This document shows positions 1 through 64,000 of a stretch of DNA of 64,000 nt, in pieces. Source of the DNA: Parasphingorhabdus litoris DSM 22379 (GTDB lineage Bacteria > Pseudomonadota > Alphaproteobacteria > Sphingomonadales > Sphingomonadaceae); contig NZ_CP086727.1 in assembly GCF_020906275.1 (NCBI RefSeq), forward strand, positions 2,790,001 through 2,854,000, in the 5' to 3' direction. Position numbers and translations under genes: made by a program. The notes beneath the pieces are model-generated. The model was not told where the DNA came from, made no database searches, and worked only from the letters and a program-made list of their open reading frames with translations. How positions within the stretch are numbered: position 1 is the first letter of the stretch; each line of letters opens with the position of its first letter.

Positions 1-1044
1 ATCACCAATCATAACCTTGCAATTGTTCACAGCCGAGCTTGGATAACCATCAGTCGATCCGACTGGGAGCAAAGCTAGTGTCGTTGGTTTTTCAACAGTA
101 TATTTAGGTCCAAAACCGACTGTCTCACCCCGTTGAAGCTGCTCAAGCCTAACAATCCGTGCCCGCAATCGCCAAACATATTTCAAGTCGGCCATCGAAA
201 CGGCATTCGCATCAGGATATAATCCAAACAATGCCGTCGCGGATCGGACTGAATCGAAACGCGCTTCTGGAAGATAGAAGGTGGTGTAGGAAGGTGATGC
301 GTGGACTAATCCCAGGGGGATATCTTCTTTTCGGGCCTCTGCAATTAGCCGATTGAATCGCATCAACTGTACTTTATCATGCTCAATGTCGTGGATAAAC
401 ATCGTGTAGATTCCGGCGACCTTGACTGACGGTCGTCGCGCCAGATCTTGCATCCACGGCAGCGCCCGGTCATACGGCATCCCTTCGCGGTTGAGCCCTG
501 TATCGATAAAGAAGTGCACAGGGATAGGTTTGCCTAGCCGTTTGGCAACGCGATCCAATCTCTCGCCTGCGTCATCGAGCCAGCACGTGATCTCAATGTC
601 ATTCAAGACGAGCTCTTCAATTTCCTCCTCAGTTACTTCGCTCATGTTCAAGATCGGTTTCCTCACCCCCGCCGCCCGTAACGCGAGCCCCTCTGAAACC
701 CTTACACAGGCAAGTCTCGATACTTCCGGCATAGAAGCGAGAAGCGGCCCAACAACAGTATCACCTAGGCCATAAGCATTGTTTTTGACCGGTGCCATGA
801 TTGGTGTACCGCCTGCCATACGCGATACTTCACGAACATTATTCCGAAACGCCTGTGCATCTATCTCGACCCACGGATCATTGCTGTTGGCACTGCCACC
901 TTTTCGCAGACGTGAAATGTTCGCTGCATTGGATATGACGCTCTTGCTCCGAGGTGCGACAGTGCTGTTCGCGCTGCCAGCACTTAAAGCACCTCCTGCA
1001 CAAGCGGCCATCCCCGCTAAAAAACCGCGTCTCGTCTTGTCCAC
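1..1044 (-). CDS. Alanine-racemase-like PLP enzyme, Tat-exported (3' end outside window)
   Basis: Translating the minus strand from GTG 1044 gives 348 residues that are still open at base 1. The start has a twin-arginine signal (TRRGFLAG, residues 4-11) followed by a hydrophobic Ala/Gly stretch. The mature part begins with WVEIDAQAFRNN, followed by PVKNNAYGLG with the probable PLP lysine at residue 87; both are hallmarks of the alanine racemase fold-III barrel. Later segments (HFFIDTGLNREGM, VGFGPKYTV) also fit. The family interconverts L- and D-amino acids; a Tat-exported member would act in the periplasm, as broad-specificity racemases do. GTG 1044 is chosen because GGGAG lies 8 nt upstream; an in-frame GTG at 1053 is the alternative. 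A long inverted repeat lies just upstream. The substrate cannot be told, and the C-terminal domain with its catalytic Tyr is not in view. Confidence 0.85.
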   Translation of the reverse strand, partial: MDKTRRGFLAGMAACAGGALSAGSANSTVAPRSKSVISNAANISRLRKGGSANSNDPWVEIDAQAFRNNVREVSRMAGGTPIMAPVKNNAYGLGDTVVGPLLASMPEVSRLACVRVSEGLALRAAGVRKPILNMSEVTEEEIEELVLNDIEITCWLDDAGERLDRVAKRLGKPIPVHFFIDTGLNREGMPYDRALPWMQDLARRPSVKVAGIYTMFIHDIEHDKVQLMRFNRLIAEARKEDIPLGLVHASPSYTTFYLPEARFDSVRSATALFGLYPDANAVSMADLKYVWRLRARIVRLEQLQRGETVGFGPKYTVEKPTTLALLPVGSTDGYPSSAVNNCKVMIGD

Positions 1045-1062
1045 CGCAAACACTCCCAGCAG

Positions 1063-1115
1063 CAATTCAATGATTGTATTCAATACATAATAAATTGGAT
1101 ACAATCATTGAATTG
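1063..1115. promoter_or_regulatory. Long inverted repeat upstream of racemase gene
   Basis: The arms 1063-1083 and 1095-1115 match at 20 of 21 positions around an 11-nt loop. The core is TGATTGTATTC-N15-GGATACAATCA (1071-1107). On the minus strand the element ends 9 nt before GTG 1053. The same core with the same N15 spacing and the same distance to a GTG occurs at 8099-8151. Half-sites this long and 26 bp apart suggest a repressor or activator binding site that overlaps the promoter. The regulator is unknown. Confidence 0.6.
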
Positions 1116-1328
1116 CGAGATTGTCAAGTATCGTCATTTCAAGTTGCTTCGGAGCATCGTCCTTGGGTCCGCAGGCTCACCAATCGGCGTTTAAGCAGGA
1201 TTTACGAACGGCTTCTGAAATGGGGAAGTTTTGGAATGTATCAGATATGCATTTTTATCAGGTTGAAAATGGCAAGGCTTCTGCACATCGGTCAGAAAAT
1301 CAGAACAGAATCATCGATAGAAGGTGTG

Positions 1329-1691
1329 CTATTTTTTCTCGGGAGGATTATCTTTTATCCACCAATCATGCATGGCCAAGAACACTGCCTCCAGATCATG
1401 CGCACGTTTGGTTGCTCGATATTCCACTCTGGGCGGCACTTCCGCGTAGATTTTTCGCTCAACTAGACCGTCCGCCTCCAGCGCTCGCAATTGTTTCGTG
1501 AGCATTGTTTGAGTGACGCCGTCGATCATCCGGCGCAGTTCATTAAAGCGTTTCATGCCGCGAAAGATCAATATTTGCAGAATGATGAGTTTCCATTTTC
1601 CTCCAATGAGCTTGGCAATATCTGGCATCGGACAAAGCTCATCTCCATCCTCGGAAAATTGTCGCTTCTCTATTGATATAGGTTTGTTCAT
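1329..1691 (-). CDS. HxlR-family winged-helix transcriptional regulator
   Basis: This 120-residue protein has the HxlR (DUF24) pattern: an N-terminal Cys (ELCPMPDIAKLIGGKWKLIIL, Cys20), a winged helix with RFNELRRMIDGVTQTMLTKQLRALEADGL, and the wing RKIYAEVPPRVEYRAT. Family members are dimeric DNA-binding repressors or activators, often redox- or electrophile-sensing through the conserved Cys. It is divergent from the GST gene at 1822, with about 130 bp between them. That spacer contains a GTATC-N6-GATAC palindrome, so it probably controls itself and the GST-SDR row. The length is normal for the family. Confidence 0.9.
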   Translation of the reverse strand: MNKPISIEKRQFSEDGDELCPMPDIAKLIGGKWKLIILQILIFRGMKRFNELRRMIDGVTQTMLTKQLRALEADGLVERKIYAEVPPRVEYRATKRAHDLEAVFLAMHDWWIKDNPPEKK

Positions 1692-1715
1692 TTTAAACTC
1701 CGAAAATCCATGTAG

Positions 1716-1731
1716 GTATCTTTTTTGATAC
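1716..1731. promoter_or_regulatory. Candidate HxlR operator (GTATC-N6-GATAC)
   Basis: A perfect 5-bp inverted repeat with a T6 spacer lies 25 bp upstream of the HxlR start codon, inside the divergent HxlR/GST spacer. Palindromes of this kind are what dimeric HxlR/DUF24 proteins bind. Assignment is by position and symmetry only. Confidence 0.45.
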
Positions 1732-1821
1732 TATATACACTAATTCTGCCTTCTTGCGAAAGAATACCGAATCCATACTTTCTTTGTAGTGACCACCAAT
1801 TACCAAAGAAAGAGCCCCCCT

Positions 1822-2502
1822 ATGACCATGACAGTATATGCCGTATCTGGTGCGCCTCGACCTTGGAGGGTCTTGGCAGGCCTAACATTCAAAGAACTTG
1901 AATATGATATTCACTACATGGAGGCCTCAAAAGCCGAACATAAAGCGCCTGAATATCTGAAAATCAATCCCCGCGGAACCGTACCATCCTTGGTCAAAGG
2001 TGATCTTATACTGCGCGACTCAATAGGGATATTGGCCTGGCTGGACCGAGAATATCCAGACAAGCCACTTTTCGGATCGAATGCAAACGAGACCGGCCAA
2101 ATTTGGCAAAATGTTCTAGAAACAGCGGATTATTTGCGTGCCGCCCACAACAGCGTCTTCTTTTCTATTCTGGTGCAGAATATTTCGGTTGCAGATGCAC
2201 CATCGGACGAGCGAAAGGCGAAAGAGGAAGCCGCAGATCGCTTGCGATTTGAGTGTGAGCGGCTCGAAACACTACTCATCCAAAACAAGTTTTTATGTGG
2301 CGATAACCCGACCGCCGCAGATGCTGTGGCGTTTCCTGACATTCGGTTGATCCAGCGCGCGATGGAAATCAAACCAGATGAACTGGCAATGCTTGGGCTT
2401 GATACTCTGAACGATGACTTTCCCAAGCTTGAATCCTGGAAATCTCGCGTCGAATCCTTGCCAGGCATGCAGAAGACGATGCCGCCACATTGGGCTGCAT
2501 GA
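1822..2502 (+). CDS. Glutathione S-transferase family protein
   Basis: The 226 residues show an N-terminal thioredoxin-like domain: VYAVSGAPRPWRVL as the first strand/helix with a possible catalytic Ser, GTVPSL with the cis-Pro, and RDSIGILAWLDREYPD as the glutathione-binding loop. An all-helical C-terminal domain follows (CGDNPTAADAVAFPDIRLIQRA, the usual D-x-x-A-D-x capping motif). GSTs conjugate, isomerise or reduce electrophiles with glutathione in the cytoplasm. ATG 1822 is preferred over GTG 1789 because the domain begins right there and a purine-rich AAGAAAGAG lies upstream. It heads a plus-strand row with SDR, DUF1330-like and SRPBCC genes, which suggests a shared small-molecule pathway. 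Confidence 0.9.
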   Translation: MTMTVYAVSGAPRPWRVLAGLTFKELEYDIHYMEASKAEHKAPEYLKINPRGTVPSLVKGDLILRDSIGILAWLDREYPDKPLFGSNANETGQIWQNVLETADYLRAAHNSVFFSILVQNISVADAPSDERKAKEEAADRLRFECERLETLLIQNKFLCGDNPTAADAVAFPDIRLIQRAMEIKPDELAMLGLDTLNDDFPKLESWKSRVESLPGMQKTMPPHWAA

Positions 2503-2576
2503 TTTCGTCCGACGTCGACAGCAGGAATCTCTAGCTTCCCTCCTTTTCTGTAAAACTTACCAATGGAAATCCCCCA

Positions 2577-3362
2577 ATGTCCAAATCTCTCCTGAAAGAC
2601 AAAATCGCCGTCATATTTGGTGCCGGTGGAAGTCTTGGTTCCGAAGTTACCAAAAAATTTGTCGATATAGGGGCGATAGTTTTTGCCTCCAGCCGATCGC
2701 CCGACCCCACTCTGTCGTCGTCTGGAGTGCAGGAATTCCGGACGGTTGATGCACTTGATGAAGATGCAGTCACCCGATATCTCGACGAGATCGTCGCAGC
2801 CCATGGCAGGATCGATATTGTTCTGAACCTGGCAACGTCGGATCATGCGGCCTTCAATCACGGCAAACCGGCCAGCGAAACCTCGCTGGAAGAACTGCTC
2901 ATCCCAGCACGCTCGACATTGGGCCCGCAATTTGTGACGGCAAAGGCGGCACAAAAGCAAATGGCCAACCAGCGATCAGGAGTCATCCTCTTCATCACAT
3001 CGACGCTCGCTGTGGTGGGATCACCGTGGAGCGCAGCGCTTTCGGCGACGCATGCGGGAATTGAAGGTTTGATGAGATCGCTTGCAAGTGAATGGGGTCC
3101 CCAGGGCATTCGGGTGCTCGGCGTTCGATCTGAAGCGATGCCTGATACACCAACAATTGAGTATACCTTTCGCGCAATGGGAGAAAATCTGGGTATCTCG
3201 CAAACCGAGATGCAAGGCGCTATCGAACAAAATAAGGTAGCTCTGGGACGACTTCCTGAAAGATCTGAAACCGCCAATGTTCTGGCTTTCGCGGCTTCTG
3301 ACCTTGCCAGTTTCATGACCGGTACGATGCTTAATCATTCTGGCGGTCACGTTCTCCAATAA
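2577..3362 (+). CDS. SDR-family oxidoreductase with non-canonical active site
   Basis: A Rossmann-fold short-chain dehydrogenase/reductase of 261 residues. The cofactor loop is GAGGSLGSEV (residues 15-24) in place of TGxxxGxG, and the ending GTMLNHSGGHVLQ is typical. The serine region (ILFITSTLAVVG) is present. The usual YxxxK active site, expected before AGIEGL, reads LSATH, so both the catalytic Tyr and Lys are replaced. It may be a binding or structural SDR, or use other chemistry. It lies 74 nt after the GST gene and 39 nt before the DUF1330-like gene, probably in one transcript. Confidence 0.85.
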   Translation: MSKSLLKDKIAVIFGAGGSLGSEVTKKFVDIGAIVFASSRSPDPTLSSSGVQEFRTVDALDEDAVTRYLDEIVAAHGRIDIVLNLATSDHAAFNHGKPASETSLEELLIPARSTLGPQFVTAKAAQKQMANQRSGVILFITSTLAVVGSPWSAALSATHAGIEGLMRSLASEWGPQGIRVLGVRSEAMPDTPTIEYTFRAMGENLGISQTEMQGAIEQNKVALGRLPERSETANVLAFAASDLASFMTGTMLNHSGGHVLQ

Positions 3363-3401
3363 TCAATTAAACATATCCCAAACATGCAGAGGAAAATCAC
3401 T

Positions 3402-3848
3402 ATGAAAGCAAACGCTCAACAATTTTTGGAATGGTTTGGAGACGGGTCTGACGGCTCTTCTCCAACCGAAACGCAATGGACGCATATTCTTCAACTACCG
3501 GAGAAAAAGCCGGTGACGTTGATCAACTTCTTCAAGCTAAACCAGCGCGCAACCTATCCAGTCGACTTTGGTGATTTCGATACAAATGTAACCGGCGAAG
3601 TAGCCTTTAGTCGATATGCTGAAGTAAGCGTCCCGACCATGGAACGGGTTGGCGGCAAGTTTCACCATGTCGGACCGTTCTCCGGCATGTTCATCGGCGA
3701 AGATGAGGATTGGGACATCATCGCGATCGGTGCATATCCTGATCTGCATTCCCTCGTCTCGCTTTACGCAGATGCCGGTTATCGGGCAGCCTTTGTGCAT
3801 CGTACTGCCGCTTGTGAAAGGCAGAAGGTCATCATTGCGGCCGGTTAG
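3402..3848 (+). CDS. DUF1330-like small protein
   Basis: About 148 residues. The segment from PVTLINFFKLNQRA through ERVGGKFHHVGPFSGMFIGEDEDWDIIAIGAYPD to the C-terminus looks like a DUF1330 / dimeric ferredoxin-like alpha-beta barrel domain, a fold used by small monooxygenases and isomerases. No catalytic residue can be assigned. ATG 3402 is chosen over 3384 because GAGGAAA sits at good spacing before it. It is in a row with GST, SDR and SRPBCC genes, so a role in the same pathway is likely. The family assignment is by pattern only. Confidence 0.65.
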   Translation: MKANAQQFLEWFGDGSDGSSPTETQWTHILQLPEKKPVTLINFFKLNQRATYPVDFGDFDTNVTGEVAFSRYAEVSVPTMERVGGKFHHVGPFSGMFIGEDEDWDIIAIGAYPDLHSLVSLYADAGYRAAFVHRTAACERQKVIIAAG

Positions 3849-3890
3849 TCAATGGCAATCGAAACATGTTCACAAGAGGAGTAGAAGAAA

Positions 3891-4370
3891 GTGACATCGC
3901 AGAATTACAAACGCATCATTACCGTCGAGGCCGATGCTAGAAAAGCATACTGGGCTTTGACGCAGGGAATGCACAAATGGTGGACGACACCGGACGCTCC
4001 GATGGTAACGGTTGGAGACCGCTCGACATTCTCCTTCCCACCGGGAAATGGTTACTGGACATTTGAAGCCACCATTCTCAATCCAAATCAGTGTGTCGAG
4101 ATGATTTGCGTCGACGCTCTGCATTTGCATGAGGGCATGCCCAAGGAAATCGAGACCGAATGGCTGGATACGCGGGTTCGTTGGGATATTCATTCGAAGG
4201 GCGACAATACCGAGATCGCGATCGAGCATCAAGGTCTTATTCCGCAACTTCATTGCTATGAAATCTGCGAGGCTGGATGGGACATGTTTTTTGTCGAGAG
4301 CCTGAAGGCCTATCTCAACACCGGAATTGGCAACCCTCACCTTGCGCCCTCAACAACTGCGCAAGACTAG
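3891..4370 (+). CDS. SRPBCC (START/AHSA1-like) domain protein
   Basis: A 159-residue protein with a GTG start and AAGAGGAG upstream. It opens with YKRIITVEADARKAYWALTQGMHKWWTT, the typical first strand/helix of SRPBCC proteins, and ends with the long C-terminal helix (GWDMFFVESLKAYLNTGIGNP) that closes the ligand cavity. The superfamily binds hydrophobic ligands; members act as cyclases, ligand carriers or HSP90 co-activators. It is the last gene of the row from 1822 and is followed by a 75-bp gap before the regulator gene. The ligand is unknown. Confidence 0.8.
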   Translation: MTSQNYKRIITVEADARKAYWALTQGMHKWWTTPDAPMVTVGDRSTFSFPPGNGYWTFEATILNPNQCVEMICVDALHLHEGMPKEIETEWLDTRVRWDIHSKGDNTEIAIEHQGLIPQLHCYEICEAGWDMFFVESLKAYLNTGIGNPHLAPSTTAQD

Positions 4371-4445
4371 CCAAATATCCAAAATGTCGGTTTTGATCGG
4401 ATAAAGGTCATTTCAGACATAGGCGCTTAATGCTATTCAACGACC

Positions 4446-5414
4446 ATGCCGTTCGATCATTCCATCGCTGTACTGTTGTTCGACAATATGAACGCAATCG
4501 ATGTGGCTGGCCCCGTCGAGGCTTTCTCGATCATAAAAGAAGATGATGGCACAAGCCGATATTCCATCCAGTTCTGGGGGCTGGAAAAACTCACTTTTGA
4601 AACCGAGTCTGGCATGCGAATTTGCGCAGAAAGGATCGCGCCAGAAGACCCGGTTGCGCATACCCTGATCATTCCAGGCGGCGCAGGCGTGCGCCACCCG
4701 CAAACTTTATCCTCACTCGCGCATTGGCTTGCCAGGTATCACCATAGGTTCACGCGCATTATTTCAATCTGTACGGGCGCCTATGCGCTGGCCGAAGCGG
4801 GCCTGCTGAAAGGACGTGAAGTAACGACCCACTGGGCGCATGCGGACGATTTTGAAAAGCGTTTCCCCCAAGTAAAGTTGAACGCCGATGCGCTCTTTCT
4901 GAACGATGGAAAATATTATTCCTCAGGCGGTGTGACAGCTGGAATTGATCTGGCACTTGATCTCATCCAGGATGATTTTGGCCAGGCCGCAGCTGTCGCA
5001 GTCGCCCGAGAAATGGTGGTTTTTCTGAGGCGCCCCGGCGCACAGACACAATATTCCTTGCCGTTACGATTGCAATCCGCGACCGATGGCCGTTTGACTG
5101 ATGTATGTCATTGGGCCGCCAGTAATCTGCAGGAAGACCTGTCGATTGAAAAACTGGCAGACATGGCCGGCCTCAGCGCAAGGCAATTCTCCCGTCGGTT
5201 CAAGAAGGCCTTTCATGTTTCGCCGGCCGCCTATATTAAAAATGTCCGCCTTGATCATGGCCGATCGCTGCTAAGTAAAGGTGCCAGCATCGCACAAGTG
5301 GCATCCATGGTTGGTTTTGCCAGCCCTGACGGATTCCAACGCGCGTTCACGCAACGATTTGGGGTCCGGCCCAGCACCTACCAGAAACACTTCAATGAAG
5401 GTATTGCGCCATGA
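4446..5414 (+). CDS. GlxA-family transcriptional regulator (DJ-1/PfpI + AraC HTH)
   Basis: 322 residues, the usual length. The N-terminal half is a DJ-1/PfpI-like amidotransferase fold, with ALLFDNMNAIDVAGPVEAF-like opening and the nucleophile-elbow Cys in ISICTGAYALAEAGLL. The C-terminal roughly 100 residues are a double AraC helix-turn-helix (LADMAGLSARQFSRRFKKAF and IAQVASMVGFASPDGFQRAFTQRFG). Such proteins sense small molecules and activate neighbouring catabolic genes. Its stop overlaps the ATG of the next gene by 4 bp (5411-5414), so the two are co-translated. Neither its ligand nor its target promoter can be read from the sequence. Confidence 0.93.
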   Translation: MPFDHSIAVLLFDNMNAIDVAGPVEAFSIIKEDDGTSRYSIQFWGLEKLTFETESGMRICAERIAPEDPVAHTLIIPGGAGVRHPQTLSSLAHWLARYHHRFTRIISICTGAYALAEAGLLKGREVTTHWAHADDFEKRFPQVKLNADALFLNDGKYYSSGGVTAGIDLALDLIQDDFGQAAAVAVAREMVVFLRRPGAQTQYSLPLRLQSATDGRLTDVCHWAASNLQEDLSIEKLADMAGLSARQFSRRFKKAFHVSPAAYIKNVRLDHGRSLLSKGASIAQVASMVGFASPDGFQRAFTQRFGVRPSTYQKHFNEGIAP

Positions 5415-6526
5415 AGTTCCTCATGTCTCGTAGGACGGTCGTCACCACTGCCCTTTCTATTGCTACTTACTCAAATCTCCTCAGATGTCAGCCAGAACGA
5501 ACAGCAGAGCGGGAAACTTTTCTCTGCCCTCCATGCGGTTGCGCAATGGATCAGCACATATTCAAAGCACCAGGTCGCTGCCCCGATTGTGGCATGATTC
5601 TGAAACCAGCGAAGGAACTGGATTTGGGTTTCCAGCCACATAATCTTCCAACTGGTGCTGGCTATTTCCAGATTGCTGGCGGCAGCGGGCGTGAGAGTCG
5701 GCATGTCACAGTGCATTACTACAAACCAAGCCAATTTACGCCTCAATCCCGTATATTAATCGTCATCCCGGGTGCAGGCCGAAATAGCAACAGCTATCGA
5801 AACGCTTGGCTCGAAGTGGCCAGTCGCAAGGACATCCTGGTTGCGGCACTGGGCTATCCTGAAGAAACATATGATTTTGCAGCTTATCAAATGGGAGGCG
5901 TGGTCAAGGATATCAAACTTAACAACCCAAAATTTATAAGCACGGGCCCCAATGCGCGCATTCTTCAATTGCAAGATAAAGATATTCAAATGAATCCGGA
6001 AGCCGACCAGAATAATTGGATATTCTCAGATTTCGATCGCACTTTTGATCTCTTGGCAAAGATCACTGGTTCCAAACGCGCTGGATATGATATTTTTGGT
6101 CATTCAGCCGGAGGTCAGATACTCCACCGGCTTGCGCTTTTTCATCCGGCATCCAAGGCTGAGCGCATTGTTGCGGCAAATGCAGGGTTTTATACCCTGC
6201 CCTCATTCAGCAAGCCCCCACCCATGGGTATGGAAGGCACTGGAGTGCGCAAAGAACAACTGAGCCAGATATTGGGCGAGCAACTCACAATCCTCTTGGG
6301 GGAAGAAGACAATTCCGATGCTGCGGGCGGAACGCTGCTGCACACTCCCCTGATTGACAAACAAGGTAAAAATCGCTTCGCACGTGGCCGAAACTTTTTT
6401 CGCACAGGATTGGAAATCTCTAAATCAGAGCAGTTGCAATTCGGCTGGAAGCTTCAATCAGTTCCGCGAACCGGCCATGATTTCGCAAGGATGGCCGAGG
6501 TGGCAGCGCAGCTGCTCTACCCATAA
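5411..6526 (+). CDS. Exported alpha/beta-hydrolase with N-terminal heavy-metal-binding head
   Basis: 371 residues. An N-terminal SRRTVVTTAL stretch resembles an export signal. Residues about 38-65 form a Cys/His-rich unit with two CxxC pairs and ending CPDCGMILKP, which matches the heavy-metal-binding domain seen at the start of copper-exporting ATPases and efflux proteins. The rest is an alpha/beta-hydrolase: IVIPGAGRNSNSY near the oxyanion hole, GHSAGG with nucleophile Ser231, and a late GHDF with the likely catalytic His. The substrate is unknown. It is translationally coupled to the GlxA-type regulator. The domain combination is unusual. Confidence 0.75.
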   Translation: MKFLMSRRTVVTTALSIATYSNLLRCQPERTAERETFLCPPCGCAMDQHIFKAPGRCPDCGMILKPAKELDLGFQPHNLPTGAGYFQIAGGSGRESRHVTVHYYKPSQFTPQSRILIVIPGAGRNSNSYRNAWLEVASRKDILVAALGYPEETYDFAAYQMGGVVKDIKLNNPKFISTGPNARILQLQDKDIQMNPEADQNNWIFSDFDRTFDLLAKITGSKRAGYDIFGHSAGGQILHRLALFHPASKAERIVAANAGFYTLPSFSKPPPMGMEGTGVRKEQLSQILGEQLTILLGEEDNSDAAGGTLLHTPLIDKQGKNRFARGRNFFRTGLEISKSEQLQFGWKLQSVPRTGHDFARMAEVAAQLLYP

Positions 6527-6662
6527 ACTGCCGAATTCTGGCCTTGAAATTTCATTTTCCAAGCGACTTTTCAAGCTACAGGGCGAACAGTCTATTGGCG
6601 TGGTCCCAGACATGGAAATCGAGACATAAGAACCGCGCAGACTGATTGTAGCGATTTTTCTA

Positions 6663-7409
6663 CTACATTTTCACCGCAGCATTTCCACCGTCGGCCCATA
6701 GCGCGGAACCAGCTACAAAGCTTGCCATATCACTGGCCAGAAAGAGTGCGGCCTTGGCAATCTCTTCGGGTTCAGCGATCCGCTTCATGGCGTGTAAACT
6801 CGCCGCCCATTCCCGCTGTGCGGTGTCTCCGGCCATTGCTGTATTGGTTCCACCTGGCAGTAAGGTGTTGGCTCGGATATTCTGCTCAGCATAATCAGCG
6901 GTAATACCCTTAACCAACCCCATCAGAGCAGCCTTGGTCGTTCCATAAGCCGCCATTCCGGGAAGGCCTACGCTGTTTCCAACGAAACTGCTGGTAAAGA
7001 TTAGCGAGCCGCCACCTCTTTCCAGCATCGCCGGAATTTGGGCGCGTGCGCCAAGAAAAGCGGCGGTTAGATTGACTGCGACAATGTCCAACCATTCAGA
7101 GTCTAATATCTCTGCAAGTGGCTTGGCGGGGCCTATCGTACCGGCATTGTTGAAAGCGATATCGAGACCGCCAAATTCGCTTTGAGCTGCAGCAACAAGC
7201 TCTTGTTGCGTACGATCATCCGCTGCATCTCCTTCGATGGCAATTGCCTCTCTACCATTGGACCTCATCTCGGCGAGAAGCGCGTCCAACGGCGCTGCTC
7301 GACGCGCGTTAAGTACGAGCTTCGCACCAGCGGCCGCAAAAATATGTGCTGCCGAACGACCAATGCCCGAGCTGGCACCTGTAATTATGGCGATTTTTCC
7401 TGATAACAT
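6663..7409 (-). CDS. SDR-family oxidoreductase (canonical)
   Basis: 248 residues, a classical SDR: TGASSGIGRSAA cofactor loop (residues 11-22), NNAGTIG, the catalytic Ser in IFTSSF, the active site YGTTK, and the C-terminal ASFVAGSALWADGG. Such enzymes oxidise or reduce hydroxyl/keto groups with NAD(P)H in the cytoplasm. It is convergent with the hydrolase gene ending at 6526 and lies about 120 bp from the cupin gene upstream, so it may be a single-gene unit. The substrate cannot be predicted. Confidence 0.93.
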   Translation of the reverse strand: MLSGKIAIITGASSGIGRSAAHIFAAAGAKLVLNARRAAPLDALLAEMRSNGREAIAIEGDAADDRTQQELVAAAQSEFGGLDIAFNNAGTIGPAKPLAEILDSEWLDIVAVNLTAAFLGARAQIPAMLERGGGSLIFTSSFVGNSVGLPGMAAYGTTKAALMGLVKGITADYAEQNIRANTLLPGGTNTAMAGDTAQREWAASLHAMKRIAEPEEIAKAALFLASDMASFVAGSALWADGGNAAVKM

Positions 7410-7529
7410 GCAGTTGCTTCCTTTGACCCAGTGTTGAGGATCGCTGGATAGAGACAGGTCAAAATTGATGCATCCTATATCTTGTGATCAAACTGAATAA
7501 CGCGATTGACCTTGGATCCATCAATGGAT

Positions 7530-7946
7530 TCAATTCAGGCCAGGCTGCCAGTCGGGCGGTGCCATTTCAAAATTGGCGAAATCAAACCCCGGGGCAACGG
7601 TGCATCCAACAAGTGTCCAAGCCCCCAAACTCCTGGCCATTTGCCAACACCCTGCAGGCACAACAACCATTGGTCTTTCATTTTTTTCAAAACTCAGGCC
7701 CAGTTGATGTTTTTCAAAACTACTGCCATCCGATGAAAGCATCAGCTCCAAGGCATCTCCCGCATAGTGATGCCAAAGCTCTGCGCTGCCGTGTACTCTG
7801 TGCCAGTGGGAATGTTCGCCCTCCTCCAGCAAGAAGAAAATTGCTGTGGAGGCATCATCACGGAAAGTTTCGACATAGTGTCCACCCTCTGGGTGAGGTT
7901 TCATATCCAGTTGTCTAATAATATCAGCGGCGCGCATTTGGTTCAT
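7530..7946 (-). CDS. DUF985-family cupin protein
   Basis: 138 residues of a single cupin barrel: PHPEGGHYVETFRDD, AIFFLLEEGEHSHWHRVHGSAELWHHYAG with the metal-ligand histidines, and VVPAGCWQMARSLG ending VAPGFDFANFEM. This is the DUF985 / cupin_5 pattern (relatives of yeast YML079w). The fold may bind sugars or metals; no reaction is established. The start at 7946 is chosen because AGAAGAG precedes that ATG; an upstream in-frame start at 8003 would add 19 residues that look unrelated. It is likely monocistronic. Confidence 0.85.
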   Translation of the reverse strand: MNQMRAADIIRQLDMKPHPEGGHYVETFRDDASTAIFFLLEEGEHSHWHRVHGSAELWHHYAGDALELMLSSDGSSFEKHQLGLSFEKNERPMVVVPAGCWQMARSLGAWTLVGCTVAPGFDFANFEMAPPDWQPGLN

Positions 7947-8098
7947 AGGACTCTTCTTTTTTGGGAATTGGTTCAACCATCTTAGGATAGGTCTCATCAT
8001 CATTGCCAGCGATCGTGACAGGTATTTCTAGCTCAAGCTATATTGGTAAATAGCTAAACTCTCAAAGAGCCCCAATGGGGTGGTGCTTGACAAGTTCT

Positions 8099-8151
8099 CC
8101 CTTCGATGATTGTATTCTATTACTAAAATATTGAATACAATCATCGAAGGG
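8099..8151. promoter_or_regulatory. Second copy of the long inverted repeat (perfect 19-bp arms)
   Basis: The arms 8099-8117 and 8133-8151 are perfect 19-bp reverse complements around a 15-nt loop. The core TGATTGTATTC-N15-GAATACAATCA (8107-8143) matches the element at 1063-1115 in sequence and spacing. It lies 9 nt before a GTG that begins a decayed copy of the racemase gene start. It may now drive the serine-hydrolase gene at 8257. Confidence 0.6.
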
Positions 8152-8160
8152 GCGTTGAAA

Positions 8161-8220
8161 GTGTTTGCGGTGGATAAGACGAGACCCGATTTTCTGATAG
8201 GAATAGTCGTCTGCGCCCAG
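8161..8220 (+). pseudogene. Decayed 5' fragment of a racemase-like gene
   Basis: From GTG 8161 (or 8170) the reading frame gives VFAVDKTRPDFLIGIVVCA and stops a few codons later. The first eight codons match the start of the gene at 1044-1053 (GTG TTT GCG GTG GAY AAG ACG AGA), and the following residues keep the hydrophobic signal pattern, but the twin arginine is lost (RR to RP). Nothing further of the racemase follows. It looks like a promoter plus gene-start duplicate whose coding part has been lost. Confidence 0.5.
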
Positions 8221-8256
8221 AAAAAGTGACCTAATGAAGCCTTCTTGGAGATTGAT

Positions 8257-10299
8257 ATGACCACCCGACCGAAGTTTCAGAAGTTAATGGCAGTCGCCTT
8301 ATTCCTCAGTTTAAGCGGCGTTGCCGCAGCAGGAGAAAATACTAAAGCAAGTGACAGCCTTGCGCCCGAGGCCACAGAAGAAGAAGTTGCGCTCTCATTC
8401 AGCGATGTTCCTTACCTGGAGAAAGCCTTTATCGATACAGCGCCGTCCGACAGAAAAGACTCTATTGCGGTTGGTAAATTGGGTGTGGATGGCGGTAACA
8501 AGGACATCATCACCAAGTTGGCTCAGGAAATCGCTGCGGGCGAGCACGGTAGTTATGATAGCCTGCTCATTGCGCACAAGGGCAAGCTCCTGTTTGAATC
8601 CTACTACGCCCGCGGACGTGTTGATTTGCCGCATTTTCAAGCTTCAACAACCAAGGCCTATACAAATCTGGCTATCGGCCGAGCAATCCAGATGGGATAT
8701 TTGACGACGGCAGATCTGAACAGGCCGATTGTCAGCTTTTTGAACAATCTGGACCCCACGAGGTTTGTAGAAGGTGCTGATAAGATCACCCTTCACAAGG
8801 CGATGACTATGCGCTCTGGACTGCGTATCAGTAAAGAGCAGAGGGACGAACTCAACCAAGATTCTGGCCAGCTGGTCGGTCAAAATCAGGTCCAAGCCTA
8901 TCTTGAGCGCAGCGCAGCCATCTCTGCGGATTCTCAGAGCTTTCTCTATCAAGGATCCGATCCACAATTGGTGATGCAAGTGCTCGACGCCGTGGTGCCT
9001 GGCACAGCCAAGGATTTTATCAAGACTGAAGTTTTGGATAAAATCGGCATCCCCGATCATGGTTGGCGTATGGATGTGAGTGGCTTACCGAGGGGGCCTT
9101 CCGGAGCAAAAATGACATCGCGCGATATGGTCAAGTGGGGACTTCTGGTCCGGAACAAAGGCAAATGGAATGGTGAACAGCTCATTCCAGAGAGGTTTAT
9201 CGCTAGGTCAACAAACAGCATTGTCCGCATAGGAAACGACGACATCTTTTTCACCGGAAATAATGTCTCCAATCCCGGCTATGGTTATTATTGGTGGCAG
9301 GCAGAAATGAAAGTTGGCGACAGGATCTATTTCACAAGATCCGCGCAAGGCGGCGGTGGCCAATATATCATTTTGATTGATGAGTTGGATCTCATGGTTG
9401 TTACTACCGGCCATGAAAGAGACGACAAAACCATGCAGATTACGGCAGATAGAATACTGCCTGCCTTTACCAATCAAGCTGCCAAATCTGATGTGGGTCG
9501 CGGAAAGACTGAATCTACAGAACTCAGGGGGCCATATCTCGGGCAAACACCCCCAGGTTCAACGCCCAAAGTTTTTGCACCCGGAATTGTCTCGACAGAG
9601 CATCGTGATTTCAGCCCCTTTTTCTCTCCCGATATGAAGGAATTCTATTTTACAAGGAAAAATCTCGGGTCTGACAAATGGTCGCTCATTTCTTACAGAT
9701 CAGAAAATAATCGATGGCGCGAGTCTGTCATAAGGCCAAGAGTGTGGCGCCCGAACATCTCGCCAGATGGTAAGACAATGCATTTGGGTAAATATTATAT
9801 GGAGCGTATTGGCGATGGCTGGTCAGAAATAAAAAGCCTTGGCCCTATGTTTGACCGGGAAGACTTGGGTATCATGCGTTTATCCGCATCCGCCAGCGGC
9901 ACCTATATCCTTGACGACTACAAAGGAGACAATGTTATTCGCATTTCCACGCTCAAGGATGGTAAACGCGAAGAACCCAGACCGCTTGGCAAAGAGATAA
10001 ACACCGGAAAGTTGAATGCCCATCCCTTCATCGCGCCCAATGAATCCTACATAATCTGGGATGGAGAAAGAGATGGGGGATTTGGCGGGATTGACCTGTG
10101 GATCAGTTTCAAACAGCAAGATGGCTCTTGGGGTGAGGCAATAAATATGGGCCCGGAAATCAATACGGCCGGCCGGGAAGCCAGTGCGTATGTCACCCCG
10201 GATGGGAAATATCTTTTCTTTAATAGAACCATACGCCCAAAAGAAGGGGATATCTATTGGGTAGACGCTCAGGTTATTGAGAATCTCCGGCATAAATAA
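8257..10299 (+). CDS. Exported serine hydrolase (beta-lactamase class C fold) fused to PD40 propeller
   Basis: 680 residues. A signal peptide (LMAVALFLSLSGVAAAGE) precedes a class-C beta-lactamase/esterase domain with nucleophile motif STTK at residues 130-133, SLLIAHKGKLLFE before it, and an RSAQGGGGQYI strand late in the domain that corresponds to the KTG/HxG region. From about residue 445 the protein holds several PD40/TolB-like blades (PFFSPDMKEFYFTRKN, PNISPDGKTMHLGK, PFIAPNESYIIWD, AYVTPDGKYLFFNR). It is probably a periplasmic esterase or peptidase with a protein- or glycan-binding propeller. ATG 8257 is chosen because GGAG lies 6 nt upstream. Confidence 0.88.
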   Translation: MTTRPKFQKLMAVALFLSLSGVAAAGENTKASDSLAPEATEEEVALSFSDVPYLEKAFIDTAPSDRKDSIAVGKLGVDGGNKDIITKLAQEIAAGEHGSYDSLLIAHKGKLLFESYYARGRVDLPHFQASTTKAYTNLAIGRAIQMGYLTTADLNRPIVSFLNNLDPTRFVEGADKITLHKAMTMRSGLRISKEQRDELNQDSGQLVGQNQVQAYLERSAAISADSQSFLYQGSDPQLVMQVLDAVVPGTAKDFIKTEVLDKIGIPDHGWRMDVSGLPRGPSGAKMTSRDMVKWGLLVRNKGKWNGEQLIPERFIARSTNSIVRIGNDDIFFTGNNVSNPGYGYYWWQAEMKVGDRIYFTRSAQGGGGQYIILIDELDLMVVTTGHERDDKTMQITADRILPAFTNQAAKSDVGRGKTESTELRGPYLGQTPPGSTPKVFAPGIVSTEHRDFSPFFSPDMKEFYFTRKNLGSDKWSLISYRSENNRWRESVIRPRVWRPNISPDGKTMHLGKYYMERIGDGWSEIKSLGPMFDREDLGIMRLSASASGTYILDDYKGDNVIRISTLKDGKREEPRPLGKEINTGKLNAHPFIAPNESYIIWDGERDGGFGGIDLWISFKQQDGSWGEAINMGPEINTAGREASAYVTPDGKYLFFNRTIRPKEGDIYWVDAQVIENLRHK

Positions 10300-10412
10300 A
10301 CGGTGCAAGAATTGAACAATTTCCCGACCGGCGTGGTCTAGAGTTTATCGATTGCACAGGTGTCCGAAGAGTACTTTTCGAAAGCCAATTAATCTCCTGG
10401 TTTTTGAAAGAT

Positions 10413-11678
10413 TTAATCACGGCTGATATCAAATATATAGGCTGAGCCCGATTCATTGCCTTGGTCATCATTGCGAGCAGCCGCAACGAGTGCAGCGCTC
10501 TCAGAGAGAGCAACGCTCCAACCAAATAGATCACCAGCCGCGCCATCGGCGGCAGTGAGCTTGGTCTGAAGGTTCCAGACTTTACCAGAGCGTTTGAACA
10601 AATAGGCTTCACCGGAGTTATCACCTCGATCGTCTCGATGCATTGCGCCAATTAGTGCGATATCTCCGGAAAGCCCAACATCGCGACCAAATCTGTCGTC
10701 CGCTACCCCATCAGGGGCAGTGAGCTTCGCTTCTTGACGCCAGATATTCCCGGTACGCGTAAAAATATAGACCGCACCGGCATCAACACCCATTGCTTCA
10801 TCATCGTCTCGGCGAGCCGAGATTAAAGCAGTATCACCAGACAGGGCGACCCGAACGCCAAAAATATCGGTTTGTGCACCATCGGCAGCGATAAGTTTGG
10901 CCTGCTGGTTCCAGCTATTCCCAGTACGCGTAAAAACATATGCAGCACCGGCATCAATTGCTTTTTCATCGTTCAAATCCGCACCGACCAGTATGGTATT
11001 GTGAGAAACGGCGACGCTGATTCCAAAAAGGTCGCCTTCTGCGCCATCGGCGGCTGTAAGTTTTGCTTGTTGGTACCAAGTGGTTCCGGAGCGCGTAAAC
11101 ACATAAACCGAACCAGAGCCAATGCCTTTGTCATCATCATGCGGAGCACCAATTACAAGGGTATCGCCGGAAATTGCAATGCTCTGGCCAAATGCATCGC
11201 CCTCAGCACCATCAGCCGCGATGAGTTTCATTTGCTGGCTCCAGGTCGTCCCGGAACGAACAAAAACATAAGCTGCGCCCGAGTTATCACCATTCTGATC
11301 GTCGCCAATCGCGCCGGCTACTGCCGTTTCCCCCGAAATCGCGACATTACCTCCCAGCGTGTCGCTTGGAGCCCCGTCACTAGCGGTAAGTTTGGCCTGT
11401 TGGCGCCAGTCGGCCTCGCTGCGTACGAAAATATAGACTGCGCCGGCATCTACACCGATATCTTCATCGTCAGCTCTAAATGCTCCAGCGACTGCGGTAT
11501 CACCAGAGATCGCCACACTGAAGCCGAAAAAATCTTCCGATGCGCCGTCTTCAGCAAGCAACTTTTGCTGTTCTATCGGGTTCGCTGCAAGCGTTGGAGC
11601 ATGAATCAAAGAAAGCATTATCATGAAGATGATCGCGCCACGATTTGTAATCGATCGAAGAATAACACTGATCGTCAT
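10413..11678 (-). CDS. Exported FG-GAP (integrin-alpha-like) beta-propeller protein
   Basis: 421 residues. After a signal peptide (IIFMIMLSLIHAPTLAANP) come seven tandem copies of a roughly 53-residue unit of the form KL-ADGA-D-FG-SVAISGDTA-VGA-DDD-G-AGAVYIF-RSG-W-QQ. This is an FG-GAP seven-bladed propeller almost by itself, with calcium-type Asp-rich loops (DDDxAMGVDAG). Such proteins are secreted or periplasmic and mediate binding; no enzymatic residues are seen. It is convergent with the PD40 gene. The repeats are close enough in DNA to recombine. Confidence 0.88.
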   Translation of the reverse strand: MTISVILRSITNRGAIIFMIMLSLIHAPTLAANPIEQQKLLAEDGASEDFFGFSVAISGDTAVAGAFRADDEDIGVDAGAVYIFVRSEADWRQQAKLTASDGAPSDTLGGNVAISGETAVAGAIGDDQNGDNSGAAYVFVRSGTTWSQQMKLIAADGAEGDAFGQSIAISGDTLVIGAPHDDDKGIGSGSVYVFTRSGTTWYQQAKLTAADGAEGDLFGISVAVSHNTILVGADLNDEKAIDAGAAYVFTRTGNSWNQQAKLIAADGAQTDIFGVRVALSGDTALISARRDDDEAMGVDAGAVYIFTRTGNIWRQEAKLTAPDGVADDRFGRDVGLSGDIALIGAMHRDDRGDNSGEAYLFKRSGKVWNLQTKLTAADGAAGDLFGWSVALSESAALVAAARNDDQGNESGSAYIFDISRD

Positions 11679-11862
11679 ATTCTAGACCTTAAAATTATTT
11701 AGAGGGTTCATATCTATTTATGCCGTAAATTAAGCCGAATTAGAACAGCCGCTTTGGGAGCAGACTTTGGTATTTGTATAGATTGGCAACCAGGAGAGGA
11801 AGCCGATTCTCAACTGTAAACTTGAAAAACTTTAGAAGCAGAGCTGTTCAGGATTTACTGCT

Positions 11863-11889
11863 GTGATAACATCATTATCACGATTTTTT
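11863..11889. promoter_or_regulatory. Perfect palindrome GTGATAA-N5-TTATCAC followed by a T-run
   Basis: A 7-bp perfect inverted repeat (11863-11881) followed by GATTTTTT. It could be a weak intrinsic terminator, or the operator of the TetR gene whose remains begin about 55 bp downstream. The sequence alone does not separate these. The rest of the 265-bp gap from 11679 shows no gene. Confidence 0.4.
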
Positions 11890-11944
11890 GGGAATTATCA
11901 CTTGAATCGAACAACTCACGTCAAAAGCGAAGAGGAGATTTAGC

Positions 11945-12250
11945 CCTGAAGTCCGTCGGTCCATGAAACTCGACAGCGCAGCGCAATTGATCGCAACAGA
12001 TGGCATGTCAAGGCTTTCGATGGAAGCCATTGACCAGAAGGTGGATGTCAGCAGATCGCTGATGTATAAGTATTTTATTAGCCTATCGCACCTTTTTAGA
12101 GAATTGCTGAAACGTGAGCTAACCATCCGGTAGAAACATCAAGTCGCTGTGGCGGAAAAAGCCAATACATTTGAAGAACTGGTTCGCAGTACAACGCATG
12201 TCTATCTCAGCTCTCTCTACATGAGGCAAATTCCCGACACTTGCCAATGA
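11945..12250 (+). pseudogene. TetR-family regulator pseudogene
   Basis: The frame from 11945 reads KLDSAAQLIATDGMSRLSME and continues through AIDQKVDVSRSLMYKYF, the classical TetR helix-turn-helix, then FRELLKRELTIR and a TAG stop at 12131-12133. Past the stop the same frame continues KHQVAVAEKANTFEELVRSTTHVYLSSL, which lines up with the intact TetR at 38860-38201 (LDREYRHLRTKQLEAAESAG, TYEDLVRKVTRAYLLYIEE). So a nonsense codon splits the gene, and the rest is lost or unrecognisable up to about 12476. It is convergent with the TonB-receptor remnant, as in the intact locus. Confidence 0.75.
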
Positions 12251-12476
12251 AAGCACCAGCATATCATCCGAGTGTACTTTTTGTTTCCTCAGCATTTTTT
12301 TGACGAAGACTCGATCACCCTGCCTCCAGATAATCTGCGCCATCATGGTCACTCGCGCATTTATCCTTAGGAATTTCTCCGAAACTTTTCATGTTTAATA
12401 ACGCTCCCAGAGGTCAAAAAATAGCCCTATACATAAGATCCCAGGCTGTCCTCGGAGAGAAGCTAATTTCTAGTCA

Positions 12477-13193
12477 TCAAAAGCGGATGGTCGCTTCAAC
12501 CCCATAAGTGCGCGGTTCCAAAATAACGAATTCCCGGAAACGCCCGACTAGTCGCCCAGCCGAGAGCGCACGCGTAATGTCATCATTGTTGAACAGATTC
12601 TTCACATATCCGCGGATTTCCGAGTTGCCGCCATCAGGTGCGAGCAGCAGCTTGAGATCGGTCTGGCCATAGCCATCAAAAATATCGATCGGCTTGCTGA
12701 AGATCGAACTTGCAAATTCGCTCTGTAGATAATGGTCGATACGCGGGGTCAATACCCAATCGCCTACCGGGATTTCATATTGCGCCCCAATCGCGATCTT
12801 GATGTCAGGGGAAAAGGGTAGAGAATTCCGATCAACATCCTTCAGCACACCCGCGGCTGTGACGTCAGCATCAACCGTGCCCGGCGCAGAACCAAAAGGA
12901 TCGGTTTCATCGATCGAAGCAAAATCTCTCACCCCGGCATTGAGGTAGGAGAAGCTGCCGTCAACTTGAAAACGATCGCTCGGACGAACGGCAAATTCTG
13001 CTTCGACGCCTCAGACTGTGGCGTCTGTATTAACCGTCAGTGCGGCAGTTGCGGTCGTTTGACCGATTTGCAGATCCTTATGGTCATAGTAAAATGCCAA
13101 CACGCTTCCAGTGAAACTGCCATCGATTGATGAATCCTTGATTCCTACCTCGAACGCATTCAGAAATTCGGGATCAAGGAAGAAGCCAGTGAT
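12477..13193 (-). pseudogene. TonB-dependent receptor pseudogene (C-terminal third)
   Basis: The minus frame starts mid-barrel (GFFLDPEFLNAFEVGIKDSS) and runs through beta-barrel strands (FTGSVLAFYYDHKDLQIGQT, GVEAEFAVRPSDRFQVDGSF, IRGYVKNLFNNDDITRA) to the terminal strand and final Phe (EPRTYGVEATIRF). A TGA at 13013-13011 stands where receptors have the Trp of the common ATVWGVEAE motif. The N-terminal plug and most of the barrel are missing: the sequence breaks at 13193 into a PQQ-dehydrogenase fragment on the other strand. An open piece from 12932 to the end remains but is unlikely to be functional. Confidence 0.85.
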
Positions 13194-13530
13194 ATGAGTA
13201 GTTCTGGCCCGTTTAACTTGCGCTCTGGCATTCCTTATGATGTCGGAGCGACAATACGTGCTGGCACGTTGACAACGCGCGGCAGTCTAACTTTCCTAAG
13301 CTCCACCATGGACAGCAAGGTCCGGGCGTTTGATATTCGGACTGGTGAAGCAAAATGGAAAGCGGATTTGCCTAGCAACGGACAATCCACGCCAATGTCT
13401 TATCGTGATCGTTCCCAACCCAACCTGGCGATACCCCAGAGACCTTGCGGCAAACCAATATCTCGACTCGTAGGATGTGCGATATGGCAAAGGCGCCTAT
13501 GTAATTGCCTATGCATTAGACAAAGATTGA
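13191..13530 (+). pseudogene. PQQ-dependent dehydrogenase pseudogene (C-terminal fragment)
   Basis: From 13194 the frame reads MSSSGPFNLRSGIPYDVGAT and on to TPMSYR, about 75% identical by hand count over 71 residues to the C-terminus of the intact quinoprotein gene at 31113-33599. Then a short deletion shifts the frame. The other frame continues VIVPNPTWRYPRDLAANQYL, a TAG, then YGKGAYVIAYALD and a stop at 13530, again matching the intact C-terminus. The fragment is thus broken by a deletion/frameshift and a nonsense codon. It directly abuts the TonB-receptor remnant. Confidence 0.88.
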
Positions 13531-13919
13531 ACCCTAACCACGGATTGATTTCGTCCAAATCCAGCGATACCAAAAAAATAGGAAAAAATGTTGCGCGGTG
13601 CAGTCTTTCTAGAACGGGTCTAGCGCAGTTTTCCCTGTTGCTTCGCTTTTGCAGGGAAATAGATCCAATCTTCCGCTTTGTTGATCAAAGGCACACTATC
13701 AAACGCATGAATATCTAGGAATTCAAGGCTCAACATCGAAGATCTTCTCCCAATAATAATAGAGAAGCATAAACGCATTAACAGGAAAATATTCTCTGAA
13801 TAACAGAGAATTCGAACCAAACCACAGGCTGTGTTTGGTATGTCATTCTGCCAGATGCGGGAGCCAACATATGTTATAGAAGCAGCATAACCAGCAACAA
13901 TTCGAGATATTTTTGCCAT

Positions 13920-14090
13920 TAGCGGCGTCGCACTTCTTGATCTTATAGCCTGGGAGCCTGCTAGGTATGTCGAAGGCTCTCCAGCCTAAAGGTCGTAGGC
14001 ACCGACTTGCTCGGTTTACTAACTCCTCGATCACCAAGGATCAGGTGTGAAGTCGAAAGCGGAGGCGTACCGTGGACGACTTCCGGAGAG
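13920..14090 (-). ncRNA. Candidate structured leader RNA, copy A
   Basis: On the minus strand GCCTA (14000-13996) can pair with TAGGC (13988-13984), followed by the GGCT-GGAG-AGCC hairpin. The equivalent stem in copy B is CCTAA/TTAGG, so both sides have changed together. The outer long-range stem of copy B (CGGGGAGC with GCTCCCCG) is only partly kept here. Conservation of non-coding sequence directly before an ATG suggests a leader or antisense element. No known family is recognised. Confidence 0.35.
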
Positions 14091-14310
14091 ACACATAACG
14101 TGTCCAGAGGAACGATATATAAAGAAACCAGCATATGGCACCAGGATTCAAAAGGTTGCACGCAAGAAATGGACGACAGTGGTCGGTGGTTGCTGGATAT
14201 AAATGGCAGTGTTCGAAAGCTCATCGGAAAGCACGTGGCCGTTGAGGGTAAGCGTATCGAGTTTGATCTGATCTATGTCGACCGGATTTGGCATCTAGGA
14301 AAGCTATTGC
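14041..14310 (+). pseudogene. DUF5818-family remnant, copy A
   Basis: The frame reads GRWLLDINGSVRKLIGKHVA followed by VEGKRIEFDLIYVDRIW, which resembles the core of DUF5818 proteins of sphingomonads (an OB-like small domain). The codon that should be ATG, judging from copy B, is GTA at the start of GTA-CCG-TGG-ACG-ACT. The C-terminus runs into unrelated sequence and IS-derived DNA. An open frame persists from 14007 to 14483 but crosses the junction, so it is not a natural gene. Confidence 0.5.
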
Positions 14311-14379
14311 GACGGATTTGGTTGACCGGCTCAAGGACCGGAAGATGCATCACGTACGGTGGGCATCTTTTACAGGACG

Positions 14380-14640
14380 AAGATCGAGAGATGGCATCAG
14401 ACCCTCACAAACCGCACCTTGCTGGAAAACGATTATCTGCCAGACGTTCTGAAAAAACAGGTCGAGGCGTTCGTCGAGCATAAAAATCACCGCCGCTACC
14501 ACTAAAGCCTGAAAAACGTAACACCTGCCGATACCTACTTCGGCAGGGCAGCATCAATCATCAAACAACAGATAGCCGCTTGCTTCATCAAAAACAAGCT
14601 GCTTACTATCAACCAGACGATGCCAAGCACTCATCAAAGT
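14380..14640 (+). mobile_element. IS3-type transposase remnant (integrase-core C-terminus)
   Basis: The frame beginning at 14380 reads KIERWHQTLTNRTLLENDYL, then VEAFVEHKNHRRYH, a TAA, and SLKNVTPADTYFGRAASII. This is the C-terminal signature of IS3-family integrase-core transposases (KIERWHQTLKNRI...; YNHxRYHESLxNVTPADxYFGR). The stop replaces the Glu of RYHES, so the element is dead. No terminal inverted repeats were found, and the N-terminal catalytic part is missing. Confidence 0.8.
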
Positions 14641-14730
14641 GAAGAACGCATCTGCCTCACCAACGCTGACGGGGAACAGTTATTTGCAATAAATCCAGTT
14701 TGTTGATTTCTTATCGTATTCGAGCTGATA

Positions 14731-16089
14731 TTATTTGATATTCTCCTGTTTCCATAGCTGTTTCTGGATAATCACGATAGCTCCCAGAATGACTGCAAAA
14801 ATTGCCCAGTAGTAATATCTGAAGTCTGGAGCTTGACCGAAAATAAAATGGGGAGCCAGATACAAAAAGCCTGAACCTGACAATGCCAGCAATACACACC
14901 CTTCAGACATCGCACGGGATTTAATTCCGAATAACAATAATATGAACAACCCAATTATCCAGAACCATCCATACATAAAGGGCCATTTCTCCCACAATAA
15001 TATCCATCGATGCATTGTCGTTGAAGGCACAGGATATGCAGTTTCTACCCCAGCTTGCCTTGCCGGCTGAGGGAAATGTACTTCGCGAAGGTAATAGCCG
15101 CGCTCACGACCGATATGCATGAAATTAATGCCAAAGAAAAAGCGGTGCTTGATATAGGCCACTGGATTTTCAGTTACGGACTTTAGCCAGCCCGACTTCA
15201 GATCATCCATGGCTGCCGGATTTGATTTTCGCAGTATAATATTGCCGTCAGGGTTCGTGAACAAGATCGATTTAATATCATCAGGTTGGTAGTGTGAAAG
15301 TTGGCGTTCCAGATTTGGATTGTCCAGCATAAGGCTGCTCGGTAAAGCAGGATTGCCCCCAAAATATTTGATGCCGGCCAGATCATGTACCATCGCCCTC
15401 GAATACGGGTCTGAATAGCTTGGTTTTAAGATTGCTTCATGCGTGATCGCCTTGCCAACGAAAAACAAACCAAAGATAGCGACAACTATGGTGGCATTTG
15501 CGATCAATTTTCGCTCTTTTTTGTACGTAATTAGAAAAATGAGCGGAAGCACTGCTAAAACCGCGTTACCACGTACCATCCATCCATACCAAAGCAGGAT
15601 CAGAAGAAGCAGGCTGTAGCGGCGCGCTTTCTGTGGGAAAAATATCGCAATGATGGAAACAAAGAACCAAGGCAGCGCATTATGCACATCCTTCCAGATA
15701 ACGCCGGCAAAATTGATACAAAATGGCGCAACTGCACATATGCCAGTGGCCAAAGCCAGCTTATGCGTGCCTTCTTGCTCAAGCTTCGTGAACAGAAGGA
15801 ACCAGCATGTGAAATATAAGAGTAGTTGCAAAAAGAGTAATGGTTGAGGGCCACCCTTGAGTGGTAGTAACAGGCTCCAAAGTAAGGCCATTGCGGGCGG
15901 GTGGTGTTCATCGAATTGGAAAGTTTTTGCTTGTGCATATTGTTCGTAACTGTCCGGGGACATGGTTCCGGGATAAAATCCATACCAAGCCAGTATTGCG
16001 AGAAGTAGAAATATGACAAAGGCGACAGTAGGCCTTTTATAATCATATCGCTCTTGTTTGCTTGAATTTTGTGGCAGCCCATCATGCAT
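14731..16089 (-). CDS. Polytopic membrane protein, probable glycosyltransferase-like (GT-C)
   Basis: 452 residues with about ten hydrophobic segments (for example TVAFVIFLLLAILAWYG at residues 20-36 and a C-terminal WAIFAVILGAIVII). An acidic MSPDSYEQYAQAK loop follows the first segment, and a DEHHPP motif comes just after it. An acidic first periplasmic loop after TM1 is the GT-C glycosyltransferase pattern, in which lipid-linked sugars are the donors. It is the last gene of a minus-strand run with GtrA, FAD enzyme and GT2 genes, so work on a lipid-linked glycan in the inner membrane is the best guess. The family is not identified with certainty. Confidence 0.7.
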   Translation of the reverse strand: MHDGLPQNSSKQERYDYKRPTVAFVIFLLLAILAWYGFYPGTMSPDSYEQYAQAKTFQFDEHHPPAMALLWSLLLPLKGGPQPLLFLQLLLYFTCWFLLFTKLEQEGTHKLALATGICAVAPFCINFAGVIWKDVHNALPWFFVSIIAIFFPQKARRYSLLLLILLWYGWMVRGNAVLAVLPLIFLITYKKERKLIANATIVVAIFGLFFVGKAITHEAILKPSYSDPYSRAMVHDLAGIKYFGGNPALPSSLMLDNPNLERQLSHYQPDDIKSILFTNPDGNIILRKSNPAAMDDLKSGWLKSVTENPVAYIKHRFFFGINFMHIGRERGYYLREVHFPQPARQAGVETAYPVPSTTMHRWILLWEKWPFMYGWFWIIGLFILLLFGIKSRAMSEGCVLLALSGSGFLYLAPHFIFGQAPDFRYYYWAIFAVILGAIVIIQKQLWKQENIK

Positions 16090-16166
16090 TACTAATACGT
16101 AACCATGGCTGGATGTTCAGTGCCTAGGAACAAGCCCCAATCCTTGAAACTGTGTAAATAAAGATT

Positions 16167-16556
16167 TCACATACGCCTGAATACTAGTTTTAACAAGGCA
16201 TAGTTAAGGACAAAAGAGGCGACTATCGAAGCAAAAAGGCGCAAGAGATCTGGCAAGGCACCATCAGCAATCCATAGGCCTGAGACAAATATAATCACAA
16301 CTCTGACGATCAATACGCCAATTGCGCCAATGTAAGTTTTGAGTAGGCGGCTTATGGAAAATGAGGCTTGGCCGTTTTCAAAAACCCAAAATTCGAAAAA
16401 AAGATAGTTGCAAGCAACGGCGACAAGGAAACCGACAGAGGCAGCTACCTCAAGGGAAAGCTGGAATTGAGATCGCAATATGATGGAAACTGCGAGATCG
16501 ATTACAAGGCCGACAATGACAGCAAGGAGATATCGCAGATTACGGTTGCTGCTCAT
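16167..16556 (-). CDS. GtrA-family membrane protein (lipid-linked sugar flippase type)
   Basis: 129 residues with four transmembrane helices: YLLAVIVGLVIDLAVSIIL, VAASVGFLVAVACNYLFFEFWVF (with the family's N-x-x-x-x-F-x-F-W-V-F), YIGAIGVLIVRVVIIFVSG and IVASFVLNYALLKLVF. GtrA proteins are thought to flip undecaprenyl-phosphate-linked sugars or act with GT2 enzymes. ATG 16556 is chosen because it overlaps the upstream FAD gene's stop as ATGA; the longer frame from 16601 would overlap that gene by 49 bp. A GT2 partner lies two genes upstream. Confidence 0.85.
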   Translation of the reverse strand: MSSNRNLRYLLAVIVGLVIDLAVSIILRSQFQLSLEVAASVGFLVAVACNYLFFEFWVFENGQASFSISRLLKTYIGAIGVLIVRVVIIFVSGLWIADGALPDLLRLFASIVASFVLNYALLKLVFRRM

Positions 16557-17719
16557 ATCGGATTTTGCGGAAATAACAGGCTCAGATTCGCTCCCTTCCA
16601 CTTTGGTTCAACCTGAGGAAGGATTTCAAAAAAGTCATAAATATTGTCGATTTTTGCGCCCATGATTGAGATAAGGTTTGGAGCATCGCTATGTTGATGG
16701 AACAAAATTGGGCGCCCATCATCTCGTTCATTTTTGGCCAGAACCGTTTTGATCTCAAACAATGATTTTTCATAAAGCGCCCCGTGAAAGCATGGCATGT
16801 AACGCTGTGCATCATTTACCATATGTCGCCACCTGCTATCCTTTGGCAGCTTTTTCATGTAAATGTCTGGCGAAATTGCTTTCCCATCATCCATCCAGCT
16901 ATAGTGCGGTGTATAACGGACATGAGTAAGCGAATGGAGGTTCTCGGAAGGATAAGGCATAGAAGACCAGAATGGGCCATCCATAATAGTAATTGCCAGT
17001 TCCTCAAGTTCCTCGGGTGGCGTTATCAGTGCAAGTTCGGCCATTTCATATTTTAATTCTATCGGAGCCAGGCCGCTATTTAAAAGAATATTATTGATAT
17101 TGGCATAAGTTACATTGAAAGCATTTTTTGCCAGAATTGATTTTTCACCTGGCAGGAATATCCTCAAACCAGCCTGCTTCGAATTTATATTTTCAACGCG
17201 TTGATTCAGCATTACATCAATCTTTGCCTGCTCGAGACGTTCAAGCAGTTGATCTCTTATCTTCGACCAATCAAAAGCAAACTCCTGACAAAGGAAAGCT
17301 TGTTCGATCAGTTCGTCGTTAAACAAAGCGCTTTGTTGCGGTTTGGCCGGGTAAATTGGTGCAGACATATCTGCATACATTTTGTGAAATCGGCCTGCTG
17401 AGACTTTCGAACGTTTGCGTGCAATCGCATACACCATTGAGAAATCATCGATAACGGCCCCGGAAAAGTCTTTAGCGAAACGCGATTGTAAAGTTTTTGA
17501 CCGCAAGGCTGTTACGAAACTGCGAGGATAGTGAAAGCCGCTGTGTACGCGCGCCTGATTTATCCTCGAGGCGCGGTTCATTATGCCGTAATCTGCCTCT
17601 ATAAGCGCAACACGATCACTTTTGCTGGCAAGGAATAGAGCGAGGCAGCAGCCATAGAAACCACCGCCGATCACAACTGCGTCATAGTCTGTGGTTTCTG
17701 GTTTGGAAGATACGGCCAC
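16553..17719 (-). CDS. FAD-dependent oxidoreductase (DAO-type)
   Basis: 388 residues. An N-terminal dinucleotide-binding motif, AVVIGGGFYGCCLALFLA (residues 15-32), is followed by the E of VALIEAD, then NQARVHSGFHYPRS, a pattern seen in glycine-oxidase/L-2-hydroxyglutarate-oxidase-like enzymes that keep FAD near HxGxH. No NAD-binding insert is seen. The GTG start follows the upstream GT2 stop directly, and the stop overlaps GtrA, so the genes are co-translated. In a glycan cluster it may oxidise a sugar or a lipid headgroup; the substrate is unknown. Confidence 0.85.
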   Translation of the reverse strand: MAVSSKPETTDYDAVVIGGGFYGCCLALFLASKSDRVALIEADYGIMNRASRINQARVHSGFHYPRSFVTALRSKTLQSRFAKDFSGAVIDDFSMVYAIARKRSKVSAGRFHKMYADMSAPIYPAKPQQSALFNDELIEQAFLCQEFAFDWSKIRDQLLERLEQAKIDVMLNQRVENINSKQAGLRIFLPGEKSILAKNAFNVTYANINNILLNSGLAPIELKYEMAELALITPPEELEELAITIMDGPFWSSMPYPSENLHSLTHVRYTPHYSWMDDGKAISPDIYMKKLPKDSRWRHMVNDAQRYMPCFHGALYEKSLFEIKTVLAKNERDDGRPILFHQHSDAPNLISIMGAKIDNIYDFFEILPQVEPKWKGANLSLLFPQNPI

Positions 17720-18544
17720 CTAGCTTGACCTTGATTTGGGATTATATGAACCAAGTAGAGCTTTGAACAGAACCAGCAAAAGATCGAATAGTGGTGCAAG
17801 GCCGCGTATCTTGGTCGGAACAGGCTCCTGAGCGGGATACACCCGGCTGGTGGGGATCTCTGTAACAGCGTATCCTAGCTGACTGGCGCGGACCGTCAGA
17901 TAGGCAAGCAACTCATATTTTTTAAAAATATCTCTGAAAGGCTGGGTTTTTTGATCGAGCAAGAATTCTCGCGAATAGGCACGGAAGCCTTGTGTCGTAT
18001 CCGTGAACCAGTGTCTGGCGGCCAGGCTTTGCAACGGCGCATGAACAAACCTTATGGCGCAGTAGCGCAACCAGGGAATATTCTTGCTTCGTCCGCCATT
18101 TATGAATCTTGACGCTTGGGCATAAGCATAGCCCTTGTCGAGCGCGTCCATAAATTTGGGAATTGCATCGACCCCGTCTTTATCATTGCCATCGATGGTA
18201 ATGATCCCTTCATAGCCTTCCGAAAGTGCCCAGGCATATCCACACCTTAGCTGAGCAGATAATTTGCCGGGCCCGGTTTTCACTAAGAGCGCGCGCACGC
18301 CTTCTTGTTCAAGAAAATCAAGGGCTAATGATCCATCTGTGGATCCGCCATCGACAATTACAGTATCGATGGCATCGCATATACCTTGCTGCTTCATCTT
18401 GCGAAGTTGGGATTGTATCCGACCACCTTCGTTGATGACAGGAATGATAATCGCATATTTTGATGTTTTATCACCCAGCAAGGTTGTTTGAAAACCCGGC
18501 AGTTGCCATTCCGGGTTGAGCGAAGCATCGGTTCCGGTCATCAT
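17720..18544 (-). CDS. Family 2 glycosyltransferase (dolichyl-phosphate-sugar synthase type)
   Basis: 274 residues of a GT-A fold: YAIIIPVINEGGRIQSQL, VDGGSTDGS, and GYEGIITIDGNDKDGV, where IDGND takes the place of the DxD/DAD metal site. The end holds a basic C-terminal stretch (PTKIRGLAPLFDLLLVLF) that may lie on the membrane. Such enzymes load a sugar onto a polyprenyl phosphate. Its stop immediately precedes the FAD gene. With GtrA and the GT-C-like protein it makes a plausible Und-P-sugar synthesis, flipping and transfer set. Confidence 0.85.
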   Translation of the reverse strand: MMTGTDASLNPEWQLPGFQTTLLGDKTSKYAIIIPVINEGGRIQSQLRKMKQQGICDAIDTVIVDGGSTDGSLALDFLEQEGVRALLVKTGPGKLSAQLRCGYAWALSEGYEGIITIDGNDKDGVDAIPKFMDALDKGYAYAQASRFINGGRSKNIPWLRYCAIRFVHAPLQSLAARHWFTDTTQGFRAYSREFLLDQKTQPFRDIFKKYELLAYLTVRASQLGYAVTEIPTSRVYPAQEPVPTKIRGLAPLFDLLLVLFKALLGSYNPKSRSS

Positions 18545-18556
18545 TATCCGATGCTC

Positions 18557-19546
18557 TTATCTGAGGCGGGAGCCATCATAATCATCAACTTCTACGTTAA
18601 GATCGCTCGTTTGATCAAAGAAACTGGTATTGGATATTTCGTCACGAATGAGCCCTTCATCGGAACCACGTAGCCGATCATAAATACCAGCCAAGCCCAT
18701 GCATAACAGGCCTAGTGCCAATGCGATGAAGACCACAGAGCCAGATTGTACGATGGCAGTAGAAAACCAGCCATCTTGTACATTATCAACAGTGAACAAG
18801 ACCACGCATGCATATATTGCGTATGTCATGGCTAGAATAACGACGAAACACGAAAAGACGGCAAAGCCTCGCAGAATTCTTGGTGCTGAATTTGTGATAA
18901 GTTCAAACACCAATTCAAAGCGATCCGACATGGTCGATCGGCTTTGCAGAGAGGTCGGATAGTCCGTTTTCTTGTGTATATAGTTTTCGTTACTCTGCTT
19001 CGGTTCAAATACCAGATCGACAGTTGCTGTGGGTGTATTGAGAATCTTTCCGAGCGAAACTCTAGCAATGCCAATCGTCCTCATAACGCGCGCATTGACT
19101 TTATATTTTGATACTGCTGCCAAGATAGCATGAAATATGGGCATAGCGATGCGCCTTTTGGCGCGCCACGATAGAATGATGTCGCCAGTTTCATATACTT
19201 CTTCTGCGATCTCGGCGAGGCATATATATTCCAGTTCGCGAAAGGATGAAAGAAGCACAACATCACCAATTGTTTCTGATGCAACCAATATGCGGCGGCG
19301 ATAAAAGCTGAGATCATTGCTAACTACAATGATGCGCAGATTGCTAATTCTTGAAATTGCCGTAGCTTGGAGATCGAGCTTCGAATGGTCCCTCTCATCG
19401 ACGGCATAGACAATCTCGGAATAACGGAATTTCTTTGAAATTTGCTTTGACAGTTCCTCCAGCTTTGACAAGTCATCGGCAATAGTGCCCTCTTGAATTA
19501 GGCCAATAGAAACCAGAAAGTCTTCCCGTTGCATAACGTCGGTCAT
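18557..19546 (-). CDS. GT2-like membrane protein with apparently lost catalytic motifs
   Basis: 329 residues. The N-terminal half keeps the shape of a GT2 domain: SEIVYAVDERDHSKLDLQAT where active enzymes have a VDDGSxD motif, and DLSFYRRRILVASETIGDVVLLSSFREL where they have a G-x-x-A-x-x-x-G-x-x-x-A-x-G-D-x-V-x-x-x-D-x-D stretch. The DxD is absent. Two C-terminal transmembrane helices (roughly residues 232-256 and 272-297) follow as in GtrB. It begins inside the upstream epimerase stop (4-bp overlap). It may be a non-catalytic partner of the GT2 next door. This reading is by pattern only. Confidence 0.6.
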   Translation of the reverse strand: MTDVMQREDFLVSIGLIQEGTIADDLSKLEELSKQISKKFRYSEIVYAVDERDHSKLDLQATAISRISNLRIIVVSNDLSFYRRRILVASETIGDVVLLSSFRELEYICLAEIAEEVYETGDIILSWRAKRRIAMPIFHAILAAVSKYKVNARVMRTIGIARVSLGKILNTPTATVDLVFEPKQSNENYIHKKTDYPTSLQSRSTMSDRFELVFELITNSAPRILRGFAVFSCFVVILAMTYAIYACVVLFTVDNVQDGWFSTAIVQSGSVVFIALALGLLCMGLAGIYDRLRGSDEGLIRDEISNTSFFDQTSDLNVEVDDYDGSRLR

Positions 19547-20385
19547 TTGGCCCCCAGCCGCTTCAATATTTCCGAGCAGTCTTTTAAAGACTTTTCTACC
19601 ACAGCCAATCCGCTGTTTTCATTGACCAGCATTTCTATAGAAAACCATTTCGAGTAGCCTTTGCAAATGATTTCCAATGCGATTTCTGAAAACACTGCCT
19701 TATCTTTTGGGACAGGTTTCAAATCAGGTTCACTTATGTGGATATGCGAAATTTTGGAGGCGGCACTTTCATACAGCTGACCAGTGTTTTTCACTTCATC
19801 ATTCATCTGGAGCGCCCCAATATCGAAATTTGCAGTAATGGCCGGATGGTCGACCTGCTCAACAAAATCGATCACTTGCTGCGTCGTATTCAAGAAATTT
19901 GTGCCATATTCTGCTGGATTGGCCTCAATAGCAAGTGTTACACCGAACCGGTCAGCATAGTCGCCTAGCTCATAAAAAATGTCTTTCGCGCAGGCCGTTG
20001 CATCCAAAACGGACATACTTTCCGGAATTACTCTGTTTTTGGGGGATCCTACTACCAAGTTTGGGATATTAACCTGCTTTGCAAGCTGAGTGGCATTTTT
20101 CAGGCCAACCTTGAAATTTCTCTGTTCATCTATGCTGCCAAAAAGAAAGGCATCGTCTGCGCCGAATAGCAACGATTGCATGGATACAGGGCAAATATCG
20201 TATTTTGAAAGCAAAGACAGAAATCTCTCGATCGCCTCATCGGAAGGAGCAAAAGGGTTCGGTTCTTTGTAAAAGGCCAAGGAAGGTGCGATTTCCAAAC
20301 CGCGCGCACCATATTTCTGCATGATACCTAGAGCGTCTTCCAGCTTCTCCGCGGGCCATGCAATGTTTGAAATTGCAAGTTTCAT
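19543..20385 (-). CDS. Sugar-phosphate isomerase/epimerase (xylose-isomerase-like TIM barrel)
   Basis: 280 residues: MKLAISNIAW at the start, ARGLEIAPSL, NLVVGSPKNR, GVTLAIEANPAEYG with metal-ligand Glu, ITANFDIGALQMN with ligand Asp, SHIHISEPD with ligand His, and WFSIEMLV at the end. The order of Glu, Asp, His and Glu is the divalent-metal site of the AP_endonuclease_2 barrel family. It likely isomerises or epimerises a sugar or keto acid in the cytoplasm. It overlaps both neighbours by 4 bp, so it is translationally coupled. Confidence 0.88.
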   Translation of the reverse strand: MKLAISNIAWPAEKLEDALGIMQKYGARGLEIAPSLAFYKEPNPFAPSDEAIERFLSLLSKYDICPVSMQSLLFGADDAFLFGSIDEQRNFKVGLKNATQLAKQVNIPNLVVGSPKNRVIPESMSVLDATACAKDIFYELGDYADRFGVTLAIEANPAEYGTNFLNTTQQVIDFVEQVDHPAITANFDIGALQMNDEVKNTGQLYESAASKISHIHISEPDLKPVPKDKAVFSEIALEIICKGYSKWFSIEMLVNENSGLAVVEKSLKDCSEILKRLGAK

Positions 20386-21350
20386 TCTGGATCTCTGAAT
20401 TCAGCACAGAAACGTCTCAAGTCGTTTAGGGTTTCATACTTCTCGTATAAATAATGCCCGCTCGTTCCAAAAATATCAGTGTGATCTGAGCGCACATCTT
20501 CGTTAACAGCAGCAGCTTCTGTGTTATTGAATTCCTTACCAGTTAAAAATCTATAGATCTCTCCGGCCTGAGCAGGCGCTGAACATATATTCAGCACATT
20601 AATATCATGCGCGATCATACGGTCGATGTCATCGGCTAGTTTTTCCAGGTTGTAATATTGAAAACGGCTTTGACTGTTTGTGAACTGTGTCGCGAGAAAA
20701 TTTTCATCCCAGAATGCTTCTATCAGTGCCTTGGCGATCTTGCTGTCTTTATACTCATCACGCTTGTAGGCCCACATGTCGATATCGGAATTATAACAAT
20801 ACGCCTGTTGCAGGAAGACACCTTCTTTTGCCGGAAATGCTTGCAGCAACGAATCAAACTTGGCCGGTTTTATGAATGAAGGCTCCGGGTTTAGAATATC
20901 GAAAATAAAATTCTTCTTGAGGCCTGAGCCAAATAAAGCTGGAAGGCGAATGATATGTATGCTGTGAAATTTTGAAGCAAGTTCCACCTCCAATTCTCGG
21001 CGGTTAAGGCCATAGGCACTCTGCTTCTCGAAATTGGCGTTGCTCTCAGTATATCCTGCAGAAACGTCGTCAAAGACACCAATGGTTGATATCAACACTA
21101 GGCAACCAATGTCTGCGCTGCATATGGCATCTGCCAACTGTTGCAGATTGTGCATATCTGCTTGTGGGTTTGCATTGGCGGCCCACATTATTGCCGGTGC
21201 TCCAGCACAAACCACAAGGTCAAATTTCTGACCTTTCATTTCTGCAATATTTGCGGAGTTATATAGCTGATCGAATGACCTTGACCGCAGGAGGTTGCCT
21301 CCAACGAACCCTGTATATCCAATAAGTGCTGAACGTACCCGCGTGCTCAT
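20382..21350 (-). CDS. NAD-dependent epimerase/dehydratase-like protein
   Basis: 322 residues with an extended-SDR Rossmann start (ALIGYTGFVGGNLL), VLISTIGVFDD where a catalytic Thr/Ser lies, and YGLNRRELE with the active-site YxxxR in place of YxxxK. HIIRLPALFGSGLKKNFI is the usual nucleotide-sugar epimerase strand. It is the first gene of the minus-strand glycan operon. The Lys-to-Arg change at the active site is unusual, so activity may be altered. The likely substrate is a nucleotide sugar. Confidence 0.8.
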   Translation of the reverse strand: MSTRVRSALIGYTGFVGGNLLRSRSFDQLYNSANIAEMKGQKFDLVVCAGAPAIMWAANANPQADMHNLQQLADAICSADIGCLVLISTIGVFDDVSAGYTESNANFEKQSAYGLNRRELEVELASKFHSIHIIRLPALFGSGLKKNFIFDILNPEPSFIKPAKFDSLLQAFPAKEGVFLQQAYCYNSDIDMWAYKRDEYKDSKIAKALIEAFWDENFLATQFTNSQSRFQYYNLEKLADDIDRMIAHDINVLNICSAPAQAGEIYRFLTGKEFNNTEAAAVNEDVRSDHTDIFGTSGHYLYEKYETLNDLRRFCAEFRDPE

Positions 21351-21555
21351 AGGCTAATTTGTTTATTGACCCCTTATGCCACTATTAGGCGCAAAATGCT
21401 TCAATGCTACAAAATTTATAAAGCAACTACAGCTACTTTGGTAGTAAATACGAACACCGCGGTCCTGCCACTTCCGTTTTTGCGCCGCAATATCGGACGT
21501 TCCGATGGATTCCGCTATTTCGAAATAGACGGCGCTCACAAGGCTTAGTAATCTG

Positions 21556-23904
21556 TCACCCAGACCATCTGAGCATACGCAAGTTTGTTGTTGCAGCTGC
21601 TTTCAACCATGATCTCTCGAAAACCTCCGACGGAATAGGTTTTGAGATATGCCAGCCCTGCCCGACATCGCATCCAAGTCCGCTCAGCATATCCAGGCAT
21701 GGCTGGCTTTCCACACCTTCCGCCACAACTTTCAAATTTAGTGCCTTGGCCAATTCGATCGTTGATTTTACCATCAGGCGGTTGGAATCATCGGCGATCA
21801 TGGTTTTTACGAAGCTTTGGTCGATTTTGATTTCATCAATCGGCAAGCGTTGCAAATAGCTCATGGTCGATTGCCCTGTACCATAGTCGTCAATAGAGAC
21901 GCTGATACCGGCTTCACGGATACGTTTTAGGGCCAGAATGGACCTCTGCAAGTCGGCCAAGGCAGCGGTCTCGGTCACTTCAAATATGACATGCCCATCT
22001 CCGGTATTGACGGCTCCGACCATGGCTATCGCTTTTTCAATGAAGGCATCATTACCGAGCAGTTGGGCAGAAATGTTAACTGAACAGCTTAGGCCCGATT
22101 GGCGTGCGCTCCATATCGACAGGTCGTCGAGCGCATTTTTCAGGACATTAAGTGTAAGCTCATCAATCCGCCCTGCCTTTTCCAATATCGGAATGAAAAT
22201 CTCCGGACTGATAATTCCTCTTTCTGGATGTTCCCAACGGACTAAGGCCTCGGCACCTTCCAGCCGGTCTTCCCGAAGATTCCATTTTGGCTGATAAACT
22301 GTCCAAATGTTTCCAAATTCAATGGCTTGCTCCAGCTCAACAAGTAAATTTTGTTTTTGGCCTATTGCGCGAGCCGCTTCCTCATCATGCAAGGCCCAGC
22401 GTCTTCCCTTTGCAATAGCTTGTTCGGTAGCAATTTTCGCTTTATCGATCGATTCACCGCTAATGCCAAAAAAGGCGTTCAGTTTGATCTTTGTTCCGCC
22501 CGCCATCACTGGAGAATGGAACAGCGCAACAGCCGTATCAAAATGTCCCGATATATCGCTGGCATAATCCTCTTTGATCACCCAACAGACCATATTGGTG
22601 TCGAGATGAAAAACACGCTCGCCTTCAGCCAGAAATTTTAGCCTATCAGCTAGGTTTTTAAACAGGTCTACGCGCATTTCTTTATTGGTCACGACTAGTA
22701 GTTCGTGAAAATCAGACAGGCGCGCCACGGCAATGTTACGTGCGCCACGGCGATCAAGAAACTGTGACAGGGCTGCTTCATTGGGTAGCGCGCTATCTGC
22801 GTTGGAAAACTGACTGCGATTTAAGGCAAAATTGGTTCTCAGGAATTTCTCTATCAGGAGGAAAAAGCCGAGGAAGAACAACGCTGGGACATTGGAAAAA
22901 GTAAAAAGAGCCAAGTATTCAGCCACTAGAATGAAGGCGAACAAGGAAAGGCCAATCAAAACGGCAACAGGCGTGATGCTATTATCGTTCGCCCGATTGC
23001 GCGAAACCCATATCAGCAATATAACAGCGGCAAAGAGTAAAGACGGCAGATACCCAATGTCCGTTACGTTCGTGCCTTGCACAAGTGTTTCGGCTGCCAT
23101 GGCCTGAATTACGACACCTGGCATCATACCATAGCGGCTAATGGGATAGCGATCACCCAATTCGATCGCGGTCGCCCCGATCATTATTTTTTTGTTTCTT
23201 AAACCCAAATCCTGCCGATCGGACCGCAATATGTCGACAAAGCTGTAGCGTGGGATAGTCGCTGGATTGATCGACTGATCAATGGGGAATTTCTTGTCAA
23301 TATGACCTGGAGTCTCCGCCACCATACTCGCTAGTGACGGGCGGACGATATTATTTGTGACCGTGCCATAACTATAGTCGTTCAATTGCCCGTTCTTGTC
23401 GGGATGGACATTGACTGAGGCGAGAAATGCATGCTTGCCAAACAAATCTATCGGCAAACTCTCCACATATCCACTTTTCGTCGAACTTTGGTCCTGTTTG
23501 AAGGTTGGTAGAATAATCGTGGCATCTGAATTTTCCAAGGCTGCCGCAAATCTGCTATCCTGTTCAACCGTGGAATGCGAAGAAAAATCAACATCAAACG
23601 CTATTTGCGCGACGCCAGCTGCAGAGAGTTTTTCAACCAGTTCAGCATAATATTTGCGCGGCCAAGGCCAACGATCGAGCGTCTGGATGGATTTGGCATC
23701 AATTTCGACAATGGCAATGTCGCCCGATGCAGGCCTTTCGAGCAGTTCAGCACGCAGGTTTTGGAATTGTCGTTCCACCTCGCCGCCTATACCGATAATC
23801 GGCAACGCGATTGCAGCTGAAAGCGACAAAGCCCAAGCAAAGAAAATGCGCCATGATGCACGGGCGCGAACAGAGGCAAAAATGGCTCTCAAAAATAACT
23901 CCAC
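21556..23904 (-). CDS. CHASE2 - degenerate GGDEF - EAL cyclic-di-GMP phosphodiesterase
   Basis: 782 residues. TM1 lies at residues 20-42, then a periplasmic CHASE2 sensor (ERQFQNLRAELLERPASGDI at its start, later RSDRQDLGLRNKKIMIGATA), three TMs (about 285-360), a GGDEF-like region without the GGDEF motif, and a C-terminal EAL domain. The EAL domain keeps its catalytic set: AEALVRW, VNISAQ, FEVTET, SIDDYGTG, EIKIDQSFV, VVAEGVE and DVGQGW. So it should hydrolyse c-di-GMP on a signal read outside the inner membrane. It lies next to FecR and TpsB genes. Confidence 0.93.
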   Translation of the reverse strand: MELFLRAIFASVRARASWRIFFAWALSLSAAIALPIIGIGGEVERQFQNLRAELLERPASGDIAIVEIDAKSIQTLDRWPWPRKYYAELVEKLSAAGVAQIAFDVDFSSHSTVEQDSRFAAALENSDATIILPTFKQDQSSTKSGYVESLPIDLFGKHAFLASVNVHPDKNGQLNDYSYGTVTNNIVRPSLASMVAETPGHIDKKFPIDQSINPATIPRYSFVDILRSDRQDLGLRNKKIMIGATAIELGDRYPISRYGMMPGVVIQAMAAETLVQGTNVTDIGYLPSLLFAAVILLIWVSRNRANDNSITPVAVLIGLSLFAFILVAEYLALFTFSNVPALFFLGFFLLIEKFLRTNFALNRSQFSNADSALPNEAALSQFLDRRGARNIAVARLSDFHELLVVTNKEMRVDLFKNLADRLKFLAEGERVFHLDTNMVCWVIKEDYASDISGHFDTAVALFHSPVMAGGTKIKLNAFFGISGESIDKAKIATEQAIAKGRRWALHDEEAARAIGQKQNLLVELEQAIEFGNIWTVYQPKWNLREDRLEGAEALVRWEHPERGIISPEIFIPILEKAGRIDELTLNVLKNALDDLSIWSARQSGLSCSVNISAQLLGNDAFIEKAIAMVGAVNTGDGHVIFEVTETAALADLQRSILALKRIREAGISVSIDDYGTGQSTMSYLQRLPIDEIKIDQSFVKTMIADDSNRLMVKSTIELAKALNLKVVAEGVESQPCLDMLSGLGCDVGQGWHISKPIPSEVFERSWLKAAATTNLRMLRWSG

Positions 23905-24044
23905 AAAACGGCTTTGCGGGTTTGTAGGAGATATGTCTCTATTTAGCGTTAACCTTAGGGAAGGCGCACGGCAAAAGTTAAATAATTCGCAAAAATCAGG
24001 ATTCTTTGCTTCATTGAACAGGCAGAAAATTAGCTTTTTTGGTT

Positions 24045-25430
24045 CTACCGCGGTCTCCTACCATTGGCATTGCCTCTTCCGGGGTTGCTATCATCAAAGC
24101 CATCCGGGTCATTGCCATGGCCGTTGTTGCCATCATCATTGCCTTTGCCTTTTCCGCCGCCTCTGCCGGGATTGCTTTCGTCAAAGCCATCATCGTCGTT
24201 ACCGTGGCCATTATTGCCATCGTCGTCCCGATCGTCATCGTCCAGATCATCATCATCCCGATCATCGTCATCCCGGTCATCGTCGTCCCGGTCATCGTCG
24301 TCCCGATCATCGTCATCCCGGTCATCGTCATTACCCTGATCGTCATCGTTCTGATCATCTTCACCTTGGCCCTGATCGCTGTCGTTCAGGTCACCTTCGC
24401 TCTCATCTCCAGTATCCTGACCGTCATCGCCCTGACCTTCGTCATCCTCGCCTGTATAGCCTTGATTGTCATCTTCCAGGTTATCATTAACCTGATCGTC
24501 ATTGCTTTGATCAGTATTTTCGTTTTGCTCGACATCACCTACATCATGATCATCGCTTGTGTCAGATTCTTCGTCGCTAATATCGTCGTTCGTATCTTCA
24601 AGCACATCGGCCGCAAGTACGCCGATGGATTCTTCTGCGTTCTCGACTATGACAAATCTGTTATAATCAACGTCACCACGGATAAGGCCGTTGGTTAACT
24701 CTGCCAACTCAACCCCTTCTTCACCAATCGGCACCGAGACCGCACCCGACAAGTTGGATGAGGGAAGCGTGATGCTCGCCACGTTTGAAGATGCTGAAGA
24801 TTGTGCAGAGGTGGTTGTTACATTTTCATTCCCTGTCGTGTTTGGTTTGTTCGGGGATTCGATCACCCGGCGCTCGCCATCCAATACCACCAGACTGAAA
24901 GGATCATTGGCATTGATCATGCCGATCACGCCTGGGGTGACCAGTTCGGATGCACCATCATCCAGTGTGGACACCTCGACAGCCCCTTCCGTGACCTGCA
25001 CGGCAGAGCCTTCGGCACTTACTGAAACGCTAAAGGTGGTCCCTTTGACAACAGCCGCCATATAAGGCGTTTTTACACCGAAATGCGGTGTTTCCTTCTT
25101 GTCGATCCGGAACAGAACATTACCGAAATATTCGATGATCTGCGTGATCTTACCACTTTTCTTTGGTTCGGCGATTTCGATATGGCTAGCGGGTGAAACC
25201 ACCAGATACTCACCGCCGCGCAATAATACAGCGCGTCCCTTTGGACCGGTTTTGATAACATCACCGGGTGCCAGCTTAGTCTGGCGCTGTGCGATTTTTA
25301 CAACCCCTTTACGCGCTATCGTAACATTTCCGCTGATTTCGGATACCTGCCAACCCGGGGCGCCGGCATAGGCAGCACCGCTCGATAGCAATGCTGCGAC
25401 AATAAGTGATTTGGTAATCGGACGGCGCAT
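24045..25430 (-). CDS. Exported FecR-domain protein with Asp-rich repeat tail
   Basis: 461 residues. A signal peptide ending AYAGAPG precedes a FecR domain (residues 27-150: VSEISGNVTIARKG, LAPGDVIKTGPKGRAVLL, GNVLFRIDKKETPHFGVKTPYMAAVVKGTTF). An acidic linker follows, then a run of DDDDR repeats and two GNNGHGNDxDGFDxSNPGRG units. FecR domains of this kind are periplasmic or surface sensors or scaffolds, and the acidic repeats probably bind calcium. It is divergent from the TpsB gene and upstream of the CHASE2-EAL gene on the same strand. The tail may be exported, but no type-1 secretion signal is proved. Confidence 0.88.
   Translation of the reverse strand: MRRPITKSLIVAALLSSGAAYAGAPGWQVSEISGNVTIARKGVVKIAQRQTKLAPGDVIKTGPKGRAVLLRGGEYLVVSPASHIEIAEPKKSGKITQIIEYFGNVLFRIDKKETPHFGVKTPYMAAVVKGTTFSVSVSAEGSAVQVTEGAVEVSTLDDGASELVTPGVIGMINANDPFSLVVLDGERRVIESPNKPNTTGNENVTTTSAQSSASSNVASITLPSSNLSGAVSVPIGEEGVELAELTNGLIRGDVDYNRFVIVENAEESIGVLAADVLEDTNDDISDEESDTSDDHDVGDVEQNENTDQSNDDQVNDNLEDDNQGYTGEDDEGQGDDGQDTGDESEGDLNDSDQGQGEDDQNDDDQGNDDDRDDDDRDDDDRDDDDRDDDDRDDDDLDDDDRDDDGNNGHGNDDDGFDESNPGRGGGKGKGNDDGNNGHGNDPDGFDDSNPGRGNANGRRPR
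24219..24340. repeat. 15-bp tandem repeats encoding DDDDR units
   Basis: The segment repeats a 15-bp unit close to CATCGTCGTCCCGGT about eight times with third-base variation. On the minus strand it codes for the DDDDR run of the FecR-domain protein. The copies differ mostly at synonymous sites, so the protein repeat is kept while the DNA drifts. Long plus-strand ORFs over this region come only from this low-complexity composition. Confidence 0.8.
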
Positions 25431-25581
25431 AACAACAACTCTTCACTAAAATGAGCCTTGCCGTTTAAGACGCAGTTTTGAAGATAAGAAAAACATAGCT
25501 AGTTAAAAAGAAATTAATTCATCCCCTTGATAACCAACATTTAATACCATCTCACTATATCAGAACGCCGATCAGCAGATT

Positions 25582-27297
25582 ATGAGTATTGGTGTTATTT
25601 TGCCGCGGAAATTACTATCTTCCATCCTATTGGCCCTGTCTGTCCCTGCATTGGGACAGCAGGTTGCTATGGCTCAAGACAAGCAGACTGCTGCGCTAGA
25701 TACTGGCATCTGGACGGTTGGTTTTCCGGAACCCGATGTTTCGGATCGGTCCGTATCCCGCCCTCTCACACAATCATCAGATGCCGGGAACCTAACAGTT
25801 CCTCAAATTCAAACGCCTGAAGAAACACTGCTGGTCAGCGAAGGTTCGGAAAATTTCAGGATTGGGGCTATTGGCGTGGTCGGTGCCAATGCGTTGAACG
25901 TCGCTGTTTTTTCGTCTGTTGTAGAAAGTTTTATCGGCCAGGAGGCAACCGAGGAAGAGCTCGCCTCATTGACGCAGCAAATAGCTGATATTGCAAGGGA
26001 AGAAGGCTATATTTTCGCGTCAGCCTATATACCGGAACAGTCGGTTGAATTGGGTGTGCTGGAGATCCAATTGATCGAAGGCACGATCGATACGGTGCGG
26101 ATCATCGGTTCGGACAATCAGCATCTGCACAAAATCCTGTCCTCCCTGGAAGGCAAAGTCGCGCATCGTCCCGAAATTGAACGCAAATTGCTGCTGGCCG
26201 GAGATATTCCCGATATCCGGGTGCGGTCCACGAATTTTCTGCAGGACAATGGTTTGAACATTTTGCAAGTCAAGGTTCGCGAACGCGGCGATCGTGTCCG
26301 CATACAGGCCGACAATTACGGCAGCGACAGCTTCGGTCCGGTACGAGCCCGACTTTCCGGCGATATCCGGGCGGCGATCCATGATTCCGATGCCCTCGGC
26401 GTGTCCATACGAACCAATCCGATCGAACCCGACGAGATACTATCAGTCAACGGCTATTACGAAGCCTCGATTGGTACAAACGGGTTGAAAGCGGGGATCG
26501 CCGGCTCGGTAGGCGACACCGCTCCAGGGGGCAATGCGGCAGGCTCCGACATTTCCGGAGAAAGTCGCTACTTGGCACTATTTGCCAGCTATCCACTTGT
26601 GCGGGCTTCATCCGGCAGCCTCTGGGTGGAAACCGAAGCCGCCTATTTGTCGATCGACCGCGATGATTTGAACGCTCTGATCCGTGAAGACACGCAAGTC
26701 ACGGTATCAATGGGCGTTCGGGGTGAATTACCGTTTGCCGGTGGAAGGGTGCGGGCCGGTGCTGCCATTGTCCAGGGGTTTGATATTTTCGACGCGACCC
26801 GCTTCGGCAATCCGTTGGCATCACGGCGTGACGGCGACGGCGTATTTACCAAGGGCGAATATTGGGCAGATTTCAGGACCGGGTTAACCAAAGACCTTAG
26901 TATCTATCTTGCTGCCCGCGGCCAAATCGCCAACCGTCAGCTGCTCGCTGCTCAGGAAATCAGCATCGGCGGTGCTTATCGCGTGCGCGGCTTTGATTTC
27001 AGCGAATTGTCAGGCGATGAAGGTTTTTACAGCTTGGCCGAGCTGCGATATAATGTGAAATCACAACTATCGTGGCTGAAAAGATTACAAATCTATGGTT
27101 TTGCCGACTTGGGCTATGTCAATGACATTGCCAGCGATAGTAGCGAAGGTACACTGATTTCTGCCGGACCAGGCGTTCGCGGACGCATCGGGCCATTTGA
27201 TTTCGAACTAGAAACAGCGCTTCCAATCAATCGTGACAGACGCAATAGCGAAGACAAAAGCCCCCATGTGAATATCCGAGTGGGATTGGACCTTTAG
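25582..27297 (+). CDS. TpsB-family outer-membrane transporter (ShlB/FhaC/HecB type)
   Basis: 571 residues. A signal peptide (SSILLALSVPALGQQVAMAQ) precedes a POTRA domain (FRIGAIGVVGANALN ... EGYIFASAYIPEQ ... LEIQLIEGTIDTVRI), then a 16-strand barrel with the conserved ISIGGAYRVRGFDFSEL (the VRGF/Y motif of the L6 loop) and a terminal strand ending in Leu (NIRVGLDL). TpsB proteins export a large TpsA exoprotein across the outer membrane. No TpsA gene is within the window, so the substrate is elsewhere. It is divergent from FecR over a 150-bp spacer that probably holds both promoters. Confidence 0.93.
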   Translation: MSIGVILPRKLLSSILLALSVPALGQQVAMAQDKQTAALDTGIWTVGFPEPDVSDRSVSRPLTQSSDAGNLTVPQIQTPEETLLVSEGSENFRIGAIGVVGANALNVAVFSSVVESFIGQEATEEELASLTQQIADIAREEGYIFASAYIPEQSVELGVLEIQLIEGTIDTVRIIGSDNQHLHKILSSLEGKVAHRPEIERKLLLAGDIPDIRVRSTNFLQDNGLNILQVKVRERGDRVRIQADNYGSDSFGPVRARLSGDIRAAIHDSDALGVSIRTNPIEPDEILSVNGYYEASIGTNGLKAGIAGSVGDTAPGGNAAGSDISGESRYLALFASYPLVRASSGSLWVETEAAYLSIDRDDLNALIREDTQVTVSMGVRGELPFAGGRVRAGAAIVQGFDIFDATRFGNPLASRRDGDGVFTKGEYWADFRTGLTKDLSIYLAARGQIANRQLLAAQEISIGGAYRVRGFDFSELSGDEGFYSLAELRYNVKSQLSWLKRLQIYGFADLGYVNDIASDSSEGTLISAGPGVRGRIGPFDFELETALPINRDRRNSEDKSPHVNIRVGLDL

Positions 27298-27577
27298 CGT
27301 ACAGATGAGATGGCTCGTTGTTTCCTGTTTTTCTATCCGAGCTAAAAAGCAACAACACTAAACCAAGCTAGACGTCGCGCTGCTTGGTCTTGGATACCCA
27401 TGCTTGTAATGACCCTTTCTCCGCCCTGTTAAGGCGTTGAGACAAGCGAGTTGATTTTTCTGTAGTAGTGTCGGAAGCAGAATGGCAGTTCTCAATCTGT
27501 CGCCGCCACAAAGCAGACAGTCTGCTTTCGGCCCACTGGCTGTCAACGAATGATCCAGCTAATAAGATTTGATTGAA
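27298..27577. other. Intergenic spacer with a dispersed CAGTCTGC...CGGCCC motif
   Basis: A gap of about 280 bp between the convergent TpsB and LytTR genes. It shows no convincing gene. At 27514-27545 it carries GCAGACAGTCTGCTTTCGGC, a sequence type that also occurs at 41113, 56160 and 62700 in this window. Confidence 0.45.
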
Positions 27578-29083
27578 TTATCCCAATGCACGCCGAACGG
27601 ACGGCATGATCCGACGACTTACCGGCACTTCGCTTGCGTCCGAAAGTACAAGCCAGCCATTGCCTTGATCGCTTCGTTTCAATGACTGCACATGGCGGGT
27701 GTTAACCAAGTGGGACCGATGAACACGTATGAATGTCAAGGACAGCCGCTTCTCTACTTCGGAAAGCGACTCGTTGTGGAGCAGTTCGCGACCATCGTCG
27801 GTGAGTATTTCGACGTAGCCACCTGAGCTTCGAAGTTGTATGATCCGATCCGCTGTTATTCGATCAATCCGTCCGTTGCTCTTCACCGCAATTTCGACTG
27901 GCTTTTCCGCTTGAACTACCTGCTCTAGGGCAAGTTCCAGACGGTTGGCGCGTCCCTCCGCTTCTCTTCGGCGTCGAACTTGTTCAGCTGCATTGAATGC
28001 ACTTTCCGCTAAGAGGAAGATCATTAGCAAAGCGACGAGATAGAAGAACAAAACGTCGAGAAAGTAAGACAGAAAAGCGAGGTTCGTCGTCACGAAAATC
28101 AGGCCGATCACCAGATAGCGTCGAGCACGATACGCTTTCTTGAAAGACCAATATGATAGCAAAATAACACTAAGTGCAATTGGCGCTAGCATCGCAGCCG
28201 CCGCCTTTTGATCATAACCCTCGACAGCGATTATACCGACTAAACTGAGGATAGCCGACGCGAAAATGACAAGCGTTGTTTTGTGCGGCGCGAAGAGGCT
28301 TGAAACCAGTGATGAGAAGCTTACGCCAAACGCAGACGAAAATATGACAATGAGCATTAACCGGATATCATGTGTCGGGTATGTATAAGCGATCATCCCG
28401 CGCGAAAGCTCGGCTGATAGCTGCAAAGCAGCGAACGCACACATGGAAAACAAAGAGAGGCTTGTTTGTCGCTGTCGTCCAGAAACGGCAGTCGTCAAAA
28501 AATATATCATCGTGAGCACAAACAGCCCTAATGTCGGCAGTGATGGCCAGTAGTGCGCCATTATCGTATGTTGGGGATCCTTAGCAGGACCGATCCCAAT
28601 CCAATGGACCGGGTGAGCGAGGTTTAGAAGGCCGCCATGGGATGAAGCCTTCAGGACGATCGTATTCTCTCCCGCTTGAAAGAGAGTTTGCGGCGCATAG
28701 ATCACAGCATCCATAAAACCGCTGGATTCTCGCTCTGGATCCAAGTGGGGCGATCCATTCGACCCTATGAACTGCCCATTCAAATAGACATCTGATGAGA
28801 ACTTTCCGGATATCAGTACAGCTAGAGGCTCTCCTTTCGGTCCCGTAGTTTGGTCAAGATTGACCAGCGTCTTGATCCAAATGGCCTTGTCTTGAGGATC
28901 AACTGCGTTCGCGATTATCATGGCGCAATTCGCTGCCTCGAAGCTCGGAGGTGGTCCTGCTGCGGACGAAGCAGGACAAACGACGACATTGCTATACTCT
29001 ATACTTTCGAAGCCTGAACCTTGCGCATAGCCAGCGCTCTGAATTGCCAAATAAAGGCCAAGAAAAATAATTAGTCTGGTCAT
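27578..29083 (-). CDS. LytTR regulator with periplasmic sensor domain and multi-TM region
   Basis: 501 residues. A signal sequence (IIFLGLYLAIQSAGYAQG) and an N-terminal jelly-roll-like sensor of about 150 residues (IWIKTLVNLDQ ... VYLNGQFIGSNGSPHL) resemble 7TMR-DISMED2. About seven transmembrane helices span residues 175-365, then a short coiled coil (AAEQVRRRREAEGRANRLELAL) and a C-terminal LytTR DNA-binding domain (DRIIQLRSSGGYVEILTDDG, FIRVHRSHLVNTRHV). So signal sensing and DNA binding are in one membrane protein. Its targets are unknown; it is divergent from the pseudogene at 29207. Confidence 0.9.
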   Translation of the reverse strand: MTRLIIFLGLYLAIQSAGYAQGSGFESIEYSNVVVCPASSAAGPPPSFEAANCAMIIANAVDPQDKAIWIKTLVNLDQTTGPKGEPLAVLISGKFSSDVYLNGQFIGSNGSPHLDPERESSGFMDAVIYAPQTLFQAGENTIVLKASSHGGLLNLAHPVHWIGIGPAKDPQHTIMAHYWPSLPTLGLFVLTMIYFLTTAVSGRQRQTSLSLFSMCAFAALQLSAELSRGMIAYTYPTHDIRLMLIVIFSSAFGVSFSSLVSSLFAPHKTTLVIFASAILSLVGIIAVEGYDQKAAAAMLAPIALSVILLSYWSFKKAYRARRYLVIGLIFVTTNLAFLSYFLDVLFFYLVALLMIFLLAESAFNAAEQVRRRREAEGRANRLELALEQVVQAEKPVEIAVKSNGRIDRITADRIIQLRSSGGYVEILTDDGRELLHNESLSEVEKRLSLTFIRVHRSHLVNTRHVQSLKRSDQGNGWLVLSDASEVPVSRRIMPSVRRALG

Positions 29084-29206
29084 ACATGCCGCCTACCTCA
29101 GGCTGGCAAGATCGTGAAGCACCGTTCGTCAGACGGACGCTACCACTCAATAGTAGCCGCGTTTCCGAATCTAAAAGTCAATTAATATACTAGCAAAAAA
29201 TACAGA

Positions 29207-29660
29207 GTGGTTAGCATCGTTCATGAACGCGTTGCATCCATCGCCAAAGTCAAAGCTAATATTGTTGCAGCTTTTATCATGCCATCTGTGGCACACGCTG
29301 AAACCATAGCGGCATCAGCAGTCTCTGCTCCAGCCGGCGAGACTCCAATTGTATTCGAGTCGAATGCCGAGGACCGAGTAGACGCATTTTCAGGCACACT
29401 GCAGGTTAAGGAAAACCATGATGATCACAGCAGCAGGTTCATGACACTTCGTTATGTCCGGTTCCCGGCGACCGGCGACGCACCGGGTTCTCCTATTGTC
29501 TATTTAGCAGGAGGCCCCGGTAGCTCCGGCATAGCAACTGCGAAGTGGCGGTGCTTTCGGGTATTCATGGCAATGCGAGAATTCGGCGATGTCATTGCAT
29601 TTTATCAACGTGGCACTGGCATGTCCAATGACGTTCCTCTGTGCAAGTCACCATCGGAAT
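29207..29660 (+). pseudogene. N-terminal fragment of an exported S33-type alpha/beta hydrolase
   Basis: From GTG 29207 the frame gives a putative signal sequence and then LRYVRFPATGDAPGSPIVYL followed by AGGPGSSGI, the oxyanion-hole region of peptidase-family S33 (proline-iminopeptidase/TAP-like) hydrolases. Then come FGDVIAFYQRGTGMSNDVPL. At about 29650 it breaks into a sterol-desaturase sequence, losing the nucleophile elbow, Asp and His. It cannot be an active enzyme. Confidence 0.8.
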
Positions 29661-30000
29661 TTTCCAACACGCAAATATCGATCTGAAGCTCGGCGTCTGG
29701 GAATATATCTTCTCAATCGGCGACAATTCAATCGACGACAATTACCACTATCCCGACAAGGGTGTTGATGGCAGCAATTATGGCGGTGAGTTTATCATCA
29801 ATGAAATCCTGTTCGGTACCTTCCACAAGGTGAAAGGCGAACGCCCGCACGATCATATCGGCATCGGCACCGCGCCCAATTATCCGATGACGTTTGCCGG
29901 ACTGCTGATCGCACCGTTCCTGAGGGACCAAAAAATATTTGGCGGTGAGGGTGAAACAACCAGGGATCAGGCCGCCAGCAACCTAAAAAATTACTTATAG
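29641..30000 (+). pseudogene. C-terminal fragment of a fatty-acid hydroxylase/sterol desaturase
   Basis: Starting at 29641 in another frame than the hydrolase fragment, the sequence reads GIFQHANIDLKLGVWEYIFS, then NYGGEFIINEILFGTFHKVK, then HIGIGTAPNYPMTFAGLLIA. This is the C-terminal part of the sterol-desaturase family (FQHANI ... NYGGxLIxxDxxFGTF). The HRxHH metal-ligand box normally found between them is missing (NSIDDNYHYPDKG stands there). The N-terminal membrane helices are absent. It has been joined end-to-end to the S33 hydrolase fragment by a deletion. Confidence 0.8.
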
Positions 30001-30072
30001 TATTGGTGACTGAGACTTGTAGACTCCAAGTCTACTTATTTCGTAATTGATTGATGGCGGCAGGGAAATATT

Positions 30073-31116
30073 GTGTCTTGGATAAAACGTATCGGAATAT
30101 CATTGCTATTGGCGGTTCTGTTGGGCGGGTCGGGCACCTATATTTGGGCAAAGCTGCCGGTCACGGTCGACCGGGAAAAGGCGGATGCTGCTGTAGAACT
30201 GCTTGCTAACCGGTCTGTTGGCGAGCTTGGCTACAAAGAGGGGTATTTCGAGCATGAAGGCCGCTCGCTTCACTATGTCGAAGCTGGAACCGGTGAACCC
30301 ATTGTGTTCTTACACGGTTTCCCATCTTTCTGGTTCTCATTTTTGCGTCAAGTCGAGCATTTCGGTGGCGACTACAGGGTGATCGCAATTGACGGGCTGG
30401 GTGCTGGAAAGTCAGACGCGCCATCCAACGTAGAGGCGTATCAACTGGAAGCGATGGGCGCGCATCTCGCCGCGCTGCTGGATCACCTTGGCGAAGAGCG
30501 TATCCACATTGTCGGGCACGACTGGGGCTCGGCCTTCGCCATTGGTTTTGCGCAAAGCTATCCGGACCGTGTGCTGTCGGTGACCGGGATCAGTGCTCCG
30601 GCGCTCAATGCCAGCCTTCATGCGCTGGAGGTGGATCCCAAGGCGCGTAAAAGTGCTGCTTATGTGGAGCGTTTCAAGCGCGCCAATCCGCCGCTTTTGG
30701 TCCTGCTTGGAACGGCCGCTTCGATATATGATGGCGCGTATCGGCCCTTGGTGGAAGATGGCAAACTGTCACCCGATGAAGGCACGCTCTTCCGGAATGG
30801 GACGAGCGATGCGAAGCGCACCAACGCCCATATCAACTGGTATCGCGCGAACATTCCCCATCCCGACGATTTGAGTGAAACTGACTTCTGGCCTTCTCGT
30901 GATGCGCGTGTGACCGCACCTGCGCTATATATCTGGGGTGACGACGATCCCATTTACAACAAGGTAGCGATGGATCGGCTTACGATATTATCGGACCAGT
31001 CACGCATGGTCACGTTTCCAGGGGTCGGTCACTGGCCGCATGTTCGCAGGGCTGAGGAGGTGAATATAGCAATGGCCGAGCATATCGCAGCAGCCTCGCC
31101 GGCCAATGCAGACTAA
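30073..31116 (+). CDS. Membrane-anchored epoxide-hydrolase/haloalkane-dehalogenase-like enzyme
   Basis: 347 residues with a GTG start and AGGGA upstream. An N-terminal anchor (IGISLLLAVLLGGSGTYIW, residues 7-25) is followed by an alpha/beta-hydrolase with oxyanion motif FLHGFPSFWFSF, nucleophile elbow GHDWGS (Asp150, not Ser), a late acid in WGDDDPIYN and catalytic His320 in GVGHWPH. An Asp nucleophile points to epoxide hydrolase, dehalogenase or fluoroacetate-dehalogenase chemistry through an alkyl-enzyme ester. It is convergent with the PQQ dehydrogenase with a 4-bp overlap (31113-31116), and probably belongs to the same catabolic locus. Confidence 0.88.
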   Translation: MSWIKRIGISLLLAVLLGGSGTYIWAKLPVTVDREKADAAVELLANRSVGELGYKEGYFEHEGRSLHYVEAGTGEPIVFLHGFPSFWFSFLRQVEHFGGDYRVIAIDGLGAGKSDAPSNVEAYQLEAMGAHLAALLDHLGEERIHIVGHDWGSAFAIGFAQSYPDRVLSVTGISAPALNASLHALEVDPKARKSAAYVERFKRANPPLLVLLGTAASIYDGAYRPLVEDGKLSPDEGTLFRNGTSDAKRTNAHINWYRANIPHPDDLSETDFWPSRDARVTAPALYIWGDDDPIYNKVAMDRLTILSDQSRMVTFPGVGHWPHVRRAEEVNIAMAEHIAAASPANAD

Positions 31117-33599
31117 TCCTCCAGCGCGTAAGCGATGACATATCCCCCTTTGCCGTCAACAACAGCCTGAGAATCGATATATTGGTTTGTCGCTGGATCA
31201 CGCGGATAGCGCCAGGTTGGATTGGGCACGGTAACAATCAGATATTGTTTCCCGTTTTGCCGTGAACGATAGGTCATGGGCGTGGCCAAACCGTTGCCGG
31301 GCAGCTTTGATTCCCACTTAACCTCGCCGGTGCGAAGATCATAGGCGCGGACTTTTTCATCCATGGTGGAGCTTAGGAAGGTAAGGCCGCCACGTGTTGT
31401 CAGTGTACCGGCACGCACCGCCGTTCCCACTTCATAGGGGATACCGGACCGGATGTTGAATGGTCCAGACTGGCTCATGTCCCCTGCTGGACGGCTCCAC
31501 AGCAATTCCTTGGTATTGAGGTCGATCACCGCAATTTGCGACCATGGTGGTTCAAAGCATGGAACATGGGTTCCGAGCCGCGACATGAATGGCTGCGGAT
31601 AGCCATAGGCAGAGATCCGGCGGAAGTCGTATGGATCGTTTGGATCAGGATCACCTAGCTCGGGTATCGGTGCGTCATCCGTGTACCGGACATTCGGATG
31701 GTTCGGCCCCAGCACGAATTGCGCAATCGGCCCCGCTTCGGCAACCTGTTCCTTGGTCACCATACTCAGTCGGTGCGCGAGCATCATTGGCGCGGCGACC
31801 AGCAGACCGTTATCGGCATCGACAGACACACTGCCCCAGTTAAACCCGCCGAAATTGCCCGGATACAACATCGTCCCCGTCTGGGTGATGCCGGTCACCA
31901 TCGAAGGAGGTGTATACATGCCCTCATAGTTCATCGTGCGGTATTCGATCCGGCAGGCCATCTGGTCGATTGGGGTCAGACCCCACATGTCCTTTTCGTA
32001 GCGATAGGGATGAAAGTCCGGCAGTGGCGAGTCAGGCTGTGTCGGTGAGAGTTTCTCGCCCGGCACGTCGCTGCCCTGCGGGACCGGAACCTCAGGGATC
32101 GGGTGAACGGGTGTCCCATCGCGCCGATCAAGCAGGAAGATATCGCCCATCTTGGTCGGTACCGCGACCGACGGGACCAGTTCGTCTTTGAGGCGCACAT
32201 CAACCAGCACCGGTTGTGCGGGCACATCATAGTCCCACACATCATTATGGACTGTCTGGTATTTCCAGCGTTCTTTCCCCGTAGCAGCGTCTATAGCCAC
32301 CACTGCTGAAGAGTATTCTTCTTCGAACTTCCTGCGAATGCCGCCGAAATAATCCGGTGGAGGGTTACCGGTCGGTGCATAGATCAGGCCCAATTCAGCG
32401 TCATAACTCATGATCGACCAGACATTGGGCGTCCCTGGCGTGTAGGTCTCACCTTCAGATGGAAATCCGTTGTTGTCCGGATTGCCGAGATCCCAGGCCC
32501 AACTTAACTTACCGGTCATCGCGTTGAAAGCGCGAACCACACCCGACGGATGGCCCAGATTCTGCGTGTCCGCGACTTGGCCGCCAACAACCAGATTGTC
32601 GCCCGCTACCAGCGGAGACGAGGTTACCCAATATTCAAACCGTTCATGGTTGTCACCCATTCCTTTCCAAAGATCGACAACGCCATTTTCGCCGAAGTCG
32701 GTGCACAGCTCTCCGGTGTCGGCGTCAACGGCAAGGATGGTCGCGTCGACCGTCGAGGTGACGACCCGTTTTGCACATTGTCCGGCGTAGCCGTCGGGGG
32801 CTTCGTGGTAGCCGACCCCGCGACATGTGCGCGCATATTGATTTTCCATTGGCGGCTGAATGCCATGATCGTAGCGCCAGATTTCCTCGCCCGTCGCGTC
32901 GTCGATTGCGATCATCACGTTTCGTGCCGTGCACAGATATAATCTGCCGTCAATGTTCAGCGGGGTGGCCTTGAAATCCTCTTCCACGCCGGTGCGATAA
33001 CGCCAGACTTCTCTCAGTCCGCTGACCGTGTCGGCGTTAATGTCTTCAACCGTGGCGAAACGCGTGCCGCCTTCGGTGTTGCCATAGTGGCGCCAGTCAT
33101 CGCTGGCTGCCACGGCATCACCGGACCGGATCGTACCTTCGCCATTCCGGACATAATCCTGCATGCTGGCCAGCAGCAGAACCGCGATGGAGGCGAGTGA
33201 CGCACCGCCAACCCACCATCTATTTGCCGGCTGCTTTGATGTATCTTGACCTTCGTCGCTGGCAGGAATGCGAAGCGTTTGGCGATACCAGGGCGTCAGG
33301 AACCAGATGCCGAGGCCCAGCCACATCGCCAGCCTCGGCAGTAATCCGAGGAAGTGCAGCTCAGCCTCAAAGATCGACCAAATCAGCGTTACACCAAGAA
33401 TCGCCGCAAAAAATTTGGGGGCCTTGTCGCTGCGACGAAACACAAGGACGCCAACCGCTATGGTCGCGATCCCTGCCAATAGATAATAGGGGCTGCCACC
33501 AAGATAGATCAGGAAGCCGCCACCCAGAGTAAGCAACAAACCGATTAACCCCAGCAGGAGGATGAAGACCCAATGCAAAACACTCGACAACCTCATCAT
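31113..33599 (-). CDS. Membrane-bound PQQ-dependent dehydrogenase (glucose/quinate/shikimate type)
   Basis: 828 residues. The N-terminal ~155 residues have five hydrophobic segments (VFILLLGLIGLLLTLGGGFL and so on), as in membrane glucose dehydrogenase. The remainder is an eight-bladed quinoprotein propeller with tryptophan-docking repeats (ATGEEIWRYDHG, TGKERWKYQTVHNDVWDYDVPAQP, TKELLWSRPAGDMSQSGP). It oxidises a polyol, sugar or alcohol in the periplasm and passes electrons to ubiquinone. A dead copy of its C-terminus lies at 13.2-13.5 kb. The substrate is not decided by sequence alone; the gene set suggests a cyclic alcohol as well as sugars. Confidence 0.93.
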   Translation of the reverse strand: MMRLSSVLHWVFILLLGLIGLLLTLGGGFLIYLGGSPYYLLAGIATIAVGVLVFRRSDKAPKFFAAILGVTLIWSIFEAELHFLGLLPRLAMWLGLGIWFLTPWYRQTLRIPASDEGQDTSKQPANRWWVGGASLASIAVLLLASMQDYVRNGEGTIRSGDAVAASDDWRHYGNTEGGTRFATVEDINADTVSGLREVWRYRTGVEEDFKATPLNIDGRLYLCTARNVMIAIDDATGEEIWRYDHGIQPPMENQYARTCRGVGYHEAPDGYAGQCAKRVVTSTVDATILAVDADTGELCTDFGENGVVDLWKGMGDNHERFEYWVTSSPLVAGDNLVVGGQVADTQNLGHPSGVVRAFNAMTGKLSWAWDLGNPDNNGFPSEGETYTPGTPNVWSIMSYDAELGLIYAPTGNPPPDYFGGIRRKFEEEYSSAVVAIDAATGKERWKYQTVHNDVWDYDVPAQPVLVDVRLKDELVPSVAVPTKMGDIFLLDRRDGTPVHPIPEVPVPQGSDVPGEKLSPTQPDSPLPDFHPYRYEKDMWGLTPIDQMACRIEYRTMNYEGMYTPPSMVTGITQTGTMLYPGNFGGFNWGSVSVDADNGLLVAAPMMLAHRLSMVTKEQVAEAGPIAQFVLGPNHPNVRYTDDAPIPELGDPDPNDPYDFRRISAYGYPQPFMSRLGTHVPCFEPPWSQIAVIDLNTKELLWSRPAGDMSQSGPFNIRSGIPYEVGTAVRAGTLTTRGGLTFLSSTMDEKVRAYDLRTGEVKWESKLPGNGLATPMTYRSRQNGKQYLIVTVPNPTWRYPRDPATNQYIDSQAVVDGKGGYVIAYALED

Positions 33600-33637
33600 A
33601 TAATCCCCTTATCCTCAATCACGCTGCTGCTCCCCGC

Positions 33638-34396
33638 TTAGAGTGGGAAGATCGACGCACCTCCGTCGAGCACAATGCCTTGGCCCGTCATGAAATCGCT
33701 TTCACGCGATGCCAGGAAGACTGCAATGCCCTCCATGTCTTCGAACTCACCAATTCGGCCTATGGCGGAGCGACGCCGTGCAGCATCCTGAAATTGCTGA
33801 CTGGTATCAAGGGACATTTCTGTCTCAATAAAGCCCGGCATGATCGCATTGACGCGAATGCCGGCTTGCCCAAGCTCCATTGCTATCGCCTGTGTCAGGC
33901 CGATTACGGCTGCTTTGGTGGTAGAATAGCCCGCGGCACCGCCGCTGCCGACTTTTGCAGCAATGGACGAGGTGACGATCAATCGACCGGGAATTTTATT
34001 CGCGACCATATAGTCACTGACAGGCCCCCAGGTCTGAACAACGCTCATCAGGTTCAGATCGATCGTGTCGAGCCAAGTCTGTCTTCCAACCTGACTGGAC
34101 AGTCCGCGAAAACCCCCGCCGCCCGCATTGGCGAAACAGCTATCGACTTTACCGAAGCGCTCCAGCGTCTTAGCGAATGTTTCGGCGATAGCCGCTTCGT
34201 CAGTGACGTCACAGGCGTAGGCCTCCACATCACCACCCATAGAGCGAAGCTCTTCAACCGCAGCAGCATTTTTCTGCTCGTTGCGTCCCCAGATTGCGAC
34301 TTTCGCGCCAGCTTTCACCAGCCCGCGACAATAAGCCAAACCGAGCCCACCGTTTCCGCCGGTTACTATGGAAACGTGGCCTGAAAGATCGAACAT
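33638..34396 (-). CDS. SDR-family oxidoreductase in the PQQ/TonB locus
   Basis: 252 residues, a classical SDR: VTGGNGGLGLAYC cofactor loop, CDVTDEAA, CFANAGGGG, the catalytic Ser in IVTSSI, active site YSTTK, and MTGQGIVLDGG at the end. It lies 38 nt upstream of the PQQ gene and 14 nt downstream of the VOC lipoprotein on the same strand, so the three are one operon. A likely job is to oxidise or reduce an intermediate of the compound taken up by the nearby receptor. Confidence 0.93.
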   Translation of the reverse strand: MFDLSGHVSIVTGGNGGLGLAYCRGLVKAGAKVAIWGRNEQKNAAAVEELRSMGGDVEAYACDVTDEAAIAETFAKTLERFGKVDSCFANAGGGGFRGLSSQVGRQTWLDTIDLNLMSVVQTWGPVSDYMVANKIPGRLIVTSSIAAKVGSGGAAGYSTTKAAVIGLTQAIAMELGQAGIRVNAIMPGFIETEMSLDTSQQFQDAARRRSAIGRIGEFEDMEGIAVFLASRESDFMTGQGIVLDGGASIFPL

Positions 34397-34410
34397 TTTT
34401 TTAAAACCCC

Positions 34411-35469
34411 TTATTCTATACCGTTATTTTTGAAATTGCGTGATGAGACAAAGGAATCTGTCGGCGCGGTTTGAAGGCCGAGTAGATTCCCATCCGGGTC
34501 ACGGCCAAACATGATTTGCCCGCCATCCATCGGAGTGGGTTCTGTCTCGATTGTGCCTCCGGCTTTCACCAGCAATTCGCGCGCGGCGTCCATGTCAGAC
34601 ACATCGAAAACAATCATATTATAGCCATTGGCGTCAATCGGGCGGGGCGCCGCCCGATCCTCTGTCGGATGGCTATGGAATTGGAACATCTCCAGTTCGA
34701 GATTGCGAATCTGGAACCAGGCTGCCTCGCCAGAGGTTCCTTCCAAACCGCTAACCTTGTCCGATTTTTCTCCTTCCATACGGAGGAAGGGCCACTGGCC
34801 GAATCGACGGAACTTTGGCTGACCAAGAAACTTCGCATAAAAGTCTGACAGACGGTCTATATCTGGTGTCGCAAGTGCAACGTGCCGAATGCGGTATTTG
34901 TTTTTTGGCGGTTGTGGCAGGTCAAGCTGCGTCACATCGACATGCTCTATCTCGGCGATCAAGCCGTCAAAGTCTCGCGAATACGAATAATATACTGGAT
35001 TTTTTGGGTTCAGCTGCTGCATTTCCTTCTCGCCCATGAACTGGGCTCCGCCAGTGAGAAATTTTTGGTAAGCCTGCGTTTCCTGATCGACCTGATAACA
35101 GACATGCATGATCCCCGGACCCTGCACAGCCATATGTGGAGTGTTTTTGGCTTCTTTCGACGGACTTGCAAAAGACATAAAGCGGACCTGCGCATTGACG
35201 CTCCGCATCATTCGGGTTTGCGCCTCAACATCGGTGCGCCCGGTAAGCTGATCGAAGTTGGCGTTCTGTTCAATTACGCTATCGTCAACCTGTTTGAGGT
35301 CCATCGCATCTTCGTAAAGTTTGGTGGTCTGGTCGAGATCGCTCACGGTGGCACCTACCCATCCCACACCCTTTATAACTGAGTCCTCGGGTAGTTCTGA
35401 GGTCTGTACCCCGCAGGCGCCAAGACCCAGGGTGCCTGCTATCACAAGCGGTAGCTTCGATGTTTTCAT
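34411..35469 (-). CDS. Lipoprotein with two VOC (glyoxalase/dioxygenase-like) domains
   Basis: 352 residues from ATG 35469, which has GGGAG upstream; an in-frame GTG at 35487 would precede a poorer start. The lipobox LGAC gives a lipid-modified Cys19. Two VOC modules follow: VGWVGATVSDLDQTTKLYED with HVCYQV and IEHVDV, then RIRHVALATPDIDRLSDFYA with IRNLELEMFQFH and FGRDPDGNLLGLQ. Metal-ligand His/Glu positions are plausible (HVCYQ, IEHV, HVALAT, EMFQF). An extracytoplasmic VOC protein is unusual; it may bind or ring-cleave the substrate. It is divergent from the TonB receptor. Confidence 0.82.
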   Translation of the reverse strand: MKTSKLPLVIAGTLGLGACGVQTSELPEDSVIKGVGWVGATVSDLDQTTKLYEDAMDLKQVDDSVIEQNANFDQLTGRTDVEAQTRMMRSVNAQVRFMSFASPSKEAKNTPHMAVQGPGIMHVCYQVDQETQAYQKFLTGGAQFMGEKEMQQLNPKNPVYYSYSRDFDGLIAEIEHVDVTQLDLPQPPKNKYRIRHVALATPDIDRLSDFYAKFLGQPKFRRFGQWPFLRMEGEKSDKVSGLEGTSGEAAWFQIRNLELEMFQFHSHPTEDRAAPRPIDANGYNMIVFDVSDMDAARELLVKAGGTIETEPTPMDGGQIMFGRDPDGNLLGLQTAPTDSFVSSRNFKNNGIE

Positions 35470-35502
35470 TAGCTTCTCCCATGCCACTAGCGCCCGATCG
35501 CG

Positions 35503-35518
35503 ACGAGTGATTGCTCGT
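35503..35518. promoter_or_regulatory. Candidate TetR operator (ACGAG-N6-CTCGT)
   Basis: A 16-bp imperfect palindrome, ACGAGTGATTGCTCGT, lies between the divergent VOC lipoprotein and TonB-receptor starts. Twelve of 16 positions are symmetric. The TetR encoded at 38860 lies just past the receptor, and TetR operators of this shape are usual at such divergent promoters. Binding is inferred. Confidence 0.4.
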
Positions 35519-35655
35519 TCAACTCTATCAGCATTATTGAATATATTTACTAAAAGTCAACATCACATACGATTTGGCTTGAAAAATTCTAAGTATGGAG
35601 GCATCTGCGAGCCTGAAGTAAACAAATATATAACTTAAAGCAGGAGAGGAAAACT

Positions 35656-38169
35656 ATGAAAATCGTTAATCGTGCTATGTTGGCCGGAGTCAGTAGCGTT
35701 GCGCTTTGTGCCGCGCCTTCTGCGGCCTTTGCGCAGGATGCAGATAATGAAGAGACTTTTGACGACAACCTTATTGTTGTCACCGCTTCAAAGCGTCAGG
35801 CAACGTTACAGGAAACGCCGATCGCTGTATCTGTAACGACTGCGGCACAAATTGAGGATGCGCAGGTGCGCGATTTGATCGATCTGCAAACGCTGACGCC
35901 CTCGCTTCGAGTGAGCCAAACCAGTCTTTCATCTGTCACCAACTTCATTATCCGTGGCTTTGGTAATGGAGGGGCTAATCCGGGCATAGAGCCGTCCGTT
36001 GGCGTTTTCATCGACGGCGTGTATCGCTCACGCGCGGCGGCACAAATCTCCGATTTGCCAGATCTCGAACGTGTCGAAGTCCTGAGTGGCCCGCAATCGA
36101 CGCTGTTTGGCAAAAATGCTTCTGCCGGAATCATCAGCATTGTCACCCAGGAACCGCAGTTCGAGTTCGGCGGCGTCGCTGAACTCTCTTACGGCAACTA
36201 TGATGCCGTGGCGGCCAAGGCCAGTATCACCGGTCCGTTGAGTGATACGCTGGCCTTTAGTCTTGGCGGTAGTTACAACCGGCGCGATGGCTACATTGAA
36301 GACATTATTATCAATCAGGATATTAACAATCGCAATCGTTGGGGCGTGCGCGGGCAGCTATTATTTCAGCCAAACCCTGATGTCAGTTTCCGCCTGATCG
36401 CTGATTACGACAAGATTGACGAAGTATGTTGCGGAGCGACCAATGTGGTCGATGGCCCAACCGGTGCAATTGTGCGCGCAGTCGGAGGTCAGTTCATACC
36501 TAATGACGGATTGTCACTCCAAAGTACGGTGAACTTCGCACCCACCAACAAGATCGAGAATTACGGTGTGTCGCTTCAGACAGACTGGTCAGCAGGCGCG
36601 ATTGATATGACCGGGATTGGCGCTTACCGACGCTCGGATAGTTTTGTGAATCAGGATAGCGATTTCACAAGTCTCAATTCAATTGGCACCAATATCAATA
36701 CGGTCGATATCCAGACCTATACAGGCGAATTGCGCGCAGCTTCTGATTTTGATGGTCCGCTCAACTTCCTCGTGGGCGGCTTCCTGTTTCACGAAACGAT
36801 TGATCAAGGCGCCGAGTTTGGAAACGGTGAAGGCTTTGTTCTGTTTGCCAACGCAGCCACAGGCGGTGCCTATAGTGCTCTAGAACCAACATTGCGCGCG
36901 CTCATACCCGACATTCCGGAAGGCAGCTTTGGCGGTGTTGGACAAGGCCGTATGCTCGATTATGATTACGAGAACACCTCATTTTCTATCTTCGGTCAAC
37001 TGGACTTTGAAATTACCGACGGACTAACCCTCACGGTCGGCGCTAACTATACTGAAGATAAAAAACAGGTGGTTTCGAACAATATCAGTACCGATGTTTT
37101 CTCCGGTATCGATCTTGTCCAGGCCGGGTTCAACGCGGCAATCGCACAGGGTGCTACCCCTGCACAGGCCAGTGTGCTGGCTTCGGATCTTGACACCAAC
37201 CCCTTCCTTGCACTTCGGGGGTTACAGTTCAATCCACCTTATCTCAATTTTCCGAATGCGGTTGAAGACGGCCGCACTGACGATAAGGATCTGTCTTATA
37301 CATTCCGTCTCGCCTATAATGCATCAGATAATCTGAGCCTATATGCGACTTATGCAACCGGGTTTAAGGCATCGTCTTTCAATCTGTCCAACGACAGCCG
37401 CCCGTTTGCAGCGGACTTCGTACCAGGCTCTCCCTTCCAGTCTCCGCCGCCCGCTGCATCACCGATTCGGGATGCAGGGCTTGCCGTACCAAATCTCAGA
37501 ACGGGATCGCGCTTTGCGGGACCAGAAGAGTCGGAACTTTATGAAATTGGTATCAAGGGGCGCTGGGATGGCTTCTCTTTCAACCTCGCCCTGTTCGACC
37601 AGACGCTTGAAGGGTTCCAGGCCAATGTCTTTACGGGCACTGGCTTCATTCTAGGTAATGCTGACGAACAATCCGTACGCGGGTTTGAGCTCGACGCAAG
37701 TATTTCGCCAATTCCGGAACTGACTTTCACAGCTGGCGTGACTTATCTCGACTCTGTTTTCGACAGCTTCCCGGACGGGAATGCGCTTTCGCCAAACTTT
37801 ACTGTCATACCCGCCGATCTTAGCGGAGAGCGCCCGGCAGGCGTACCGGAATGGTCGGTAGTGGTTGGCGGCACCTATACGGTTGTTATCGGCGACAGTA
37901 CGTCTTTGCGATTCCACACTGATTATCAGATGGAGAGCAATGTCGCGCTTGTGAATGGCTTGTCCAACTTCAAACGTGCCGTAGAAAACTTGAATGCATC
38001 AGTCACTCTGGGCCTTTCAAACGGTCTTGAACTGTCACTGTGGGGGCGGAACCTTACTGATGCGGCGTATCTCAACGCGGTCTCACCTGCTGTCGGTCAG
38101 CCAGGTTCACTTGTAGGTTTCCGCAATCAGCCGCGAACCTACGGCGGTCTGGTACGTTTCCGGTTCTAA
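35656..38169 (+). CDS. TonB-dependent outer-membrane receptor
   Basis: 837 residues, full length. AGGAGAGG gives a strong ribosome site. A signal peptide (MLAGVSSVALCAAPSAAFAQ) is followed by a TonB box (DNLIVVTASKR), a plug domain (ETPIAVSVTTAAQIEDAQVR ... IRGFGNGGANPGIEPSVGVFIDGVYRSR ... VEVLSGPQSTLFGKNASAG) and a 22-strand barrel that ends QPRTYGGLVRFRF. In sphingomonads such receptors import large or hydrophobic organics as well as siderophores. The neighbours (VOC, SDR, PQQ dehydrogenase, epoxide-hydrolase-like) point to a carbon compound. A dead copy of the 3' third of a related receptor lies at 12.5-13.2 kb. Confidence 0.95.
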   Translation: MKIVNRAMLAGVSSVALCAAPSAAFAQDADNEETFDDNLIVVTASKRQATLQETPIAVSVTTAAQIEDAQVRDLIDLQTLTPSLRVSQTSLSSVTNFIIRGFGNGGANPGIEPSVGVFIDGVYRSRAAAQISDLPDLERVEVLSGPQSTLFGKNASAGIISIVTQEPQFEFGGVAELSYGNYDAVAAKASITGPLSDTLAFSLGGSYNRRDGYIEDIIINQDINNRNRWGVRGQLLFQPNPDVSFRLIADYDKIDEVCCGATNVVDGPTGAIVRAVGGQFIPNDGLSLQSTVNFAPTNKIENYGVSLQTDWSAGAIDMTGIGAYRRSDSFVNQDSDFTSLNSIGTNINTVDIQTYTGELRAASDFDGPLNFLVGGFLFHETIDQGAEFGNGEGFVLFANAATGGAYSALEPTLRALIPDIPEGSFGGVGQGRMLDYDYENTSFSIFGQLDFEITDGLTLTVGANYTEDKKQVVSNNISTDVFSGIDLVQAGFNAAIAQGATPAQASVLASDLDTNPFLALRGLQFNPPYLNFPNAVEDGRTDDKDLSYTFRLAYNASDNLSLYATYATGFKASSFNLSNDSRPFAADFVPGSPFQSPPPAASPIRDAGLAVPNLRTGSRFAGPEESELYEIGIKGRWDGFSFNLALFDQTLEGFQANVFTGTGFILGNADEQSVRGFELDASISPIPELTFTAGVTYLDSVFDSFPDGNALSPNFTVIPADLSGERPAGVPEWSVVVGGTYTVVIGDSTSLRFHTDYQMESNVALVNGLSNFKRAVENLNASVTLGLSNGLELSLWGRNLTDAAYLNAVSPAVGQPGSLVGFRNQPRTYGGLVRFRF

Positions 38170-38182
38170 AGGCTCTCCGTCG

Positions 38183-38221
38183 AGACGCAGGGCAATGCAG
38201 TCATTGTCCTGCGTCTTTTTT
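38183..38221 (+). terminator. Intrinsic terminator after TonB receptor
   Basis: A GC-rich stem (AGACGCAGG pairing with CCTGCGTCT, extended by GCAATG/CATTGT) is followed by six or more T residues. It lies 14 nt past the receptor stop and in front of the convergent TetR stop at 38201. The reverse complement is also stem-like, so it may act on both genes. Confidence 0.8.
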
Positions 38222-38860
38222 GGTGGCTGACGCGCCAAGCACATAGGAGGGTGACTTTACCTTCAAATGTCTTCCAAACATGTCACCGCGCAAGCCATTA
38301 ACACTGCCAAGTATCATCGAGACGGTGATATCCTCAATCATCTGCCGGTCCATCCCGCTGCGCACAAGAAACTCACCCGCCGCGGCGGGTAGCCCGAAGG
38401 AAATCTCCGTTGCAGCAACTGCCACATCACGTGGGATGTCAAATAATTCAGCGGTTACCTCAGCGAAATATTCGACAGATGGTTCGCGATTATAATGGGT
38501 CGGGTTTTGGGCTTTGGCGATATTGGGATAGGCTTGAAGCCGATCAATAATGAGGCCGCGCTCTTCAATGTAAAGGAGATATGCGCGCGTTACCTTGCGG
38601 ACCAAATCCTCATAGGTGCCAGCGCTTTCTGCCGCCTCTAGCTGTTTTGTGCGCAAGTGCCGATATTCGCGATCCAGCAGCGCTTTCAGCAGCACAATAA
38701 GACTGCCAAAGTAGCGATACATCAGAGTTTTACTGACGCCCGCTTTCTCTCCGATGGCTTCCAGGGAAAGGTCGGCTGTACCCTGTTCAACAATCAGAGC
38801 AGCGGTGCTGTCGAGGATCATCGCCATACGCTTTTCGCGACCGAACCGGCGAGCTACCAC
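38201..38860 (-). CDS. TetR-family transcriptional regulator
   Basis: 219 residues from GTG 38860, the first possible start after an upstream stop. The N-terminal helix-turn-helix reads RMAMILDSTAALIVEQGTAD ... LSLEAIGEKAGVSKTLMYRYFGS; the C-terminal helical domain (ALLDREYRHLRTK ... VTRAYLLYIEE) binds an effector. It is convergent with the TonB receptor and probably represses it together with the divergent VOC operon. A split relative sits at 11945-12250 in the same arrangement. Confidence 0.9.
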   Translation of the reverse strand: MVARRFGREKRMAMILDSTAALIVEQGTADLSLEAIGEKAGVSKTLMYRYFGSLIVLLKALLDREYRHLRTKQLEAAESAGTYEDLVRKVTRAYLLYIEERGLIIDRLQAYPNIAKAQNPTHYNREPSVEYFAEVTAELFDIPRDVAVAATEISFGLPAAAGEFLVRSGMDRQMIEDITVSMILGSVNGLRGDMFGRHLKVKSPSYVLGASATKKDAGQ

Positions 38861-39109
38861 TACTGTTTTTTCGGTACCTATGGTTCTTCCAATCGTTGCG
38901 AGTTCTAGATTGCACCAGTCTCATTGGCGGGAATCGCTGCCCTTATCAAGCCCATAGCAAGACATTAAAGTGCCAAAGCTTTGATGATACATACGCAAAT
39001 GATCTAATTTTCTAAACGGTTGTAGTGCACTAAAAGGAGGACATTTGGTCTTTGGGATCTCAATTTTCGTTACCGCGTAGATAAAACTCGAAGCGGCTTA
39101 ACCAACTGC

Positions 39110-39345
39110 TTTACCATAGCTTTCCTGCACACCAAATCCGATCAACATTGATCAGATTAAATCCCATGCGTTTCACTTCAACAGCCACGCGTTTTCCGAT
39201 CAGTTTTCTAACATTGCCGCTTATATCAAGCATCTACCGGCCACCGCCGTCCACTTCCAATGCATGGCCCAATGGCGCCCGGCGCAATATGCCGGTTTCT
39301 CTATGTATCATTTCTTTTGGCATTTCCGGTTTCCGCGGAAGTCGT
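39110..39345 (-). pseudogene. DUF5818-family remnant, copy B
   Basis: The minus strand reads GGGR, a TAG, then MLDISGNVRKLIGKRVAVEV followed by KRMGFNLINVDRIW, the same DUF5818-like core as copy A. The TAG replaces the Trp of GRWLLDI, and a frameshift separates the 5' part (ATG-CCG-CAG-ACG-ACT). It is therefore inactive. The DUF5818 label is by pattern. Confidence 0.5.
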
Positions 39346-39502
39346 CTGCGGCATGCCCCGGCTTTCGACTTCATACCCGATCCTTGATGATCGGGGAGCT
39401 AGTAAACCGAGCACGCCGATCCCTAAGACCTTTAGGCTGGAGAGCCCAGGACATACGTCGCAGGCTCCCCGACCGTGAGATCAATAAGTGCGACGCTATT
39501 AA
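39345..39502 (+). ncRNA. Candidate structured leader RNA, copy B
   Basis: Possible pairings: CGGGGAGC (39392-39399) with GCTCCCCG (39464-39471), CCTAA (39422-39426) with TTAGG (39432-39436), and a GGCT-GGAG-AGCC hairpin (39435-39446) that competes with the second stem. Copy A has a changed but still paired version of the second stem (GCCTA/TAGGC). The element ends directly before an ATG. This is a candidate only, with no known family match. Confidence 0.35.
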
Positions 39503-39633
39503 TGGCAAAAAGATCTCGAGCCGTACCCGGTCGTGCCGCTTCTGCATCATGCTTCTGTATCATATAGTTGCTCCCACATCTGGCAGAACGACATCCCAAA
39601 TACAGCCTGTGGCGCGGTTCGAATTCCCTGTAG

Positions 39634-40371
39634 ATGGGTGCGCATTTCCCTGTTATCTCTCGAGTGCGGTGTTACAGTATCGACTACGCGAGTGGCAGAA
39701 TTTCTTTACTGGCATCGATTGTTGCCGGAGCAGCCCGGTTCTCCACAGGCGATTCAGCTTCAGCGCGGGGAATGGATGCGTCGGCGCAGACTGACGAAGA
39801 TCTACGCAAGCGTGTTAAGGCAGCGAAGCATGACAAAAAGCACAAAACTCATGGTGCTCATGACGTTGCAACACTTGGTGCCGATATCTCTCAAAGGAAA
39901 ATCGACAAACTTCACAAGCAGCTGGGCGAACATGCTCCGGCCTACAAACCAAAAACTCATGCCCTCAAGAAAACACATCCGGCGCACCGCGAAACGGGAT
40001 CACATGCAATTATCAGTTCCAAGTCCGCCCAGGCGGCCGGTCGTTGGGGTTATCCTGAGCCTGCTATTGATTTTGTCGGTATCGCTCAACGGAGAGCAAA
40101 TGGCCCTTCTTCCTTTGTCGGCCCCGATAATCGGCGTTTGACAAACGCCGAAGTGGCCAGCTTCTACGATCAAGGCATAATTACACCAAGAGGACTCCCT
40201 GCTGCTGGGCAAGCGCAAACTGTCAGATTTGTGCCCGCTGGCATGTTTGCTCCGCCGGAACTGCAAGGAATAACGGTACCAAATACTGCAACAAGTCAGC
40301 TTTCAAAGGCCAAATTGCCCGAGCAAATACAGTCCAACCCCAATGGTGTGACGGCTTTTGTCGCCAATTGA
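39634..40371 (+). CDS. Protein of unknown function, Lys/His-rich
   Basis: Up to 245 residues if it starts at 39634; the true start may be inside, near residue 47 (MDASAQTDEDLRKRVK). A hydrophobic stretch ISLLASIVAGAARFS near the N-terminus may be a signal. A basic repeat-like region (KHDKKHKTHGAHDV, KPKTHALKKTHPAHRETGSH) is followed by LTNAEVASFYDQGIITPRGL and a Gln/Pro-rich C-terminus. That last part resembles LTNEQAFVLEQIGMIFTNGQ in the next gene, so the two may be diverged paralogues. No known domain is recognised. Confidence 0.5.
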   Translation: MGAHFPVISRVRCYSIDYASGRISLLASIVAGAARFSTGDSASARGMDASAQTDEDLRKRVKAAKHDKKHKTHGAHDVATLGADISQRKIDKLHKQLGEHAPAYKPKTHALKKTHPAHRETGSHAIISSKSAQAAGRWGYPEPAIDFVGIAQRRANGPSSFVGPDNRRLTNAEVASFYDQGIITPRGLPAAGQAQTVRFVPAGMFAPPELQGITVPNTATSQLSKAKLPEQIQSNPNGVTAFVAN

Positions 40372-40474
40372 TTAATCTTTGGATATCAGCCGGGCAAACG
40401 TTTACGCTTCAAAGACTTGGTACAGATCTATCGCTCAATCAATACTGATGGATCGATTTCGGGATTAGTGACGG

Positions 40475-40990
40475 ATGCTGTTGTCTTTCGCCCTCTCTAG
40501 TCTGGGCTCTTTTGCTGGAGCCGCCGAAGCTGGGGAACAACCAAGTACCGAGCCTGGCTTAAAATCTCAGATCAGCACTATGTCTGCGCTGCAACTTGCA
40601 ACCCTGTCAAATCCCAATGGCCAATCGAGCTATTCAACCGCATTGCGTAACAGATTAACAAACGAACAGGCTTTTGTGCTTGAACAAATTGGTATGATTT
40701 TCACCAATGGGCAACCTACTTTGAACGCTGTTATTCTGGCACCGAATGGTACGGCCACTTCAGCGCAGGTCGCAGTGGCAAAACTGCCCACCTTGAATTC
40801 TATTGCTTTTATTTCACCTTCTAACGATCGAGAGGTCTCGAAGGAGCATCGTTTTTCAAATGCTGTAGTCAAAGAAGGAAAGCTTGCTCTCGCCATTTGT
40901 GGCGTGCGGCAACCGGATTACGATCTTTGTCCGATGTCCCTGCGTGATCCCGAGCCTCTGAAATGCAATTTGGATGGTAGGAGAAATTGA
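40475..40990 (+). CDS. Exported protein of unknown function
   Basis: 171 residues with a signal peptide (MLLSFALSSLGSFAGAAEAG). The mature part holds SALQLATLSNPNGQSSYSTA and LRNRLTNEQAFVLEQIGMIF, and has two C-terminal Cys (ICGVRQPDYDLCPMS) that could form a disulfide. It resembles part of the preceding gene. No family is recognised. It stands alone, between the repeat region and the broken recombinase. Confidence 0.55.
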   Translation: MLLSFALSSLGSFAGAAEAGEQPSTEPGLKSQISTMSALQLATLSNPNGQSSYSTALRNRLTNEQAFVLEQIGMIFTNGQPTLNAVILAPNGTATSAQVAVAKLPTLNSIAFISPSNDREVSKEHRFSNAVVKEGKLALAICGVRQPDYDLCPMSLRDPEPLKCNLDGRRN

Positions 40991-41190
40991 CACCCGATTG
41001 ATCGTAGGGTTAGTCATCAGTCATTGAGATTGACTGTGTTTGCGCCGAAATTGAAACTGATTGCACCTTTCTTTGCAGCGATGTTAGATTTTTTTGCGGA
41101 AAGACAAAGCCAGACAGTCCACAATCGGTCCATTCCTTAACGCGAGTTCATTGAATTTCTATTTGGCCATTCCGGCCAAGGAGAAAGCTA

Positions 41191-41823
41191 ATGACATTCT
41201 CACAATTCGATCCTGCAGCACAAAATCGGGTGCCTTGGAACTTTGGAGTCAAAATTGGTCCTAAGCAACCGTTCAATCAGAAACAAATTTGGGCCATTCA
41301 ATTCTTCCTTGATCTGGAGAAACGCATCCGAGATCGAGCACTCTTTGACGTGGCAATCGACAGTAAGCTCAGGGGCTGTGACCTGGTGGAGCTCAAGATC
41401 GGCGATCTCGTCAAAGGTCCTGAAATACGAAAGCGAGCCGCGATCACGCAGCGTAAGATGGGACGGCCAGTTCAGTTTGAAATTGCATTGGATGCACGCG
41501 GAAGCCTATTTGCTTGGTTGGAACTGAGAGGTGGATCAGTCGAGGACTATGTCTTTCCAAGCCGTGTCGGCCATTCAAGACATCTGAGTACTCGCCAATA
41601 TGCAAGAATAGTTGATGAGTGGGTTGAAGCAATTGGTTTGCGACCTGAAGAATATGGATCACATTCGCTGCGTCGGACGAAAACCTCGATTGTCTTCAAG
41701 GCAACCGGAAACCTTAGAGCAATTTAGATCCTGCTTGGCCACTCCAAGCTAGAGAATACTGTTCGCTATCTAGGCGTCGATATCGAAGATGCGCTGACTC
41801 TCGCTGAGAAAACGGAGATTTGA
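41191..41823 (+). pseudogene. Small tyrosine recombinase interrupted by an amber codon
   Basis: AAGGAGA precedes ATG 41191. The first 178 codons hold the recombinase core: Arg61 in SKLRGCDL, Lys89 in QRKMGRP, and His158/Arg161 in HSLRRTK. A TAG at 41725-41727 follows, then the same frame continues ILLGHSKLENTVRYLGVDIE to a TGA at 41823, supplying the last His and the nucleophile Tyr. One C-to-T change (CAG to TAG) would explain the break. Without suppression the protein lacks its Tyr. The small size fits the orphan integrases common in sphingomonads. Confidence 0.9.
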
Positions 41824-41939
41824 TTGATGCTAGACGCCTGTCGGGTTTCGACTGGCGTCCGCTTTTCTTAGGTGTGTGGAAGCGGACTGTTTACCACCGA
41901 GGTTATAAGTTGGTTCTGTTATGACCCTCGCGATTCATT

Positions 41940-42737
41940 TTAGGCCGATGGCAGCAGTCTTGCGCTTAAAAATTTTATCACCTCGATCAACTTTTTCTTG
42001 GTTTCACTATTGTCTTCGTCAACCAAATCTGCGGTCAAAACGGAGTGTGGGAATTTTAGCGGGCTGTTGGGCGCGCGATGTCGATCATCAACGACATGAG
42101 AATGAAACCTGCGATCACCAACCAGTTTTCGGATCGCTGCAAAACGGGCAGCTGTGCACAACGCATCACCCTGAAAACGTAATGCCATAATATCGATGTC
42201 TTTTTCGGCAAGAAGCGCGCGATCCCCCTCGCTCAATTGCAAGGCTCCATCTACCCTTCGGAACGGTATTGATGCCGGCAATGCTGGTTGAGAAGTGACC
42301 GGCGCCGTCACCCAGGGATCGAGCGCTAAAGTCAAAGAAAAATTCCCGGTCATACACATGCCGATTACGCCTACTCCCGATCCACCAATCTGATCATGAA
42401 GTTTCCGAGAAAGAGCTCGAAGCCACTGTGTTATGGGACCGGGGTCGTTCGTCGAGAAAAGGTGAATTTCACGGCTAATGCAGACGCGAAAAAGCAGTTT
42501 CCGCCGATCGGGTTTCGTTGGCGTTTCCTCTTTTCCGAAAAGATCTGGTGCCCACACTGTGAAATGCTCACTCAACCAGTTCGCCAATCGCCAGAATTCT
42601 GGCGTCATTCCAGGCAATTCATGCATCAGGATAACACCGGGGCCAGACCCGCTAACAAAGACTGAGTGCGAAATCGCACCATGCTTAAAGAGCATTCGAT
42701 GCTTAAACGGGTCAGTCCGTGCCTGGTCTAGTTGCAT
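41940..42737 (-). CDS. Dienelactone-hydrolase-family protein
   Basis: 265 residues from ATG 42737, with AAAAGGA upstream. An alpha/beta hydrolase with VILMHELPGMTPEFWRLANW, nucleophile elbow GMCMTG (Cys, as in dienelactone hydrolases), and late DDRHRAPNSPLKFP holding the probable catalytic His region. The family hydrolyses enol-lactones in chlorocatechol breakdown, but many members have other substrates. It is alone between a dead recombinase and the ABC permease gene. Confidence 0.85.
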   Translation of the reverse strand: MQLDQARTDPFKHRMLFKHGAISHSVFVSGSGPGVILMHELPGMTPEFWRLANWLSEHFTVWAPDLFGKEETPTKPDRRKLLFRVCISREIHLFSTNDPGPITQWLRALSRKLHDQIGGSGVGVIGMCMTGNFSLTLALDPWVTAPVTSQPALPASIPFRRVDGALQLSEGDRALLAEKDIDIMALRFQGDALCTAARFAAIRKLVGDRRFHSHVVDDRHRAPNSPLKFPHSVLTADLVDEDNSETKKKLIEVIKFLSARLLPSA

Positions 42738-42875
42738 GACTAGTGTTCCTTTTCCGCAACCGCACGGTACCAATTCTAATCATAGCGTTTGTTGGCTACC
42801 AACGGCCCGCGCTAGCTAGCAAGCCGTAAGTTCGACCAGGGGTGTTAGAATAAACGTGCTGACAACTGGCATTAT

Positions 42876-45365
42876 TTATGTGCGATGCTCATTCAACAGC
42901 GCGACTATCGAGACTGATAGGCTTTTTCGGCTGTAGAGAATGCCAAGGCTGCATACGCTCAGTCCGATGAGGAGCATTGTTGTGATTAGCCAAAGCGGCT
43001 TTGGCACATAGGTCATCGAAAACTGGGACTGATATATCAGCATTCCGGCCAGCCATGTACCGATAATAGCACCGGTTCCGGCTAATACTGCGACTGTCAG
43101 CCAGTCGTAAAGGGCTAAACGGAGACATCCTTGTTTCGTGACGCCCATGCTCAGAAGCACACCGTTTTTTTGACGATCCTCCGCCTCAAACCCTTGCATA
43201 GACGCGGCGATAACCAGCGCTGTCATGATCAGTACCATCGCTGCAAAGCCAACGACTACTTTGGTTACCAAAGCGAGCGTATCATCAAAACGCTGAGTGA
43301 GCTCTTTTAGAGGCACAAGGGAAAGTGTGGGGTTTGCGTTCCAGAGTTCACCAAGATTATCCCACGCTTCGTCCGGTAGTTCAGCGCTACCCATGTAGAA
43401 AGTATCGAGCGCCAGGGCCATGTGTGCAGCTTCGGGCATCTGGAACCAGAAGGTCACGGAGGCGCCGCCCGGTCTGTAAGCGTGCTCGGCCACCAATTCG
43501 AGTTCAATCGACTTTCCGTCGATCATGAATATTAGCTGATCACCAAAGCTCAGGTCGAGATCAGCAATCACTTCACTTTCAGCCGAAACCTGCCTCCAAT
43601 TCTTGTCGTTCTCGTCCCACCAGCTTCCTGCAACAAGCCTGTTGTTGATCGGCACGTCTTTCGACCAGGACATACGAAGAGAATCGCCGACAACCGCAAG
43701 AGTCTCGCTTGGAGTGGTGACCGCTTCAGCAATGGGCGCCCCATTGATCGAAATCAGTTTGGCGCTCGCATATGGTCGCAATTGACGGACCTCAACGGCA
43801 TTCTCCACGCTCCAGTTATCAAATGCCTCAATGTCTCCCTCAGGTAACTCCGCAATCAAAAGGTTACCGTTATTGGTTCGCGAGTAGCCTTCCATTGTTG
43901 AGCCGATGTCTTTCATCAGCATGAGGGTGAAAAGCAAGAGTAGGCTGCACAGACCCAAGCCAAGGATCTGCGATGATTTACTGACGATTCGTTGTTTCAT
44001 GATGAAAAAGTTGAAGGACAGTAGCCCTGGACGGCGACGGCCCCACAGTTCACCTAGCGACAGGACGACCCAGCTCAGCGCAATCATGAGCACAAGGGCT
44101 CCTCCTAGAGCGCCGAGCGTCAGGAGTGTTAGTGTGGCATTGTCGGAGTAATATGACGCCAGAATCGTGATGCTGGCGGCGCTCCAGAACAGCCTTAGCC
44201 ATTTGGCTGAAGGGTGTTCAATTGCGCGGATCAAACTCACCAATGACGCGTGTCGCAATTGGAGAAACATTGGAAACTGAAAAGCTGCCAGCAGAAGAAA
44301 GACAAGCGCGAAGGTTTTCAGCACTACAAGAGGCTGTACTTGTGGCGTGATGCCAGGAAACTGGCCTGCCAACTGATCGACCAGCAGGAACTGAGCCAGT
44401 GTAGCAAGAATACCACCAATTGCGAGCGAAAGAACAATGCCGAAAAGCCACTGCGCCGCAGCTAGGCGCAGGCATTGCGCCATGCTTTGGCCAAAGCTCA
44501 GATAGATCGAAAATCTGTGAAGCTGCCGCTTCAGGTACCCTCGGTTCGCCATATCGATAGCGATTGCAGCCAGAAAGAAGAGGATCACTGAGGCAAGGCC
44601 CAGAAAGTTTTCAACCCGCTGCCAGAAAAGTGCCAGCGGATGGCCACCGCTTGTTTTCGTAACAGCAGTAAACTCTGGCATGTTGTTCGATGCCCATCTG
44701 CTTATCTGGCGTTGATCGGCAGCGTCTGCCGTGATCAAAACTCGGTGGAGTGTGCGGCTGCTTTTGATTTCGGTAGAGGCGATTGAAGCATGATTGACCA
44801 AGGCACGCATTGCAACAGAATGGCCTTCCGCGAGCCTGTCAGGTTCGTGATACAAAACGGCCGAGACGGTGAGAGCGTCTTGTCCAATCGAAACGGCATC
44901 ACCTATTTCGACACCCAGATTTCGCGTCGCCCGTGGTCCCAACCAGATCTCGCCTTTCGCAGGTCCGACCCTGGTTGTTTTGAGGGAGGATTGATCGAGG
45001 CCGGACCCGATTTCGAGTTTACCGCTCAGTGGGTAGGCTCCATCAGCAATCTTCACCTGCACTGGTACGGTCTTGCCTTCAAAAGAGATCGCCAGTGGCA
45101 CGAGCTGTAAGGTTGAGAGCTCGTCGGACCATTCCGATAGTCTAGCCTCTTCCGTTTCGGAAAGCGCTCTTGGCCCGGACAAGGACATATCCGCGCCAAG
45201 CATCTGGTCGAGATTGTTGTCGAGATAGGACTGAACCGACGCGCCCGTTAGCGCCAGCGTGGTCAGAAAGAAAATCAAGGCAGTCTGGATCGCGATAACC
45301 AGTCTGCCATCACTCGATCGTACATCAGTACAGGCATTTTCAAACGCAGAGTGAAGCCAAGTCAT
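42876..45365 (-). CDS. ABC transporter permease with FtsX-type domains
   Basis: 829 residues. TM1 lies at about residues 28-50, then a large extracytoplasmic MacB-like domain ([20 protein letters not shown]), a cluster of membrane helices (about 255-460), a second extracytoplasmic domain and three C-terminal helices ([47 protein letters not shown]). This is the two-module plan of YbbP-like permeases. It works with the ATPase encoded 4 bp upstream (ATGA overlap). Such pumps move lipids, lipoproteins or peptides out of, or through, the inner membrane; the substrate is unknown. Confidence 0.9.
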
Positions 45366-46021
45366 TTCGCTTCCTCAATGCCGGAAGGTGACAGGGCAAA
45401 GCAATTGTGCGCGCGCACAGCCAGTGCGTTGCTGTGCGTCACAACGATCAGAGCGGCTTTGCTCTCATGGGCAAATTCGAACATCAGATCGGTAATCATC
45501 GACGACGTAGCAGCATCAAGATTGCCTGTCGGTTCATCGGCAAAAACGAAGGCTGGCTGTGTTGCGAACGCTCTTGCGATGGCAACCCGCTGCTGTTCAC
45601 CACCACTCAATTGGGCCGGCCTATGACCTGCACGATCGCCTAGGCTTACCTTTTCGAGCCAGTCTTTCGCGATCTCATAGGCATTTTGGTCTCCGCTCAG
45701 CTTGAGCGGGAGAGCCACATTGCTGAGCGCATCAAGCTCGGGCAGCAAATGAAATTGCTGAAACACGAATCCAGAATGTTTGCGGAGCTGAGTTATGGTG
45801 AGTTCTCGGCCTTCAAGCTTAAACGATATCGTTCCTTTCCTTGGCGATTCCAGTCCAGCGGATAAAGACAACAGGCTCGATTTTCCTACGCCCGATGGCC
45901 CAACAATGGCATGGGTTTGACCGCCATTAAATGTCAGCGATAAATCGTTAAAAAGCGATATCCTGCCATTGGTTGTGTCAAAAAAGTGGGAAACTCTTTC
46001 TAGGGCGATCTCAGTGTTCAT
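45362..46021 (-). CDS. ABC transporter ATP-binding protein (LolD/MacB-like)
   Basis: 219 residues from ATG 46021, with GAGGAC upstream. It has Walker [11 protein letters not shown]-loop [15 protein letters not shown], signature [10 protein letters not shown], Walker [12 protein letters not shown] and H-loop VVTHS. It is the first gene of the exporter operon, overlapping the permease start by 4 bp. Its promoter region (46022-46154) is shared with the two-component system and contains PhoB-like direct repeats, so it is probably controlled by that system. Confidence 0.95.
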
Positions 46022-46090
46022 AACGTCCTCGGTCTGGTACAATTTTGAAATGATCTAAGGGCTATGATGTCAAATCAGCGTGAAACCAGA

Positions 46091-46112
46091 TTTGACACTC
46101 GTTTGACACTTG
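46091..46112 (+). promoter_or_regulatory. Direct repeat TTTGACACTCG/TTTGACACTTG, candidate response-regulator box
   Basis: Two 11-bp units in tandem with one mismatch, between the ABC operon and the response-regulator gene. Tandem 11-bp direct repeats are the usual operator form of OmpR/PhoB-family regulators. A related tandem (TTTGACGCTGC/TTTGACAGCGC) lies before the hydrolase gene, and a single CTGATTTGAC-type half-site on the minus strand (around 46065-46080) points toward the ABC operon. Confidence 0.65.
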
Positions 46113-46154
46113 CGAGCTCAGCTTGGGGCTCAGCGTATTCATGAGAGGTATGAT

Positions 46155-46844
46155 TTGCGAGTTCTGGTAATCGAAGACAACTTGGACATTCAATCCAATA
46201 TAGCCGACTTTCTGGAGCCCGAATTTCTCCTCGATTTTGCCTATAATGGCGAAGAAGGTTTGAAACTGGCGAGCAAGAATGATTACGATGTTATCGTGCT
46301 CGATCTAAATTTGCCAAAGCTTGATGGTGTCGAGGTTTGTAGGCGCTACAAAGACGAAGCAGGCCTGCAAGCACCGATCCTTATTCTAACCGCAAGAGAT
46401 ACGCTGGATGACAAAGAGGAGGGCTTTACAGCTGGCGCTGACGATTATCTCACAAAGCCCTTCGCGCTGCGTGAACTGAAGATGCGCATTGATGCGATGG
46501 CCAAACGTCCAAAGGTGCTGAACTCGACTGAGCTGCATTACGGTGAGCTAGTGTTTGATCCTCATCAACAGACTTTAAGCGGCAAAGTCGCTTCGAGGCG
46601 ACTGAATAATATGGAGGCAGATATTCTTAAATGGCTGATCCAAGAAGCGCCAAATCCCTTGCTAAGTTCAACGATTACCTACCGTATTTGGGGTGACGAG
46701 CCGCCAGTGAGTGGCGCGTTGAGAACACATATCTACAATTTGCGCCGGATACTCTCCAATGTACAATCTTCCGCCTCGCAGGTTGTTCGGATCGAGACTG
46801 ATCGGGCGCGCGGATACCGGCTAGTCTTGGATGATAACTCGTGA
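46155..46844 (+). CDS. OmpR/PhoB-family response regulator
   Basis: 229 residues. A TTG start at 46155 is chosen because GAGAGG lies 6 nt upstream and the receiver begins directly there (LRVLVIEDN); frames back to 46110 add non-homologous residues. The receiver domain has the acidic pocket ED, phospho-acceptor Asp50 in VLDLNLPKLDG, Thr in LTARD and Lys in LTKPF. The C-terminus is a winged helix (LRTHIYNLRRILSNVQ). Its stop overlaps the kinase start, so the two form a cotranslated two-component pair. Confidence 0.93.
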   Translation: MRVLVIEDNLDIQSNIADFLEPEFLLDFAYNGEEGLKLASKNDYDVIVLDLNLPKLDGVEVCRRYKDEAGLQAPILILTARDTLDDKEEGFTAGADDYLTKPFALRELKMRIDAMAKRPKVLNSTELHYGELVFDPHQQTLSGKVASRRLNNMEADILKWLIQEAPNPLLSSTITYRIWGDEPPVSGALRTHIYNLRRILSNVQSSASQVVRIETDRARGYRLVLDDNS

Positions 46845-48061
46845 TGTCGAAGTCGCCAACCGTAAGAGCCCTGCTAACACGCAATCTGCTTTTTTCTGTA
46901 AGCCTTTGCTTTGCTGCAACCGTACTCATCGCAGTGCTTTCAAGCTTTGATCTTGAAGATCAGATTTTTGAAAACCAGGTCAGTCGCAAAGCGGACGAGA
47001 TCGCCGCAACGCAGCGCACATCTTCTTCAGCACGAGGCGAAAAAGTCACGGGCTTGGAGATGGAACACTATCTGGGGCATGATGCATTGCCCCCTGTTCT
47101 GAAGGCGAAAATCAATTCAGATTGGCCTGACGGCGAGTATGAAATTACGGTCGATCAAGCGAACCACTATCATATTGCGGTCCGCTCAAACGCTGGGGTT
47201 CCATCGTACTTGGTGTTCAATGCACGCCCGTATGTTCGTTCGGTCGATCAGGTCGTAAAATTCATTGTTATTGTCGGGATCTTGGGTGTAATTATGCTAG
47301 CAATCGCGCTCGTATTTCTTCGCAGACTTGCCAAACGTTTGAGTATCCCCGTTGAGGTAATGGCCGCTTCAGCAGCAAGGCATTCCGCGATTGCCTTGGA
47401 GCCATCCGAACTAACTCATGCTCCCAAAGAGGTCGCGTTCCTCGCAGAAGCTTTGTTGGAACGAGACCGCCGAATTGATGAACTTGTAGAGCGAGAGCGG
47501 CAGTTTAATCGCGATGTTAGCCATGAACTTCGTACACCCTTATCGATTGCAGTGGGGGCTGCCGAACTTTTGGAGGTTAGTGGGAGTAAGAATCCAGCGA
47601 TGACGAGGCTGACGTCATCGCTTGGAAATATGCGATTGTTAACCGAAGGGATCTTGTGGCTTGGCCGCGAGCCAGACGCAGGTGCGGCCTGTAATGTTTG
47701 GCAAAACTGCGAAAGTGCAGCGCAAATCAATCAGCACATGCGCGATCATCGGAAAGTGAGTTTTTCCATCATGGGGCAAAGGGATACCAACATGCCGGTC
47801 CCGGATGCGGTTGCCCAAGTTATCTTGGGAAACCTCATCCGCAACGCCTTCAATTTCACAAAAGAGGGCAACGTCTCAATCCTGATTTTGCCACGAGGAG
47901 TTTTAATCGAAGACACAGGTGTTGGTTTTGGTAAGCCGGGCGATGTCAGTGGCTTTGGCATCGGGCTTTCACTGACTCAAAGGCTTTGCACGCACTTTGG
48001 ATTGGAATTGAGTGTTCGGCCTGGTGAAAAATCCGGCACTATTGCCAAATTGACATGGTGA
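46841..48061 (+). CDS. Sensor histidine kinase
   Basis: 406 residues. The start is GTG 46841 or ATG 46844, overlapping the response-regulator stop. Two TM segments (about residues 12-30 and 135-158) flank a short periplasmic sensor of ~100 residues. The HisKA domain holds His228 in FNRDVSHELRTPLS, followed by a compact HATPase (GNLIRNAFNFTKEG N-box, IEDTGVGFG, FGIGLSLTQRL). It probably senses an envelope signal and phosphorylates the adjacent regulator. The sensor domain is not recognised. Confidence 0.93.
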   Translation: MMSKSPTVRALLTRNLLFSVSLCFAATVLIAVLSSFDLEDQIFENQVSRKADEIAATQRTSSSARGEKVTGLEMEHYLGHDALPPVLKAKINSDWPDGEYEITVDQANHYHIAVRSNAGVPSYLVFNARPYVRSVDQVVKFIVIVGILGVIMLAIALVFLRRLAKRLSIPVEVMAASAARHSAIALEPSELTHAPKEVAFLAEALLERDRRIDELVERERQFNRDVSHELRTPLSIAVGAAELLEVSGSKNPAMTRLTSSLGNMRLLTEGILWLGREPDAGAACNVWQNCESAAQINQHMRDHRKVSFSIMGQRDTNMPVPDAVAQVILGNLIRNAFNFTKEGNVSILILPRGVLIEDTGVGFGKPGDVSGFGIGLSLTQRLCTHFGLELSVRPGEKSGTIAKLTW

Positions 48062-48082
48062 CTACGTTCGCGCTCAAGCTGA

Positions 48083-48104
48083 TTTGACGCTGCTTTGACA
48101 GCGC
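48083..48104 (+). promoter_or_regulatory. Direct repeat TTTGACGCTGC/TTTGACAGCGC before the hydrolase gene
   Basis: Two 11-bp units starting TTTGAC in tandem, matching the boxes at 46091-46112 in sequence, spacing and preceding bases (the second-site context CTGATTTGAC also occurs near 46075 on the minus strand). It lies 36 bp before the start of the hydrolase gene at 48141, so that gene is the likely second target of the two-component system. Confidence 0.6.
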
Positions 48105-48140
48105 TCGCTCTAGCATCCTTCTGCACCAATGGAGATCGCT

Positions 48141-48932
48141 ATGAATAATGTATTCCTGAAGATTTTGTTCGGCCTTGCTGCAGCTTTTCTGTGGCTCAGC
48201 CAAGCACCGGCTAATGCGCAAACGCGGATCGAGCATCTGGTCCTGGAGGCCGAAGATGGAGAACAAGTAACCGGATTCCTTTTTCAAAAACATGTATCTG
48301 ATGATGATGCACCACTCGCGATCCTTATGCACGGTATGGGTGGCTCAAGCATCACATGGCTCGCGTATGATCAGTCATTCTATGTGGACGCTATTACCCG
48401 AGATATGATTGACCGAGGCTATCGGGTTGTGGCTTTGGACGCTCGCGCACATGGAGCTCGGATCAGTGACATTTCTCCGATGGACCGGCTGAGAAGTCTA
48501 CGCTCTGGCGAATCGGGTCCGTATCGATCGATGATCAATGGGACAGTCGAAGACTACGTAAAGCTGCTCGATCATCTGGATAAGCGGTTCGGTCTTCCTG
48601 ATCGCGTTGTTGCAATCGGGTATAGCATGGGAGCTCAAACAGCGATCCTGCTCTCTGCGCAAGATGATCGCGTGTCGCATATTGTCACAATGGTTCCACC
48701 CGCCGCCCGCAGTGCAATTGATGTGGCGCCAGTTACCCATGCAGCAAAAGTGAGTGCTCAGTGGCTTCTGATCACGGCAGCGCAAGACCAGTTTTCCACA
48801 GCTGAAGAAAATGCCGAGCTAGTGCACGCTGCCGGAAGCCAGCTCACTAAAGTCGAATTTGACAGCGGCCACAGGCTACCCCGGAAATATACCGCAGCGG
48901 TTGCCAACTGGCTGGATCGTTCAGAGGATTAA
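48141..48932 (+). CDS. Exported alpha/beta-hydrolase (lysophospholipase/thioesterase-like)
   Basis: 263 residues from ATG 48141, with GGAG 6 nt upstream; an in-frame ATG at 48129 has no ribosome site. A signal peptide (ILFGLAAAFLWLSQAPANAQ) precedes LILMHGMGGSSITW-like oxyanion sequence, nucleophile elbow GYSMGAQ and late DSGHRLP with the catalytic His. It should act in the periplasm on esters or thioesters. It lies just after the two-component genes and carries their box, so it and the ABC exporter look like one stress-response regulon, recalling the E. coli TesA/YbbAP arrangement. Confidence 0.88.
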   Translation: MNNVFLKILFGLAAAFLWLSQAPANAQTRIEHLVLEAEDGEQVTGFLFQKHVSDDDAPLAILMHGMGGSSITWLAYDQSFYVDAITRDMIDRGYRVVALDARAHGARISDISPMDRLRSLRSGESGPYRSMINGTVEDYVKLLDHLDKRFGLPDRVVAIGYSMGAQTAILLSAQDDRVSHIVTMVPPAARSAIDVAPVTHAAKVSAQWLLITAAQDQFSTAEENAELVHAAGSQLTKVEFDSGHRLPRKYTAAVANWLDRSED

Positions 48933-49092
48933 GAAAAGCGATGGCTGCGGCGGTGTGAAACTTTGAGGACAGGATATGCTCATAGTGATCCATCGCCGCA
49001 TGGTGCCGAAGCCAAACGGACTTTAGAACCAACGCGGAAAATCGTGTCGGTATATCTTATTTGGAGAAAATGTTGTTTAGCGGACCTACAAT

Positions 49093-49845
49093 TTGCTGCG
49101 CATCAATCAGCTCAACCCATATGGGACGTCTAAAGTGAATGAAGTCCCTTCGCCTAACAATGCGCCAAGATTTCGCACGCACATGTTCTCATTCCAGAAG
49201 GGCGAACTGGCACCGCATCGAAATATTATGCCGTGTGTTTTGTTCGGTCAGGGAGCGCCAATCACTGTCAGCAGTCAGAGTCGAGAGTTGAAGGCTGAGA
49301 TAGTTTGCATAATGCCTGGCGTGTTGCACAGCGTATCGATTGGGAGCGGAGGAGCAGAGATTGTCTATCTTGATGGATTGCAACTCTCGACCGATCGAGG
49401 CGAGTTGTCAATTGTCACCGCCGAGTTTGCGAATGTACCAGTTGCCATCAAGAACACGGACGCAGGCGTCGTCGAGGACTTCAGGTTCGCACTCTCACGG
49501 CCGCTTCTCGAACCTGACTTTGAAGTCTTGAAAATCGTTTTGCAACTATATGCAGCGCCAATGGAGCGCATGTCGCAGGAGCAACTAGCGTCGCAGTTGG
49601 GGTTAGAGCGGACACTGGCCCTAAGGCACTTCAAGGCAAATACCGGGCAGACATTCCGCAAGTTCAAAATCTGGTGTGCAAGCGTCGCTACGGTCCACCG
49701 TGTTTTGAGCGGTCAAAACATCGGAGCAGCAGGAATAGACTCAGGTTTCTCCGATGCAGCGCATGTTGCACGCACAGCCCGAGACCTTTTCGGTATTACG
49801 CCTACAATGGGCATCGGGGCCTTGCGAGAATTCAAATCAATGTAG
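49093..49845 (+). CDS. AraC-family transcriptional regulator
   Basis: 250 residues at most. The start is uncertain: TTG 49093, with GTG 49135 as an alternative. The N-terminal part looks like a cupin-type ligand-binding domain (LAPHRNIMPCVLFGQGAPIT, IMPGVLHSVSIGSGGAEIVYL). The C-terminal ~90 residues hold a double helix-turn-helix (LASQLGLERTLALRHFKANTG and GAAGIDSGFSDAAHVARTARDLFGI). Its targets are unknown; the convergent DUF2147 gene and the flanking hydrolase are possible. Confidence 0.85.
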   Translation: MLRINQLNPYGTSKVNEVPSPNNAPRFRTHMFSFQKGELAPHRNIMPCVLFGQGAPITVSSQSRELKAEIVCIMPGVLHSVSIGSGGAEIVYLDGLQLSTDRGELSIVTAEFANVPVAIKNTDAGVVEDFRFALSRPLLEPDFEVLKIVLQLYAAPMERMSQEQLASQLGLERTLALRHFKANTGQTFRKFKIWCASVATVHRVLSGQNIGAAGIDSGFSDAAHVARTARDLFGITPTMGIGALREFKSM

Positions 49846-49856
49846 CGAGAAGTCAA

Positions 49857-50300
49857 TCAGGGCTGATCGACTATCACACTAGTCCAAACCTGTGTTTGGC
49901 AAAAAAGCCCAATGCATCCTTTCACTTGAAGTGACCCATCTGGCAGGCGTTTCAAACGCGCATGATAAGTCTTGTCATTATCACTATCGTAGATTTTCCC
50001 ACCTCGCCAATCCTCATTTCTGCGGGAGAATCCGTTGAGCATAAGTGACCCCAGGAGCGGCCGGCCTGGATCGCCAAACCGGGTGTGCTTTCGTGCTCCT
50101 TTGGGCGGAGCATCTGGATGGAACCAAAGGAAGCGACCGCACGGCGAACCATCGCCGCAGTCGAATATCTCGACCAGCGTGCTGCCTTCATCAGTAAGGA
50201 ATATGCCGAGGATATCGTAGGGCTGAAACGGAGGATCTTCATTGGGCAAAGATGAAATTGCCATCAGTGGCAAAGCCATTACTGCAGCGATCAACTTCAT
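49857..50300 (-). CDS. Exported DUF2147-family protein
   Basis: 147 residues. ATG 50300 is preferred because AAGGAGAAAA precedes it; the longer frame to 50525 adds residues that do not fit. A signal peptide (MKLIAAVMALPLMAISSLPN) is followed by a DUF2147 domain: DILGIFLTDEGSTLVEIFDC, GDPGRPLLGSLMLNGFSRRNEDWRGGKIYDSDNDKTYHARLK and CIGLFCQTQVWT. The family is periplasmic and has no settled function. It is convergent with the AraC gene and divergent from an epimerase gene. Confidence 0.88.
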   Translation of the reverse strand: MKLIAAVMALPLMAISSLPNEDPPFQPYDILGIFLTDEGSTLVEIFDCGDGSPCGRFLWFHPDAPPKGARKHTRFGDPGRPLLGSLMLNGFSRRNEDWRGGKIYDSDNDKTYHARLKRLPDGSLQVKGCIGLFCQTQVWTSVIVDQP

Positions 50301-50494
50301 ATTTTTCTCCTTCCAAAATCTGAGCAGCAGTTCACAGGTGACGCTGGAAAGGTAAAGAGACATTATAGAGAGTGAGGTTTGCAGTTCTGAAACGGTTGTT
50401 TTGAGTTTCATTTGTGAATGTGTCAGTTTCGAATTTGTCGCCTCGACCTTACACAATACGCCTTCCATTATCCCTCTTTTGAGGATGGGATAAA

Positions 50495-51424
50495 ATGCAG
50501 GATCATGTCTTGATTGCAGGTGCAAATGGCCGCTTTGGAAGAGCGGCCGCGCACGCGTTCGGCGAGGCTGGTTGGGATGTGAGCTTGTTCGCTCGATCCG
50601 AGCCGAAAGTGATGTCCGGAAATATGCGATGGATCAGAGGAGATGCCTTGGACGAGGATGCCATTAGGTCAGCAGCCAAGGGAGCTTCCTTGGTCGTAAA
50701 TGCGGTCTCCCTGCCCTTGGCGCGTTGGAGCACCGACCTGCCAGCGCTTACAGCTAGCATCTTGCAAGCAGCCTACCAAGCTGCCGCTACTGTTATCGTG
50801 CCCGGCAACGTCTACAATTTCGGCCAAGAAATGCCTGAACTTCTTCACGAAGATGTGCCCCAACTCGCACGCGGCACCCTCGGGCGGGCTCGCGTCCAAA
50901 TGGAGAAGGAATATAAGGCCGCGGCCGCAAAGGGGCTGCAAACCATAATTCTGCGTGCTGGAGATTTTATCGAGCAAGGGCAAACGGGTAACTGGTTTGA
51001 TGCGCAAATCACAGCGCAGATTGCATCTGGTAGAGTAAAATATCCTGGACCGCTGGATGCAATGCATAGCTGGGCTTACCTTCCCGATCTCGCTCATGCC
51101 ACACGCCTGCTGGCCGAAAAACGGTCAGAGCTAGAGCATTTTGAGACTGTCGGTTTTCCGGGCTTCTCGTTAACCGGGCAATATCTTATCGAAGCGCTTG
51201 AGCGTATTTGTGGGCGCGATCTCAAGGTAGGAACAGTTCCTTGGAATCTCCTAAAGCTTGTCAGCCTGTTCAAACCAGACTTCAAAGGCATCCTTGAAAT
51301 GTCGTATCTTTGGCATGTGCCTCATCGTATTGATGGCGGCAGGTTTACAAGCCTCCTGCCACATTTTCGTCCAACGCAAATTGATGATGCGCTCCGGGCG
51401 GCACTGGCCGACCGGCTGCGATAG
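50495..51424 (+). CDS. NAD(P)-dependent epimerase-like protein
   Basis: 309 residues. A Rossmann start (VLIAGANGRFGRAAAHAF) and DALDEDAIRSAAKGASLVVNAVS are followed by AATVIVPGNVYNFG, LGRARVQMEKEYKA and IILRAGDFIEQG. The active-site YxxxK is not clear, so it is closer to atypical SDRs and NmrA-like proteins. It is most likely single-gene. The substrate cannot be predicted. Confidence 0.82.
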   Translation: MQDHVLIAGANGRFGRAAAHAFGEAGWDVSLFARSEPKVMSGNMRWIRGDALDEDAIRSAAKGASLVVNAVSLPLARWSTDLPALTASILQAAYQAAATVIVPGNVYNFGQEMPELLHEDVPQLARGTLGRARVQMEKEYKAAAAKGLQTIILRAGDFIEQGQTGNWFDAQITAQIASGRVKYPGPLDAMHSWAYLPDLAHATRLLAEKRSELEHFETVGFPGFSLTGQYLIEALERICGRDLKVGTVPWNLLKLVSLFKPDFKGILEMSYLWHVPHRIDGGRFTSLLPHFRPTQIDDALRAALADRLR

Positions 51425-51480
51425 GTTAACCTCACAGAACACCTTGTATTTTCCGGATGCGACACGGCGACAGATTAGGG

Positions 51481-52380
51481 TCAGGACCCTAGGCTTGATC
51501 GATAAGGGGCGAAGGCTTCTACCAGGAAATCGAACACCCAGCGCACTCTTGCGCTCGTCTTGAGTTCAGAGTGAGCGACCAGATATATTGGCAAAGAACG
51601 GGGTTTGTGGTCGGGCAAAAGCCGTACAACCCTCTGTTCTACAAGTCCTACTTGCAGCTGGTTGAAGCCTATTCCGTATCCTGCCAGCACCATTTGCCAA
51701 TTCACGATCTGATTATCACATCGGAATGGGAAAAACTCGCGATTGATGATCAGGTTTTCTGTCAGAAAACCTTTGATAACCTCCTTATTGCGATCGAAGC
51801 CGACGATATCGTGATCCATCAGCTCCGCGACCGATGTAGGCGTTTTGCGCTTCGCCAGGTAGTCCGTCGAGGCGAAGACTCCGATCTCTAAGTCGCCGAC
51901 TTTTCTGGCAATTAGCTCACCTTGTGTTGGTTGATACATTCGCACAGCGATATCAGCCTCCCTGAGCAAGAGGTTGCTGGATGTATCCGATGCCACCAGT
52001 TCGATATCAATTTCCGGTTTCGCTCTGCGGAGGTCTGCGATCATCGCCGGAAGACAATACACTGCGACGCTTTCGCTTGCCGCAATCCGGACCGTTCCAT
52101 TGATTGTTGTCCTAGCGTCGCTTGCAGTAAGCATTAAACGAGCCGCTGAACGGTTCATCTCATCAGCATGGATGCGGAGGATTTTTCCCACTTCTGTCAA
52201 TGCGAGCCCGTTAGATGTACGCTCAAAAAGCTTCACCCCGAGTGCATGTTCCAAAGCGCTTATGCGTCGGCTCAATGTCGGCTGACTGGCAGCGCCGTGT
52301 TTTGCCGCAGATTTCAGTGATCGATGCTTCGCAACCGCCGCGAAGACCTTCAGGTCCATCCAGTTCAAATCATAGCTCAT
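51481..52380 (-). CDS. LysR-family transcriptional regulator
   Basis: 299 residues, normal length. N-terminal winged helix: LKVFAAVAKHRSLKSAAKHGAASQPTLSRRISALEHALGVKLFERTSNGLALTEVG. The C-terminal two-lobed effector domain follows (GTVRIAASESVAVYCLPAMI, DIAVRMYQPTQGELIARKVG). It is divergent from the DUF3592-like gene and convergent with the epimerase. Its likely targets are one of these, though no operator was identified. Confidence 0.93.
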   Translation of the reverse strand: MSYDLNWMDLKVFAAVAKHRSLKSAAKHGAASQPTLSRRISALEHALGVKLFERTSNGLALTEVGKILRIHADEMNRSAARLMLTASDARTTINGTVRIAASESVAVYCLPAMIADLRRAKPEIDIELVASDTSSNLLLREADIAVRMYQPTQGELIARKVGDLEIGVFASTDYLAKRKTPTSVAELMDHDIVGFDRNKEVIKGFLTENLIINREFFPFRCDNQIVNWQMVLAGYGIGFNQLQVGLVEQRVVRLLPDHKPRSLPIYLVAHSELKTSARVRWVFDFLVEAFAPYRSSLGS

Positions 52381-52507
52381 TGTCGCCTAGTCTGAATACA
52401 GCGCGGCGCGTCCAGTCAATCACCGAACGACGAAGTCTTGCACGTTTATTCAATAGCCTGTGCCGACTGAGAACATAGGATAGCAGCAGTGCTAGTTGCA
52501 GGCTGAT

Positions 52508-53356
52508 ATGCTCGAATTAATCGATATGATCTTTGATGGAGCGGAAGCCTTCATTGGGTTTATCGGCATCGTATTATTGCTGATTGGAATAGGTGCCGCG
52601 CTATGCCAGCTTCGTTTTGTCTTTGGTGCAGTCCAGGTAAGAGCAGCTGTTGTAGCTCACTCGGATAAGCGCATCGCAAAAGATGGACGGACTGGAAAAG
52701 AGCGCTCACTATACAAAGCGGTTTTCGAAGTATGTGAAGGACGCTATCAAGGTGCTCGCTATACTTCGCTCCAGGTGCATGAATGGAACACCTATCCGAT
52801 CGGCACCATCTGGCCCGCAAGGTACAATCCTGTCATCGGCCCAATTCATACGGAGCAAGCAATATCCTCAAGGCCGGGCTTGTCTTTTTCGCTCACTGCA
52901 GCCGGTGTGTTTATGCTGGTACTGCCAAACGTTCCCCGATTGGATGGCGAAGTCGTTCTCGGGCCGACGGTAGTCTTGATTGGACTAGGCCTAATTGTAA
53001 GCGGCTTGGTCAAACATCATCTCAACAATGTACGGCAACGGCGCGGCTTGAGTGTAACAGCAGAGTTGATCGCAATAGACATTGAATACGATACTGAAAG
53101 ACACGATGTTGAAGTCCCGATTCTTCGCGTAGTGTCAGGGCACTATTCCGGTGTCGAAACTGCTGACGTAGAAGTCGCCGATGCTGACGAATGTCATATT
53201 GGCGAAAGCATGCCCGCAACATTCGACCCATATACTGGCCGTGCCACCGTAACCGAAGGCCATCTTGCCACGGCAAGTGCTGTGAAAAGCCTTGTGATAA
53301 TTGGTTTGGCTTTGAGCTTTGTGGGCCTGGCCATACAAATAGTATTCTCAACCTAG
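52508..53356 (+). CDS. DUF3592-like membrane protein
   Basis: 282 residues from ATG 52508; TTG 52496 is an alternative. TM helices at about residues 12-34, 121-140, 146-162 and 258-277 flank two soluble beta-rich segments (YKAVFEVCEGRYQGARYTSL ... RYNPVIGP and VPILRVVSGHYSGVETADVE ... TFDPYTGRATV). Each of these carries the DUF3592-type pattern, so the protein looks like an internal duplication. No function is known. Confidence 0.65.
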   Translation: MLELIDMIFDGAEAFIGFIGIVLLLIGIGAALCQLRFVFGAVQVRAAVVAHSDKRIAKDGRTGKERSLYKAVFEVCEGRYQGARYTSLQVHEWNTYPIGTIWPARYNPVIGPIHTEQAISSRPGLSFSLTAAGVFMLVLPNVPRLDGEVVLGPTVVLIGLGLIVSGLVKHHLNNVRQRRGLSVTAELIAIDIEYDTERHDVEVPILRVVSGHYSGVETADVEVADADECHIGESMPATFDPYTGRATVTEGHLATASAVKSLVIIGLALSFVGLAIQIVFST

Positions 53357-54312
53357 TCAGTTGGCTTTATCGAAGTGCGGAGTGAGGTCAGGAAATTCAG
53401 ATATCTCATGGCAGTTTCTTCCGGCGCATCAACCATCGGAACATGACCGCAATTGTCCAGCACATCAAGTTTAGCCGATGAAAGCTTTCTAGCGAGTACG
53501 GCTGCACCGTTCACATGAAAAATCCGGTCTTCTGTACACCATAAAATCTGAGTCGGCATGTTCAGTTTCGGCGCAAGTTCGAGAAGATCAGGCACCGGGT
53601 TCTCGTCATGAACAACGGCCCAGATGCGCGCATTCTTCTCGACTTGCGCGAGCTCGGCGTGCATCCAAGTTGTGAGGATAGGTTGAGGTACACTGATTCC
53701 ATTTGGGGAAAGCCATGAATTACGCCCTTCGAACTCTTCCTGTGACCGCACAAGAAGTGGCGTTTTACCTTCAGCAATAGCGCGCTCCATGTCGCTGAGT
53801 GTTGGGCTGGTCACGCCCAACGGGCTCCCGATGAAGGCCAGCGATGCAATCCGGTCCGGTTGTTCCACGGCAATTTGTGCAATGATTGACGCGCCCATCG
53901 AATTGGCACCGACATGAACGTCGCTTAGCTCCAACGCGTCAAACACAGCTGACAGATTTTCGCTTTGTTTTTGCAATGCATACTCGCTGTCAGGGAGCAA
54001 CCCATTGTCGCCGAAGCCGGGAAGGTCAATCACAATGACTTGATAATCATCCGTCAGGCGCCTAGCGAAGTCGACCCAATGCTCCTTGCGAGAGAATATC
54101 CCGTGAATGAGTACCACCTTCTGACCGCTACCACCTTCAAGATATGCAACATCGCTGATTGGCGTCGTTATGGACTTTTCGGACAGACCCGCTCGGGCGT
54201 TGTTCAACCTGAGCAGAACGCCTGAGCTTGTCTCAGGGAAGGCAAACCATGCGAATGTGACGGCGGCTGAAACGCACAGGAATACCACAGCAATGAACTT
54301 GGCTAATCTCAT
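53353..54312 (-). CDS. Membrane-anchored alpha/beta-hydrolase
   Basis: 319 residues from ATG 54312, with TGAGGT upstream; the reading frame open to 54447 is probably not used. An N-terminal anchor (FIAVVFLCVSAAVTFAWFAF) is followed by VVLIHGIFSRKEHWVDFA, nucleophile elbow GANSMGAS, acid region WCTEDRIFHV and catalytic His in NCGHVPMVDAPE. It is a lipase/esterase-type enzyme bound to the membrane. It converges with the DUF3592 gene, with a 4-bp overlap at 53353-53356. The substrate is unknown. Confidence 0.88.
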   Translation of the reverse strand: MRLAKFIAVVFLCVSAAVTFAWFAFPETSSGVLLRLNNARAGLSEKSITTPISDVAYLEGGSGQKVVLIHGIFSRKEHWVDFARRLTDDYQVIVIDLPGFGDNGLLPDSEYALQKQSENLSAVFDALELSDVHVGANSMGASIIAQIAVEQPDRIASLAFIGSPLGVTSPTLSDMERAIAEGKTPLLVRSQEEFEGRNSWLSPNGISVPQPILTTWMHAELAQVEKNARIWAVVHDENPVPDLLELAPKLNMPTQILWCTEDRIFHVNGAAVLARKLSSAKLDVLDNCGHVPMVDAPEETAMRYLNFLTSLRTSIKPTD

Positions 54313-54513
54313 GAAATACCTCAAGCGTTTGAGAGAGGACAACACCATACCGGAGGAAGCCACCATATGATTGAACAATCGTGCGCTTCTCATCTTAGAA
54401 AGGTGGTTTCGCATGCCGCCCAAGCCATTGCCGACCATTTTTTGCACGTTTGCTCTACTGCGCTACTAACCTACACTGCACACCGGGTCGCATCTGACTA
54501 TTGGACTGAGAGG

Positions 54514-55011
54514 ATGCAGAAGGTGCTATTAGAACGGCTAGAATTTCTAACTAGGGCTTCGGCGCTTTGGTTTACATTCGCTTCGACAATTATGCTCACC
54601 GCGGCATTCGGCATCGTCATGCATGTATGGGATTTTGTCATCATTGATGAAATATATGAGGCGCAGGTAATCTTGGATCACGTTTCGTGCATGACGCCAA
54701 TCCAACGAACAGTGCACATCTGGCTTACGGCCACCGTCGATGTTCTCTACCCATTTCTCTATGGCGCATTCTTTATCGGTGTGTCCCTAAAGGCCTTTGG
54801 CCGCACAGGATTGTGGCTCGCGCTGCCGTCTTTTCTTGTGATCCCAGTCGATCTATTTGAGGGCTTCACCCAAGTGATGCTGTTGCAGGGACATCATGAG
54901 TATGTCGCTGCGAAAGTTTGGGCTACACCCGCAAAACTGACATTGTTTTTTGCAGGATCAGCAATCACCGCTATCGGCCTTGTTCAGCTGTTTCGTCAGC
55001 GCAGGCCCTGA
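54514..55011 (+). CDS. Small multi-TM protein of unknown function
   Basis: 165 residues if it starts at ATG 54514, where GAGAGG is directly adjacent; GTG 54520 or an earlier start at 54367 is possible. Four hydrophobic segments are seen (ALWFTFASTIMLTAAFGIVMHV, TATVDVLYPFLYGAFFIGVSL, WLALPSFLVIPVDLFEGF, LTLFFAGSAITAIGLVQLF). There is no recognised domain. It is divergent from the hydrolase at 54312 and lies next to the GNAT remnant. Confidence 0.6.
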   Translation: MQKVLLERLEFLTRASALWFTFASTIMLTAAFGIVMHVWDFVIIDEIYEAQVILDHVSCMTPIQRTVHIWLTATVDVLYPFLYGAFFIGVSLKAFGRTGLWLALPSFLVIPVDLFEGFTQVMLLQGHHEYVAAKVWATPAKLTLFFAGSAITAIGLVQLFRQRRP

Positions 55012-55019
55012 GAAACATC

Positions 55020-55440
55020 GATGACGTCTGGTCTTTGGCGGGAGCAGAGTAATTTTTCGTGGAGCCAAGCTTTCTAGCAGCCCTGATCAACGCAGCATTT
55101 TCAGGTGAGATCAGGCAAAAGGCCTGGGATTGCGGGAACGTTGCATCAAACCATCTGTAGCCAGCCAGCATGTCTTCGGTCGTATACCCTTGACCTGCAA
55201 TGCGGGGCGCGATTGCCTATCCCGCTTAAGGCAAACTGCCAAAAGGAATGGGCAATTTTCGCTTGAAATCGTCAAAACCTACGTCACCGAAGTAACCGGC
55301 TTTATGAATCGTGCTCTGATTGAATGACGCCACCGATGAAGCGCACCACGTCCTTATCGGACTATAGCGCGAAGGAGGCGTCAAAATCATCAGGCGTATG
55401 CGCCCTCCGGATCATCTGTTTCGTTTCGATTGTCGGTGCC
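55020..55440 (-). pseudogene. GNAT-family acetyltransferase pseudogene
   Basis: On the minus strand the pieces read IRRAHTPDDFDASFAL, TAG, SDKDVVRFIGGVIQSEHDS, TAA, then after a shift GDVGFDDFKRKLPIPFGSLP, stops, and AIAPRIAGQGYTTEDMLAGY followed by CLISPENAALIRAARKLG. These match in order the GNAT domain of the RimJ/RimL type (GDVGF strand, acetyl-CoA loop AGQGYxTE, C-terminal PENxxSIRxAxKLG). Two stops lie where Trp is common (TGG to TAG or TGA). The gene is dead; it has lost part of its middle by deletion. Confidence 0.75.
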
Positions 55441-55516
55441 TTCATGCCCTGAACTCTTACTCCGGCATAGCTTTCTTAGGACATAATCAGGTTTGAACAG
55501 GGTTAAGCACCGCTCC

Positions 55517-55903
55517 TCAGTCATACTTCCCAAAACGGTCAGGATCAAAGGTGCCTGCTGGAAAGGACCTACAGGCTCGCGCGCCAACTTTATAAAGGGC
55601 GTTACCGCGCACGCCTCTTTCAATAGCCTCAAACACCGCCCCATAATAGGCAGCCCCCATCCCTCCGTTTTTTATATGATTGTCGTAATCAAATAAGTGC
55701 TTCGTTTCAGCCATCGCCTCTTTTGCGCTGACGCCCATACGTTTGGCAGTGTCATAATTGGTGGCCACCAAAGTGGCAGTCTCTCCCCAGTAGTCACAAT
55801 CAGTAGGCTGTTGAGCGCTCCCGACAGATGGGATCATCATGCTCGCTGTGATTAGCGTACACAGCGATGTGATCGCGATTGCCATTTTTGCTCGACGTGA
55901 CAA
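55517..55903 (-). CDS. Small exported protein of unknown function
   Basis: 128 residues from TTG 55903, chosen because GGAG lies about 9 nt upstream and the frame then begins LSRRAKMAIAITSLCTLITA, a good signal peptide ending GSAQQ. The mature part contains two Cys pairs (CDYWGETATLVATNYDTAKR; ARACRSFPAGTFDPDRFGKY). It is Gly- and Tyr-rich in the middle (NGGMGAAYYGAVFEAI). No family is recognised. It may be a periplasmic protein. Confidence 0.6.
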   Translation of the reverse strand: MSRRAKMAIAITSLCTLITASMMIPSVGSAQQPTDCDYWGETATLVATNYDTAKRMGVSAKEAMAETKHLFDYDNHIKNGGMGAAYYGAVFEAIERGVRGNALYKVGARACRSFPAGTFDPDRFGKYD

Positions 55904-55966
55904 TGTGCTGTTCTCCTGAAGGGCAAAAGTTCGCAGATCGTATATCTTGTAAAAGGCCAGAAGCAT

Positions 55967-56401
55967 TGAACAAACGTGCGGCTGAGACCGTCGTGGTCAA
56001 TGACTCGTGTCCGATTTACGGGTTTAACTGGAAAGGCAGTGGTTACGAGCCCTCGGTTTCAAAGCTTGGCTTCTTGTTGAGGGGCAACACTGACCAATCT
56101 TTTATGTCAGGAATTGGGTCGGATGCTGACTTACCGCTTTCAACGTCGACCAGCTAGGACCAGACAGTCCGCAATCGGCCCAAATTACGAAACTCAAACC
56201 TGTGAATAGAGATTCTAAGCCCGGTACCAATTTGCGGCGGTTGCGCTGTTAATAGCGATCATTACAAAGCCGATGTAATATTCGGCTATTGTTTGTGCGT
56301 ACTAGGCATTTTGGTAATCGTCTCCCTGGTAAGATCTAGCTGGAGTTTTCACATCATGGCTTCTAATCTTGCTAGCCTGATGACCAGCACTGGATCCTAG
56401 A
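55967..56401. other. Gene-poor spacer with a dispersed GTCCGC..TCGGCCC motif
   Basis: A spacer of about 435 bp between the small exported protein and the LysR gene. No frame with a plausible protein or ribosome site was seen; the open frame through 55879-56157 is antisense to the real gene and ends arbitrarily. At 56161-56181 it carries CAGACAGTCCGCAATCGGCC, one of four copies of a related sequence in the window. Confidence 0.4.
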
Positions 56402-57259
56402 TTGAAGAATTGGAATGAAATTCGAACTGCGCTAGAGGTTGCTCGACTGGGAACAACGCTAGGCGCAGCCGAGAGCCTTGGTATCCACAGGGCGACAGTA
56501 ACCCGTCATATCGATACGCTGGAAGCGGAGCTTGGCACCAAACTCTTCCAACGCCATGCACGGGGCTTCACGTCGACTCGAATGGGCGAACAGCTTTTAA
56601 GGATCGCAACTTCGACGGAAGAGCAATTCGGAGAGCTTCAACGCCTAGCCCTTGGAGCCGAGAGTGAGGTGGAAGGCCTTCTGACCATCACGGCGATCGA
56701 CATTCTCGTGGATCCGTTGCTCCAGCTAATCGACTGCTTTCGAGACTTGCATCCTTCGACAAACGTGCAACTGATTGTGAGTGATCAAACACTTAAATTG
56801 CACTATGGCGAAGCTGACATTGCCTTTCGCGTTGGGCCGAAGCCCAATCACCCTGATAATGTGGTTCTCCCGATGGGTCAGTTGAAGATAGGTCTCTACG
56901 CACATGAAAAGCTCCTGAGCGATAGCGCCAAGGGATTTGACGTGCTGCCGCAGGTGGTGCCGGATCATCTTGCTCCCTCAACCCCCTATTTCGACTGGGT
57001 CCGGGAAAACAGCGATGCAGCCAAGGTTGCCTTGAAGAGCAATCATGTCGCGACGCTATGGCAAGCGGTCGAACGTGGTCTTGGAGCTGGGCCAATGCCA
57101 AATTCGCTATCGGATGTAAGGCACTTGGAAATCGGCGAAAAACATGATGGATGGGCAGAACCGATATGGGCTATCACCCACGTCGATCTGCATCGTACCT
57201 CCAGAGTGCAGGCTTTTGTTGGTCTATTGAAGGATAGTGCACTAGGACTATCGATCTAG
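56402..57259 (+). CDS. LysR-family transcriptional regulator
   Basis: 285 residues with a TTG start. N-terminal winged helix: IRTALEVARLGTTLGAAESLGIHRATVTRHIDTLEAELGTKLFQRHARGF, then an effector domain with GEADIAFRVGPKPNHPDNVV. It has the form of the subgroup that carries IHRATVTRHID in the recognition helix. It ends convergent with the MFS gene (4-bp overlap at 57256-57259) and may regulate that pump or the NmrA-DUF924 pair. Confidence 0.9.
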   Translation: MKNWNEIRTALEVARLGTTLGAAESLGIHRATVTRHIDTLEAELGTKLFQRHARGFTSTRMGEQLLRIATSTEEQFGELQRLALGAESEVEGLLTITAIDILVDPLLQLIDCFRDLHPSTNVQLIVSDQTLKLHYGEADIAFRVGPKPNHPDNVVLPMGQLKIGLYAHEKLLSDSAKGFDVLPQVVPDHLAPSTPYFDWVRENSDAAKVALKSNHVATLWQAVERGLGAGPMPNSLSDVRHLEIGEKHDGWAEPIWAITHVDLHRTSRVQAFVGLLKDSALGLSI

Positions 57260-58422
57260 CGATTTTCTTCCGGTCCCAGCCAGGCGAGAAAAAGCGCAAG
57301 TGAAGCCACTACAGCACCAGCGAAGCCGATGGCCCAATAGCCTGAAGATGCAATCACAATGCCTCCCAGAGCAGCTCCTATGCCTTGCCCCAGATATATC
57401 GTAGACGTGTTGAGAGCGAGGGTTAGTGAACTCTGGTCAGGAGCAGCTCTCACGAGCGCTTTCTCGATAGCTGGTGAAGGAGCGATCAATGCCGCGCTTG
57501 ATATTAGGGTGGTAACAAAGGTCAGCCCAATAGCGGTCATGCTTCGCACCTCTAGAAAAGTGAAAAGGAAGCTCCACGCTGCTAGAGCGATGGTTAGAAC
57601 GAGAAACATCTCTCGCATGTTGGATACAAAGCTACGCGCGTCGGCAAGACGGCTTCCTACAACGAGACCTAACAACGATCCAAATCCAATCGCCGATTGC
57701 ATTACTGCGATGCTCGACCCTTCAAAGCCAGTAAGCTCGGTGATGAGTGGACCGATGAACGCTTTAACTGGATAGGCCGCGACGAACGCAAGGCCGATCA
57801 ATGCAAGACAGGTGAGCACAATAGGCTGTTTGAGCACGGACCAGTCGGCTTGCACATTTGAGGTATCGAGCAATACCGTCGATCGCGGCACCCCAAAATA
57901 GATCGCTGGTACAACTAAAGCTGCGGCCACACCAGCAAACACAAATGTTGAACGCCAGCCAAAATAGCCCCCAATCGCCGTGCCAAGCGGGACACCCGCG
58001 ATAAACGCGATTGTTAGTCCAGAAAGTACCAATCCGAGCGCCTGGCCTTGTTTCTCAGGAGGGGTTAGCTCCGCAGCAATAGCGCCAGCCATCGGCATAA
58101 CCGCACTGCCTGTAATCGCGATCACTATTCTCATCGCCAGATAGCTCTCATAGGTCGGCAGAAAAGCCGACGCGAAGTTTAGCGCTGCAACCCCACTGAG
58201 ACTGGCAATGAGGACACCTCTTCTAGGAAAACGGACCAGCGAGCTCACCACAAGTGGCGAAGCAATCGCGCTTGTGATTGCAAAAGCTGTCATCAATTGA
58301 CCTGCTGCGGAAATGCTAGCATCCAGATCTTTGGCAAGCTCTGCCAGAAGGCCAGCAAAGACATAGCTTTGTGTCCCAATAGCGAAAGCTGCCAACGCAA
58401 GAATGTAAACGGGGCGTGTCAT
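57256..58422 (-). CDS. MFS transporter (AraJ/sugar-efflux type)
   Basis: 388 residues with twelve transmembrane helices. ATG 58422 is preferred because GGAG precedes it. The N-terminal half has the MFS signatures RFPRRGVLIASLSG in loop 2-3 and IAAELTPPEKQGQALGLVLSGLTIAFIAGVPLGTAIG in helices 4-5. The family of AraJ-like drug/sugar exporters pumps sugars, drugs or metabolites out by proton antiport. It is divergent from the NmrA gene and convergent with LysR. The substrate is unknown. Confidence 0.92.
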   Translation of the reverse strand: MTRPVYILALAAFAIGTQSYVFAGLLAELAKDLDASISAAGQLMTAFAITSAIASPLVVSSLVRFPRRGVLIASLSGVAALNFASAFLPTYESYLAMRIVIAITGSAVMPMAGAIAAELTPPEKQGQALGLVLSGLTIAFIAGVPLGTAIGGYFGWRSTFVFAGVAAALVVPAIYFGVPRSTVLLDTSNVQADWSVLKQPIVLTCLALIGLAFVAAYPVKAFIGPLITELTGFEGSSIAVMQSAIGFGSLLGLVVGSRLADARSFVSNMREMFLVLTIALAAWSFLFTFLEVRSMTAIGLTFVTTLISSAALIAPSPAIEKALVRAAPDQSSLTLALNTSTIYLGQGIGAALGGIVIASSGYWAIGFAGAVVASLALFLAWLGPEENR

Positions 58423-58625
58423 CTGGATCTCCAAGCTTTGGAAAAAAGCATTTGGAGAAAATCATGTGACTGCGAAATGCCCGTTAAAGCGCAGTGAGTG
58501 TGCGTGAAACTGACAGCTTGACTTGTTGCAAAATCGCGCAGTGACCGCGCTGAATCCGGTCTCCTTATCCTCGGGTTTTTTGGCGATCTTCGGTGTCAAC
58601 ATTCAACTGAAGCAAGGAGCAAGTA

Positions 58626-59510
58626 ATGACGATTTCGCACTCAACACAAAAGGTTTATTCAACCGCCCCCATCGCAGTCGCAGGGGCGACGGGCAAACAG
58701 GGGGGCGCCGTTGCTCGGCACCTCCTTAGGAACGGACATAATGTCCGCGCGCTTACCCGAAGCCTTGAAAAAGATGTCGCAAGGGAACTGGCAACGAATG
58801 GTGCTGAAGTGGTTGCTTGTGATCTGGAAGACCGTTCTTCCATCAATGCAGCTCTAAAAGGGGCGGCCGGACTGTTCTCGGTGCAAGACTTCCTCGAAGC
58901 CGGGATTGATGCTGAGCTTAGACAAGGCCGCAACCTGACTGATGCAGCCGCAGCGATAGATAGTATCGAGCACGTCGTCTATTCCGGCGCATCAACCATG
59001 GACCGCAATACGGGTGTTCCTCATCTCGATAGCAAGTGGCAGATTGAGCAGCGCTTGCGCGCAAGCGGTAAGACCTGGACGGTCTTTAGGCCCGCAGCAT
59101 TCCTCGACAATTGGGAATGGGATAAGGAGGCGATCATGGAAAGTGGAACTGTGCGTTATCCAATGCGCCCAGAGATGCTTTATCGACAGATTGCATGCGA
59201 CGATATTGGCGCCATGGTTACCCAGGCCTTCGAACAACCAGGACTTTGGGCTAACCGGGCGGCGCCATTGGCTGGCGATGCGCGAACGATGCTCGAAATC
59301 ACCGCAATCATCGGCGAGGCATTGGGAAGAGATCTCCGCTATGAGCAAATCAGCGAAAGTGCGGTTCTCGAAGAACAGGGGGAAGATCTGATGCTGATGT
59401 ATCGTTCATTTGATACGATCGGGATGGATGGTGATCCGGTGTTCCTCGAGCATTGGCTGGGCCGTAAAACCAACCTACCCGCTTACTTGAAAAAAGCGGG
59501 CTGGAACTGA
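58626..59510 (+). CDS. NmrA-family NAD(P)-binding protein
   Basis: 294 residues, with AAGGAG upstream of the ATG. A Rossmann start (IAVAGATGKQGGAVARHL), VRALTRSLEKDVA, ACDLEDRSSINAALKGAAGLFSV and RPAAFLDNWEWDKEAIM mark the NmrA group, which binds NADP but often lacks catalytic residues. Some members sense redox state; others act as quinone or azo reductases. It is followed 2 nt later by a DUF924 gene, so the two are likely co-transcribed. Confidence 0.92.
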   Translation: MTISHSTQKVYSTAPIAVAGATGKQGGAVARHLLRNGHNVRALTRSLEKDVARELATNGAEVVACDLEDRSSINAALKGAAGLFSVQDFLEAGIDAELRQGRNLTDAAAAIDSIEHVVYSGASTMDRNTGVPHLDSKWQIEQRLRASGKTWTVFRPAAFLDNWEWDKEAIMESGTVRYPMRPEMLYRQIACDDIGAMVTQAFEQPGLWANRAAPLAGDARTMLEITAIIGEALGRDLRYEQISESAVLEEQGEDLMLMYRSFDTIGMDGDPVFLEHWLGRKTNLPAYLKKAGWN

Positions 59511-59512
59511 AC

Positions 59513-60064
59513 ATGACAGATATTGCGCGCTGCATCGAAGATGTGCTTGCCTTTTGGTTTACATCCGAAACCGAGAAGCACTGGTTTGAATCCACCCCGG
59601 AGTTTGATCAGGAGATTACTGAGAAGTTTGGCGAATTGTATGCGCACGCGGTGTCTGGAGAACTGGAGGAGTGGCGGTCATCAAGAGATGGCCGCCTCGC
59701 TCTCACTTTATTGTTCGACCAGCTTCCTAGAATGGCGTTTCGCGATACTCCAAAAGCTTATGCGTCGGATGGTCTTGGCCGCGAGCTGGCGCATCACGCG
59801 ATCGGTTTGGGTGATGACATTGATCTGGCACGTGAGGGCGAACGGCATGCGTTTTTCTACCTGCCGCTTATGCATCAAGAGAATCTCGAAGATCAGCGAC
59901 GTGCTGTCGAGCTCTACACCACTCACGGTCCAGAAAGTGGACTTGAATGGGCTCGACATCACTATGACATTATCGCCCGGTTCGGTCGCTTTCCGCATCG
60001 CAATCGGATTCTAGGGCGATATTGCACGGCCCAAGAAGCAGCCTTTGTGCAGTCAAACATTTGA
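59513..60064 (+). CDS. DUF924-family protein
   Basis: 183 residues. The opening DVLAFWFTSETEKHWF followed by EFDQEITEKFGELYAHAVSG, plus LTLLFDQLPRMAFRDTPKAY, HAFFYLPLMHQENLEDQRRA, ARHHYDIIARFGRFPHRNRIL and GRYCTAQEAAF form the complete DUF924 pattern, a helical TPR-like fold. The function is unsettled. It lies 2 nt after the NmrA gene. The length is normal for the family. Confidence 0.92.
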   Translation: MTDIARCIEDVLAFWFTSETEKHWFESTPEFDQEITEKFGELYAHAVSGELEEWRSSRDGRLALTLLFDQLPRMAFRDTPKAYASDGLGRELAHHAIGLGDDIDLAREGERHAFFYLPLMHQENLEDQRRAVELYTTHGPESGLEWARHHYDIIARFGRFPHRNRILGRYCTAQEAAFVQSNI

Positions 60065-60212
60065 TCTTTGACAATAAACTTCTGTGAAAAATGGATAGCT
60101 GGCGCATGTCCATTTACTAAGCCTTGGCACATTCTGTGTTAGTGCGGACTGATGTCCCTTACATAGTCACTTGGTGGCGCTTTAACTCGACCGTATCACA
60201 GTCTTCAGGGAT

Positions 60213-60632
60213 TCATGTGAAGGATGGCCTGGTAACTGCTATGGCAACCACGAGAGTTGCGAAAATCAAGATGATCACTTGAGAAAAGAAAAGAGATTTA
60301 GCTTTCACCAATTCTCCAAACACCGCACGCCGCATGGTTCCTGCAACGACGCCGTTCATACCAACCAAGAACAATACTAAACATAGTTTTAAAAGAAGCC
60401 AGCCTTGGCTGAACTGGTTGGTAATTTGAGCCAAGACCAATCCAAATGCGATGGTTCCAATCATTGCAGGTGTTACAATCCAAACAACCGCGCGCCTCGA
60501 AGCCCAAAGGAGCGGCGTATGATCACCGTGTTCTTTGGACACGCGGCTCGAAGTGATTGAGGTGGCTGCAAACAGACCGCCTATCCAGACGATGAGGCAA
60601 ATAAAATGGCCTATCCGAACTAGCTCATACAT
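60213..60632 (-). CDS. CopD/HemJ-like small integral membrane protein
   Basis: 139 residues from ATG 60632, with GAAGAGAG upstream; a longer frame to 60827 would overlap the next gene's body. Four TM helices: ELVRIGHFICLIVWIGGLFA, RAVVWIVTPAMIGTIAFGLVL, WLLLKLCLVLFLVGMNGVVAG and FFSQVIILIFATLVVAIAVT. The first helix's HxxxxxxWIGG pattern resembles CopD/HemJ-type heme- or copper-related membrane proteins. It overlaps the DUF3817 gene by 8 bp and ends the operon. The assignment is moderate. Confidence 0.6.
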   Translation of the reverse strand: MYELVRIGHFICLIVWIGGLFAATSITSSRVSKEHGDHTPLLWASRRAVVWIVTPAMIGTIAFGLVLAQITNQFSQGWLLLKLCLVLFLVGMNGVVAGTMRRAVFGELVKAKSLFFSQVIILIFATLVVAIAVTRPSFT

Positions 60633-60972
60633 TCTGTCTCTCTTCAAACTGCTGTCGGGTCCTGCGACGGTTGTAGAAGTGAAGAAGTGCGAAGGTTCCC
60701 CCAGGCAGGAGACATGCTGACAGAGCAGCAAGAACCCAACGTAGAGGTAGATCTCCCGCAGCCCAGCTTTCGACAACGGCATAGAGAAACAAGAGAAAAG
60801 CCAAACCGTGAAAGGGACCGACGACACCTGTCAGGTTAGGGAGCGATGTCAGGTTCTTCAGCGGCACTGCAACGCACATTAAGAGTATAAGAGTTACACC
60901 CTCGAAGCGAGCGCTCGCTCTGAAGAAAGGCGTTAGCTCCTGATGCTTTGATATTTCAATCTCACTGCTCAT
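60625..60972 (-). CDS. DUF3817-family integral membrane protein
   Basis: 115 residues. FRASARFEGVTLILLMCVAV ... PLKNLTSLPNLTGVVGPFHGLAFLLFLYAV and WVLAALSACLLPGGTFALLHFY are typical of DUF3817, a small three-helix membrane family with FEG and GPFHG motifs. The function is unknown. Its start overlaps the sulfurtransferase stop (ATGA, 60969-60972), and its end overlaps the CopD-like gene. Confidence 0.85.
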   Translation of the reverse strand: MSSEIEISKHQELTPFFRASARFEGVTLILLMCVAVPLKNLTSLPNLTGVVGPFHGLAFLLFLYAVVESWAAGDLPLRWVLAALSACLLPGGTFALLHFYNRRRTRQQFEERQNV

Positions 60973-61805
60973 TTGACAGGGCTTTCAGGGTTTGAGCTCC
61001 ATTCGCGCCAGGACCCATCAAAGTTTCGCACTCGATCCCATCCGAGCAATTGTGTGAGGACAAACCACATATGCGCAGATCGAGCGCCTATCGCGCAATA
61101 CGGAAACACTTGCTTGGCCCCGTCGATGTCGATCGTTTTCAAGAGGTCGAGAATATCTGCCCGTGAAAGAAATGAGCCATCCTCCTTGTGCACATCATCG
61201 CAATGAAGATGGATCGCTCCGGGAATATGTCCTGCCCGCTCACCTTCTTTCGGTGGTGCGTTGAGATAGACCGAGCCATCGAACTCAGCTTTTGTCCTGA
61301 CATCAAGCAGAGTCGTATCATCGTCAAGAAGTGCGTCCGAAACTTCCGATAAACTGCAGCTAAAGGCTTTGCTGACTTGTGCAACAGGATAATCTCCTTG
61401 CCCAATGATTGTCGCGTCTGGTGTCAGGGGGCGCTTTTCCAAAAGCCACCTCTCTTTCCCACCGTTCAGAACCCGAATCTTGTGATGGCCAAGTCGAGCG
61501 AAGAACCAGTAAACCCATCCTGATGTGCCGCGATGAGAATTGTGAGCAACAACTATTTCTGTGTCGGGTGTTAGGCCTGACCGTTCCAGCAATCTTTGTA
61601 TTTTAGCTAAGTCTGTAAGGTTCACAGAATCTTCATCGAGAATTTCTTGTACATTCCAGAAGATGGATCCGGGGATATGAGTTTGTTGATACTCCGTGTC
61701 GTCTGCATCCATTTCAACTATCGCGAGATTCTCATTTCCAAGCTTTGCTTGAAGCTCTTCAGGTTCAATTAGCGCTTTACTGTTTGCGTAGTCCAAGTTG
61801 GCCAT
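60969..61805 (-). CDS. Thiosulfate sulfurtransferase with two rhodanese domains
   Basis: 278 residues from ATG 61805; ATG 61823 would add six residues and has no ribosome site. The first rhodanese domain (PEELQAKLGNENLAIVEMDA) has no catalytic Cys in its active loop (VVAHNSHRG). The second has the loop YCAIGARS, so sulfur is carried on that Cys. Such enzymes move sulfur from thiosulfate or mercaptopyruvate to acceptors such as cyanide or thiols. It heads a DUF3817-CopD-like operon and is divergent from the TetR gene. Confidence 0.9.
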   Translation of the reverse strand: MANLDYANSKALIEPEELQAKLGNENLAIVEMDADDTEYQQTHIPGSIFWNVQEILDEDSVNLTDLAKIQRLLERSGLTPDTEIVVAHNSHRGTSGWVYWFFARLGHHKIRVLNGGKERWLLEKRPLTPDATIIGQGDYPVAQVSKAFSCSLSEVSDALLDDDTTLLDVRTKAEFDGSVYLNAPPKEGERAGHIPGAIHLHCDDVHKEDGSFLSRADILDLLKTIDIDGAKQVFPYCAIGARSAHMWFVLTQLLGWDRVRNFDGSWREWSSNPESPVK

Positions 61806-61822
61806 TTTTCCAGCAATCTCCA

Positions 61823-61840
61823 TGTAAACGAATGCTTACA
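61823..61840. promoter_or_regulatory. Candidate TetR operator, site 1 (TGTAA-N8-TTACA)
   Basis: An 18-bp near-palindrome, TGTAAACGAATGCTTACA, between the divergent sulfurtransferase and TetR genes, 17 bp before the chosen sulfurtransferase start. Its outer five bases match site 2 exactly, so it is a plausible binding site for the adjacent TetR. Confidence 0.6.
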
Positions 61841-61862
61841 TAATGAGATATGTTTGTGCTAA

Positions 61863-61880
61863 TGTAAATGATCAATTACA
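61863..61880. promoter_or_regulatory. Candidate TetR operator, site 2 (TGTAA-N8-TTACA)
   Basis: An 18-bp near-perfect palindrome, TGTAAATGATCAATTACA, with TGATCA at its centre. It lies 11 bp before the TetR ATG and 40 bp from site 1. Two like sites facing opposite genes is the common layout for a TetR repressing itself and its divergent target. Confidence 0.65.
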
Positions 61881-61891
61881 ACTGAAGGAAG

Positions 61892-62527
61892 ATGACGAAA
61901 AACTTTGCCCAAAATGATTCAACCGACTCGCTTGGGCGGAACCGCGAGAACACCGAAGATCGCCTTTTGAAGGCAGCGATGAAAGTCTTCTCCAAACGAG
62001 GTTATCACGGTGCATCGGTCGCTGAAATAGCCCGATCAGCTCGCGCGAATGTATCTCTGATCAATCGTTACTTTGGCGGGAAAGAGGGTCTTTTTCTTGC
62101 GCTTGTCGAAGGCGTTATCGTAGAGAAACAGTCAGGAAAGCTAACCTATCCGCCGTACCCCGCATTGGCTGATGAAGTGCTGGCCTATCTCAAGTTTCGT
62201 TATCGCGAAGACAAAAAATTGCGAGACTTCATGCGTCTTTGTGTGGGTGAGATAGCTACTAATGACGAACTGCGTGGCAAGGCTCTTTCATCCTTGCGCT
62301 ATGGTCAGGATGATAATTTTCAAGAGCGTTTGATAGACCTCCAGCACTCAGGAACAATCAAGCAAGATGCCGACCTAGAAAAGCTCTTTCGGATGATCAG
62401 CCTCATTTCGTTCTCGGCGTCATTTGTTGAGCGCGAATTGGTCGGCATGCCCGAAAGAGCGACCGAGAGCGTGTTTGAAACCTTTTCAACCATGATCGAA
62501 AGGGAGTTTGGCTCAAGCGCAGCCTAG
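61892..62527 (+). CDS. TetR-family regulator divergent from the sulfurtransferase operon
   Basis: 211 residues; AAGGA precedes the ATG. N-terminal helix-turn-helix: RLLKAAMKVFSKRGYHGASVAEIARSARANVSLINRYFGGKEGLF. The C-terminal effector domain is all-helical (EVLAYLKFRYREDKKLRDFM, FRMISLISFSASFVERELVG). It probably represses the sulfurtransferase-DUF3817-CopD operon and itself through the twin TGTAA-N8-TTACA sites. The effector is unknown. Confidence 0.93.
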   Translation: MTKNFAQNDSTDSLGRNRENTEDRLLKAAMKVFSKRGYHGASVAEIARSARANVSLINRYFGGKEGLFLALVEGVIVEKQSGKLTYPPYPALADEVLAYLKFRYREDKKLRDFMRLCVGEIATNDELRGKALSSLRYGQDDNFQERLIDLQHSGTIKQDADLEKLFRMISLISFSASFVERELVGMPERATESVFETFSTMIEREFGSSAA

Positions 62528-62696
62528 ACTTTCAACAAATCCTCCTAAAACAGGTGCAATTGAATCTTTATAGCGCTGGCGTAAACGAGATCGCACTCCG
62601 GAACGCTTGGCAGTATGTGTATTCCTGCCAGGCAGATTTCGATCCTTGATCCTGGGTGGCAATCGATTTACTGCGTTAAACAGCATCCTAGCCAAA

Positions 62697-62730
62697 AGCA
62701 GACTTTCCGCTTGCGGCCCAATAGCCGACG
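62697..62730. repeat. Dispersed short motif (CAGAC..TCCGC..CGGCCCA), one of four
   Basis: GCAGACTTTCCGCTTGCGGC plus CCAATAG. Related copies lie at 27514 (CAGACAGTCTGCTTTCGGCC), 41113 (CAGACAGTCCACAATCGGTC) and 56161 (CAGACAGTCCGCAATCGGCC). All four are in spacers between genes. It may be a REP-like extragenic element typical of these genomes. Confidence 0.55.
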
Positions 62731-62982
62731 CTAACGACCATTCATCAATTCAATTGCATCTAGTTGAACATTGATCTCGTCGAGCAGCGAACGCAGTTCA
62801 ATGACCAAGCCGCTGACATCAGGATTACCGAGGTTAGCGGCTTGCCCCTTAACTGCGATTTCATTGGCATCTTCAAATCTTGCGGTGATCAACGCAAATA
62901 GACCGGCTCGCACTTTGATCGAGTTAATTTCGTCGTCATCAGCCATGCCCTTACCCATGCTCGACTTTTTACGGAAGTCCAC
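62731..62982 (-). CDS. Small protein of unknown function next to the recombinase module
   Basis: At most 83 residues; GTG 62982 or ATG 62958 or 62946 could be the start, and no clear ribosome site separates them. It is helical and acidic (INSIKVRAGLFALITARFED, VSGLVIELRSLLDEINVQLD). It is divergent from the DUF3489 gene. Its conserved-looking, full-frame nature and place suggest a real gene of the integrative module, but no domain is recognised. Confidence 0.5.
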   Translation of the reverse strand: MDFRKKSSMGKGMADDDEINSIKVRAGLFALITARFEDANEIAVKGQAANLGNPDVSGLVIELRSLLDEINVQLDAIELMNGR

Positions 62983-63151
62983 ATGCAGCTTTTCAAATTA
63001 TCAGAATAAACGACTGGACTTAGGAGCTTGTTCGAGCATTGTTGTTGGTGTCGCAAAAATCATTTGCGACAGGCCGCCCGCTCTTAAAAGCGATCCGTGG
63101 CTCCGGTCAGTGGAAGCGTTGGAAGTACCAGCGCCAAACTGGAGACCCTCG

Positions 63152-63397
63152 ATGTCATCAAAAACCAAACCACAAACCAAGTCCGCAAAAGTCATCGCGC
63201 AACTATCGCGAACTATAGGCGCTACTCTCGATGAGATATGCAAAGCAACAAACTGGCAGCAACATAGCGCTCGCGCATTTCTAACCGGCCTGCGAAAGAA
63301 AGGCTATGCGCTCGCACGTGAACAACGCGGTGATGACGGCACCGCCTATCGCATCACACAAAATCCAAGCGATAAAGAGCCAAAAGGTGCAGCATGA
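63152..63397 (+). CDS. DUF3489-family protein
   Basis: 81 residues from ATG 63152, with GGAG upstream. The pattern KPQTKSAKVIAQLSR then GATLDEICKATNWQQHSARAFLTGLRKKGYALAREQRGDDGTAYRI is the DUF3489 winged-helix-like domain, a probable DNA-binding protein. It overlaps the DUF2924 start by 4 bp. The DUF3489-DUF2924-recombinase string is a recurrent module of alphaproteobacterial integrative elements. Confidence 0.88.
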   Translation: MSSKTKPQTKSAKVIAQLSRTIGATLDEICKATNWQQHSARAFLTGLRKKGYALAREQRGDDGTAYRITQNPSDKEPKGAA

Positions 63398-63852
63398 CCA
63401 CGCCGGATAAACGTTTGGCGGATCTCATGGTAATGCCGCCTACCCAGTTGCGATCGGTCTGGCGAGATACATTCAAAACTCCAGCTCCCGATGTCGGACC
63501 GGACCTGCTTCGGCGCGGTATCGCCAATCGCTTGCAGGAACGTGTTCATGGTAGCCTGACTGGAGCTACCAAACGCGAGATCGAGCGCCTTCGCAAGCGC
63601 GTCGAGCGAACCGGCAAAGCTGGTCACATGCATGCGATATCACTCAAGACTGGGACAAGACTTATAAGATCGTGGAACGGTAAGAGCTATCACGTGCTTG
63701 TTTGCGATGATGGCTTTGAGTTTGACGGCCGTCATTATGCGAGCCTCAGTAATATCGCCCGCGAGATAACTGGTGCCCATTGGTCCGGTCCTCGTTTCTT
63801 CGGATTGAAGAACCGAAGCGAATATAAACCAAAGGCGTTCGCCAATGGTTGA
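63394..63852 (+). CDS. DUF2924-family protein
   Basis: 152 residues. The opening [21 protein letters not shown] with [15 protein letters not shown], then [20 protein letters not shown] and [32 protein letters not shown], are the family's marks. It has no proven role but sits directly before large serine recombinases in many alphaproteobacteria, so a helper or recombination-directionality role is plausible. It overlaps both neighbours (4 bp and 8 bp). Confidence 0.92.
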
Positions 63853-64000
63853 GCGAGCAAAACGGAAGCGGTGTGCCATCTACACTCGCAAATCCACAGA
63901 AGATGGTCTGGAACAGGATTTTAACAGTCTGGATGCGCAGCGAGAAGCGTGCGCTGCCTATATCTTAAGCCAGGCTAGTGAAGGTTGGGATGCAGTCCAC
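63845..64000 (+). CDS. Large serine recombinase, N-terminal part (continues beyond window)
   Basis: The visible 52 residues open [20 protein letters not shown] and continue [20 protein letters not shown]. The catalytic Ser is in YTRKS, with the resolvase/invertase core R and Q (SLDAQREAC). This start pattern is of the large (phage-integrase-type) serine recombinase group, which also carry zinc-ribbon and coiled-coil C-terminal domains. It overlaps the DUF2924 gene by 8 bp. The rest is outside the window. Confidence 0.9.

Follow-up and report, generated by a model that had tools for sequence, protein, structure and literature searches.

The 64-kb window analysed here, part of the 3.61-Mb, single-contig genome of Parasphingorhabdus litoris DSM 22379, contains a decayed locus at positions 11831-13543 made up of remnants of a TetR regulator gene (+ strand), an alpha/beta hydrolase gene (-), a TonB receptor gene (-) and a PQQ dehydrogenase gene (+). 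When 13 proteins of the window were used as tblastn queries against 11.7-14.2 kb, the PQQ dehydrogenase piece was matched at 13185-13412 (73.7% over 76 aa, E = 3e-33), close to the identity of about 75% counted by hand in the first-pass annotation, and resumed in another frame at 13384-13521 (71.7% over 46 aa, E = 2e-15). The TetR remnant was matched at 11933-12316 (42%, E = 9e-22), the hydrolase remnant by the window hydrolase at 30073-31116 (E = 2e-7), and the receptor remnant weakly at 13238-12480 (25%, E = 0.002). The hydrolase remnant (12206-12362, -) and a 540-bp inverted repeat described below had been overlooked in the first-pass annotation.

In DNA comparison with intact loci of the same genus, of a type termed A below, the relic resolved into four collinear pieces (approximately 11831-12217, 12202-12362, 12407-13177 and 13185-13543), with 68-81% identity in three finely aligned loci. 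Each piece gave E ≤ 4e-16 against three intact loci, so the similarities are far above chance. The TetR remnant (11831-12217) consists of the 5′ flank and the N-terminal half (DNA identity 74-79% to three A loci), its 3′ part being deleted; it contains a stop codon at 12131-12133 and lacks a start codon at the aligned place. The hydrolase remnant retains about 52 codons (68-77%). The receptor remnant (12407-13177) retains the last 232 codons and the 3′ flank (77-81%), with the N-terminal part deleted and a stop codon at 13011-13013. The PQQ dehydrogenase remnant (13185-13543) is the C-terminal end of the gene, with a frameshift of 32 bp net loss and a stop codon at 13471-13473 in the second frame. 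The four lesions described earlier were thus all recovered, and the lost TetR start, the 32-bp net loss and three large deletions were added to them. Relative to the three hydrolase-bearing intact loci L024, L025 and L028, the gaps between the pieces amount to 382-388, 840-875 and 5,902-5,921 bp; the relic keeps about 1.7 of 8.9 kb, approximately 81% having been lost through three deletions of about 385, 870 and 5,910 bp. The receptor and dehydrogenase tails abut at the junction of the largest deletion (about 5.9 kb; 13178-13190) because it took the first part of the receptor, the glyoxalase, the short-chain dehydrogenase (SDR) and the first part of the dehydrogenase. Two Pfam domains score above their gathering cut-offs, PF01011 with 61.1 bits in the remnant and 682.2 in the intact window enzyme (cut-off 26.7), and TetR_N (PF00440) with 36.9 and 42.4 bits (cut-off 24). 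The dead locus is real, and the case for it is stronger than first described.

The living locus, termed B, occupies 30073-38860 and comprises genes for an alpha/beta hydrolase (30073-31116, +; PF00561), a membrane-type PQQ dehydrogenase (31113-33599, -; PF01011; 72-74% identical to the A type), an SDR (33638-34396, -; PF13561), a glyoxalase/VOC-fold protein (34411-35487, -; PF00903), a TonB-dependent receptor (35656-38169, +; PF00593 and PF07715) and a TetR regulator (38201-38860, -; PF00440). The PQQ, SDR and glyoxalase products of A and B cassettes are 65-77% alike, whereas the receptors, which belong to different subfamilies, share 26-28%. In a scan of the window's intact enzyme, the best NCBIfam match of the B dehydrogenase was TIGR03074 (glucose/quinate/shikimate membrane-bound PQQ dehydrogenases), with similarity over residues 14-791; at 794.7 bits, however, it falls below the curated family cut-off of 832.65, and it differs further in sitting in a receptor/VOC/hydrolase/SDR cassette. 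Among solved structures, the enzyme matched only PQQ dehydrogenases of the general alcohol/methanol/glucose type and the glyoxalase gave a single weak match; neither pointed to a substrate. The pqqC model matched none of the 32 genus genomes, and likewise none of 14 control genomes. Just outside locus B, 29207-30000 is probably another broken gene; its ORF at 29641-30000 matches, with 69% identity over 115 aa, a portion of a 409-aa protein (L061 2523-3752) encoded near the stand-alone TonB_B receptor of genome G026.

Nine of 31 same-genus relatives have intact receptors that share 85-92% identity with the 151 residues still open in the receptor remnant and are surrounded by a cassette, A, of TetR, hydrolase, receptor, glyoxalase, SDR and PQQ dehydrogenase. 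Cassette A is present in ten Parasphingorhabdus genomes, five of which hold all six genes in the order of the relic; the tenth (G008) carries it without receptor and hydrolase (locus L059, C1:60001-80000). Five of the nine receptor-bearing A loci have the hydrolase as a full ORF, and about 290 bp of it are left in two of the other four (G023 and G026). As a separate observation, the same gene has been lost repeatedly, being missing or fragmentary in L026, L029, L030 and L032, and G008 has a hydrolase-like stretch on a contig other than that of its A cassette.

The first-pass annotation had taken the relic for a dead mirror copy of the locus at 31-39 kb. The mirrored order of TetR, TonB receptor and PQQ dehydrogenase, which holds for these three genes, and the match of all three families would agree with a duplicated copy, but protein identities make this reading highly improbable. 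Over 231 aa, the receptor remnant was 84-89% identical to the nine same-genus A receptors and 71-75% to six of other genera, versus 29% to the window's own. The first 76 residues of the PQQ remnant were 86-91% identical to ten same-genus A enzymes versus 74% to the window's own (also 86%, over 74 residues, to Kordiimonas 2-78). The TetR remnant was 79-84% identical in amino acids to eight same-genus A regulators, 70% to that of G008 and 49% to the window regulator at 38201-38860; the A regulator of G012 scored lower and was not among the best 14. For the hydrolase, a piece of only about 50 residues, identities were 45-60% to five same-genus A hydrolases versus 37% to the window's own, the lowest A value being approached elsewhere too (44% in a Sphingorhabdus MAG, 42% in the B hydrolase of G020, 42% in an Erythrobacter). 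These comparisons took the receptor nearest to the PQQ gene, which was the wrong one in some Erythrobacter loci; the right receptors were used in the receptor trees. The relic receptor's branch within the genus clade has a support of 83/64 only, and its placement there rests on identity. Furthermore, the B hydrolase lies beyond the dehydrogenase, i.e. at the opposite end from A, and the dispersed repeat also lies at opposite ends of the two loci. A segmental duplication of 31-39 kb was rejected since the remnants are not closest to the in-window copy. All four are nearest to one cassette type elsewhere in the genus, which favours separate acquisition; of the earlier suggestion of a duplicated or twice-acquired locus with one copy lost, the loss of a similar locus and its separate acquisition are supported, and the duplication falls. 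By its sequence affinities, the relic is the remains of a genus-type A cassette, not a copy of the living locus.

At the threshold used, a PQQ locus of this kind occurs in 12 of 32 genus genomes, nine with A and its receptor, one with A without receptor (G008) and two with B, one of which is the window genome with its A relic; 20 genomes (12 of the 24 good ones) have none. No genome has both cassettes intact, an outcome expected by chance about one third of the time by a hand calculation with ten A and two B among 24 good genomes, so that mutual exclusion of A and B is not established. A search with A-locus DNA found no other whole-locus A relic in the 32 genus genomes among the matches listed, many short ones being the receptor plug region or a palindrome. 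A candidate boundary of the A locus in G019, 35 bp long and situated at its TetR end (L024 12561-12596), was rejected, as it is this palindrome, dispersed in many genus genomes; copies of it flank tyrosine recombinase genes on both sides in G019 (C1:373-379 kb).

The relic was then compared with intact receptors at the codon level. Between the relic receptor and that of G019 (231 codons), dS was 1.28 and dN 0.064 (ratio 0.05), compared with dS of 0.99-1.21 and dN of 0.031-0.037 in seven intact pairs with G019, dN/dS of 0.026-0.039 in intact pairs, and dS of 2.65 and dN of 0.069 between the intact copies of G019 and G012. Against the other eight intact copies, dN/dS of the relic receptor was 0.025-0.056 (undefined for G013). 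At sites invariant in the nine intact copies, changes found only in the relic were distributed 9:7:16 over codon positions 1:2:3, versus 4:2:14 for intact G019 and 14:7:25 for intact G012. Decay is therefore shown not by the substitutions alone but by the deletions, the stop codons and the frameshift. The near-intact dN/dS values indicate that A was under selection for most of its time and that its death is too recent for a clear substitution signal; judged from these rates, the decay of A is recent.

All six B genes, in unchanged order, were found in Altererythrobacter lutimaris (TetR 83, receptor 86, glyoxalase 75, SDR 86, PQQ 89 and hydrolase 78% identical to the window locus), an uncultured Kordiimonas (82, 83, 84, 78, 86 and 72%, respectively) and an uncultured Erythrobacter (62, 79, 75, 82, 80 and 63%). 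Within the genus, G020 is the only genome besides that of the window with B (82, 85, 75, 79, 81 and 70%). The rpoB identities to the window genome are 83.9% for A. lutimaris, 75.9% for Kordiimonas and 99.2% for G020; that the B dehydrogenases of A. lutimaris and Kordiimonas are closer to the window's than rpoB is indicates that B was acquired by horizontal transfer. In the PQQ tree, the window B enzyme joined those of A. lutimaris and Kordiimonas (SH-aLRT 99) inside a five-row B clade (100), and a single clade for all 12 genus PQQ enzymes was rejected (p-AU 2e-44). Clade tests used 43 rows, with Ponticaulis left out, and three of the 45 loci (L112, L116 and L117) were kept out of the trees. 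Measured by these affinities, the living locus B is a newcomer, its nearest PQQ enzymes coming from another family and another order. DNA similarity to the two foreign loci spans window positions 30079-38894 and 30141-38876, hardly extending past the six-gene block and stopping within about 70 bp of its ends. The G+C content of B (54.2%, window 50.3%) is weak support, because intact A loci stand at 52%.

G020 B lies outside the group of window, A. lutimaris and Kordiimonas in both the PQQ and receptor trees, and its neighbours differ too; B therefore probably entered the genus twice. The G020 TetR, receptor and SDR are about as close to the window's as those of one or both foreign loci, and TetR and receptor identities alone would not show a second entry. 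A tyrosine recombinase gene (41191-41727, +; PF00589, E = 1.5e-12) lies 2.3 kb from the B regulator end, and a decayed homologue, in opposite relative orientation, lies at the same end of the A. lutimaris B locus. The closest recombinase homologues are elsewhere in G020 and in Erythrobacter 4-610, with none at threshold in Kordiimonas. tRNA genes lie near the B loci of G020 and Kordiimonas; the stretches from the window, A. lutimaris and Erythrobacter contain none. B may plausibly have been transferred by an integrative element.

The 540-bp repeat lies at 39092-39631, about 230 bp outside the B regulator, and in an inverted, 75% identical copy at 13803-14331, about 260 bp to the right of the relic. 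The left copy is followed by an element fragment at 14324-14659, probably a piece of an insertion sequence, which is repeated in several genus genomes; an ORF at 14007-14483, overlapping the repeat beside the relic, contains a DUF5818 domain. The mirror layout is no evidence for duplication, and the inverted repeat leaves room for inversion. Relic and B could once have stood in tandem in the same orientation, an inversion between the repeats having made the mirror layout, as suggested by their position some 250 bp beyond each locus and by G013, where a recombinase homologue about 570 bp from a CHASE2 homologue is nearer to the pre-inversion order. We consider this unlikely: the repeat family has five matches in the genome, itself included, the recombinase orientation does not fit cleanly, and the pre-inversion order was not found in any relative looked at.

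Cassette A is not tied to a single chromosomal site in the genus, its neighbourhoods differing between genomes, and the relic flanks were not found next to the same-genus A loci looked at. Of the six A genomes with a homologue of the FtsX-like gene at window 42876-45365, three (G013, G026 and G030) have it next to the A locus. The ShlB gene is a neighbour of the A locus in G016 alone, and in G012 a CHASE2 homologue (58%) is found about 2 kb away. As these neighbours vary between A genomes, the idea that B occupies A's native slot is no more than suggestive. The FtsX-like homologue in G020 (C1:2599066-2601540) has an in-frame TGA. In the window, 15-bp repeats at 24188-24461 encode an Asp-rich tract of a FecR-domain protein beside a ShlB-type transporter.

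Taken together, these observations make it probable that the relic at 11.8-13.5 kb is what is left of a cassette A whose place was taken by a foreign cassette B, now at 30-39 kb, acquired by horizontal transfer, after which A collapsed. Cassette A would have been the genus-type resident locus, under selection until recently, and B would have arrived by horizontal transfer from a pool common to Erythrobacteraceae and Kordiimonas. The two probably had overlapping jobs: an organic substrate would be imported through the TonB receptor under TetR control, oxidised by a presumably membrane-anchored PQQ dehydrogenase, and processed by hydrolase, VOC protein and SDR. With B in place, selection on A may have eased, and A may then have collapsed through large deletions. 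The comparisons establish what the remnants are, that they have decayed, that A was once under selection and that B has foreign affinities; the functional overlap, the succession of arrival and loss, the membrane anchoring and the class of substrate are inferred.

One locus probably took over from the other, and the order of the events bears on how this is read. Had A been lost for an unrelated reason and B acquired later, the history would be one of loss and re-acquisition, not displacement. This is somewhat unlikely; it is compatible with the sequence and with the frequent absence or loss of such PQQ loci in the genus, and G020 has B without an A remnant among the matches listed, but the low dN/dS of the relic receptor against the eight intact copies implies that the genome would have lacked a functional locus only briefly. 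Nor need A itself be native: it may have reached the window genome by transfer within the genus, given that A loci occupy different neighbourhoods in different genomes and the relic itself could have moved, that the relic receptor is nearest to G019 and rpoB nearest by path to G013 and G030, and that the PQQ tree does not hold the genus A enzymes strictly together. Against this, the nine intact A receptors of the genus group in a single clade (SH-aLRT 99), and the deepest members by rpoB (G012 and G008) also hold the deepest A enzymes; we therefore regard within-genus transfer of A as improbable. The preferred reading remains takeover of a resident A by B.

Xenologous gene displacement is the replacement of a native gene by a horizontally acquired homologue. 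The present case resembles it in that a resident version has been lost and a foreign homologue is present in one genome, the homologue having its affinity outside the genus and the genus-typical version surviving as pseudogenes; it differs in that a whole six-gene cassette is involved, with a receptor of another subfamily, and in that the resident's corpse is kept at another place. To our knowledge, evidence that a foreign equivalent has displaced a resident locus usually comes from trees only. In this genome, the lost and the living cassette are found within 30 kb of sequence, and A with its receptor is intact in nine genomes of the same genus. The natural set of genomes with A, B, A without receptor or no locus makes it testable whether receptor or enzyme decides the substrate, and whether the cassettes are redundant. 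A TonB receptor for a lignin-derived aromatic compound is reportedly from a sphingomonad. The likeness to such a receptor (PMC6874591) lies in a TonB receptor being tied to organic-compound catabolism, and is an analogy only. In the accessible parts of the literature searched, neither the A/B cassette nor its displacement was found.

In the receptor tree, the 15 A receptors grouped as a single clade (SH-aLRT 100), well apart from the B receptors, with a long-branch warning, whereas on the enzyme tree (43 rows) a single clade of A-receptor loci was rejected (p-AU 2.6e-9), indicating that receptors have been swapped repeatedly. At least five changes of receptor class were needed on the PQQ tree, with 30 of 44 loci classed as A- or B-receptor by limits of 40% and 70% that were chosen after the identities of the foreign B loci had been seen. 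The Sphingorhabdus MAG and Kordiimonas 2-78 combine PQQ enzymes closer to the A type with receptors closer to B, and interrupt the genus A enzymes on the PQQ tree; the branches placing them there have support of 87-93 only, so the number of swaps is uncertain. A tentative generalisation, which may well prove too broad, is that the PQQ dehydrogenase and VOC protein, usually with the SDR, form a portable oxidation kit that has repeatedly changed its TonB receptor for one of an unrelated subfamily, and that mobile B versions with their own receptor oust resident A, the genus having received B twice and the loser still being visible here. A third cassette type is found in P. marina (G012; L060 8.3-16.8 kb), with a B-like receptor, a hydrolase, a 628-aa protein with weak similarity (21%) to the PQQ enzyme, a glyoxalase and an SDR.
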